This document shows positions 1 through 35,704 of a stretch of 35,704 bases of DNA, piece by piece. The translations under genes were made by a program, and so were the position numbers. Under the pieces are notes generated by a model. That model was not told the DNA's origin and did not search any database. It saw only the letters and a list, made by a program, of their open reading frames with translations. The stretch comes from Betaproteobacteria bacterium (lineage in GTDB: Bacteria > Pseudomonadota > Gammaproteobacteria > Burkholderiales > Rhodocyclaceae): positions 1 to 35,704 of the forward strand of contig JAGVUA010000102.1 in NCBI GenBank assembly GCA_019136545.1. Reading direction: 5' to 3'. Every line of letters begins with the position of its first letter. Positions within the stretch are counted from its first letter, which is position 1.

Positions 1-408
1 GGCAACGACAGTCTGGTTGGCGGAGTAGGCAACGACACCTACCTGTTCGGCCGCGGCTATGAAAGCGATATCGTGACGGAGAACGACAGCACCGTTGGCA
101 ACACCGACGTCGCCAACTTCCCCTCCGGTATTGCCACCGATCAAATCTGGTTTAGCCATGTCGGTAACGCCTTGCAGGTGAGCATCATCGGCACGCCGGA
201 TGTGATGACGATCAAGAACTGGTACGCGGGTTCGGCCTATCACGTCGAGCAGTTTAAGACCGCGGACGACAAGACCTTGCTCGACACCAATGTCGATGTT
301 TTGGTGCAGGCCATGGCGACCTTCGCGCCGCCCGCCGCCGGACAGACGACCTTGCCAACCAACTACCAGACGATGCTGGAGCCTGTTATCGCTGCAAACT
401 GGCAGTAA
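1..408 (+). CDS. RTX-type calcium-binding secreted protein, C-terminal end (partial)
   Basis: The reading frame is open from base 1, so the gene starts left of the window; 135 residues remain. The first residues contain hemolysin-type nonapeptide repeats (GNDSLVGG, GNDTYLFGRGY), which in the RTX family bind calcium in a beta-roll after secretion. They are followed by a segment typical of the repeat-flanking region of betaproteobacterial RTX proteins (IWFSHVGNALQVSIIG, then IKNWYAG). Such proteins are usually exported by a type I secretion system using an uncleaved C-terminal signal. No transporter genes are visible here. The N-terminal domain that would define the activity (protease, lipase, adhesin) lies outside, so the function is unknown. 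It ends at TAA and converges with a broken minus-strand methyltransferase. Confidence 0.8.
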   Translation, partial: GNDSLVGGVGNDTYLFGRGYESDIVTENDSTVGNTDVANFPSGIATDQIWFSHVGNALQVSIIGTPDVMTIKNWYAGSAYHVEQFKTADDKTLLDTNVDVLVQAMATFAPPAAGQTTLPTNYQTMLEPVIAANWQ

Positions 409-416
409 GAAGCCGT

Positions 417-496
417 TCACCGCAAAGATCGCTAAGGGCGCGATTCAAGAACGAGAACAAGGCTTTCCTTTGCGCTCGTTGCTTTCTTTGCGGTGA
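417..496. repeat. Inverted repeat downstream of RTX gene (possible terminator or REP-like element)
   Basis: Arms TCACCGCAAAG (417-427) and CTTTGCGGTGA (486-496) are perfect 11-bp inverted copies around 58 bp that include a second gcgctcgttgctttc-like segment. It sits 8 bp after the RTX stop codon. There is no T-tract, so a simple intrinsic terminator is unlikely; a mobile REP-type intergenic repeat or a transcript-end stabiliser are both possible. Confidence 0.5.
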
Positions 497-544
497 CACA
501 AAACGCTCATGACTGAATCGCCTCTCGTCTTCGCTGCCGAACCG

Positions 545-934
545 TCACCCGACCTCCCAGGAAATGAACGCCCATCGCGACGGCCTGGCACTGCGCCAGG
601 CACGCCGAATGAACCGCACGTGGTCGAATCCTCCGCGGCGCGCGTTCTCCATGAACAGCTCGAGCATGCGCGGACTGTAGTCGAGCCCGATCACTTCTTG
701 CAGGCGCGGGGCGGCAGCCAGCGCGATCGCCCCCGTGCCGCAACCGACGTCCAGCAAGCTGGAGCAGCTGGAGAAATCCATGCTGTCGATAAAGCATCGC
801 ACGTAGGTGCCGCCATTGACCGTCCGGTTCATTTCGTCGGCACGGGCATCCCAGCTTTCGGGCGGCTTCTTGCGGCCGGCCTTCGACATGTGCTCGCGAT
901 ACATGGCGGTGAAGTCGATATCGGCAATGTCCAT
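545..934 (-). pseudogene. Class I SAM-dependent methyltransferase, C-terminally truncated
   Basis: 129 residues. The Rossmann-fold SAM motif I is clear (LLDVGCGTG, residues 60-68), with the acidic loop after strand 2 (IGLDYSP, 82-88). Relatives in similar transporter operons are, as far as I recall, about 250 residues long. Here the family-like sequence stops around residues 110-113 (FIRRAW) and the frame runs into an unrelated tail ending WEVG; no continuation is found in other frames. The ATG overlaps the TAA of the NTPase gene by one base (TAATG), so it is the last gene of the metal/oxyanion uptake operon. Substrate-binding strands 5-7 are missing, so I expect it to be inactive. A short independent SAM-binding protein cannot be excluded. 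Confidence 0.65.
583..601. repeat. Short hairpin at the methyltransferase break point
   Basis: GCCTGGC (583-589) and GCCAGGC (595-601) form a perfect 7-bp stem with a 5-nt loop. It coincides with the place where the methyltransferase stops resembling its family (codon of W113 at 596-598), so it may mark the rearrangement scar or act as a weak transcript end for the operon. Confidence 0.4.
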
Positions 935-1506
935 TACACGGCATCTCCAGTTCGGTTCGGCGCCACCGCATGTCCGGCGGGCGCCAGCACTCGCGCCCGC
1001 GGCCACCGCCGCAGCGCCTCGTCCGTCAGTTCCGGCCGGATGACCGCCACGGTCAGGTGATGGCGGCCGGTGTCGATCGCGGCAAAGGCATTCGTCAGGC
1101 CTGCTCGGCTGACGAATTCCAACGGCCCCAGTTCGTCGATCACGAAAAGATCGCTTGCCTTAGCCGCGGCCAGAACCCCGTTGCCCCAGGCCAGGACGGC
1201 GGGGTCGAACCGCCACCCCAGCGTGGCGGTGCCGGGGGCTTCCGGACGAGCGCGTTCGGCCAGCCGCCGGGTTTCGCCGCCGGCCAAGTCGCGCAGATCG
1301 ATGGCTACTTTGCGGCCGTCGCAAAAGACCGCCGGCGACGCCAGACCCGCCACCGTCAGCCCGAGCGCGCGGGCCCGGCTCGCCAGCGCGAGGCACCAGG
1401 AGGTCTTGCCCGCGCCGCGCCAGCCCGACACGATGATGATCTGCCCCCCTCGGCCCGCGCGGCAGGCCTGGGCGACAGCGTCCGGATCCTCCGGGAACCG
1501 CCTCAT
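934..1506 (-). CDS. THEP1-like nucleoside-triphosphatase of a transporter operon
   Basis: 190 residues. The P-loop GWRGAGKT is at residues 28-35 and the Walker B-like FVIDELGPLE at 121-130 closely matches the IDE-G-x-x-E signature of the NTPase_1/THEP1 family. A second conserved stretch HHLTVAVIRP (149-158) fits the core strand that follows. The family hydrolyses NTPs in vitro, but its biological role is poorly defined; bacterial copies are often found next to FecCDE-like ABC operons. The ATG overlaps the TGA of the ABC ATPase gene by 4 nt, and its own TAA overlaps the next ATG by 1 nt, so it is translationally coupled on both sides. A chaperone or metallation role for the uptake system is possible but inferred only from position. 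Confidence 0.75.
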   Translation of the reverse strand: MRRFPEDPDAVAQACRAGRGGQIIIVSGWRGAGKTSWCLALASRARALGLTVAGLASPAVFCDGRKVAIDLRDLAGGETRRLAERARPEAPGTATLGWRFDPAVLAWGNGVLAAAKASDLFVIDELGPLEFVSRAGLTNAFAAIDTGRHHLTVAVIRPELTDEALRRWPRARVLAPAGHAVAPNRTGDAV

Positions 1507-2267
1507 GGCGCCTGCCGGCCCAGGCCGGGCAAGTTGGCGGCGACGAGCTGCGCGTCGGTGCCGTAGAGATCGGCGAGATTGGCGGCGTCGGCGATGCTCC
1601 GGTCTCCCTGCACGGTGATGCGTCCGCCTTTCAGGAAGGCGATGCGGTCGGCCACGCGCAAGGCATGTTCGGGCTGGTGCGTGGACATGAGCACCGCCAG
1701 TCCCCGGGTCTTGAGAGCGGCGACCTGCTGCAGCACCCGCAGCTGGTTGCCGAAGTCGAGGCTCGCCGTCGGTTCGTCGAGAATCAGCACGCCCGCCTCC
1801 TGCGCGAGCGCCCGGGCAATCAGGGCCAACTGGCGTTCGCCGCCGGAAATCTCGGTATAGACGCGCTCGGCCAGATGGCCGATACCGAGGACATCGAGCG
1901 CTTGCCGGGCAACGCGCCGGTCGTGAACCGACGGCATGGCGAAGCGGCCGATGCGCGCCGTGCGGCCCATCAGCACCACCTCCGCGACGGTGAAAGCGAA
2001 CAGCCCGGCATGGCCTTGCGGCACATAGGCGATCACCTTGGCCAAGGCTTGCCGCGACCATCCGGACAGGGGCTGGCCAACCACGACCACCTCGCCGCGC
2101 AGCGGCGGCAGGATCCCGAGCAAGGTCCGGAACAGGGTGGTCTTGCCGCTGCCGTTCGGGCCGAGCAGGCAGAGCACTTCCCCTTGGCCGATCTTGAGGT
2201 CGATGCCCTCCCCGACCGTCCGATGGCGATAGCCCATGGCGAGCGCGCGCGCCTCGAGCAGCATCAT
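1503..2267 (-). CDS. FecE/BtuD-like ABC transporter ATP-binding protein
   Basis: 254 residues, a normal length for the iron-chelate/cobalamin importer ATPase family. Walker A is GPNGSGKTT (about 36-44), Q-loop YVPQG, signature ISGGERQ (about 139-145), Walker B VLILDEPTASLD, and the switch histidine in STHQPEH. It would energise the FecCD-type permease encoded just upstream. The start codon overlaps the stop of a 23-codon ORF (TCATGATG), with a GGAAG Shine-Dalgarno-like sequence 9 nt upstream inside that ORF. The tandem ATGATG leaves the start ambiguous by one codon. The substrate is not determined by the sequence; the ModE-like box and modABC upstream argue for a molybdenum/tungsten-related substrate rather than iron. 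Confidence 0.9.
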   Translation of the reverse strand: MMLLEARALAMGYRHRTVGEGIDLKIGQGEVLCLLGPNGSGKTTLFRTLLGILPPLRGEVVVVGQPLSGWSRQALAKVIAYVPQGHAGLFAFTVAEVVLMGRTARIGRFAMPSVHDRRVARQALDVLGIGHLAERVYTEISGGERQLALIARALAQEAGVLILDEPTASLDFGNQLRVLQQVAALKTRGLAVLMSTHQPEHALRVADRIAFLKGGRITVQGDRSIADAANLADLYGTDAQLVAANLPGLGRQAP

Positions 2268-2335
2268 GAGCCGCCGCTTCCGGCGCAGGCTGCCGCCACC
2301 CGATCGGGATACCCGACCCCGGCAGAGGTTTTCAT
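2264..2335 (-). CDS. 23-codon ORF bridging permease and ATPase genes
   Basis: The ORF begins MKTSAGVGYPDR and ends ACAGSGGS. Its ATG overlaps the permease TGA (ATGA) and its TGA overlaps the ATPase ATG, so it fills the gap exactly with two 4-nt overlaps. A good Shine-Dalgarno (GGGAAGG) lies about 5 nt before the ATG. It has one cysteine and a glycine-rich tail, no signal peptide and no membrane segment. I do not recognise the peptide. It could be a translational relay that couples permease and ATPase synthesis, a true small protein, or a precursor peptide; only the overlap geometry and ribosome site are evidence that it is translated. Confidence 0.5.
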   Translation of the reverse strand: MKTSAGVGYPDRVAAACAGSGGS

Positions 2336-3336
2336 CCTAGCCTTCCCGTTCTTGCCAACAGCCACAGGAAGGTCGGCGCGCCGACGATGGCAGTGAGGAT
2401 GCCGAGCGGCAGTTCGATCGCCGTCACCGAGCGCGCCAGCGTGTCGGCGGCGACGACGAAGCCGCCGCCGAGCAGCAAGGCGGCGGGCAGCAGCCGCGAG
2501 AACTCGGGGCCGACCAGCAGGCGCGCAGCATGCGGCACGACCAGGCCGATCCAGCCGACGATGCCGGCGACGGAAACGGCGGCGGCCGTGATCAGGGTCG
2601 CGGACGCGATCAGCACCAGCCGCAGACGCGCCACGTTCACGCCCATCGCGGCGGCCTCCTCGTCGGAGAGCGACAACAGGTTGACCCGCCAGCGCAGCAG
2701 CAGCATCGGCGCAAGGCCGATCGCCACCAGCGGCGCGGCCAGCGCCAGGTCGTCGGGCGCAACGGCGTTCAAACCGCCCAGCAGCCAGAAGGTGATCGAA
2801 GGCAGTTGCACCGCCGGATCGGCCAGGACCTTGACGAGGGAGATGCCGGCGGAAAACAGCGTTCCCACGGCCACGCCCGCCAGCACCAGCACCAATACCG
2901 GGTCGTGGCGCCGCACGCGGCCGGCGACGAAATACACGGCGCTCACGGCCAGCAGGCCGCCGCAGAAGGCGCAGGCCTGCACGGCCGGCAGCGGCAGGCC
3001 GAACAGGATGGCCAGCGCCGCCCCAAGGCCGGCGCCGGCCGACACGCCCAGAATGTCCGGCGACACGAGGGGATTGCGGAACATGCCCTGGTAGGCCGCC
3101 CCGGCCGCCGACAGCGCCATGCCGACGACCAGTCCGGCGGCGATGCGCGGCAGGCGCAGATTCCACACCACCGTGGCGGCATCGTCCGTCGCCGACGGAC
3201 CCGCCAGCAGCGCCATGATCGCGTCCTGCGGCACCAAGGGATAAGGACCGAAGGCGAACGCCGACAGCAGCGCCGCGAAAGTCAGTGTCGACAGGACGCC
3301 GAAACGCAGCCCGAAAGGGCGTGCCCCCCGGTTCAC
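2332..3336 (-). CDS. FecCD-family ABC transporter permease
   Basis: 334 residues, very hydrophobic, with about nine to ten membrane segments as in BtuC/FecD/FhuB. Family landmarks are the first-helix region followed by LRLPRIAAGLVVGMALSAAGA, the segment QGMFRNPLVSPDILGVSAG-like, and the C-terminal GLVVPHAARLLVG, which is the cytoplasmic coupling loop that contacts the ATPase. The GTG start overlaps the TGA of the binding-protein gene (GTGA), which decides the start; no better start exists upstream in frame. The protein would form a homodimeric inner-membrane channel with the adjacent ATPase. Substrate is inferred from context only. Confidence 0.9.
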   Translation of the reverse strand: MNRGARPFGLRFGVLSTLTFAALLSAFAFGPYPLVPQDAIMALLAGPSATDDAATVVWNLRLPRIAAGLVVGMALSAAGAAYQGMFRNPLVSPDILGVSAGAGLGAALAILFGLPLPAVQACAFCGGLLAVSAVYFVAGRVRRHDPVLVLVLAGVAVGTLFSAGISLVKVLADPAVQLPSITFWLLGGLNAVAPDDLALAAPLVAIGLAPMLLLRWRVNLLSLSDEEAAAMGVNVARLRLVLIASATLITAAAVSVAGIVGWIGLVVPHAARLLVGPEFSRLLPAALLLGGGFVVAADTLARSVTAIELPLGILTAIVGAPTFLWLLARTGRLG

Positions 3337-4343
3337 GAAAGACCCGCCATGCGCTCCAGTTCTCCCCGCGAGGGGACATGACCGTAGAACAGGCGATGAA
3401 ACGCCTGCGCCTGGCCGATCCAATCCGTTTTGGCGGCGGTCGGATTGAGCCGTTCGAACAGCCAGCGCACGCCCATCAACCGATTGACGCCGGGCGGCAC
3501 GTCGAGCCAGCCGAAAGGCTGGCTCGGTGCGAGGAAAAGGCGCCCCGCCTTCACCGCCGGCAGGCGCTGCCAGAAGGCATCCTGCTGGGCGAAGGCGAAG
3601 AATTCCGCATATTGCGTGACGATGGCGTCGGGTGCCCAGGCGAGCAGTTGCTCGCGCGAGACCCGCGCCAGCCCGCCGCCGCCGACGGCGGCATTGACGG
3701 CGCAGGCGGCTTCGATGCACTCGCCGTTGACCGACCCGGACAATGGCGTCTCCAGCCCGTCGGCACCGCGGGCGAGATAGACCCTGGCCCGATTCTCCGC
3801 ACGAAGGTCGCGGCAGGCGAGCAGCGTCGATTCGGCATAACGCGCGAGCCGTTCGCCGCGCGCGGCGGCATCGAGCAGGCGGCCGCAGTCGCGCAACTGG
3901 CGGGCGCTGTCGGCCAGCCTGCCATCGACGAGCACATAAGGGATGCCCGTCTGCCGATGGACGCGCTCGGCGGTGGACAGATAGGTGGCATCCACCGTGC
4001 CGGCGTCGACGATGATGTCGGGCTTCAGGATCACGAGCTTTTCCAGCGGCAGCGTACTGCCGCGCCCCGCCAGGCGCCCGAGCATCGGCAAGGCCCGCTG
4101 GCCGGACGCGAGCAGCGCCCGCGCCTCGTCCGACAGGGGCCATGGCCAGCCCATCAGCTTTTCCGGCGCCAGCGCGTAGACGAGCACCGCCGCCGGCGCG
4201 CCGGCGGCGAAGACCCGCTTCACCTTGTCCGGCGGCGGCAAGGTGCCAAAGACGTGCAGGCCTTTGGCCGGCGCTGTCTCCGCGCCCCGGGCGGGCAGCC
4301 AGGGCAGGCACGCCGCCAGGGCGAGAAAGTCGCGTCGTCTCAT
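3333..4343 (-). CDS. Periplasmic substrate-binding protein, FecB/BtuF type
   Basis: 336 residues. The N-terminus MRRRDFLALAACLPWLPARGAET looks like a signal peptide with a Tat-like RRRDFL motif, cleaved after ARGA. The body is a class III (helical backbone) binding protein: VLVYALAPEKLMGW, LVILKPDIIVDAGTVD, and TGIPYVLVDGRL correspond to the usual strands of the N-lobe, and the C-lobe contains AWAPDAIVTQ. It delivers ligand from the TonB receptor to the permease. The gene starts 7 bp after the receptor stop codon and overlaps the permease start by 4 nt. Such proteins bind chelated metals or cobalamin; here ModE-like regulation favours a molybdate/tungstate complex, as an inference. Confidence 0.85.
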   Translation of the reverse strand: MRRRDFLALAACLPWLPARGAETAPAKGLHVFGTLPPPDKVKRVFAAGAPAAVLVYALAPEKLMGWPWPLSDEARALLASGQRALPMLGRLAGRGSTLPLEKLVILKPDIIVDAGTVDATYLSTAERVHRQTGIPYVLVDGRLADSARQLRDCGRLLDAAARGERLARYAESTLLACRDLRAENRARVYLARGADGLETPLSGSVNGECIEAACAVNAAVGGGGLARVSREQLLAWAPDAIVTQYAEFFAFAQQDAFWQRLPAVKAGRLFLAPSQPFGWLDVPPGVNRLMGVRWLFERLNPTAAKTDWIGQAQAFHRLFYGHVPSRGELERMAGLS

Positions 4344-4350
4344 CCTGGCA

Positions 4351-6387
4351 TCAGATGCGGTAGGCCAGGTTGGCGAACCACATGCGTCCGGGGGTGGGAA
4401 AACCCCACTCCAGCTCGTAGTGCTTGTCGGTGACGTTGTTGACGCCGGCCTCCACCGAGAGGTTTTTCAGCGGCCGCCAGGCCACCTTGAGGTTGAGCTT
4501 GGTGAAGCCGCTGATTTCGGTCGTGTTGTTCGTCCAGCGACTGCCGTCGTGCTCGGCGAGCGCCACGACATCGACGCTGCCGATCGGACGCCAGAGCGCA
4601 TGCACGATGACCTTGGTCTCGGGAATGCCGGTGAGCTTGACCGACGAGTCGCTGATGTTCTTCAGGTCCATCCAGGTGGCATTGCCGCCGATTTCCCAGC
4701 GGGGACCGAGCGGCGTCTTGAGGCCGAATTCGACGCCCTGGATGCGCGCCTCGCCGATGTTCCGCATCCGGCACTTGTTGGTCGTGCTGCAACTGGCCGC
4801 GCCATTCAGATTGACGCTCTGAATCTTGTCCTCGACGTCGCTGTAGAACAGCGCCGCTTCGGCGGCGGCGCCGGCCCAGGGCTGGCCCTGGTAGCCGATT
4901 TCGTAGTTGCGGGCGCTCTCGGGCTTGAGGTCCGGATTTTCGATGTACGAGCCCAGCCGCGCCGAATAGCGGTCCTTCAACGTCGGCAGCCGCGTCTTGT
5001 CGGCGATGGTGGCATAGAGGCGAACGGTCGGCGTCAGATCGTGGAACAGGCCGATCTGCGGGTCGTTGGCCGTCTGCTTGCCGGGCAGGGAATACACCGG
5101 GCCGGCGCTGGACTTGTAGACCTTGTCGGGATCGAGCTGGTGATGCGCAAAACCGATCGACAGCAAGGTCTTGTCGCCCAGCGAAATGCCGTCCTCCGCC
5201 GAAAGGGATCGCAGCGTATCTTCGAAGTCGGCGTTGAGCGCACGATTGCCGTCGCGCTCTTCGTGCTGATCGTTCTTCGTCTGCGCGACCAGGCGCAGGA
5301 CATGACCGCGGAGGCGGGTGGTCTCGAGTTCGACCGCGCCGCCCCGGGTTCTGTCGTGGTAGATGCTGCGGCCCGTGCCGACGCTGCCCGACCCGTTGGT
5401 TTTCAGCTTGCTGTAGGTGTTGTCGGTGTAGGAGTCGACCTCGTTGTCGAACTTGTCGGTATAGAGCCTCAGCTTCAAGGTTTCATGGGCGCCGAGCGCT
5501 GTGCGGGAGACGAAATACAGGCTCTCCTTGTCCCAGTCAGGCCATTTCCAGTAGCGTGCCGACGTCGGATCGGTCGAGGGGGGCTGCCCCTTCTCGCCGT
5601 CCTGCTTGATGTAGGTGAGGGCGTACTCGTCGTCGCCGCGCGGCGTGAGGCCGAACTTCAGGGACAGCTTGTCGTCCTTGTAATAGGAATTGTCGCGGCG
5701 CCCGCCGTTCTCGGTCGCCGTCCGGTTGAAATCCGACGACATGCGGAAGCCATCCGCCTCCCGCCGGGCGGCGCCGGTTTGCAAGTACCACAAGCCCTGG
5801 TGGGTGCCGACATTGACCTCGGCACGGCGGGCGTTTTCCCCGCCAAAGCCCAGCGTCGCGTCGCCTTCGAGGATCTTCGTCGGCCGGCGTGAAATCAGGT
5901 TGATGGCGCCGCCGAGCGTGTTGGGGCCGTAGGCCACGGAACTGAAACCCTTGGCCACTTGAATGGCGGCGAGATCGGCCGTGCCGAAACGGCCAAAATC
6001 GACATACCCGTCGTAGGGCACGTAAACCGGGATGCCGTCGATGAACAGGGGCGCCTGCCGAGGATCGTAGCCGCGCAGATAGACCATCTGCTCATTGCGG
6101 GAGTTGGTGGAAACGGTGACGCCGGACAGCAGATTGACGGCGTCGCCCACCGTCGTACGATCGAATCGGCGGATGTCTTCCGCCGAAACGACGGACGAGA
6201 CCTGTTCCGATGCAATTTCCCCCAGCACCGGGCGCGCCGCGGTCACCCTCACCGCCCCGAGTTGGAAAAGCGAGTCGCCGCCCGATTCCGCCCAGGCCGC
6301 CAAGGGCGTCCACGCCATCATCAACGCCAGCGCCAGCCGCGACGGCCCACGCCCGGGCCGGGATGCCGCATTCTTCGAATCGTTCAT
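4351..6387 (-). CDS. TonB-dependent outer-membrane receptor of a ModE-linked operon
   Basis: 678 residues. Signal peptide with hydrophobic core LALALMMAWTPLAAWA is cleaved near AWA-ES; a TonB-box-like region LGAVRVTAARP follows, then a plug domain (roughly residues 45-155, including YLRGYDPRQAPLFIDGIPV and the SVAYGPNTLGGAINLIS segment), then a 22-strand-type barrel ending in an aromatic-rich C-terminus (MWFANLAYRI). I chose the ATG at 6385-6387 because AGGGAG precedes it by 6 nt; an in-frame ATG at 6402 has no ribosome site. The gene lies between modC and the FecBCD-like genes on the same strand, with a ModE-like box directly upstream. It probably imports a large or chelated Mo/W species; cobalamin or siderophore uptake remain alternatives. 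Confidence 0.85.
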   Translation of the reverse strand: MNDSKNAASRPGRGPSRLALALMMAWTPLAAWAESGGDSLFQLGAVRVTAARPVLGEIASEQVSSVVSAEDIRRFDRTTVGDAVNLLSGVTVSTNSRNEQMVYLRGYDPRQAPLFIDGIPVYVPYDGYVDFGRFGTADLAAIQVAKGFSSVAYGPNTLGGAINLISRRPTKILEGDATLGFGGENARRAEVNVGTHQGLWYLQTGAARREADGFRMSSDFNRTATENGGRRDNSYYKDDKLSLKFGLTPRGDDEYALTYIKQDGEKGQPPSTDPTSARYWKWPDWDKESLYFVSRTALGAHETLKLRLYTDKFDNEVDSYTDNTYSKLKTNGSGSVGTGRSIYHDRTRGGAVELETTRLRGHVLRLVAQTKNDQHEERDGNRALNADFEDTLRSLSAEDGISLGDKTLLSIGFAHHQLDPDKVYKSSAGPVYSLPGKQTANDPQIGLFHDLTPTVRLYATIADKTRLPTLKDRYSARLGSYIENPDLKPESARNYEIGYQGQPWAGAAAEAALFYSDVEDKIQSVNLNGAASCSTTNKCRMRNIGEARIQGVEFGLKTPLGPRWEIGGNATWMDLKNISDSSVKLTGIPETKVIVHALWRPIGSVDVVALAEHDGSRWTNNTTEISGFTKLNLKVAWRPLKNLSVEAGVNNVTDKHYELEWGFPTPGRMWFANLAYRI

Positions 6388-6403
6388 CTGTCGCTCCCTC
6401 ATG

Positions 6404-6427
6404 CGTAATAGAAAACCTTATATAACG
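6404..6427 (-). promoter_or_regulatory. ModE-like operator before the TonB receptor gene
   Basis: On the minus strand the site reads CGTTATAT, 8 nt, CTATTACG. The left half equals the half-site of the well-known E. coli modA operator (CGTTATAT, N8, ACATAACG), the total length of 24 nt is the same, and 6 of 8 arm positions are symmetric. It ends 16 bp before the chosen start codon. In known systems ModE with bound molybdate represses such sites. No modE gene is in this window. Confidence 0.6.
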
Positions 6428-6441
6428 GTAGGCAAAAAAAA

Positions 6442-7143
6442 TCAGGCGGCCAAGCCGACGGACAGCAATCCCTGCGCCTGCGGGACGACCTGGCCCTCGT
6501 TCATGCAAAGCACTTGCTCGCCAAACGCCGCGACGTCCTCGGGATCGTGCGTGATGATGATCATCGGCACGCCGAGGCGGGTTTGCAGTTCGTCCAGTTC
6601 GACGCGCATCCGCTGGCGCAGGGCGGGATCGAGCGCGGCGAACGGCTCGTCGAGCAACAAGGCGCGCGGACGGGCCACCAGGGCGCGCGCCAGCGCGGTC
6701 CGCTGTCGCTGGCCGCCGGAAAGCTCGACGGGAAACTGATGGGCGACATCCTGCAGGTTGAACGCGGCCAGCCAATAGTCGACCGCTTCGTGAATCTCGC
6801 CGGAACGCGGATTGAGCCAGCCGCGCGCCAGGACAAACCCGACGTTCTGCCGCACGGTCAGGTGCGGAAACAGCGCGTAATCCTGGAAAAGATAGGCCAC
6901 GCCACGCGCCTGCGGAGGCAGATTGACGCCCGCACCGCTGTCGAACACCGTCGTGCCGTCCAGGCGAACGTGGCCCTCGTCGGGTCGCATGAGGCCGGCG
7001 ATGGCCTTGAGCGTCAGGCTTTTGCCCGACCCGGACGGCCCGAAGATGACGACACGCTGCCCCTGCGTCGCCAGCCGGACGTCGAGCCGGAAAACCCGCG
7101 GGCCGGACCGCAGTTCCTTGCGTATTTCGAGATCAATGCGCAC
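6442..7143 (-). CDS. modC: Molybdate ABC transporter ATP-binding protein, short form
   Basis: 233 residues. Walker A GPSGSGKS (residues 35-42), Q-loop LFQDYALFPHLTVRQNV, signature LSGGQRQR, Walker B LLLDEPFAALD, and the H-loop IITHDPED are all present. The family normally has about 350 residues because of a C-terminal TOBE/MOP molybdate-binding domain; here the protein ends right after the ATPase core, so this regulatory domain is absent. The start is GTG, with AAGGA 9 nt upstream and 12 bp after the modB stop. It powers ModB for molybdate import. An eight-T run follows the stop codon. Confidence 0.9.
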   Translation of the reverse strand: MRIDLEIRKELRSGPRVFRLDVRLATQGQRVVIFGPSGSGKSLTLKAIAGLMRPDEGHVRLDGTTVFDSGAGVNLPPQARGVAYLFQDYALFPHLTVRQNVGFVLARGWLNPRSGEIHEAVDYWLAAFNLQDVAHQFPVELSGGQRQRTALARALVARPRALLLDEPFAALDPALRQRMRVELDELQTRLGVPMIIITHDPEDVAAFGEQVLCMNEGQVVPQAQGLLSVGLAA

Positions 7144-7155
7144 CGGGAGCGTCCT

Positions 7156-7827
7156 TCATCGATTGGCAATCCGCCCCGGGGCAAGGCGCCCCGCGGACAA
7201 CAACACGACCACGCAAGCCATCGACGTGATGAGCACCAAGGTGGCGGCCAAGTCGTCCTGCCCCGCCTGCACGGCCTCGTACACCGCCACCGACAAGGTT
7301 TGCGTCTTGCCTGGAATACTTCCGGCGACCATCAGCGTCGCGCCGAACTCGCCCATGGCTCGCGCAAACGCCAGCAGCAGGCCGGCGAGAATCCCGCGCC
7401 AGGCCAGCGGCAAGGTCACGCGGAAAAACACGCCGACTTCCGACACGCCGAGCACGCGCGCGGCCTGCTCCAGTTGACCGTCGACCGCCTCGAAAGCGGC
7501 CCGGGCCGGCTTGAACACGAGCGGGAAGGCGACGATGCTGGCCGCGATCACCGCCCCCTGCCAAGTGAAGATCAGATTCACGCCCAGGCTCTCGCGCAAC
7601 CACGTGCCCAACCAGCTCTTGCGTCCGATCGCCACCAGCAGGTAGTAGCCGAGCACCGTCGGCGGCAGGACCATCGGCAGGGTGAGGAAGGTGTCGAGCA
7701 CGTCGCGGCCCGGGAAGCGCGCCCGCGCCAGCAGATAGCCGACGCCGACCCCGAGCACCAGGTTGATGAGTGTCGCCCAACCGGCGACTTTCAGGGACAG
7801 GCCGAGGGCCGTCCACGCGGGCTCCAT
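7156..7827 (-). CDS. modB: Molybdate ABC transporter permease
   Basis: 223 residues, the usual ModB length. About five to six membrane helices; the EAA coupling motif is the segment EQAARVLGVSEVGVFFRVTLP with the following GILAGLLLAFARAMGEFGAT, which is characteristic of ModB/CysU permeases. It forms the inner-membrane channel for the oxyanion delivered by ModA. The gene begins with ATG 18 bp after the modA stop and ends 12 bp before modC, within one operon. Confidence 0.93.
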   Translation of the reverse strand: MEPAWTALGLSLKVAGWATLINLVLGVGVGYLLARARFPGRDVLDTFLTLPMVLPPTVLGYYLLVAIGRKSWLGTWLRESLGVNLIFTWQGAVIAASIVAFPLVFKPARAAFEAVDGQLEQAARVLGVSEVGVFFRVTLPLAWRGILAGLLLAFARAMGEFGATLMVAGSIPGKTQTLSVAVYEAVQAGQDDLAATLVLITSMACVVVLLSAGRLAPGRIANR

Positions 7828-7845
7828 GCGTCTGGACTCCTTGCC

Positions 7846-8601
7846 TCACGGCTTCTGGAAGCCGTATTTGCCGAGAATCGCCTGTCCGGCAGGCGACAGG
7901 ACGTAGGCGACGAACTGGCGGGCTGCGTCGCCATGCGCGCTCCCCGCCAGCGTCGCGACCGGATAGGTGATGGCGACGTCCAGCGGCACATCCATGGCAA
8001 TCCGAACCTTGTCTTTCATCAGCGCCGCATCGGTGGCATAGACGAATCCCGCCTCGACTTCCCCGCGCGCCACGTAGTCGAGCGCCTGACGCACGGACTG
8101 GGCGCCGACCATCTTCGCCTCGACCATCGGCCAGAGATTCGCCGCCTCGAGCGCCCGCTTGGCATAGCGCCCGACCGGCACGCTGGCCGGGTTGCCGACC
8201 GCGACCCGCTTGACGGCCGCCTGGCCAAGATCGTTCAGCCGCTTGATCGTCGGTCCGCCGTCCGCCGGAACGATCACCACCAGCGCGTTGCGAGCGAAAT
8301 CTTGCCGATCCTGGGCGGCCACCAGGCCCTTTTTCTGGGCCAGATCCATGGTCTCCTGATCGGCGGAGGCGAACACGTCGACGGGCGCGCCCTTGTCCAT
8401 CTGCTGCAACAGGGCGCCCGATGCCCCGAAGTTCAGCAGAATCCGGGTGCCGGGACGCGCGGCTTCAAAGGCGCGCGCCACTTCGGTGAACGCGTTGGTC
8501 AGGCTGGCCGCCGCCGACACGGTGATCTCGCCCGCCGCCGCCGCGAAGGCGACGCCCGCCAGCGCCACTGCGCACAAACCATTGCGAATTCGTGATGCCA
8601 T
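7846..8601 (-). CDS. modA: Molybdate-binding periplasmic protein
   Basis: 251 residues. The signal peptide MASRIRNGLCAVALAGVAFA is cleaved around AAAAG-EITV. The mature start EITVSAAASLTNAF holds the first oxyanion-binding serines (AAASL), FGASGAL gives the second serine loop, and APVDVFASAD, VGNPASVPVGRYAK and the tyrosine-bearing VYATDA segment match the molybdate/tungstate-binding family. The ATG at 8601 has GAGGGG 7 nt upstream; longer in-frame starts would run through the promoter and the ModE-like box, so I reject them. First gene of the long uptake operon. Confidence 0.93.
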   Translation of the reverse strand: MASRIRNGLCAVALAGVAFAAAAGEITVSAAASLTNAFTEVARAFEAARPGTRILLNFGASGALLQQMDKGAPVDVFASADQETMDLAQKKGLVAAQDRQDFARNALVVIVPADGGPTIKRLNDLGQAAVKRVAVGNPASVPVGRYAKRALEAANLWPMVEAKMVGAQSVRQALDYVARGEVEAGFVYATDAALMKDKVRIAMDVPLDVAITYPVATLAGSAHGDAARQFVAYVLSPAGQAILGKYGFQKP

Positions 8602-8638
8602 CGATGACCCCTCGAAATCAAGTCGAGCCTTGAAAACC

Positions 8639-8670
8639 CGAAATATACGGTCTTGCATATCGCAATGCAA
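8639..8670 (-). promoter_or_regulatory. modA promoter with overlapping ModE-like box
   Basis: On the minus strand TTGCAT (8665-8670), a 17-nt spacer and TATATT (8642-8647) make a plausible sigma-70 promoter, with transcription starting near 8635. A 24-nt ModE-like element, CGATATGC, 8 nt, ATATTTCG (8639-8662), covers the spacer and -10, as expected for a repressor. It is weaker than the site at 6404-6427. A separate dyad TTGCAT, 6 nt, ATGCAA (8653-8670) overlaps the -35. Confidence 0.5.
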
Positions 8671-8758
8671 ACGAGGCATGCGCTCGCGCCGGTAGGGTGA
8701 CGCTGGTGGCACACCGTCAGGTCGTGCCGGCCGGCGCCTCCTGCCGCCCCGAAAGTCA

Positions 8759-8771
8759 GTCCCGGCGGGAC
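8759..8771 (-). terminator. Weak hairpin after the Ehr operon
   Basis: GTCCC and GGGAC pair around a 3-nt loop, 14 bp beyond the stop of the small-subunit gene. Only a short TTT follows on the transcript, so it is at best a weak terminator, separating the Ehr operon from modABC on the same strand. Confidence 0.3.
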
Positions 8772-8785
8772 GCCAAGCGCGGCCG

Positions 8786-9307
8786 TCAGGCGCGCCGGAC
8801 GGCGGCGAGGATGCCCTGCATCAGCGCCAGCGGCGTCGGCGGGCAGCCGGGTACGCGCACATCGACGGCGACGACGTTGTCGACCGGGCCGCAGGTGGCG
8901 TAGTTTTCGCCGAACAGCTGGCCGACCTCGCCGCAACCGCAGCCGCAATCGCCGACGGCGACCACCAGCTTGGGATCGGGCGTGCAGTCGTAGGCGATAC
9001 GCAGGGCGTTCTCCATGTTCTTGGTCACCGGACCGGTGACCAGCAGCATGTCGGCATGGCGCGGGCTGGCGACGAACTTGATGCCGCGCCCCTCGAGGTT
9101 GTAGTAGGCGTTGTTGAGGGCGTGGATTTCCAGCTCGCAGCCGTTGCAGGAACCGGCATCGACTTCGCGGATGGTCAGCGCCCGGCCGAGGATGCGCAGC
9201 AATTCGTCGTTGAGCCGTTCGATCTCCTGCCGGGGCCCGATGTCCACTTCTACCGCCGGCTCGGTGATAACGCCGGTGCGCAGGATCTTCTTCAGCAGCG
9301 GGATCAC
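8786..9307 (-). CDS. Ehr complex small subunit, NuoB/HyfI-like [4Fe-4S] protein
   Basis: 173 residues. The NuoB/HyfI-family cluster ligands are present: CNGC (C54, C57), a cysteine-rich GDCGCGCG segment (C121-C125) and PGCPP (C155), so the proximal [4Fe-4S] cluster should form. The GTG start overlaps the TGA of the large-subunit gene (GTGA), which fixes the start; the frame is open upstream but only antisense-like sequence lies there. Last gene of the operon. In this family the small subunit passes electrons between a ferredoxin-type donor and the catalytic or quinone site of the large subunit. No HyfH/NuoI-type ferredoxin subunit gene lies nearby, so the electron donor is unknown. Confidence 0.85.
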   Translation of the reverse strand: MIPLLKKILRTGVITEPAVEVDIGPRQEIERLNDELLRILGRALTIREVDAGSCNGCELEIHALNNAYYNLEGRGIKFVASPRHADMLLVTGPVTKNMENALRIAYDCTPDPKLVVAVGDCGCGCGEVGQLFGENYATCGPVDNVVAVDVRVPGCPPTPLALMQGILAAVRRA

Positions 9308-10884
9308 AGATCGACTCCAGAGTAGGAGAGATTGAACGACTTGTTGATCAGCGGAAAGTCGGGAACGATATCGTTCATCACGGCATGCTCGAGCGCCAGC
9401 CAGGCCTGCCACGATGGGTCGTGCGGGTGGACGCGGGCCAGGCGGCCGTCCGGCCCGATGCGTGCGCCGACGATGACTTCGCCGCGCCAGCCCTCGACCA
9501 CGCCGAGCCCGGTGGCGCCGGGGACGGGCGCGATCTCGACGCGCACGTCGCCCTCGGGCATGGCCACCGCCATTTCCTTGAGCAGGCGCAGCGACTCGAA
9601 GATCTCGTCGAAACGTACGGCGACGCGGGCGGCGACGTCGCCGCGTTCGTCGGTGGCCGGCCGCACGCCCAGCCGATCATAGGGCGGCGGCGGCGTGTAG
9701 CCCTGGCGGTAGCAACGGCCGCCGAGAATGAGGCCGGTCGCCCGCGCCGCCATGCCGGTCATCGACAACTCGCGCGCCAGCTCGGCCGTGATGGCGCCGG
9801 TGGTGAGGAAGCGGTCCTGCAGGCCGGAGTGCTCGTCGTAGAGGGCGCGCAAGGCCTTGACCTCGCGGCCGATGGCCTCGCACTGCTCGACGACCCGCCG
9901 CAGCGCCGTCGGATCGAGATCGCCGGCGACGCCGCCGGGGACGATGCGATCCATCATGAAGCGATGGCCGAACAACTCGGCATTGAGACGCAGCCAGTCT
10001 TCCTTGAGCCGCATGAACTGGGTCAGGCCGAAGGCGAAAGCGGCATCGTTGCCAAGCGCGCCGAGATCGCCGAGGTGATTGGCGATGCGCTCGCGCTCGA
10101 GCATGAAGGCGCGCAGCACGAGCGCGCGCGGCGGCGGCGCAACCCCGCAGGCGGCCTCGAGCGCCATGGCGTAGGCCCAGGCGTAAGCACAGGTGGCATC
10201 GCCGGAAACGCGGCCGATCAGCCTCGTCCCCGTGGCAAAGTCAGCCCCGGCGAGACGCCGTTCGACGCCCTTGTGCTGATAGCCCAGTCGCTCCTCGAGC
10301 CGCAGCACGCGTTCGCCGACCACGGAAAAACGGAAGTGGCCCGGCTCGATGATGCCGGCGTGGATGGGGCCGACCGGAATCTCGTGCGCGCCCTCGCCGC
10401 CGACCTGCACGAAATCGTAGTCGCTCGGCAGGTTGGGAAAACCGACGCCGACGCCCACTTCGTGCACCGAATCGTGGCGCAGCGGAAACCAGTCGGCCGG
10501 CCAGCCGCCGTGGCGCAGCCAGGGGCGCTGGTCGCCGCCGTCGCTGGCGATGCCGACCAGGTCGCGCGTCGCGCGCTGCATGCGGCTGGCGGCAGGGAAG
10601 ATGCCCGACAGGTCCGGATAGCTCGGGCACGCGTCGCCCTGCGCCGGCAGGTCGAGCGCTACCCAGACGTGGCCTTGGTTGATGCCGAAAACGCAATTGA
10701 GACGGAAACGCTCAGCCTCCCGCCGCCGGTCCTCGCCCCACAGCGCGGCGATGCGGCCGCCGGCGCCATGTACGGCGATGGCGAAGCGCAGCAGATCCTC
10801 GCCTTCGGCGATCTGGCCGAGCCAGACGGGGGCCCCGCAACCGGCCTGGGGCGTGAATTCGATCGGTTCGGCGTAGAAAAGCAT
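9304..10884 (-). CDS. Ehr complex large subunit, fused NuoC-NuoD/HyfG-like, no nickel ligands
   Basis: 526 residues. Residues 1-150 resemble the 30-kDa NuoC domain; from about 160 on it follows HycE/HyfG/NuoD (EIPVGPIHAGIIEPGHFRF at 168-186, LEERLGYQHKGVE at 197-209). In [NiFe] hydrogenases the next motif is RxCGxC; here it is RVSGDATCAY (225-234), as in complex I (GDSTVAH-like). The C-terminal DPCxxC motif is also missing; the protein ends NKSFNLSYSGVDL. So no NiFe centre can be bound and hydrogenase activity is not expected. This defines an energy-converting-hydrogenase-related (Ehr) complex. The ATG is 14 bp after the previous stop. It may oxidise or reduce a quinone or an unknown carrier. 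Confidence 0.85.
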   Translation of the reverse strand: MLFYAEPIEFTPQAGCGAPVWLGQIAEGEDLLRFAIAVHGAGGRIAALWGEDRRREAERFRLNCVFGINQGHVWVALDLPAQGDACPSYPDLSGIFPAASRMQRATRDLVGIASDGGDQRPWLRHGGWPADWFPLRHDSVHEVGVGVGFPNLPSDYDFVQVGGEGAHEIPVGPIHAGIIEPGHFRFSVVGERVLRLEERLGYQHKGVERRLAGADFATGTRLIGRVSGDATCAYAWAYAMALEAACGVAPPPRALVLRAFMLERERIANHLGDLGALGNDAAFAFGLTQFMRLKEDWLRLNAELFGHRFMMDRIVPGGVAGDLDPTALRRVVEQCEAIGREVKALRALYDEHSGLQDRFLTTGAITAELARELSMTGMAARATGLILGGRCYRQGYTPPPPYDRLGVRPATDERGDVAARVAVRFDEIFESLRLLKEMAVAMPEGDVRVEIAPVPGATGLGVVEGWRGEVIVGARIGPDGRLARVHPHDPSWQAWLALEHAVMNDIVPDFPLINKSFNLSYSGVDL

Positions 10885-10898
10885 GGCGGTTAGAACGA

Positions 10899-12344
10899 TT
10901 AGCCCAGCATGCGCGCGGCCTCGTGGAACCAGCGCGTCAGGTAAGGCGGAATGTAGAGGCCGAGCATCAGCACGATGGCCAGATGCACGAACACCGGGGT
11001 GATGGCGGGCGCGTGCGGCAACCGCTTGGCGTGCGTCTCGCCGAACACCATCGGCTGCACCTTGCCGAAGATGGAGGCGAAGGCCACGCCCAGCGCCAGC
11101 AGCAGGATCGGCGTTGTCCATGGGTAGTACTTCATGGCGTGGGTGAGGATCATGAACTCGCTGGCGAAAACGCCGAACGGCGGCATGCCGAGAATGGCCA
11201 GGGTGCCGAGCATCAGGCCCCAGCCGATCACCGGATTGATGCGGATCAGGCCGCGGATGTCGGCCATCATCTGCGTGCCGGCCTTCTGGGTGGCATGGCC
11301 GACGGCGAAGAAGATCGCCGACTTGGTCAGCGAATGCATGGTCATGTGCAGGAAGCCGGCGAAGTTGGCCACCGCGCCGCCCATGCCGAAGGCGAAGGTG
11401 ATCAGGCCCATGTGCTCGATCGACGAGTAGGCGAACATGCGCTTGATGTCTTTCTGCCGGCCGAGGAAAAAGGCGGCGAGCAGCAGCGTCAGCAGGCCGA
11501 AGCCCATCATCAGGTTGCCGGCGAATTCGCCTGGGATGGCGCCGTCGGCCAGCACCTTGCAGCGCAGGATGGCGTAGAGCGCAACGTTGAGCAGCAGGCC
11601 GGAAAGTACGGCGGAAACCGGCGTCGGGCCTTCGGCGTGGGCGTCGGGCAGCCAGTTGTGCAGCGGCGCCAGGCCGACCTTGGTGCCGTAGCCGACCAGC
11701 AGGAAGATGAACGCCAGCGCCATGATGGCCGGCTCCAGCTGGCCCCTGACGTCGACCAGATGGGTCCACAGCAGCGCGTTGCCCGCCTCGCCCAGCACGC
11801 GCTCGGCGGCGAAGTAGAGCAGGATGGTGCCGAACAGCGCCTGGGCGATGCCGACGCCGCAGAGGATGAAGTACTTCCAGGCGGCTTCGAGCGAAGCCGG
11901 CGTGCGGTAAAGCGAGACCAGCAGGACGGTGGTCAGCGTCGCCGCCTCCATGGCCACCCAGAGGATGCCCATGTTGTTGGTCGTCAGCGCCACCAGCATG
12001 GTGAACATGAACAGCTGGTACATGCTCTTGTAGAGCCGCAGGCGCGGAATCGAAAGGCGGCCGTGCGCCTGTTCGTTCCTCATGTAGGGGCCGGAGAAGA
12101 TGCTGGTGGTCATGCCGACGAAGGCGGTCAGCGCGACGAAGAAGACGTTCATCGAGTCGATGAAGAACTGTTCGCCAAAGGCGAAGCGAGGCCCCCGGGT
12201 AACGATTTCCATGGTCAACAGCGCCGAGGCGAGAAAAGTGCCGACGCTGGCGATGATGTTGAGATGAGGCGCCCAGGTTCGCTCGCCCGCCACCGTCAGC
12301 AGCGCGCCGCTGACGAGGGGAATGGCCAGGAGAATGACGAACAT
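10899..12344 (-). CDS. HyfF-like antiporter-type membrane subunit
   Basis: 481 residues with about 13-14 membrane helices. It contains the proton-translocation landmarks of the NuoL/M/N-MrpA/D family: a glutamate in ILWVAMEAATL and the lysine in GYGTKVGLAPLHNWLPDAH, followed by GPTPVSAVLSG. A further lysine-bearing segment DIKRMFAYSSIEHMG is typical. It would pump protons or sodium ions. I start at ATG 12344, 8 bp after the hyfE-like stop; a GTG two codons upstream is an alternative. It belongs to the six-gene Ehr set. Confidence 0.85.
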   Translation of the reverse strand: MFVILLAIPLVSGALLTVAGERTWAPHLNIIASVGTFLASALLTMEIVTRGPRFAFGEQFFIDSMNVFFVALTAFVGMTTSIFSGPYMRNEQAHGRLSIPRLRLYKSMYQLFMFTMLVALTTNNMGILWVAMEAATLTTVLLVSLYRTPASLEAAWKYFILCGVGIAQALFGTILLYFAAERVLGEAGNALLWTHLVDVRGQLEPAIMALAFIFLLVGYGTKVGLAPLHNWLPDAHAEGPTPVSAVLSGLLLNVALYAILRCKVLADGAIPGEFAGNLMMGFGLLTLLLAAFFLGRQKDIKRMFAYSSIEHMGLITFAFGMGGAVANFAGFLHMTMHSLTKSAIFFAVGHATQKAGTQMMADIRGLIRINPVIGWGLMLGTLAILGMPPFGVFASEFMILTHAMKYYPWTTPILLLALGVAFASIFGKVQPMVFGETHAKRLPHAPAITPVFVHLAIVLMLGLYIPPYLTRWFHEAARMLG

Positions 12345-12352
12345 GTCCACGC

Positions 12353-13021
12353 TCAGTCGTCCTTCAGATGTTCCATGTGGCTGATGTCCAGGCTGTCGAA
12401 CTGGTCGCGGATCTGGAAGAAGAAGACGCCGAGGATGATGACGCCGACCAGCACGTCGAGCGCGATGCCGAGTTCGACCACCATGGGCATGCCGTAGGTG
12501 GCGCTGGTGGCGGCGAGGAACAGGCCGTTCTCCATGGCCAGGAAGCCGACCACCTGCGGAATGGCCTTGGTGCGGGTGATCATCATCAGAAAGGCCAGCA
12601 TCACCGTCGCCAGCGCGATGCCGAGCGTGCCGCGGCTGATGGTGTGCGACAGCAGCGAGATCGGCTGGGCGACGTTGAAGGCGACGATGACCAGGGCGAT
12701 GCCGATCAGCATGGTGGTCGGCACGTTGACCAGCGATTCGACGTCCCACTTGACGTAGAGGCTGCGCACCAGCCGGTGCAGGATCCAGGGCAGCAGCATG
12801 GCCTTGAGCAGCAGGGTCAGGCCGGCCGACCAGTAGAGATGCGCCTGGTGGGTGGTGACGGCCACCACCAGCGTCGAACCGGCCAGCACCAGACCCTGGA
12901 ACCCGAACAGGTTGATCAGCGGCATGACGCGGCGCTGCGCCAGCATGGCGAATGCCAGCAGCAGAATCACCGCGGCGCAGAGATTGATGAGCTGGGCCGA
13001 AAGCGGGATGGTCGTGTTCAT
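12353..13021 (-). CDS. HyfE-like membrane subunit
   Basis: 222 residues with about six to seven membrane helices, matching the HyfE subunit of hydrogenase-4-type complexes, whose N-terminal part is related to NuoK/MrpC. The segment MITRTKAIPQVVGFLAMENGLFLAA carries the conserved glutamate expected in a NuoK-like helix. The ATG overlaps the previous TGA (ATGA). The stop lies 8 bp before the hyfF-like start. Role: part of the ion-conducting membrane arm. Confidence 0.8.
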   Translation of the reverse strand: MNTTIPLSAQLINLCAAVILLLAFAMLAQRRVMPLINLFGFQGLVLAGSTLVVAVTTHQAHLYWSAGLTLLLKAMLLPWILHRLVRSLYVKWDVESLVNVPTTMLIGIALVIVAFNVAQPISLLSHTISRGTLGIALATVMLAFLMMITRTKAIPQVVGFLAMENGLFLAATSATYGMPMVVELGIALDVLVGVIILGVFFFQIRDQFDSLDISHMEHLKDD

Positions 13022-13965
13022 GCGCGAATTTCGAGGAGCAGGCGGACCAGCAGCCCGAGCACCGCCAGCAGGAAGGCGGTGCCGAGAAATTCGGGTGCGC
13101 GGAAGATGCGCATTTTGGCGTTGACGGTCTCGATCGTCGCCAGCAGGAAGCCGCCGATGCCCAGCTTCACCAGCAGCAGCGGCACGGCGGCGACCATGGC
13201 CAGAACGTTGTCGCGCTCGGCGATGCCCCAGGGGAAGAACAGCGCCAGGCCGAGACAGGAATAGGCGTAGAGCTTGAGGCTGGCCGCCCATTCGATCAAG
13301 GCGAGATGGCGGCCCGAATATTCGAGGATCATCGCCTCGTGAATCATGGTCAATTCGAGATGGGTGGCCGGGTTGTCCACCGGCACGCGCGCGTTCTCGG
13401 CCAGCGAGACGAAGGTGAAGGCGATGCCGGCGAAGGCGAGGCTCGGATAGATGACGATGTCGCGGTGCGCCAGCGTTTCGACGATGGTCGCCACCGAGGT
13501 CGACTGCGAGATCATCGCCGTGGTGAAAATGACCATCAGCAGCGCCGGCTCGGCCAGGAAGCCGACCAGCATCTCGCGCCGGCCGCCCAGGCTGCCGAAC
13601 GAGGTGCCGACATCCATGGCCGCCAGCGAGATGAAAATGCGCGCCAGCCCGAACACGCCGACCAGCGCCAGCGTGTCGGCGGCCGGCGCGAACGGCAGGT
13701 CGGTGGACAGGCTGGGGATGATGGCGCAGGCCAGCAGCATGCAGCCGAACACCACGAACGGCGCGGTGCGGAACAGCGGCGAGGCGTTGTGCGCCAGCAC
13801 CACGTCCTTGCGGAACAGCTTGTGCAGCATGTAGTAGGGCTGGAACAGCGGCGGCGCCGAGCGGCTCTGCAGCCAGGCGCGGCACTGGTTCACCCAGCCG
13901 GTGAGCAGCGGCGCCAGCGCCAGTGCCAGCAGAATGGCGAACAACTGGCCGAGGAGCCCCGTCAT
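13018..13965 (-). CDS. HyfC/NuoH-like membrane subunit
   Basis: 315 residues with about eight membrane helices. The conserved loops of the NuoH/HycD/HyfC family are recognisable: PPLFQPYYMLHKLFRKD, SLAAMDVGTSFGSLGGRRE, and the acidic stretch ARVPVDNPATHLELTMIHEAM that faces the quinone-like cavity in complex I. This subunit joins the peripheral NuoB/NuoCD-like arm to the membrane arm. Both ends overlap neighbours by 4 nt (ATGA), showing tight translational coupling. Confidence 0.85.
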   Translation of the reverse strand: MTGLLGQLFAILLALALAPLLTGWVNQCRAWLQSRSAPPLFQPYYMLHKLFRKDVVLAHNASPLFRTAPFVVFGCMLLACAIIPSLSTDLPFAPAADTLALVGVFGLARIFISLAAMDVGTSFGSLGGRREMLVGFLAEPALLMVIFTTAMISQSTSVATIVETLAHRDIVIYPSLAFAGIAFTFVSLAENARVPVDNPATHLELTMIHEAMILEYSGRHLALIEWAASLKLYAYSCLGLALFFPWGIAERDNVLAMVAAVPLLLVKLGIGGFLLATIETVNAKMRIFRAPEFLGTAFLLAVLGLLVRLLLEIRA

Positions 13966-15971
13966 GGCCTGGCCACCAGCAGCAGGACGATCAGGGTCAG
14001 GAAGCTGTACATCAGATACACGGCGATGCGGCCGCCCTGCACGCGCACGATCAGACCGGCGACGCGATCGACCAGCACCGCGATCGGCAGGTAGAGCCAG
14101 TACCAAAAATGGTCCTCGACCTTGACGGTGTAATAGGGCCGGTCGTCGCGGGCGGTGGGGAAGTGGCGCGCCATGCGGAACACCGGCTCGAAGATGCGGC
14201 GGATCGGCTGCGAAAAGCCCTCGGCGGTGTCCTGTGCGCGCGGACTACCGAAGAAGTAGCCGCAGTCCCACGCCCGCGAGCGGCGCACGCGACCATGGTA
14301 GAGGCGGCGAACCAGCCAGCGGCCGAGCAGCACCGAGGCGACGATGGTGACCAGGAACACCAGCGGCTGGTAGCTGGCGCGGTCCTCGGAGATCGGCGCC
14401 AGCATCCACCAGCCCGACTCGTGCACCCGCGCGGCCAGCCCGGTGCCGAGCAGCTGGGTGGTGGCCGCGTCGAGCAGGCCGATCACCGTCGACGGTATCA
14501 CGCCGAGCAGCAGGGTCAGCAAAGTCAGCCATGACAGGCCGCCGCGCTCCCAGGGTCCGGCGTCATGGGCCTCCTCGAGGGCGGGCTCGCGCATCTGGCC
14601 GAGGAAAATGATGCCGTAGAACTTGACCATGGCGAAGCCGGCCAGCGCCGCCACCAGCGCGATCACCGCCGCCGCCACCGGCACCACCATGTTGAGCCAG
14701 GGATGCGGCAGCCCGGGCGAAAACAGGAACGCCTGCAGGAGCAGCCACTCGGAAACGAAGCCCGACAGCGGCGGCAGGCCGGCGCTGGCGATGACGCCGG
14801 CCAGCGCCAGCCAGGCCACCCAGGGCATGCGGTGGATCAAGCCGCCGAGCTTGCCGAGACTGCGCTCCTTGGTCGCATGCAGCACCGAGCCGGTGCACAG
14901 GAACAGCAGGCTCTTGAAGCCGGCGTGGGCCAGGCAGTGATAAAGCACCGCCGTCATCGCGAGCGCCGCCAGCGTCTCCATGCCGAAGGAATGGAAGATC
15001 AGCGTCAGGCCGATGCCCACCGCCAGCAGGCCGATGTTCTCGATCGACGAGTAGGCCAGCAGCCGCTTCATGTCCGACTGCACGGTGGAATACAGGACGC
15101 CGAACAGGGCCGTGATCAGGCCGACGGTCATCGCCACCACGCCCCACCACCAGAGCGGCGTGCCGACCAGGTCGAAACTCACCCGCAGCAGGCCGTAGAT
15201 GGCGGTCTTGAGCATGACGCCGGACATCATCGCCGACACCGGCGAGGGCGCCGCCGGGTGCGCTTCCGGCAGCCAGACATGCACCGGCACCAGGCCGGCC
15301 TTGGCGCCGAAGCCGACCAGCGCCAGCAGGAAGGCGGCCGAGGCCCAGAACGGCGACAGTTCCTGCGCGCGCATGCCGGCGAAGGTGTAGTCGCCGCTGC
15401 CCGAGGTCATGATGCCGAAGGCGAGCAGGATGGCGATGGCGCCGACATGGGCGATCAGCAAATAGAGGTAGCCGGCACTGCGGATGGCTTCGTGGCGGTG
15501 ATCGGTCGTGACGAGGAAGAACGACGACAGCGCCATGACTTCCCAGGCCACCATGAAGGCATAGGCGTCGTCGGCCAGCAGCACCATGAGCATGCTGGCG
15601 AGAAAGACGTGGTATTCGAGGCAGAGCAAGCCGGGCGCCGTGCCCTCGCCCTTGCGGAAATAGCCGGCGGCGTAAATCGAGATGCCGAACGAAGCGAAGC
15701 CCAGCAGCAGCGCGAAGACGGCGGCGAGGTTGTCGAGCCGCAGATGAAAAGGCAGCGTCGGCAGGCCGATGGCGAGCACGGCGGTTTCGGCGGACTGGCC
15801 AAGATAACCGAGCGACGTCACGCCGACCGCCAGCCCGATCAGCGCGCCGAGCGGAAAAAGCACCTTGGCGATGAAGCGCGTGTTGCGGGGCGCCGCCAGG
15901 CCCGACAGACCGACCGCCAGCCAGGCGCTGGCGGCGATCAGCAGGAAATCCATGGCGAGCAGGCTGGGCAT
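13962..15971 (-). CDS. HyfB/NuoL-like antiporter-type membrane subunit
   Basis: 669 residues with about 16 membrane helices. Proton-path landmarks are the glutamate in FMVAWEVMALSSFF, the lysine in GFGAKAGLVPVHVWLPEAH and the AAPSPVSAMMSG turn; DMKRLLAYSSIENIG follows. The C-terminal soluble-looking stretch CGYFFGSPRAQDTAEGFSQPIRRIFEP is typical of HyfB/HycC. The ATG at 15971 has no clear Shine-Dalgarno; an in-frame ATG six codons downstream (MDFLLIAAS) is an alternative. The gap to the sulP stop is only 29 bp, so this gene and the five following Ehr genes are probably cotranscribed with sulP. Confidence 0.85.
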   Translation of the reverse strand: MPSLLAMDFLLIAASAWLAVGLSGLAAPRNTRFIAKVLFPLGALIGLAVGVTSLGYLGQSAETAVLAIGLPTLPFHLRLDNLAAVFALLLGFASFGISIYAAGYFRKGEGTAPGLLCLEYHVFLASMLMVLLADDAYAFMVAWEVMALSSFFLVTTDHRHEAIRSAGYLYLLIAHVGAIAILLAFGIMTSGSGDYTFAGMRAQELSPFWASAAFLLALVGFGAKAGLVPVHVWLPEAHPAAPSPVSAMMSGVMLKTAIYGLLRVSFDLVGTPLWWWGVVAMTVGLITALFGVLYSTVQSDMKRLLAYSSIENIGLLAVGIGLTLIFHSFGMETLAALAMTAVLYHCLAHAGFKSLLFLCTGSVLHATKERSLGKLGGLIHRMPWVAWLALAGVIASAGLPPLSGFVSEWLLLQAFLFSPGLPHPWLNMVVPVAAAVIALVAALAGFAMVKFYGIIFLGQMREPALEEAHDAGPWERGGLSWLTLLTLLLGVIPSTVIGLLDAATTQLLGTGLAARVHESGWWMLAPISEDRASYQPLVFLVTIVASVLLGRWLVRRLYHGRVRRSRAWDCGYFFGSPRAQDTAEGFSQPIRRIFEPVFRMARHFPTARDDRPYYTVKVEDHFWYWLYLPIAVLVDRVAGLIVRVQGGRIAVYLMYSFLTLIVLLLVARP

Positions 15972-16000
15972 GACGGTGGCGTAGTCAGTCCGCCATTGTA

Positions 16001-18121
16001 TCAGCCGACCGCGAGCATATTGTCCGGTCGCAAGGCATCGGCCTCGGCATGGCCGGCCCGTGCGTAGATGGCCGTCAGCGCCTGATCGGCGGTGGCGAAA
16101 ATATTGGCCTGGGTGATGACGTCGAACAGTCCGGTGGCGCGCATGACGTCGATCACCTGCTTCTTCAGGCCGGAGAAGACCACGGTGACCCCGTTGCCGC
16201 GCAGGCGGTCGACGATGTGGTGCACCACTTCCTCGCCGGAGGCATCCATCTCGTTGACGCCGTCGGCGACGATCAGCAGGAAAGGCGCTTTCGGATTGGC
16301 GGCGACGGCCTCGAGGATGGCGTCCTCGAAGTAGGACACGTTGGCGAAATACAGGCGGCCGTCGAAGCGCACGGCGGTCACCACGTCCGATGCGGGCAGG
16401 CTGTTCACCTTGGCGTCGCGCAGCGTGCCGTCGTGGTAGCGGCCGAGGATGGCGACGCGCGGCGACATGGTGCGGTAGAGATAAAGGCCGATGGCCAAGC
16501 CGGCGCCGACGAGGATGCCGTTGTCCAGATGCGGTGCGAAGCCGAGCGTGGCCAGGAAGGTGACGACCGCGGCGATGCCGTCGTGCCGGTTGGCCTGCCA
16601 GGCATGCTTGACGGCGGCCACGTTGATCAGGCCGATCACCGCCATGATGATCACCGCCGCCAGCACCGCCTGCGGCAGATGGTAAAGCAGCGGCGTGAGG
16701 AACAGCAGCGTCAACAGCACCAGCAGCCCGGTGAACACGGAAGACATGCCGGTCGCGGCGCCGGCGTTGATATTGACCGCCGAACGCGAAAACGAGCCCG
16801 ACACCGGAAACGCCTGCGTGAGGCTGCCGACGATGTTGGCCAGGCCCTGGCCGATCAGCTCCTGGTTGGGGTCGATCCGCTGCTTGGTCTTGGCGGCGAT
16901 CGCCTTGGCGATCGAGATGGCCTCCATGAAACCGACCAGCGAGATGACCAGCGCCGCCGAAAGCAGGCTGCCGATCATGTCCCAGGAGATCTTCGGCAGG
17001 CCGAAGCGCGGCAGGCCCTCGGGAATCCGGCCCACCACTTCGCCGCCACCGGCAAGCTTGCTGGTCTTGCCGGGACGAACGATGCGCCAGCGCGTGCCCT
17101 CGGTGGCGACGCCCGGCGGCACTCTGCCCACCGCATGGAAGCGCGGCGCGCCGCCATCGCTGACTTTGGCGCGTTCGAAGACGATGCTGCGGATGGCCCG
17201 GTTGCGCCGCCGGTTTTCGTCCTCGCGGTCCTTGATCTGCAGCTTCAGCAGCTCCAGCTCATAGTTCAAGGTCGCGTCCTCGCGCCCATGCTCGCCACCG
17301 GCTTTCTGCAGCGCCTGCAATTCGCCGCTCTTGGCGACGATCTGGTCGCCGATGTCCTTGATCCGTTCATCGGTGCGGGCGTATTCGACGAGCAGCGCGT
17401 TCGCTTCGGCGTCGCCGATCTGGTCGATGGTCGCGGTGTCGTTCCGCTCGAAGCCGATCAGCCACGAGGCGATGGTCGTCACCAGGACGGCGATCAGCAC
17501 GCCCGGCCACTTCGGCCGATACCTGCGGACGAGCCCCATGATGGCGATCGCCACCACGCCCATCGCCAGGGTCGGCCAATGCGTGTCGTCGAGCTGGCGG
17601 AAGACGCCGGCGATATCCTGGATGAAATGCTCGGAACGGCCCATCGGCACGCCGATCAACTTGTTCACTTGCGACAGGGCGATGATCATGGCGGCAGCGT
17701 TGGTGAAACCGACGATCACGGGGTGCGACAGGAAGTTGACGATGATGCCGAGCTTGAACGCACCGAGAAACAGCTGAAACGCGCCGACCATGAGCGCCAA
17801 CATCACCGCCAGCGTGATGAAATGTTCCGAGCTCGGCGCCGCCAGCGGCGCCAGGCTCGAAGCCGTCAGCAGCGACACCACGGCCACCGGACCGGTACCC
17901 AGCTGGTCGGACGAACCCCACAGCGCAGCGACCATCACCGGCAGGAAAGCCGCATACAGGCCGTAGTAGGCCGGCAGGCCGGCGAGCTGCGCGTAGGCCA
18001 TGGACTGCGGCACCAGCACCAGCGCCACGGTCAAGCCGGCCAGCAGGTCGGCCTTGACGGTCGCGCCGTTGAAGGGCAGCCAGCGCAGGAAGGGCAGCAG
18101 GGCGCGCGGCGAAATATTCAC
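16001..18121 (-). CDS. SulP-family anion transporter with coiled-coil insertion and STAS domain
   Basis: 706 residues. The N-terminal SulP core is clear (DLLAGLTVALVLVPQSMAYAQLAGLPAYYGLYAAF, residues 25-59), with a GFTNAAAMIIALSQV helix; the transport domain resumes with a VGFMEAISIAKAIA helix and a SGSFSRSAVN turn. Between them residues 225-378 are an extra, charged, helix-rich segment (heptad-like LELLKLQIKDREDENRRRN) with no counterpart in short SulP proteins. A STAS domain ends the protein (about 570-690). SulP members move sulfate, bicarbonate, molybdate or other anions, usually with sodium or protons; the substrate here is unknown. The GTG start overlaps the Usp stop (GTGA) and the Ehr genes follow 29 bp downstream. 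Confidence 0.88.
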   Translation of the reverse strand: MNISPRALLPFLRWLPFNGATVKADLLAGLTVALVLVPQSMAYAQLAGLPAYYGLYAAFLPVMVAALWGSSDQLGTGPVAVVSLLTASSLAPLAAPSSEHFITLAVMLALMVGAFQLFLGAFKLGIIVNFLSHPVIVGFTNAAAMIIALSQVNKLIGVPMGRSEHFIQDIAGVFRQLDDTHWPTLAMGVVAIAIMGLVRRYRPKWPGVLIAVLVTTIASWLIGFERNDTATIDQIGDAEANALLVEYARTDERIKDIGDQIVAKSGELQALQKAGGEHGREDATLNYELELLKLQIKDREDENRRRNRAIRSIVFERAKVSDGGAPRFHAVGRVPPGVATEGTRWRIVRPGKTSKLAGGGEVVGRIPEGLPRFGLPKISWDMIGSLLSAALVISLVGFMEAISIAKAIAAKTKQRIDPNQELIGQGLANIVGSLTQAFPVSGSFSRSAVNINAGAATGMSSVFTGLLVLLTLLFLTPLLYHLPQAVLAAVIIMAVIGLINVAAVKHAWQANRHDGIAAVVTFLATLGFAPHLDNGILVGAGLAIGLYLYRTMSPRVAILGRYHDGTLRDAKVNSLPASDVVTAVRFDGRLYFANVSYFEDAILEAVAANPKAPFLLIVADGVNEMDASGEEVVHHIVDRLRGNGVTVVFSGLKKQVIDVMRATGLFDVITQANIFATADQALTAIYARAGHAEADALRPDNMLAVG

Positions 18122-18534
18122 GGCGCGTCCTTTCCGGGCGGCGCGGCCGTCACGAGGGGGCAGGCGAGCTTGGCCCAGGGATTGGCAGCCCGATCCTCGG
18201 CGACGCTTTCCCAGCCTGCGAGCGAGTCGATGACGACGGTGACGACGCATTCGTGAGTGTTGGCGTACTGGACGATGTCCCGCCGGCGCAACTGGGTTTT
18301 CTGCGTCAGCGAGTACATCACGCCCGCCGCGCGCAGGTCGCGCACCAGCGCTGCCACCTCGGCCGGAAGCGCACTGCCCGCGGCCAGCAGGAGAATGTCC
18401 AGTTCCGCGTCCAGCCGCTGGCACAGGCTGCGCGCCGAGTTCAACAAGCGCGGGTCGAGGTGCCCTTCGCGAATGGCGAGGAGCACCTTGCGTTCAACCG
18501 CCGCGCGCGGCGCGTGTGCTTGTTTGGCAACCAT
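18118..18534 (-). CDS. UspA-like protein leading the SulP-Ehr operon
   Basis: 138 residues. The fold pattern VLLAIREGHLDPRLLNSARSLCQRLDAELDILLL matches the first half of universal stress proteins; the C-terminal ATP-binding G-x2-G-x9-G motif is not evident, so it may be a non-ATP-binding type. The ATG has AGGGGG about 7 nt upstream. It overlaps the sulP start by 4 nt, so a direct regulatory partnership with the transporter is plausible (the other SulP in this window carries two Usp domains fused to it). Confidence 0.65.
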   Translation of the reverse strand: MVAKQAHAPRAAVERKVLLAIREGHLDPRLLNSARSLCQRLDAELDILLLAAGSALPAEVAALVRDLRAAGVMYSLTQKTQLRRRDIVQYANTHECVVTVVIDSLAGWESVAEDRAANPWAKLACPLVTAAPPGKDAP

Positions 18535-18643
18535 GGACTGAGCCCCCTCGCAGTTTCCGGGCCACCGGGGATCTGCTCGGGCAAGCGTTTGATCGCATGG
18601 GCAATTCGCTCGCGCCCGGCCCTCACACCAGCAGGCGCAAGCA

Positions 18644-18747
18644 TTGCATTACGCAGCGGCTCGGTGGCGTCGATGGCGATTTGACGCTTTCCTGACAGCG
18701 ATTGCCTCCGATGTTGCGCGACACGCGCAAGGCGTTGCATAATGCAA
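18644..18747. promoter_or_regulatory. Divergent promoter region with dyads and TTGCATnAtGCA repeats
   Basis: The 238-bp gap between the divergent usp and kinase genes holds TTGCATTACGCA (18644-18655), TTGCATAATGCA (18735-18746, extending to a TTGCAT-A-ATGCAA dyad), and a perfect dyad TTGCGCG-ACA-CGCGCAA (18714-18730). For the kinase, TTGCGC (18714-18719), 18 nt and CATAAT (18738-18743) are a possible promoter, so the two dyads would cover its -35 and -10. I found no convincing sigma-54 promoter. Confidence 0.4.
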
Positions 18748-18772
18748 TAATTTCGGCAACGGCTCTTCCGAC

Positions 18773-20095
18773 ATGCGTTCACTGCGCTGCAAGATCACCA
18801 TTGGCCTCTCGCTCATCGCCATCCTGGTCGTCGGGCTGGCGCTGTTTTCCTATCTGGAATTGCGCCGCGCGCAAGCGCAGATCGTCGCCGGCGCGCACGT
18901 CACCGAATTCCTGAACGTCGCCCTCGAAATCCGGCGCTTCGAAATGAATTACTTTCTTTTCGGCCAGGCGCAGGACCTCGTCGAGAACCAGGCGTACATC
19001 GACCGCGCACGCGCGCTGCTTCGCGACCATGCCGCCGCTTTCGAGGCCGTCGGCGACCGTGCCGAACTCGAGCGGCTGACCGGCGACCTCGATCGGTACG
19101 GGCTGCTGATTGCCGAGCTGACGAAAGGCGGCGGCAAAATCTCGGCGGACGAAATCCGCCAGGTCGACAAGAACATCGTCAGCCGGGCGGAAACCATGGC
19201 CGATACCGAGCGCAAGGTGCTGCAGGCCCTGCTCTGCCGGCACCGCCATCTGCTCATCGGTGCCGCGGTCGGCGTCGCGCTCCTGGTGGTGGCGATCGTC
19301 GCCATGCTCACGCCCGCCTTCAACCTCGTCATCCGTCAGCTGGAAACGCGCCAGCGGCAGCTGCTGCGCTCGGAGAAGCTGGCAGCGCTCGGCACGCTGC
19401 TGTCGGGCGTCGCCCACGAGATCAACAATCCGCTGTCGAACATTTCCACGTCCTGCGAAATCCTCGCCGAGGAAGTCAGCCGTGGCGGCACGCCGTTCGA
19501 GAAGGAGTTGCTGCAACAGATCGACGCCGAGACCTGGCGCGCGCGGCGCATCGTGCGCTCGCTGCTCGACTACGCGCGCGACCGCGACTTCAAACGCGAA
19601 ACGCAGCCGCTGGCGGCGTTGGTCGAAGACACTCTGCGCCTGATCCGCGGCCGCATTCCGGCCGAGGTGCACGTGGCCGTGGCGGTGCCCGCCGACCTGA
19701 CCGTCAGCGGCGACCGCCAGCGGCTGCAGCAGATGCTGCTGAATCTGGTCGGCAACGCGCTGGCGGCGCTCGGCAGCGTCGGCGACATCGACATCGCGGC
19801 CAGGCCGGCCGGCGCGCAGCCGGCCGGCGCACTGGTGTTCGGCCAATGTCTGGAGGCGGTCGCCAGCGTCGAACTCGTCGTTCGCGACAACGGCCCCGGC
19901 ATTCCGGCGGACATCCTGCCCCGCATCTTCGACCCCTTCTTCACCACCAAGGAGGTTGGCAAGGGGCTGGGGCTCGGGCTGTTCATCGTCTTTGAAATCG
20001 TCGAGGAGCATGGCGGCTGCATCGCCGTCGACAGCGAAACAGGCCGGGGCACCACCTTCCGGGTCCGCCTGCCCGTGGGAGAGAACAATGTCTAA
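18773..20095 (+). CDS. Membrane sensor histidine kinase paired with an NtrC-type regulator
   Basis: 440 residues. Two membrane helices (about 8-28 and 160-182) enclose a mostly helical periplasmic sensor of about 130 residues. The phospho-acceptor box is SGVAHEINNPLSN with H215; the ATPase domain has N-box NLVGNALAAL, G1 DNGPGIP, F-box PFFTTK, G2 GKGLGLGLF and a GRGTTF G3 turn. The type resembles NtrB/ZraS-like kinases that act on sigma-54 activators. No HAMP or PAS domain is obvious. The gene overlaps the regulator by 8 bp and diverges from the usp-sulP-Ehr operon, which is a likely target. The signal is unknown; an oxyanion or cell-envelope cue is possible. Confidence 0.88.
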   Translation: MRSLRCKITIGLSLIAILVVGLALFSYLELRRAQAQIVAGAHVTEFLNVALEIRRFEMNYFLFGQAQDLVENQAYIDRARALLRDHAAAFEAVGDRAELERLTGDLDRYGLLIAELTKGGGKISADEIRQVDKNIVSRAETMADTERKVLQALLCRHRHLLIGAAVGVALLVVAIVAMLTPAFNLVIRQLETRQRQLLRSEKLAALGTLLSGVAHEINNPLSNISTSCEILAEEVSRGGTPFEKELLQQIDAETWRARRIVRSLLDYARDRDFKRETQPLAALVEDTLRLIRGRIPAEVHVAVAVPADLTVSGDRQRLQQMLLNLVGNALAALGSVGDIDIAARPAGAQPAGALVFGQCLEAVASVELVVRDNGPGIPADILPRIFDPFFTTKEVGKGLGLGLFIVFEIVEEHGGCIAVDSETGRGTTFRVRLPVGENNV

Positions 20096-21440
20096 GGGAA
20101 GAGTGTTGATCGTGGACGACGAGAAGGTCGCCGTCCGCAACCTCGAACACGTGATGAAGAAAGAGGGCTACGACGTCGTCGCCACCCAGAGCGGCGGCAA
20201 TGCGCTGGCCCATCTCGAGAAGCAGGCCTTCGACGTCGTGCTGACCGACCTGCGCATGGAGAAGGTCGACGGCATGCAAGTGCTGCAGCGCTGCCGCGAC
20301 ACCTGCCCCGATACCGAAGTCGTGCTGATCACCGGCTACGCGACGCTGGAATCCGCGGTCGAAGCCATGAAGAACGGCGCCTATTACTACATCGCCAAAC
20401 CCTTCCGCCTCGACGAGGTGCGCAAGGTGGTCGCCGAGGCCATGGAGAAGGTGCGGCTGCGGCGCGAGAACCGCAGCCTGCGCGAGCAGGTGGAAGATTT
20501 CCAGGGCAAGGTGCGCATCATTACCCAGGACGCAGGCATACAGCGCCTGCTCGACCTGGCGCGCCAGGTCGCGCCGACCGACTGCAACGTGCTGATCACC
20601 GGCGAATCGGGGACCGGCAAGGAGCTGTTCGCCCAGTACCTGCACCATCACAGCCGGCGCCAGAACGGCCCTTTCCTGGCCATCAACTGCGGCGCCTTCA
20701 ACGAGGAACTGCTCGCCAACGAACTCTTCGGCCACGTCCGAGGGGCCTTCACCGGCGCCAACGCGGACAAGAAGGGCCTGCTGGTGGCAGCCGACGGCGG
20801 CACGCTGTTCCTCGACGAGATCACCGAGATGTCGCCGGCGATGCAGGTGAAACTGCTGCGCGCGATCCAGGAGAACGAGCTGCTGCCGCTCGGCGCCACC
20901 GCGCCGATCAAGGTGGATATCCGCTTCGTCGCCGCCACCAACCGCGATGTCCAGGAGATGGCGAAGCGCGGCGAATTTCGCCAGGACCTCTGGTTCCGGC
21001 TCAACGTGGTGAACCTGCACATTCCCGCGCTGTCGAAGCGGCGCGAGGATATTCCCCTCCTCGCCTACCACTTTCTCGCCAAGTCCGCCGCGCGCATGGG
21101 GAAACCGGTGACCGAAATCGCCGCGGACGCGATGGGCATCCTCAAGGCCTACGACTTCCCCGGCAACGTGCGCGAACTGGAAAACATCGTCGAGCGCGGC
21201 GTCGCCATCGCCACCGGCAATGCCATCGAAACCGCCCATCTGCCCGACGACCTGCGCGAGCTGTCGATCCGCACCTTCCGCAAGAAGGAAGGCCGCCTGC
21301 CCTCGCTCGACGAACAGGAGCGCGACTACATCCAGTGGGTCCTGCAGGAGGCCGGCGGCAACCAGACGCTGGCCGCGCAGATTCTCGGCATCGACCGGGT
21401 ATCGCTGTGGCGCAAGCTGAAACGCTACCAGATGGAGTAA
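20088..21440 (+). CDS. NtrC-family sigma-54-dependent response regulator
   Basis: 450 residues. Receiver domain 1-120 with acceptor D54 (VVLTDLRM) and K103 (AKPF); AAA+ domain with Walker A GESGTGKE (171-178), the sigma-54-contacting loop GAFTGA (218-223), Walker B-like GGTLFLDEI, and an arginine-finger region; Fis-type helix-turn-helix at the C-terminus (NQTLAAQILGIDRVSLWRKLKRY). It would activate sigma-54 promoters after phosphorylation by the overlapping upstream kinase. The start ATG lies inside the kinase 3' end (20088-20090). No clear -24/-12 promoter was found in the adjacent divergent region, so its targets are not settled. Confidence 0.93.
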   Translation: MSKGRVLIVDDEKVAVRNLEHVMKKEGYDVVATQSGGNALAHLEKQAFDVVLTDLRMEKVDGMQVLQRCRDTCPDTEVVLITGYATLESAVEAMKNGAYYYIAKPFRLDEVRKVVAEAMEKVRLRRENRSLREQVEDFQGKVRIITQDAGIQRLLDLARQVAPTDCNVLITGESGTGKELFAQYLHHHSRRQNGPFLAINCGAFNEELLANELFGHVRGAFTGANADKKGLLVAADGGTLFLDEITEMSPAMQVKLLRAIQENELLPLGATAPIKVDIRFVAATNRDVQEMAKRGEFRQDLWFRLNVVNLHIPALSKRREDIPLLAYHFLAKSAARMGKPVTEIAADAMGILKAYDFPGNVRELENIVERGVAIATGNAIETAHLPDDLRELSIRTFRKKEGRLPSLDEQERDYIQWVLQEAGGNQTLAAQILGIDRVSLWRKLKRYQME

Positions 21441-21450
21441 ACCTGCCCTG

Positions 21451-21465
21451 CTTCCTGACAGGAAG
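21451..21465. terminator. Hairpin between convergent regulator and SRPBCC genes
   Basis: CTTCCTG and CAGGAAG are perfect inverted copies around a single A, 10 bp after the regulator stop. The loop is too tight for all seven pairs to form, and no T-tract follows. It may still mark the transcript end shared by the two convergent genes. Confidence 0.35.
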
Positions 21466-21511
21466 ATGGAGAAGCGCGATGGGCGCCCCCGGCCGCAGCC
21501 AATCCGCCCGC

Positions 21512-22060
21512 TCAGCCGACCAGGCGGTCGATCAGCACGATCGCGACGAAGAGCAGCAGCGCCAGCGCCTCCATGGCAACGACGATGATGCCGACCCGCC
21601 GCGCCGTCGGGCTCAGCTTCAGCCAGACCTTGTCGAGCAGCCACTTGCCGAAACGCGCACGCCGGTCGCGGCGCGCGGCGATCGCCAGATAGCCGGCCGC
21701 GGCGTCCAGCCAGACGCTCAGCTCGGCGATGCGTTCGGTTTCCACGGGCGCGGCGAATTCCTCGCGATAGCCGAGCTGGGTCAGGTCGCCGTTGCGCGTC
21801 CAGGCCAACTGCATCCGGCGCGGCGGGTCGCCTTCAAGAACGACCGTTCCACCGGTCGCGCCAAAGTCAGCCGTGGCGACCCGCCACGCCGCCTCATTCT
21901 CGCTGCGCTCGTAGCGCACCCGGAGCACGCCCTCCCCGAAAGCAAGCACTTCCCACTCGGGATTGAGGCGGAACCAGGCGTTGCCGTCGGCGAAGAAGCG
22001 GGCCGCGAGTTCAGGCGGCGCCGCCACCGGCCGGTTGCGCTCGAAGACCTCGTCAGGCAC
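21512..22060 (-). CDS. SRPBCC/START-like protein with C-terminal membrane anchor
   Basis: 182 residues. The segment ADGNAWFRLNPEWEVLAF followed by alternating strands (VLRVRYERS, GGTVVLEGDPPRRMQLAW) resembles the SRPBCC ligand-binding fold; this is a fold-level guess. A single membrane helix ends the protein (VGIIVVAMEALALLLFVAIVLI). The GTG start overlaps the Usp gene stop by 8 nt (GTGCCTGA), which makes it cotranscribed with that gene. There are no catalytic residues I can name. Possible role: lipid or small-molecule binding at the inner membrane. Confidence 0.5.
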   Translation of the reverse strand: MPDEVFERNRPVAAPPELAARFFADGNAWFRLNPEWEVLAFGEGVLRVRYERSENEAAWRVATADFGATGGTVVLEGDPPRRMQLAWTRNGDLTQLGYREEFAAPVETERIAELSVWLDAAAGYLAIAARRDRRARFGKWLLDKVWLKLSPTARRVGIIVVAMEALALLLFVAIVLIDRLVG

Positions 22061-22505
22061 GGGCCAGCAGCACCGGCACGGCCAGCTTGCCGTCGAGCCG
22101 GCCGGGGAGATCGCGCGATGTCCAGCGCGCGTAGCGGCCGGCGAAGCGCTTGCCGCCCAGGACGACAAGATCGTAGCGCCCGTCGGCGGCCAGACGGGGA
22201 ATGATCTCCTCGGGCTCGCCGTACTGCAGGCGCCGGCCGATGCTGACGCCCTCGTGCGCCGCCCGCTCGCACAGCCGGTCGAGCGCCCCCTCGCCTTCCA
22301 CGGCCAGGCCGCGGTCGAGATGCGCGCGGCACTCGTCGCGATTCACGGCGTAGATCTCGTGGGTGAACTTCTTCAGGAACGGATCGACGACATAGAGCGC
22401 ATCGAGTTGGGCGCCATGCGCCTTGGCCAGTTCGAGCGCCAGATCGACGGCCTTTTGGGTATGAGGCTCGCCGTCGACGCAGAGAAGGAGGCGGGAGATC
22501 GGCAT
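22053..22505 (-). CDS. Universal stress protein (UspA family)
   Basis: 150 residues. LLLCVDGEPHTQKAVDLALELAKAHGAQLDALYVVDP is the classic Usp first half; YDLVVLGGKRFAGRYARW has the glycine-rich ATP-binding-like loop and the last strand is KLAVPVLLAR. I place the start at ATG 22505 (MPISRLLL), because upstream in-frame codons run through a terminator hairpin. That terminator ends only 1-2 nt before the ATG, leaving no normal Shine-Dalgarno. The gene overlaps the SRPBCC-like gene by 8 nt and follows the YeiH-family transporter gene. Confidence 0.82.
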   Translation of the reverse strand: MPISRLLLCVDGEPHTQKAVDLALELAKAHGAQLDALYVVDPFLKKFTHEIYAVNRDECRAHLDRGLAVEGEGALDRLCERAAHEGVSIGRRLQYGEPEEIIPRLAADGRYDLVVLGGKRFAGRYARWTSRDLPGRLDGKLAVPVLLARA

Positions 22506-22506
22506 G

Positions 22507-22530
22507 AAAAAGGGCATCCGAAGATGCCCC
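22507..22530 (-). terminator. Intrinsic terminator after the YeiH-family gene
   Basis: On the minus strand GGGCATC, loop TTCG, GATGCCC is a 7-bp stem capped by a stable TTCG tetraloop and followed directly by TTTTT. It lies 19 bp beyond the transporter stop codon. Its T-tract ends next to the start codon of the downstream Usp gene, so termination or read-through would decide Usp expression. Confidence 0.8.
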
Positions 22531-22548
22531 CTGGTCACCTGGGCTGGA

Positions 22549-23913
22549 TCAGCCCTTCACCTTGAAGGCGTCTGCGCCGATGATCACGACCGCCACCGCC
22601 GCCAGGACCGCCTTCAGCGTCGCCGACACCACACCGATGACGAAGGCCGAGCCGCCCGCCTTCTTCAGATCATCGAAGGCGATGTTGAGGCCGACGCCGG
22701 CGAAGCCGATGGCGAAAAACAGCTTCAACAGGTTGCTGGCGAGAATGCTGCGGTCCTGGGCCGTGAACATGCCCATCTCGTTCATCGTCACCATGATGAA
22801 GAAGCCGAAGACGAAGATTGGAAACTTGCTGGTGACGATCTCCCAGACGTTGATCTTCTGGCCCTCGTGGCCCGCGTCGACCGCCGGCTTGACGACGTAG
22901 AAGTAGATCGCCCAGAGCACGATCAGCGGAATGAAGCCGACGCGCACGATGTTGATGACGTTCGCGGTCAGCAGCGACTCGTGGCCGTACCAGGACGCCG
23001 CCGCCACCAACTGTGCGGTATTGAGAATCGCCGTGCCGACCCAGGCGCCGAACACGGGTTCGCTCATGTCAAGCGCCTTGCCGATGTAAGGGAAGGTGAA
23101 CAGGCCCACCGTGCCGAACAGCAGGATGGTGCCGATGGCGTAGAAAAAGTCGCGCGGCTTGGCGTTGACCACCGGCGCCACGGCCACCGCGGCCGATACG
23201 CCGCAGACGCCGACGCCGGCGCCCATCACGCCGGCCAACCCCGAATCCACCTTGGCGCGCCGGCCCCAGAAGGAGATCAGCAACTGCGTGCCCATGACGA
23301 AGACGATGACGAGGATCAGGCCGAAGACGCCGACCTTTAGCACGTCCGACCACATGTAGTAGGCGCCCAGAATGATGATGCCGGGTTTGATCAACGGTCG
23401 CGCGGCGATGGTGCCGGCCTTGAACACGTCGGGCAGGCCGACGGTGTTGCGGATCAGCATGCCGACCAGCAACAGTACGGCGACATACGTCATCTGGAAG
23501 GAGATCATCGTGTCGCCGAAGGACATCCTGCCGGGAATCGTCTTCGCCTGCACGACCTGATTGAAGTCGGCTTCCTTCAGCACCAGCGGCTTGCTCGGCT
23601 TCTTCGGTTCCTTGGCCTGCTCGCCCTTGGCGACCGCCGCCTTGTAGGCGGCTTCCGCGGCTGCGAACGCTTCGGTCTTCTTCGCGAAGCCGTCGTCGAT
23701 CTTCTGCTTGTACTCGGCGAAGCTCGTCACGCCCGTGCCCGCGTTGACCGCCTTGAGAAGCTTATCGGCCTCCTTGTACTCGCGGCTCCACTGGTGCGTC
23801 GACGTGTCCCACTGCAGCGCCATCCAGCCGAACACCGCGCACAGGATCAGGCCCGGCAGCATCTTGGGAAGATTCTTCAGGCTGAATTCGACTCCGATTC
23901 CACCACTGCTCAT
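22549..23913 (-). CDS. YeiH-family putative sulfate exporter with long N-terminal insertion
   Basis: 454 residues, about 100 longer than E. coli YeiH. The family core is evident: MLIRNTVGLPDVFKAG, the GAGVGVCGVSAAVAVAPVV segment (family: GAGSSICGAAAVLAT-like), ILLFGTVGLFTFPYIG, and AIGFAGVGLNIAFDDLKKAG near the end. After a first membrane helix (17-34) there is an extra stretch, about residues 35-135, that is charged and helical with Ala/Lys-rich repeats and a proline-lysine linker, probably a soluble loop. The family is annotated as putative sulfate exporter on thin evidence; the substrate is unproven. A 54-codon membrane-protein gene lies 15 bp upstream in the same operon, and a terminator lies downstream. 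Confidence 0.85.
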   Translation of the reverse strand: MSSGGIGVEFSLKNLPKMLPGLILCAVFGWMALQWDTSTHQWSREYKEADKLLKAVNAGTGVTSFAEYKQKIDDGFAKKTEAFAAAEAAYKAAVAKGEQAKEPKKPSKPLVLKEADFNQVVQAKTIPGRMSFGDTMISFQMTYVAVLLLVGMLIRNTVGLPDVFKAGTIAARPLIKPGIIILGAYYMWSDVLKVGVFGLILVIVFVMGTQLLISFWGRRAKVDSGLAGVMGAGVGVCGVSAAVAVAPVVNAKPRDFFYAIGTILLFGTVGLFTFPYIGKALDMSEPVFGAWVGTAILNTAQLVAAASWYGHESLLTANVINIVRVGFIPLIVLWAIYFYVVKPAVDAGHEGQKINVWEIVTSKFPIFVFGFFIMVTMNEMGMFTAQDRSILASNLLKLFFAIGFAGVGLNIAFDDLKKAGGSAFVIGVVSATLKAVLAAVAVVIIGADAFKVKG

Positions 23914-23928
23914 CTCGTCTCTCCCGAA

Positions 23929-24093
23929 TCAGAAGAACAGCGACTTGAAGAAGTTCGGGCCGATCACTCCCGACAGCACCAGCGCTACGACGAGCGCGGC
24001 GACGGCCAGAACGAAGTAATCCTCCTTGCGCTCGGCCGAAAAAGTTGCTTTGGCCCGATTTTCATAGGCCTCGTGTTCGCCTTTCGTGGTCAT
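23929..24093 (-). CDS. 54-residue single-span membrane protein upstream of the YeiH-family gene
   Basis: Starts MTTKGEHEAYENRAKATF, with a membrane helix FVLAVAALVVALVLSGVIG and the end NFFKSLFF. GGAGG lies 5 nt before the ATG, an excellent ribosome site. It is separated from the YeiH-family gene by 15 bp, so both are one transcript. The short amphipathic N-terminus, single helix and aromatic C-terminus suggest an accessory subunit of the transporter. I do not recognise a named family. Confidence 0.75.
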   Translation of the reverse strand: MTTKGEHEAYENRAKATFSAERKEDYFVLAVAALVVALVLSGVIGPNFFKSLFF

Positions 24094-24112
24094 ATTGCCT
24101 CCCGTGTAATGA

Positions 24113-24146
24113 TTGCATCATGCATCTTACATGATACATCTTGCAA
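24113..24146. promoter_or_regulatory. Repeat-rich operator region before the YeiH pair
   Basis: Contains TTGCATCATGCA (24113-24124), overlapping a direct repeat ATGCATCTT (24120-24128) and ATACATCTT (24134-24142) with a 14-bp period; outer TTGCA and TGCAA arms (24113-24117, 24142-24146) make the block partly symmetric. ATGCATCTT resembles an Rrf2/NsrR half-site, but the spacing does not fit the NsrR consensus. It starts 20 bp before the small gene's start codon (minus strand), so it likely overlaps that promoter. Confidence 0.4.
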
Positions 24147-24243
24147 CATAATAGCCAAAACGATGACACGAATAACCGCAATCCGTCTCCGCACGCGCCG
24201 CGCGATTCTTATCCGCCGCGCAGGCGAGCGCATCGCCGGGCAG

Positions 24244-24292
24244 CGTCAAGGTTTTGACGTCTTGCAGCCAAAACATTCAATTCTGCTAATAT
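24244..24292 (+). promoter_or_regulatory. Candidate promoter and dyad for the SulP-Usp fusion gene
   Basis: An extended -10 (TGCTAATAT, hexamer 24287-24292) is preceded by TTGCAG (24262-24267) at a long 19-nt spacing. Just upstream is a perfect dyad CGTCAA-GGTT-TTGACG (24244-24259), a possible operator. The predicted leader is about 55 nt. The rest of the 260-bp gap is AT-richer than the genes, with no ORF. Confidence 0.35.
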
Positions 24293-24353
24293 TTGGCGAT
24301 CGGAACTGCCTGACAACGGCCGGATCGCCCCGGGCGAACTCTCGCCGCCGCCC

Positions 24354-26909
24354 ATGAAACCGCTGCCTCGCCCGCTGGCGAAACTGTTGCCCTTCCTGCG
24401 CTGGTGGCCGATGGTCACCCGCAAGACCCTGCACGATGACCTGCTGGCCGGCTTGACGGGCGCCCTGATCGTGCTGCCCCAAGGCGTCGCCTTCGCCACC
24501 ATCGCCGGCATGCCGCCGCAATACGGCCTCTACGCCGCCATGGTGCCCGCTGTCATCGGCGCGCTGTTCGGTTCCAGCTGGCACCTGGTTTCCGGGCCGA
24601 CGACCGCCATCTCCATCGCCGTTTTCGCGGCGCTGTCGCATCAGGCCGAACCGGGTTCGGCGCAATACATCAGCTTGGTGCTGACGCTGACGTTCCTGGT
24701 CGGCCTGTTCCAGCTGGCCTTGGGATTGGCGCGTCTCGGCGCGCTGGTGAACTTCATTTCCCATACCGTGGTGATCGGCTTCACGGCCGGCGCGGCGATT
24801 CTCATCGCCGCCAGCCAGGTCCGAAACTTTTTCGGCATCGCCATTCCCAGGGGCACGCCCTTCTACGAAATCGTCCACCAGTTGTTCGCCCAGTTCACCG
24901 ACATCAATCCCTGGGTGCTGTCGGTCGGCCTGGCCACCCTGGCGACCGGCATCCTGACCAAGCGCTACCTGAAGCAGATCCCCTACATGATCGCCGCGAT
25001 GATCGTCGGCAGCCTGCTTGCCGAGGCATTCAACCTCTGGCAAGGACAAGCCGCGACCGGCATCCGGACCGTGGGCGCCTTGCCGGCGCAACTGCCGCCG
25101 CTGTCGATGCCCGACTTTTCGATGGAGGCCCTGCGCCGGACGCTCGGACCGGCGCTGGTCATCACCCTGCTGGCGCTGACCGAAGCCGTGTCGATCGCCC
25201 GCTCCATCGCCGTGCGTTCCGAGCAGCGCATCGACGGCAACCAGGAATTCATCGGCCAGGGCCTGTCGAACCTCGTCGGCGCGTTCTTCTCGGCCTACGC
25301 CTCCTCCGGCTCCTTCAATCGCAGCGGCGTCAATTACGAGGCGGGGGCGCGCACGCCGCTGGCCTCCGTGTTTGCCTCGGTATTCCTGGTCGTCGTGCTG
25401 CTGCTGGTGGCCCCCCTGGCGGCCTTCCTGCCCGACGCGGCAATGGCCGGCATCCTGTTCCTGGTGGCCTGGGGCCTGATCGACTTCCATCACATCAAGC
25501 ACATCTGGCACACCAGCCGGTCGGAAACCGTGGTGCTGGCGCTGACGCTGGTCGGAACGCTGTTCAATCTCGAGGCGGGCATCTTCCTCGGCGTCCTGCT
25601 GTCGCTGGTGCTGTTCCTCAACCGCACCTCGAAGCCCGAAATCATCCCCGTGGTGCCCGCGTCGGAAGAAGGCGCCTATCACTTCGTCAGCGCTCGCGGC
25701 CGCGTCGAGTGCCCGCAGCTCAGGATCGTCCGCATCAGCGGTCCCGTGTATTTCGGCGCGGCCAGCTACGTGCAGGCCGCCCTTCAGCAAATCGACGAAG
25801 ACAATCCGCTGCAGAAGTCGGTGCTGATCGCCGCTGCCAGCCTCAACTACATCGACATCGCCGGCGCCGAAGTGCTGGCGCAGGAAGCCCGCCGCCGGCG
25901 CCGGCTGGGCGGCGGACTCTACTTCTACCGGCTCAACGAACCGAGCCACGCCTTCCTCAAGCGAGGACATTACGACCGCGATATCGGCGAAGGCGCGTTC
26001 TTCCCGGTGATGACCAAGGTCACAGGCGCGCTGTACTGGACGCTCGACCCCAATGTTTGTTGCGCCTGCAAGGCCAGGATATTCAAGGAATGCCATGGCA
26101 AGGTGCTGCCGGACGGCTTCCGCCGACAGCGCCTGATGCTGGCGACCGACGGCAGCCAGTTCTCGCGGGCGCCGACCGACATCGCGGTGACGCTGGCTCG
26201 CCGGTTCGGCGTCACCCTCGATGTCGTCGCCGCCGTCGAATCGGAAGCGGACAGGGATCGCGCGCGCGCGCGGCTCGCCTCGGCCACTCGGGACGCACAT
26301 ATCGCCGGCGTCGATACCGAGGAGATCATCCGCATCGGCCGGCAGCCCGCGAAGGAAGTCGCGGCGGCGGCGGCCACCGCCGACACGAACCTGCTGGTCA
26401 TCGGCCGACGGCCGCCGCGCGGCGATTTCAAGGAAAAGCTGGTGGGCGACATTGCGCGCAACATCGTGACGCGCGCCGACTGCCACGTGCTGATCGCCGG
26501 CTGGCAGGCGACCATGTGGCGGCAACGCATCCTGATCGCCAGCGACGGATCGCCGTTCAGCGATTCGGTGGCGGAACTGGCCTTGCAAATCGCCAAGGTG
26601 ACCACCACGCCGGTGACGATCCTGACCATCGCGGGCAACGGCCTCTCGCACGACGATGCCGCCGAGGATGCCCGGCACAAGGCGGGCACCATGCAGTTGG
26701 AAGGCGTCGCCTGTGAAATCCGGGTCGCCGACGGCAACCCGGGCGCCGCCATCGTCGCCGCGGCAACCGAACTCGGCGCCGACCTGGTGGTCGTCGGCCA
26801 TCGCAGGCGCAAGCTCAGCGCCACGGTCGAGCACGTCGTCGGTCATCTTGCCTGCGCCGTGCTTCTCGTGAACGCGCCGGACCGCGGGCCGCTGGCCGAG
26901 GACCTGTAG
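24354..26909 (+). CDS. SulP anion transporter fused to STAS, cysteine motif and two Usp domains
   Basis: 851 residues. SulP core about 1-425 (DLLAGLTGALIVLPQGVAFATIAGMPPQYGLYAA at 29-62; SGSFNRSGVN at 318-327), STAS domain about 440-555 (IVRISGPVYFGAASYV; LNYIDIAGAEVL), then a cysteine motif C-C-x-C-x7-C-H (C569, C570, C572, C580, H581), then two Usp domains (about 592-705 and 712-842), each with an LLVIGRR/LVVVGHR last-strand pattern. The fusion suggests that nucleotide or stress state, and perhaps a metal or redox signal at the cysteines, controls anion transport. Substrate unknown (sulfate and bicarbonate are both possible). No strong Shine-Dalgarno precedes the ATG. It diverges from the YeiH operon. 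Confidence 0.88.
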   Translation: MKPLPRPLAKLLPFLRWWPMVTRKTLHDDLLAGLTGALIVLPQGVAFATIAGMPPQYGLYAAMVPAVIGALFGSSWHLVSGPTTAISIAVFAALSHQAEPGSAQYISLVLTLTFLVGLFQLALGLARLGALVNFISHTVVIGFTAGAAILIAASQVRNFFGIAIPRGTPFYEIVHQLFAQFTDINPWVLSVGLATLATGILTKRYLKQIPYMIAAMIVGSLLAEAFNLWQGQAATGIRTVGALPAQLPPLSMPDFSMEALRRTLGPALVITLLALTEAVSIARSIAVRSEQRIDGNQEFIGQGLSNLVGAFFSAYASSGSFNRSGVNYEAGARTPLASVFASVFLVVVLLLVAPLAAFLPDAAMAGILFLVAWGLIDFHHIKHIWHTSRSETVVLALTLVGTLFNLEAGIFLGVLLSLVLFLNRTSKPEIIPVVPASEEGAYHFVSARGRVECPQLRIVRISGPVYFGAASYVQAALQQIDEDNPLQKSVLIAAASLNYIDIAGAEVLAQEARRRRRLGGGLYFYRLNEPSHAFLKRGHYDRDIGEGAFFPVMTKVTGALYWTLDPNVCCACKARIFKECHGKVLPDGFRRQRLMLATDGSQFSRAPTDIAVTLARRFGVTLDVVAAVESEADRDRARARLASATRDAHIAGVDTEEIIRIGRQPAKEVAAAAATADTNLLVIGRRPPRGDFKEKLVGDIARNIVTRADCHVLIAGWQATMWRQRILIASDGSPFSDSVAELALQIAKVTTTPVTILTIAGNGLSHDDAAEDARHKAGTMQLEGVACEIRVADGNPGAAIVAAATELGADLVVVGHRRRKLSATVEHVVGHLACAVLLVNAPDRGPLAEDL

Positions 26910-26939
26910 CGGCGCCGCAGAGCGTAAGCCCGACGCTCG

Positions 26940-26945
26940 TATAAT
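26940..26945 (+). promoter_or_regulatory. Perfect -10 box close to the cobalamin adenosyltransferase start
   Basis: TATAAT ends 7 nt before the ATG at 26953, so transcription would start at or next to the start codon. No good -35 and no Shine-Dalgarno are visible, which fits a leaderless message if the box is real. Confidence 0.4.
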
Positions 26946-26952
26946 TCCGCCG

Positions 26953-27504
26953 ATGGGACACCGCCTTTCCAAAATCACCACGCGCACCGGCGACGCCGGC
27001 ACCACCGGCCTGGCCGACGGCTCGCGCGTGGCCAAGGACGCGCCGCGCATCGCCGCCCTGGGCGAGGTCGACGAGCTCAACTCGCTGCTGGGCCTGCTTC
27101 TCTGCGAACCGATGCCGGATCAGGCGCGCGACTTGATCGTCGACCTCCAGCACGACCTGTTCGATCTTGGCGGCGAACTGGCCGTGCCCGGCGGCGCCTT
27201 TCTCAAGCCAAGCCAGCTGGAGCGGGTCGAAGCGGCCGTCGCCGACTTGAACGGCGGCCTCAAGCCCTTGAAGGAATTCATCCTGCCGGGCGGAACGCGC
27301 GCCGCCGCGCTGGCCCATCTTGCCCGTGCCGTTTGTCGGCGCGCCGAGCGGGCGGTGGTCGCCCTGGGCGCGACGGACCCGGTTTCGGACACCATGCGGA
27401 AATACCTGAACCGATTGTCCGACCTGCTCTTCGTGCTCGGCCGCTGGCTGAACCATCAGGCGGGCAGCGGCGACGTGCTCTGGCAAAAAGGCAAAAACGC
27501 TTGA
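26953..27504 (+). CDS. ATP:cob(I)alamin adenosyltransferase, PduO type
   Basis: 183 residues. The N-terminal signature [24 protein letters not shown] (residues 6-29) is the ATP-binding loop of PduO-type enzymes; the C-terminal [10 protein letters not shown] and [19 protein letters not shown] are the conserved cobalamin-binding helices (RxxER and NRLSD motifs). It transfers the adenosyl group of ATP to cob(I)alamin to make coenzyme B12, as a homotrimer in the cytoplasm. Its TGA overlaps the TTG start of the following membrane sulfatase gene. No B12-dependent enzyme is in the window, so it is a housekeeping function rather than a clue to the neighbours. Confidence 0.95.
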
Positions 27505-29432
27505 GCCTGCCACGCTGGCTGTTCGCTGGCCGCTTCCGGCTGCTCGGACTCCTGCTGACGAGCTACCTGGGGCTGAGCGCGCTGACCAGGATCGGCCTGC
27601 TGGCGTTCAACGGCGACACCGCGCTGCTGGCGCCGACGATGCTCCTGCCCATCCTCGGCATCGGCCTGGTCTTCGATCTCGCCGCCGCCTGCTGGTGGCT
27701 GCCTCCCTTCGCTCTTATCGCCGCGTGCTGGCCGGACGGCCCGCGCTCGCGGCCCGCGCTGTTGGCCACGGTCGGCGTGTTGTCGGGACTGACTTTCGCC
27801 ACCTGGGCCTTCGTGGCCGTGGCGGAGTTCGTGTTCTGGAACGAGTTCGCCAGCCGCTTCAACTTCATCGCCGTCGACTATCTCATCTACACGCGCGAGG
27901 TGATCGGCAACATCCGCGAGTCCTACGACCTGAGGCCCTTGTTCGCCGGTGTCGGCCTCGCCGCGCTGGTCATGCTGGCCCTGGCCTGGCCGGCGCTGCG
28001 CCGCGCGACGGCGCCGGCCGGCATGGCTTGGCGCGGCCGCCTTGGCCGGCTGGCAGTCTTCCTGCTGCTGCCTGCGGTCTCGTTCCTCGCCGTGGACGCC
28101 CGCTACAAGGAATTCACCGATCACGCCCAGGCGACGCAGCTGGCCGGCAACGGCCACTACGAGTTCTGGCACGCCTTCCGCACCAACGAGATCGACTACG
28201 CCCAGTTCTATCGCACGGAAGGCATCGAGCGCGTCTACAAGGTGCTGCGCTCCGAATTCGAACACATCGGGCCGCAGCGGTTCGCCGACCGGGCGCCGCT
28301 GGCGGTCGAGCGGGACATCGTCGGCCGCGGCCCGGAAAAACATCTCAACGTCGTGCTGATCACCGTCGAAAGCCTGTCGGCGGAATTCCTGTCGGCGTTC
28401 GGCAACCAGGCGCAGCTGACGCCGAGGCTCGACCGGCTCGCCACCGAAGGCATGCTGTTCACGCGGCTGTACGCCACCGGCACGCGCACCGTGCGCGGCC
28501 TGGAGGCCGTGACATTGTCGATTCCGCCGACACCAGGCAATTCCATCGTCAAGCGGCCGAACAACGACCACCTGTACACCCTCGGCGAAATCTTCGCCGA
28601 GCGCGGCTACGAACCTCTTTATCTCTACGGCGGTTACGGCTATTTCGACAATATGAACGCCTTTTTCGGCGGCAATGGCTACACGGTGATCGACCGCACG
28701 GCGATTCCGCCGGAGGCCATCCACGCCGAGAATATCTGGGGTGTGGCCGACGAAGACCTGTTCACCCTGGCGCTCGACCAACTCGACCGGCGCCATGCCG
28801 ATGGCAAGCGATTTTTCGCGCACATCATGACGACATCGAATCACCGGCCCTTCACCTACCCCGAGGGACGCATCGACATCCCCTCCGGCACGGGCCGCGA
28901 GGGGGCGGTGAAATACACCGACTGGGCGATCGGCGACTTCATCGAGCGCGCCCGCACCCGGCCCTGGTTCGCCGACACGGTGTTCGTCATCGTCGCCGAC
29001 CACACCGCCTCGGGGCGCGGCAAGACCGACCTGCCGGTCGAGAAGTTCCTGATTCCCATGATCATCTACGCGCCCGGCCACATCGCGCCGGCGCGCATCG
29101 ATACCCTGGCCTCGCAGATCGACGTGGCGCCGACGCTGCTGGCGCTGTTGAACTTCAGCTACCGCTCGCATTTCTTCGGCCACGACATCATTGCCGAAGG
29201 GCCGAAGCATCAGCGCGCCTTCCTCGCCAACTACCAGACCGTCGGCTATCTCGAGGACGGCGTACTGGTGGAACTGCGTCCGCAAAAACGCTGGCGGCTG
29301 GTCGATCCGGCGACCGGCCAGGCGCTGCCCGACAGCGAACGCGGCCGGCACCTGCTGGAAGAGGCGGTGGGCTATTACGAAGGCGCCTCGGAAGCCTATC
29401 GCTCGGGCATCCTGCGGCGGCCCGACCATTAA
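27501..29432 (+). CDS. LTA-synthase-like membrane sulfatase/phosphotransferase
   Basis: 643 residues. Four to five N-terminal membrane helices (to about residue 200) precede an alkaline-phosphatase-fold domain. Likely metal ligands and nucleophile are E290 (LITVESLSAE), a threonine in ATGTRT (326-330), and the DH pair in FVIVADHTA; TTSNHRPF is the conserved histidine segment. The type is the LtaS/OpgB-like family, which transfers phosphoglycerol or phosphoethanolamine to envelope glycans. I use the TTG at 27501 as start because it overlaps the upstream TGA (TTGA) and directly begins the first hydrophobic helix; no ATG fits. The actual substrate is unknown. The stop lies inside the 11-bp repeat array of the next operon. 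Confidence 0.85.
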   Translation: MSLPRWLFAGRFRLLGLLLTSYLGLSALTRIGLLAFNGDTALLAPTMLLPILGIGLVFDLAAACWWLPPFALIAACWPDGPRSRPALLATVGVLSGLTFATWAFVAVAEFVFWNEFASRFNFIAVDYLIYTREVIGNIRESYDLRPLFAGVGLAALVMLALAWPALRRATAPAGMAWRGRLGRLAVFLLLPAVSFLAVDARYKEFTDHAQATQLAGNGHYEFWHAFRTNEIDYAQFYRTEGIERVYKVLRSEFEHIGPQRFADRAPLAVERDIVGRGPEKHLNVVLITVESLSAEFLSAFGNQAQLTPRLDRLATEGMLFTRLYATGTRTVRGLEAVTLSIPPTPGNSIVKRPNNDHLYTLGEIFAERGYEPLYLYGGYGYFDNMNAFFGGNGYTVIDRTAIPPEAIHAENIWGVADEDLFTLALDQLDRRHADGKRFFAHIMTTSNHRPFTYPEGRIDIPSGTGREGAVKYTDWAIGDFIERARTRPWFADTVFVIVADHTASGRGKTDLPVEKFLIPMIIYAPGHIAPARIDTLASQIDVAPTLLALLNFSYRSHFFGHDIIAEGPKHQRAFLANYQTVGYLEDGVLVELRPQKRWRLVDPATGQALPDSERGRHLLEEAVGYYEGASEAYRSGILRRPDH

Positions 29433-29466
29433 GCTTTCGTTAAGACAACGCTAAGAAAACCCTAAG
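29428..29466 (+). promoter_or_regulatory. Four direct repeats with 11-bp period (OmpR-type operator)
   Basis: ATTAAG (29428), GTTAAG (29439), GCTAAG (29450) and CCTAAG (29461) are spaced exactly 11 bp apart, the layout bound by OmpR/PmrA/QseB-type regulators (known PmrA/QseB boxes: CTTAAG-N5-CTTAAT-like). The array sits about 50 bp before the SHP-like gene, whose operon encodes such a regulator. The first copy overlaps the sulfatase stop codon. Confidence 0.7.
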
Positions 29467-29517
29467 CCGGCACCTTCAGACTTCGGCTCCATGTTCCACG
29501 AGACAAGGAGCCCGACA

Positions 29518-29922
29518 ATGCAACGATCGCTTTTCCTGATGGCCTTGATGAGCCCGGCCGCCTTCGGCCCGGCCATGGCGGATACGCCGCGCCAGTTGGG
29601 CGAGGCCTACAGCGCCGCCGCCGGCGCCGCTTATCAAGCCTCCGCGCGGCGCGGTGCCGACTTTTATGCGCGCAAGTTCGGCGTGTCCGAGAAGCTGGCA
29701 TCGTGCGCCGCCTGCCATACCGACCAGCCGGCGCAATCCGGCCAGCATGTCATCACCCACAAGGCGATCAAGCCGCTCGCGCCCAATGCCAACGCCGAAC
29801 GCTTCACCGATCCCGCCAAGGTCGAAAAATGGTTCAAGCGCAATTGTCGGGAAGTGGTGGGCCGCGAATGCAGCCCCGGCGAAAAAGCCGACTTCATCGC
29901 CTTCGTCACCGAGGGCCGCTGA
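29518..29922 (+). CDS. SHP-like monoheme cytochrome c (DUF1924)
   Basis: 134 residues. Signal peptide MQRSLFLMALMSPAAFGPAMA, one heme site CAACH (63-67), and a second cysteine pair (C110, C118) that could form the disulfide known in SHP. In Rhodobacter sphaeroides heme protein the second iron ligand is an asparagine that leaves on ligand binding; N90 or N92 (PNANAERF) could play that role. AAGGAG lies 7 nt before the ATG at 29518, so I prefer it to the upstream in-frame ATG at 29491. The product is periplasmic and may bind oxygen or NO. It is followed by the diheme cytochrome after one base (TGACATG). Confidence 0.85.
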   Translation: MQRSLFLMALMSPAAFGPAMADTPRQLGEAYSAAAGAAYQASARRGADFYARKFGVSEKLASCAACHTDQPAQSGQHVITHKAIKPLAPNANAERFTDPAKVEKWFKRNCREVVGRECSPGEKADFIAFVTEGR

Positions 29923-29923
29923 C

Positions 29924-30418
29924 ATGAAACGCGCGATGCTCTTTTTCGCCCTCGCCGCGCTGTCCGCCGGCACCCGGGCCGACCGGCTGCCCATGCCCGC
30001 GGACGCGCCCCCTGCGTTCAAGGCCGAATGCGGGAGTTGTCACCTGGCCTTTCCACCGGCGCTGCTGGCCGCCGACGACTGGCGGCAGATCATGGGCAGA
30101 CTCGACAAGCACTATGGCGACAATGCCGCGCTCGACGAAGCGACGCGCAGGCAGCTCGAGGATTTTCTGGCCAAGAACGCCGGCACCGGCCGCCGCGTCG
30201 CCCGTCCCGCCATCCTGGCCGGCGAGTTGCCGCGGCTGACTTTCACCGATCGGTTCCGCAAGAAGCACGACGAAGTGCCGGCATCGACATGGCAGGACCA
30301 GCGCGTCGGCAGCCCCGCCCATTGCGCCGCCTGCCACACGCAGGCCGAACAAGGCAGCTATCGCGAACGCGAATTGCGCGTCCCCGGCATGGCAGGCAAA
30401 CGTCATGACCACGACTGA
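29924..30418 (+). CDS. Diheme cytochrome c (DHC) partner of SHP
   Basis: 164 residues. Signal peptide (MKRAMLFFALAALSAGTRA) and two heme sites: CGSCH (36-40) and CAACH (134-138). The spacing and the segment LLAADDWRQIMGRLDKHYGDNA are typical of the dihaem cytochrome c family (DHC), which is the electron donor of SHP in known systems. It overlaps the cytochrome b gene by 14 bp, so a relay from membrane cytochrome b to DHC to SHP is expected. Confidence 0.88.
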   Translation: MKRAMLFFALAALSAGTRADRLPMPADAPPAFKAECGSCHLAFPPALLAADDWRQIMGRLDKHYGDNAALDEATRRQLEDFLAKNAGTGRRVARPAILAGELPRLTFTDRFRKKHDEVPASTWQDQRVGSPAHCAACHTQAEQGSYRERELRVPGMAGKRHDHD

Positions 30419-31022
30419 TCGCAAGATTCTGGTCTGGGACCTGCCGGTGCGTCTCGGCCACTGGCTGATGGCCGGTGGCTTCGCCCTCGCCTGGTTGACC
30501 GGCGACAGCGAGTCATGGCGGCTGGTGCACGTCGGCGCCGGCGGTACCGTCGTCGGCGTGGCGCTGTTCCGGCTGGTCTGGGGCCTGGTGGGCACCCGGC
30601 ACGCCCGCTTCGGCGGCTTCCTGCGCGCGCCGTCGGCGGCGCTGGCCTACCTGAAAAGTCTGCCCGGCCCGCATCCGCAACATCATGCCGGCCACAATCC
30701 GGCCGGCGGCTGGGCCATCGTCCTGATGTTGGCGCTGGGGCTGCTCACCGGCGCCAGCGGCTGGCTGACCTACCAGGAAATCGGCGGCAAGTGGCTCGAG
30801 GAAGCGCACGAAGTTTTCGCCAGCAGCATGCTGGCCGTCGTCGTCGTGCATCTGCTCGGCGTTGCCGTCGGCAGCCTCGTCCATCGCGAGAACCTGCCGC
30901 GGGCGATGGTCACCGGCCTGAAGGTCGGCGCGGCGCGGGACGCCATCGCCAGCGCGCGCCCCCTGGCGGCCATGGTCCTGCTCGGCTGGGTTGTCGCAGT
31001 TGCCTGGTGGCTGAGCCGTTAG
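30405..31022 (+). CDS. Cytochrome b561-type membrane protein
   Basis: 205 residues with four to five helices. WDLPVRLGHWLMAGGFALAW carries the first heme-ligand histidine of the Ni/Fe-hydrogenase-type cytochrome b561 family; further membrane histidines are in RLVHVGAGG and LEEAHEVFASSMLAVVVVHLLG. It should accept electrons from the quinol pool and pass them to the diheme cytochrome. It ends 9 bp before the response-regulator gene. Confidence 0.88.
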   Translation: MTTTDRKILVWDLPVRLGHWLMAGGFALAWLTGDSESWRLVHVGAGGTVVGVALFRLVWGLVGTRHARFGGFLRAPSAALAYLKSLPGPHPQHHAGHNPAGGWAIVLMLALGLLTGASGWLTYQEIGGKWLEEAHEVFASSMLAVVVVHLLGVAVGSLVHRENLPRAMVTGLKVGAARDAIASARPLAAMVLLGWVVAVAWWLSR

Positions 31023-31031
31023 AATCCGGCC

Positions 31032-31688
31032 ATGCGCGTCCTGATCGTCGAAGATGATCCACAGCTCGGCGACGGCCTGATGGTCGGCCTGCGCCAGTCG
31101 GGCTTCGCGGTCGACTGGCTCAAGGACGGCGAAGCGGCCGATCGCGCGCTGGCCAGCGAAGACTTCGACCTTCTGGTGCTCGACCTCGGGCTGCCCAAGC
31201 TGGCAGGAATGGAATTGCTGCGTCGGCTGCGCGGGCGGGAACAGGATTTGCCGGTATTGATCCTCACCGCGCGCGATGCCACCGCCGACAAGATCGCCGG
31301 CCTCGACGCCGGCGCCGACGACTACCTGGTCAAGCCGATCGACATCGATGAACTGGCCGCCCGCCTCCGCGCGCTGGCGCGCCGGACGGCCGGCCGCGCC
31401 GCGCCGCTGCTGAGCCATGGCGACGTCATCCTCGATCCCGCCAGTCGGCGGGTCACGGTGGCTGACTTGCCGGTCGAACTGTCGGCGCGCGAATTTGCCG
31501 TGCTGCACGCGCTGCTGGCCAACGCCGGCCGCGTCATGACGCGCGCCCAGCTGGAAGGCTCGATCTACGGCTGGCGCGACGAGCCGGACAGCAACGCCCT
31601 CGAGGTGCACATCCACCACCTGCGCAAGAAGCTGGGCGCCGAGTTCATCAAGACGCTGCGCGGCGTCGGCTACACGATTCCGAAATGA
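31032..31688 (+). CDS. OmpR-family response regulator (QseB/PmrA type)
   Basis: 218 residues. Receiver domain with acidic pocket EDD (7-9), acceptor D51 (VLDLGLP) and K101 (VKPIDI); winged-helix DNA-binding domain with VELSAREFAVLHALL, NALEVHIHHLRKKL and the wing GVGYTI. It follows the cytochrome genes in one operon and precedes a QseC-like kinase. The 11-bp repeats upstream of the operon are the likely binding site, implying autoregulation. Confidence 0.93.
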   Translation: MRVLIVEDDPQLGDGLMVGLRQSGFAVDWLKDGEAADRALASEDFDLLVLDLGLPKLAGMELLRRLRGREQDLPVLILTARDATADKIAGLDAGADDYLVKPIDIDELAARLRALARRTAGRAAPLLSHGDVILDPASRRVTVADLPVELSAREFAVLHALLANAGRVMTRAQLEGSIYGWRDEPDSNALEVHIHHLRKKLGAEFIKTLRGVGYTIPK

Positions 31689-31702
31689 GCGCCGCCCGCC
31701 GG

Positions 31703-31782
31703 GCCGCCCCAAAGGCGGCGCAGCCAACGACTCGGCGCCGCGTAGCGGCGAACGCCCGTCACCCCCGCCCCGGGGGCGGGGG
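31703..31782 (+). repeat. Three consecutive GC hairpins between regulator and kinase genes
   Basis: GCCGCC-CCAAA-GGCGGC (31703-31719), CGCCGC-GTA-GCGGCG (31736-31750) and CCCCCGCCCC-G-GGGGCGGGGG (31762-31782, inner pairs cannot close) follow one another in the 112-bp gap. The layout looks like an inserted intergenic repeat element. It may reduce kinase expression relative to the regulator. Confidence 0.55.
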
Positions 31783-31800
31783 CCGGAGGGCGGGGGAGCA

Positions 31801-32880
31801 ATGACGACCCAATGGTTCTCACTGCGACGGCGCCTGCTGGTGCCCATTCTAGCCGGCGTCACCGCCGCCTGGCTGGCCGCCGGCGTCTGGGTGTTCGTCG
31901 AGGTCAGGCACGAACTGCACGATCTCCTGCACGATCGCAAGTACGACAAGCGCGATGATCACGATGAGCACGACGAGCGCGAACGTCGAGAGCTGATCGC
32001 GGGCATCGCCGGCCGTTTGACCGCGCCTTTGATCTTCGGCCTGCCGCTGCTCGGCCTTTGGGTCTGGCTGGCCACGCGCCGCGGGCTGGCGCCGCTCGAT
32101 GCCGTGGCAGGGCAGATCGCCGCGCGCGAACCTGACCGCCTGCAGGCGCTCGCGCCGGCGAGCGCGCCGAGCGAGGTTCGCCCGCTGGTCGAGGCGATCA
32201 ACGGCCTGTTCGGCCGCGTCGGGCAGGCGATGGAAGCCGAGCGGCGCTTCACCGCCGACGCCGCCCACGAACTGCGCACGCCACTGGCCGGCTTGGCCGC
32301 GCAGGCGCAGGTGGCGCTGCGCGCCCGCGACGAAGCAGAGCGCCGGCATGCCATCGAGCAGATCGCCGCCGGCAGCCGGCGCGCCGGCCGGCTGGTGGAC
32401 CAGCTGCTGACGCTGGCGCGGCTCGATCCCGATCACGCGGCGGCGAGCGAACCGGTCCGTCTCGACCGGCTGGCGGAGGAGGTCTGCGCCGCCCATGGCA
32501 CCGAGGCGATGGAGAAGAACATCGCGCTGGAACTCGATGCCGGCGCCTCGACGATCGCCGGCAATGCGGACATGCTGCGCATTCTGCTGCGCAACCTCGT
32601 CGACAACGCCATCCGCTATACGCCCCCGGGCGGCCGCATCATGGTCTCGGTGGCACCGGGCATCCTGACCGTCACCGATACGGGGCCGGGCATTCCGGCG
32701 CCCGAGCGCCAGCGCGTCTTCGACCGGTTTCGCCGCCTGGCCGGACAGGAAACGGAAGGCAGCGGACTCGGATTGTCGATCGTCGCCCGCATCGCCGAGC
32801 GGCACGGCGCGACGGTGGAACTTGGCGCCGGCGAGGCCGGCCAGGGCTTGCGGGTAACGGTGCGGTTCAGGACGGCTTAG
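31801..32880 (+). CDS. QseC/PmrB-like sensor histidine kinase with Asp/His-rich periplasmic loop
   Basis: 359 residues. Two membrane helices (about 12-33 and 70-92) enclose a very short periplasmic loop rich in Asp, His, Lys and Arg (residues 36-64, including HDLLHD and KRDDHDEHDERE). Acceptor box RRFTADAAHELRTPLAG has H156; N-box LLRNLVDNAIRYTPPGG, G1 TDTGPGIP and G2 GSGLGLSI follow. GGGGGAG precedes the ATG. The loop could bind a divalent metal directly, which would make this a metal or cation sensor controlling SHP cytochromes. The stop overlaps the end of the convergent DAHP synthase gene by 4 bp. Confidence 0.9.
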   Translation: MTTQWFSLRRRLLVPILAGVTAAWLAAGVWVFVEVRHELHDLLHDRKYDKRDDHDEHDERERRELIAGIAGRLTAPLIFGLPLLGLWVWLATRRGLAPLDAVAGQIAAREPDRLQALAPASAPSEVRPLVEAINGLFGRVGQAMEAERRFTADAAHELRTPLAGLAAQAQVALRARDEAERRHAIEQIAAGSRRAGRLVDQLLTLARLDPDHAAASEPVRLDRLAEEVCAAHGTEAMEKNIALELDAGASTIAGNADMLRILLRNLVDNAIRYTPPGGRIMVSVAPGILTVTDTGPGIPAPERQRVFDRFRRLAGQETEGSGLGLSIVARIAERHGATVELGAGEAGQGLRVTVRFRTA

Positions 32881-33944
32881 CGCGCCGCCAGCGCCAGCCG
32901 CCGCTTCCTGACCGCTTCGGCCAGCAGGTCGAGCACGACCACCGTGTCCTCCCAGCCGATGCAGGCATCGGTGATGGACACGCCGTGGTCGAGGGCGATC
33001 CCGGGCTTGAGATCCTGCCGGCCGGGATTGAGGTGCGACTCGATCATGACGCCGAAGATGCGGTCCTCGCCGTTGGCCAGCTGGCCGCCGATGTCGTGGG
33101 CGACGTCGACCTGCTTCTTGTAGTCCTTGCGGCTGTTGGCATGCGAGCAGTCGACCATCACGCGCGCCGCCAGGCCCGACTTGCCGAGTTCGCCGCAGGC
33201 GGCCTCGACGCTGGCGGCATCGTAGTTGGCGTGCTTGCCGCCGCGCAGGATGACGTGGCAGTCCTCGTTGCCGTTGGTGGACACGATGGCCGAGTGGCCG
33301 GCCTTGGTCACCGAGAGGAAGTGGTGGGTGGTGGCGGCCGCCTTGATGGCGTCCACGGCGATCTTGATGTTGCCGTCCGTGCCGTTCTTGAAGCCGACCG
33401 GGCAGGACAGGCCCGATGCCAGCTCGCGGTGCACTTGCGATTCGGTGGTGCGGGCACCGATGGCGCCCCAGGCAATCAGGTCGGCGGTGTATTGCGGCGT
33501 GATGGTGTCGAGGAACTCGGTGGCGCAGGGCAAGCCCATTTCGTTGATTTCCCACAGCAGCTTGCGCGCCAGGCGCAGGCCCTCGTTGATCTTGTAGCTG
33601 CCGTCGAGGCGCGGATCGTTGATCAGGCCTTTCCAGCCCACCGTGGTGCGCGGCTTCTCGAAATAGACGCGCATGACGATCTGCAGGTCGGCGCCAAGGC
33701 GCTGGCGCTCGACCTTGAGACGCCGCGCATACTCCATGGCCGCGTCGTAGTCGTGGATCGAACAGGGACCGACGACCGCCAGCAACCGGTCGTCGGAACC
33801 GTGCAGGATGCGATGGATGGCGGCGCGCGCCTCGAAGGTGGTCGACGCCGAGGGCTCACTGGCGGGGAACTCGCGCAGCAGATGGGACGGCGGCGAAAGC
33901 TCCTTGATTTCCTTGATACGGACGTCATCGACGATGTGTTTCAT
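32877..33944 (-). CDS. aroG: DAHP synthase (3-deoxy-7-phosphoheptulonate synthase), type I alpha
   Basis: 355 residues, the length of AroF/G/H. Characteristic segments are LLAVVGPCSIHD (metal-binding cysteine), RVYFEKPRTTVGWKGLINDP, SGLSCPVGFKNGTDGN, and VMVDCSHANSRKDYKKQ. It condenses PEP and erythrose-4-phosphate, the first step of the shikimate pathway. Feedback specificity (Tyr, Phe or Trp) cannot be read with confidence, so the isozyme letter is provisional. It is a single gene convergent with the kinase, and unrelated in function to its neighbours. Confidence 0.95.
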   Translation of the reverse strand: MKHIVDDVRIKEIKELSPPSHLLREFPASEPSASTTFEARAAIHRILHGSDDRLLAVVGPCSIHDYDAAMEYARRLKVERQRLGADLQIVMRVYFEKPRTTVGWKGLINDPRLDGSYKINEGLRLARKLLWEINEMGLPCATEFLDTITPQYTADLIAWGAIGARTTESQVHRELASGLSCPVGFKNGTDGNIKIAVDAIKAAATTHHFLSVTKAGHSAIVSTNGNEDCHVILRGGKHANYDAASVEAACGELGKSGLAARVMVDCSHANSRKDYKKQVDVAHDIGGQLANGEDRIFGVMIESHLNPGRQDLKPGIALDHGVSITDACIGWEDTVVVLDLLAEAVRKRRLALAAR

Positions 33945-33997
33945 GGGATTGCGGAATCCAGCGAAAGTCAGCCGTGGCCCAACGCCACTTCCACCCG

Positions 33998-34003
33998 ATT
34001 TTA
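33998..34003 (-). promoter_or_regulatory. Possible -10 box of the DAHP synthase gene
   Basis: TAAAAT on the minus strand, 53 bp before the start codon. No convincing -35 is seen at 16-18 nt upstream. The 104-bp gap shows no attenuator-like leader peptide. Confidence 0.3.
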
Positions 34004-34048
34004 CCGCATTGCAACAGGCCTCGGCGGGCCCCGGGCCGCGCGGCGTGC

Positions 34049-35530
34049 TTACCGGGTCAGCCTCTCGTAGAGCTTGACGGTGGTGTCGACATTGCGCAGC
34101 AACTCCTCGCTGGCGGCGACCGCAGCCAAGGCCAGGTCCTGGCTCGAACGGTTCGCCGGCGCGGCATCGAGCGCGGCGAGGAAATGCTGCCATTGTTCCG
34201 CGTCGACCCGCAACTGCGCCTGAGCCTCCGGCGAGTCGGCGCTGTAGGCGCTCAGGGTGCGCATGTTGGCGAAGAACTCCTGGCGCGAGCTGTCGATCAG
34301 GCGCCCGAGCTTGCGCGAGCGGTCCGGCCAGCCATTGAACAGGTAAAGCTTGACGAGGCGCGCGCACAGCATGCGGTTGCGTCCGGCGACATTGACCATG
34401 TAGGCCGCCGCCGTGCCGGCGCGCTCGGCCGCCGTCGCCGCCAGCAGATCCGCCGCGTCGAGCGTCTGCTCGCTGAGTTCGAAGACGCGGTCTGCACCGG
34501 CCCGGTCGGTAGCGGCGCCGGCGAGCGCTTCGCGATAGGACAGCCAAACGCGCCGCAAATCGTTGTAGCGGCCGCGCAGCCGCGACGACAGGCTGGTGGC
34601 ATCGAGCTGCATCATCGTCCGTTCGAATTGCTGGGCATATTTGCGCAGCGCGACGCGCGACGACGCGACCGACAGTTCGCGGGCAATCATGCACCAGGCC
34701 GTTGCCATGCGTTGGGAGAGCATGCGATGGCGGCCGCAGACATTGACCAGCGCCGCCGCCGACATTTCCTGGCCGGCGCCGCTGCGTTCCTGCCGCTGAT
34801 AGGTCAAGGGCGCGCGCTCACCGCCTGAGGATCGTTCGGCGATGGCCAGCATGACGTTCTGGATATGCACCAGACGCCCCTCGACGACGATGATGCCGTC
34901 TTCGGAAAGCTTGCGCAGCGTCCGCGAAAACGTCTCCGGCGCAATGTCGAGCCGCGATGCGATCAAGCTCTTGCTGGCGCCGAGCTTGACGGTGGTTTCG
35001 CCGGCCATGCCGCGCTGGTCGCCCGCCAGCCCAAGCAGATAGTCGAGCACGCGCTGGGTGACCAGGTGCGAATGATGCGTCACCACCTCGAACTCGGAGG
35101 CGTAGTGGCTTTGCGCCACCGCCTCGAGCAGGCGCATGCAGAGCACGGCATCGCGGCCGACCACCTCGCGCAGCACGTCGACGGCAATGGCGATCACCAC
35201 GCTCGGCTCGACGGTTTCGGCGAACGAGGCGTAGGCCCGGGCGCTGAACACTTCGCTGAGGGCGAGCATCTGGCCCGGCCGGACCAATTCGAGAACCTTC
35301 TCGGCCTGGTCGGCCAGCAGCGCGAAGCGCTTGATGGCGCCCGCGGCGAGAAACAGTGCTTCCTTGATGGGTTGGCCGGCGCTGAACACGGCCCGGTGGC
35401 CGGGCAGGTCGAGCACCCGACAAGCCGCGCCGAGCCGCGACAGACGGTCCGCCTTGAGTCCCGCGAACATGGGGATGCAGGCTAGCAACGCGCGCGGTTC
35501 GATCGCCAGGCGGTCTTCTCGAGAGGTCAT
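34049..35530 (-). CDS. Crp/Fnr-family regulator fused to two PilJ/NarX-like P-box segments
   Basis: 493 residues. Residues 15-135 form a cyclic-nucleotide-binding-type beta barrel; 155-228 is the Crp winged helix with recognition helix ETFSRTLRKLSEDG. FNR-type clustered N-terminal cysteines are absent. After a linker (232-258), two all-helical repeats each begin with a P-box-like motif: VNVCGRHRMLSQRM (262-275) and VNVAGRNRMLCARL (379-392), as in the nitrate-sensing part of NarX and the PilJ N-terminal domain, but with no membrane helix. The ATG at 35530 is chosen because a longer frame would run through the nirS transcript-end hairpin. It sits next to nirS, so control of denitrification by nitrate, nitrite or NO is likely but inferred. 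Confidence 0.85.
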   Translation of the reverse strand: MTSREDRLAIEPRALLACIPMFAGLKADRLSRLGAACRVLDLPGHRAVFSAGQPIKEALFLAAGAIKRFALLADQAEKVLELVRPGQMLALSEVFSARAYASFAETVEPSVVIAIAVDVLREVVGRDAVLCMRLLEAVAQSHYASEFEVVTHHSHLVTQRVLDYLLGLAGDQRGMAGETTVKLGASKSLIASRLDIAPETFSRTLRKLSEDGIIVVEGRLVHIQNVMLAIAERSSGGERAPLTYQRQERSGAGQEMSAAALVNVCGRHRMLSQRMATAWCMIARELSVASSRVALRKYAQQFERTMMQLDATSLSSRLRGRYNDLRRVWLSYREALAGAATDRAGADRVFELSEQTLDAADLLAATAAERAGTAAAYMVNVAGRNRMLCARLVKLYLFNGWPDRSRKLGRLIDSSRQEFFANMRTLSAYSADSPEAQAQLRVDAEQWQHFLAALDAAPANRSSQDLALAAVAASEELLRNVDTTVKLYERLTR

Positions 35531-35541
35531 CGCGGTGAAGT

Positions 35542-35555
35542 CCTGTCGGGACAGG
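35542..35555 (-). promoter_or_regulatory. Small dyad over the ribosome site of the Crp/Fnr gene
   Basis: CCTGTC and GACAGG flank two bases, 11 bp before the start codon. The downstream arm contains the AGGA that would serve as Shine-Dalgarno, so pairing could mask it. It does not match the FNR consensus TTGAT-N4-ATCAA. Confidence 0.35.
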
Positions 35556-35613
35556 GAATGCGTCGAATCAGTAAGTGAAACGAATACTACCTCGACCCCG
35601 GCGAATCGGCGCA

Positions 35614-35640
35614 CCGCCACCGACGGCATGTCGGTGGCGG
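35614..35640 (-). terminator. Strong hairpin at the nirS transcript end
   Basis: CCGCCACCGAC (35614-35624) and GTCGGTGGCGG (35630-35640) form a perfect 11-bp GC-rich stem with a 5-nt loop, 13 bp beyond the nirS stop codon. No T-tract follows, so it may stabilise the 3' end or terminate with help. Confidence 0.6.
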
Positions 35641-35653
35641 CGTCAAACACCGG

Positions 35654-35704
35654 TCAGTACACGTCGTGCTGGGTGTTGTACGTGTTGAAGTGGCCGGTCG
35701 GCGT
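35654..35704 (-). CDS. nirS: Cytochrome cd1 nitrite reductase, last 16 residues (partial)
   Basis: The frame enters from the right edge and reads TPTGHFNTYNTQHDVY before TGA. This matches the conserved C-terminus of NirS (family: TPTGKFNVYNT followed by a short polar tail), the periplasmic enzyme reducing nitrite to NO in denitrification. Only 16 residues are visible, so the call rests on recognition of this tail. The downstream hairpin and the same-strand Crp/Fnr gene fit a denitrification locus. Confidence 0.75.
   Translation of the reverse strand, partial: TPTGHFNTYNTQHDVY

Follow-up and report, generated by a model that had tools for sequence, protein, structure and literature searches.

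A SulP transporter operon with a nickel-less Ehr complex in a Rhodocyclaceae bacterium, a probable inorganic-carbon uptake system

The usp-sulP-hyfBCEFGI operon of a Rhodocyclaceae bacterium is probably an inorganic-carbon uptake operon, in which the Ehr complex encoded by the last six genes is the likely ion-translocating energy partner of bicarbonate import by the SulP transporter. The operon lies in a stretch of 35,704 nucleotides of contig JAGVUA010000102.1 (the window), and the hosts of such operons are mostly sulfur-oxidising, RuBisCO-bearing bacteria. The evidence is genomic: the layout of the operon, the recurrent adjacency of Ehr to SulP, the exchange of Ehr for a Dab pump, a shared regulator and palindrome, and a context of RuBisCO and carbonic anhydrase (CA) genes. 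In the available portions of the open-licence literature searched (including PMC12342949, PMC4378227, PMC13144422, PMC12628692, PMC10880623 and PMC6002666), a link between SulP and Ehr is not reported.

Coordinates and junctions, taken directly from the sequence, define one tight unit on the minus strand:

18118-18534, minus strand: usp-like gene, 138 aa, first in the unit
16001-18121, minus strand: sulP, a 706-aa SulP/SLC26 anion transporter with a STAS domain
17048-17446, minus strand: SulP insertion, about residues 226-358, a predicted helical hairpin and small beta part
15972-16000: sulP-hyfB gap of 29 bp, with no terminator- or sigma70-like site inside
13962-15971, minus strand: hyfB, antiporter-like membrane subunit, kin of HycC, MbhH, MrpA and NuoL
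13018-13965, minus strand: hyfC, NuoH-like membrane subunit
12353-13021, minus strand: hyfE, small membrane subunit
10899-12344, minus strand: hyfF, second antiporter-like subunit (ATG start; GTG at 12350 possible)
9304-10884, minus strand: hyfG, NuoCD/HycE-like large subunit without nickel ligands
8786-9307, minus strand: hyfI, NuoB/MbhJ-like small subunit with cysteines for one [4Fe-4S] cluster

The original prediction had usp and sulP overlapping by 4 nt, and they do (usp 18534-18118, sulP 18121-16001, shared GTGA); the 29-bp spacing between sulP and hyfB and the further overlaps it described (hyfB/hyfC, hyfC/hyfE and hyfG/hyfI, 4 nt each) were likewise confirmed. A simple scan of the gap for a promoter or terminator that would split the unit found neither, and terminator-like sites lie within both flanking genes. 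Two such minus-strand sites close to the junction are both intragenic, at 16504-16487 in sulP and 15879-15860 in hyfB, and the same kind of scan finds 16 terminator-like sites over 8500-18900 against 5.8 expected from shuffles. Directly downstream of the unit, the window carries modABC-like ORFs (named by eye).

Judged by its sequence, the hydrogenase-like part of the unit is a nickel-less Ehr complex. HyfB scores 885.3 bits with NF005086, above the hydrogenase-4 B cut-off, and matches structure 7z0s_C at E 1.2e-59; HyfF scores 851.7 bits with NF005045, above the hydrogenase-4 F cut-off, and HyfE reaches 94.6 bits with NF008556, under the cut-off of 136. The hyfC product matches PF00146 (124.4 bits), that of hyfG PF00329 and PF00346, and that of hyfI PF01058. 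The large subunit belongs to the group 4 hydrogenase type but lacks all four cysteines that bind nickel: RVCGIC of HycE (7z0s_E) aligns with RVSGDS and DPCYSC with NLSYSG, and C238 of HyfG aligns with a non-ligand position. Because the L1 and L2 nickel ligands are missing, identity as a group 4 [NiFe]-hydrogenase is ruled out. The small subunit keeps its [4Fe-4S] cysteines, and both antiporter-like and NuoH-like membrane subunits are present. Group 4 [NiFe]-hydrogenases have a ferredoxin-like electron-entry subunit of the HyfH type, and none is found in the tight unit of the window.

Ehr complexes are kin of group 4 [NiFe]-hydrogenases and, in the accessible portions of papers that treat them (for example PMC4378227; see also PMC10284858), are described as being of unknown function. 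Six-gene clusters are known from Sulfobacillus (PMC4378227) and Acidithiobacillus (PMC6002666), and the loss of the nickel cysteines in the window's complex is shared with known Ehr. The motif given in the accessible text for Acidithiobacillus, SGD[TS][TS][AV][GA]Y (PMC6002666), fits several aligned relatives (SGDSTVAY); HyfG of the window differs from it, with SGDATCAY and NLSYSGVDL. Whereas other Ehr complexes, as far as those texts go, have either no assigned function or a proposed formate dehydrogenase partner, here the complex is linked to a SulP transporter, an NtrC pair and a Usp-like gene.

The sulP product belongs to the SulP/SLC26 family, with both a Sulfate_transp domain (PF00916) and a C-terminal STAS domain, and scores 435.9 bits with TIGR00815, above the cut-off of that model. 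Its score with the BicA model NF050096 is 137.1 bits, below the cut-off of 880, which is still compatible with bicarbonate transport. The glutamate E400 stands where SLC26 proteins keep the coupling acid. SulP-CS of Thiomicrospira pelophila is, like BicA, a SulP/SLC26 bicarbonate transporter according to the available text of PMC12628692. The window's SulP shares with these the SulP fold with STAS, and related SulPs adjoin RuBisCO genes, SbtA, an LCIB-type CA and a BMC-domain gene. It differs in the insertion of about 130 residues, which separates the halves of the membrane domain in the predicted model (pLDDT 77.9) and is not present in the Ehr-linked SulP of locus L042.

Conservation of the SulP-Ehr adjacency was sought among relatives. 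Ehr lies directly downstream of SulP in 22 of the 80 best SulP relatives and, contrary to a restriction to very close relatives, the pairing spans four named families. The original prediction also drew a parallel to DabA/DabB, which proved literal because a DabA inorganic-carbon-pump cluster trails the same SulP cassette in sister taxa (8 of the 80 best relatives, and a ninth, L129, that is weaker). On the SulP tree the two kinds of partner interleave, with L084 (Ehr) and L090 (Dab) as sisters, and the starred branches require at least seven changes for Ehr and at least six for Dab, counts that lump gain and loss of the pairing and come from fast tree methods. On the Ehr tree, SulP-linked rows fall in four places; L111 combines an Ehr of an unlinked clade with a SulP of the Rhodocyclaceae type, and L084 combines an Ehr of the main clade with a SulP from outside the main clade. 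The claim that SulP and Ehr belong together is thus well supported by recurrence over four families and repeated changes on the trees, which rule out a chance or merely local adjacency.

The DAB/DAC pumps, made of DabA and the NuoL-like DabB, resemble Ehr here in linking complex-I-like channel proteins to inorganic carbon and in taking the same position after this SulP cassette in sister taxa. They differ in that Ehr adds NuoH-, NuoCD- and NuoB-like parts and DabA (PF10070) is missing from the operon; nor was DabA found in the window's genome (94.8% complete). DabA occurs in one of 29 SulP-Ehr genomes and Ehr in one of nine SulP-Dab genomes. A strict mutual exclusion of Ehr and DabA is ruled out by genomes G441 and G451, and G013 too has both. 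In L168 the end of dabN4 is followed by hyfB, which suggests a tandem arrangement of Dab and Ehr in one genome. The cyanobacterial NADH-dehydrogenase-type CO2-uptake complexes are also complex-I-like machinery for inorganic carbon uptake. Unlike these complexes (mentioned in the accessible part of PMC10880623), Ehr comes from the hydrogenase-4 lineage.

Across the class, this type of SulP was found in 14 of 369 sampled genomes (E <= 1e-200) and Ehr in 44 (E <= 1e-60). Both occur in just three, which rules out that Ehr accompanies SulP throughout the class, and in the two co-occurring genomes besides the window's own they lie more than 1 megabase apart. Ehr is thus also present without SulP, and it occurs in seven genomes without RuBisCO, arguing that the core chemistry of Ehr is not specific to inorganic carbon.

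Upstream of the unit lie candidate control elements and a divergent regulatory pair:

18549-18564, minus strand: weak sigma54-type -24/-12 site before usp, 9 of 12 fixed bases
18735-18747: 13-bp palindrome TTGCATAATGCAA, candidate binding site of the NtrC-type regulator
18773-20095, plus strand: divergent histidine kinase (HisKA and HATPase_c)
20085-21440, plus strand: NtrC-family sigma54-dependent response regulator (Response_reg, Sigma54_activat and HTH_8)

The regulator, usp and the palindrome are common to Ehr- and Dab-type SulP loci: NtrC orthologues of 60-85% identity adjoin SulP of both types, and usp orthologues precede both. Of 19 loci with usp, 17 carry a relaxed form of the palindrome in the 400 bp before that gene; 4 copies lie in 319,542 bp elsewhere in these loci, and the palindrome was not found upstream of SulP in 17 loci without usp. 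The sigma54 score of the window (9) is also attained by 191 of 3000 random stretches, and scores of at least 10 are found in 12 of 20 usp regions versus 31 of 3000 random stretches. The label "Usp-like" finds no backing in Pfam or NCBIfam profiles, which at 1e-3 assign the protein to no family, and three of its orthologues fail to match a Usp profile as well; the top fold matches of its AlphaFold model (pLDDT 80.4) are Usp proteins, at a weak E of 2.5e-4 and a TM of about 0.5.

The surroundings of these operons favour inorganic carbon over sulfate as the cargo of SulP. RuBisCO was detected in 28 of 29 genomes with SulP-Ehr, in part as fragments, versus 6 of 13 genomes with Ehr of other clades, two of which (G030 and G047) have contig ends that hide the upstream side of hyfB (p = 4e-4, uncorrected for kinship). 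A cbb cluster is present in the genome to which the window belongs, and in G050 a cbb operon is located some 5 kb past SulP-Ehr. CA-like genes lie no more than about 0.7 kb past hyfI in L052, L069, L073 and L079, and just after dabN4 in L087 and L088. Two findings count against inorganic carbon: carbon-gene queries gave no match within the window itself, and within the examined stretch DIC genes occur at only 5 of the 22 SulP-Ehr loci and one of seven others (L052).

The live rival for the substrate is sulfate, since a plant sulfate transporter has similar binding residues and most of the genomes belong to sulfur oxidisers. SulP could carry sulfate (or sulfite) in sulfur oxidation, for instance by exporting the sulfate that the Apr pathway makes in the cytoplasm, with Ehr supplying or using the ion gradient; the RuBisCO link would then be indirect, because the hosts are both sulfur oxidisers and autotrophs. 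Residues Q39, Y43, S445, R446 and E400 match AtSULTR4;1 (accessible text of PMC8298490), AprA, an enzyme of sulfur oxidation, is matched in 28 of the 32 genomes searched (over the cut-off in 23 of the 32), including 25 of the 29 with SulP-Ehr, aprA lies in 4 of the 80 SulP loci (among them the SulP-Ehr locus L089), and a DmsC-like gene adjoins SulP in L126. However, four SulP-Ehr genomes (G430, G433, G437 and G438) have RuBisCO and no AprA match, and those 4 loci with aprA compare with 19 that have DIC genes other than dabA and 5 more with dabA alone. An exchange with DabA would also have no evident meaning in sulfur metabolism, and we regard a sulfate carrier as rather unlikely.

It is also conceivable, though distinctly improbable, that the genes form one regulon and not one machine, an NtrC-type signal turning on an anion transporter and an energy module with independent roles in the cell. 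The SulP-Ehr link does rest on gene order, a shared regulator and co-inheritance, and Ehr and DabA also occur with no SulP of this type nearby. Against it stand the several changes of pairing on the trees and eight loci (L062, L063, L066, L068, L069, L070, L072 and L073) that keep the adjacency although neither an NtrC orthologue was found in the examined stretch nor the palindrome in the 1.5 kb upstream of SulP. Very improbable is a role of Ehr in electron transport in which a dehydrogenase, for example formate dehydrogenase, is a separate partner and SulP only balances charge. An FDH-Ehr pairing has been proposed for Riflemargulisbacteria and Saganbacteria (available part of PMC6349859), and the modABC-like ORFs named by eye downstream would suit it. 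Yet the tight six-gene unit contains no dehydrogenase or ferredoxin-like gene, and among the retrieved loci the window's modA matched only L060 (tblastn).

For the favoured reading, SulP as a bicarbonate importer partnered by Ehr, we infer the substrate, the direction of ion flow and a physical contact between SulP and Ehr. The divergent kinase/NtrC pair would probably switch the operon on, and SulP would import bicarbonate by cation symport with E400 as the coupling acid. Ehr would fill the slot that the DabA/NuoL-like pump has in sister taxa; the presence of relatives of the Dab pump behind the same transporter in those bacteria suggests that Ehr aids inorganic-carbon uptake. Ehr is a complex-I-like assembly that has kept its antiporter-like subunits and one iron-sulfur cluster and lost its nickel site, and it most likely transports H+ (or Na+) through the same membrane in which SulP acts. 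It could either charge the gradient that SulP spends or admit protons consumed in bicarbonate fixation. A bolder and improbable version makes Ehr itself an inorganic-carbon pump. Protons flowing through HyfB/HyfF would then power either the one-way hydration of CO2 or the loading of bicarbonate in the emptied nickel pocket of HyfG, while SulP brings in bicarbonate in parallel. If true, this would be a third complex-I-derived kind of pump beside the DAB and cyanobacterial NDH-1 types, and would assign a function to the orphan Ehr family.

Ehr is common in the class and described, in the texts available, as of unknown function. Its recurrent exchange with DabA behind one transporter and one regulator gives it a specific role that can be tested, and suggests a novel arrangement of carbon uptake in sulfur-oxidising autotrophs.

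The original prediction placed a usp-sulP-hyf unit in the window, and direct reading of the coordinates and junctions bears this out. The first three genes are:

18534-18118, minus strand, usp-like gene, overlapping sulP by 4 nt
18121-16001, minus strand, sulP, encoding a SulP transporter with a STAS domain (family scans)
15971-13962, minus strand, hyfB, starting 29 bp after sulP; its product is over the cut-off of the hydrogenase-4 model

Downstream of hyfB follow hyfC, E, F, G and I, at junctions that overlap or leave just a few bases between genes. In family scans HyfF is over the hydrogenase-4 model cut-off and HyfE under its own, and HyfC, HyfG and HyfI are NuoH-, NuoCD- and NuoB-like, respectively. 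The Usp label of the first gene stands only as a putative one, its whole basis being a weak fold match. A promoter or terminator in the sulP-hyfB gap might have split the unit; a simple scan found no site resembling either there. Between 8500 and 18900 the scan gave 16 terminator-like sites, where shuffles give 5.8, and two of these 16 lie on the minus strand near the sulP-hyfB junction, within the sulP and hyfB genes. Directly 3' of hyfI, on the same strand, are modABC-like ORFs (6442-8712, named by eye); the window's modA query matched L060 alone among the fetched loci. On the plus strand, 24354-26909 encodes another SulP, which has a STAS domain and is fused to a stretch carrying Usp domains; its homologues occur near several other SulP-Ehr loci.

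By profile, HyfG is nearest to subunit 5 of formate hydrogenlyase (7z0s_E, E 2.7e-81), with MBH next (6cfw_L, 1.1e-42). In the alignment, RVCGIC and DPCYSC of 7z0s_E become RVSGDS and NLSYSG in the window's HyfG family, and the C-terminal block is almost invariant across 11 aligned sequences. The cysteines of one [4Fe-4S] cluster are kept in HyfI, and HyfB aligns with HycC and MbhH over their antiporter region. Judged by sequence, these traits are those of Ehr complexes. Passages of the literature describe Ehr function as unknown (e.g. PMC4378227), propose formate dehydrogenase as a partner (PMC6349859), and report genes of the same kind in Acidithiobacillus (PMC6002666). One genome carries two Ehr operons face to face (L164:329-18953), of which one is divergent in type, at 43-63% identity.

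A HyfG match at E <= 1e-100 was present in 24 of the 61 genomes covered, which were the window's own and those of 60 relatives. Among 28 stretches fetched around such matches (L034-L061), sulP is directly 5' of hyfB in L035, L036, L038, L039, L042 and L052, and also at the L034 locus, as seen in its longer stretch, L142. L044 and L057 are truncated by contig ends, and at the remaining loci the place 5' of hyfB is taken by metG, by a gene for a GGDEF protein or by something else (named by eye). A SulP scan covered one genome per species (84,980 species); further loci exist, and the best 80 were kept. Ehr lies behind SulP in 22 of these:

L062-L074, L077, L079-L081, L084, L085, L089, L096, L111: Ehr-linked loci among the best 80 (L065 and L038 come from one genome, G005)

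Ehr-linked rows fall in four named families, Rhodocyclaceae, Sterolibacteriaceae, Sulfuricellaceae and Thiobacillaceae, and the adjacency reaches beyond very close relatives. In a class-wide draw, Ehr was present in 44 of 369 genomes and the window's SulP type in 14; three had both, adjacent only in the window's own. The family spread and this draw mark the pairing as a feature of several related families and not of Ehr in general. One Ehr-linked SulP (L042:7578-9290) lacks the entire insertion seen in the window's SulP and reads in frame, and the insertion is therefore dispensable for the pairing. In L055, an ORF about 1.0-1.75 kb 5' of an unlinked hyfB resembles an ammonia/methane monooxygenase C subunit (by eye).

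Of the 103 rows on the SulP tree (FastTree), 28 are Ehr-linked, 9 Dab-linked, 4 cut and 62 neither, the last group including second SulP copies from the same loci; L065 (a duplicate) and L042 (whose SulP aligns in two pieces) were left out. Its starred branches force at least 7 Ehr changes and at least 6 Dab changes, gains or losses alike. The Dab label is barely more clustered than in shuffles (17/500 as low), and an Ehr locus, L084, is sister to a Dab locus, L090. A quick IQ-TREE tree was made from 54 Ehr rows, and those linked to SulP (29) occupy four places on it: a Rhodocyclaceae clade holds 19 alongside 3 unlinked rows, L111 stands alone inside an unlinked clade, L052 groups with L074, and 7 are Thiobacillaceae rows. 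This amounts to 7 linkage changes (gain or loss alike), at least 6 of them forced; 0/500 shuffles were as low. The SulP of L111 is of Rhodocyclaceae type while its Ehr is in the unlinked clade, and L084 has its Ehr within the main Ehr clade and its SulP outside the main SulP clade. Because these placements disagree, transporter and complex must have been exchanged.

In L082, L083, L086, L087, L088, L090, L094 and L105, and, as a weaker case, in L129, the same SulP has a NuoM-like protein and DabA behind it; further antiporter-like proteins come after DabA wherever the contig permits. Pfam identifies DabA at 749 bits in L090 and at 791.9 bits in L086. Directly behind SulP, L090:12222-21625 and L086:12141-21438 hold an extended Dab cluster, with a DabA of about 1100 aa and four antiporter-like proteins. 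A second contig of G451, the genome of L083, opens in the last part of a dabN4-like gene, and hyfBCEFGI begins about 170 bp further on (L168:1-7851), an apparent tandem of Dab and Ehr; L168 and L083 fit a single sulP-dab-ehr locus. A sulP scrap lies upstream of an unlinked Ehr (L041:13003-13278), and in G013, whose Ehr lacks a SulP neighbour, another is directly 5' of a Dab cluster (L163:7598-7852), suggesting loss of sulP. As raw genome counts that ignore kinship, DabA was matched in all 9 SulP-Dab genomes and in 1/29 SulP-Ehr genomes (G441, 30% identity to the L090 DabA), and Ehr in 1/9 SulP-Dab genomes.

Kinase and NtrC-family regulator genes are divergent from usp in the window, and orthologues of the regulator stand beside Ehr-type and Dab-type loci alike (identity mostly 70-85%; L065 63%, L087 60%, L094 61%). 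The palindrome TTGCN5GCAA, a proposed site for such a regulator, occurs within 400 bp 5' of usp in 17/19 loci, against 4 occurrences in the other 319,542 bp of these loci. By type this is 15/16 Ehr-type loci (including L040, where Ehr is present and SulP lost) and 2/3 Dab-type; the window also has one upstream of usp. A relaxed copy, TTGCATATCGCAA, lies at 8653-8665, close to where the modA-like ORF begins. No palindrome was found before SulP in 17 usp-less loci, of which L035, L082 and L142 offered 539-841 bases only. Sigma54-like sites matching at least 10/12 bases occur in 12/20 usp regions versus 31/3000 random stretches; the window scores 9/12 and two relatives only 4.

RuBisCO was found in 28/29 SulP-Ehr genomes (some matches being fragments; the exception is a 1.8 Mb genome), 9/9 SulP-Dab genomes, 3/3 with unlinked Ehr of the same clade, 6/13 with other Ehr (the upstream sides of G030 and G047 being hidden) and 15/30 other genomes of the window's family, again counted without regard to kinship. 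In the window's genome it stands beside genes resembling cbbQ, cbbO and cbbR and an ORF like that of phosphoribulokinase (kinase by eye), and is taken as form II, given its 33% identity to the G050 form I enzyme (form names by eye). In G050 a carbonic anhydrase (CA)-like gene follows the SulP-Ehr operon (CsoSCA_cat, 30.8 bits, cut-off 21.5), with cbbR and cbbLSQO about 5 kb beyond and then a beta-CA (several names by eye, RuBisCO by genome search). The CA-like gene lies within about 0.7 kb 3' of hyfI in L052, L069, L073 and L079, directly after dabN4 in L087 and L088, and in L067 and L105. Over the stretches available per locus, 24 of the best 80 SulP loci have a DIC gene (19 other than dabA, 5 dabA alone), a count that includes a weak beta-CA match in L141; much sequence is common to L093 and L097, and likewise to L100 and L101. 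The share is 5/22 for SulP-Ehr among the best 80, 1/7 for other SulP-Ehr loci and 0/25 for unlinked Ehr. Carbon-gene queries found no match in the window. Family scans of 20 proteins picked from neighbours of 25 other SulP loci revealed an LCIB-type CA (26.3 bits, cut-off 25, marginal) and SbtA in L097, where both are near SulP (8722-14105) and RuBisCO genes lie beyond them, SbtA and a BMC-domain protein (L114), a further SulP (L075) and a DmsC-like protein (L126); the rest had no evident bearing or no family.

Sulfate as the SulP substrate is the main rival to inorganic carbon. AprA was matched in 25/29 SulP-Ehr genomes (28/32 searched), with no match in G430, G433, G437 and G438, and aprA is present in 4 of the best 80 SulP loci. 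Read off the alignment, SulP E400 corresponds to Glu347 of AtSULTR4;1, and Q39, Y43, S445 and R446 to its sulfate-site residues; PMC8298490 states that Glu347 is required for proton-driven transport and that BicA and SLC26Dg have an acid at the equivalent place. These matches therefore allow cation symport and leave bicarbonate and sulfate undistinguished. PMC12628692 reports that inorganic carbon rose in E. coli with one SulP of T. pelophila, which is carboxysome-linked, and that another SulP gave no rescue. The SulP-Ehr pairing is real and occurs in several families, with re-formation or loss on several occasions. It is best read as a putative inorganic-carbon uptake operon, in which Ehr would occupy the slot of Dab.
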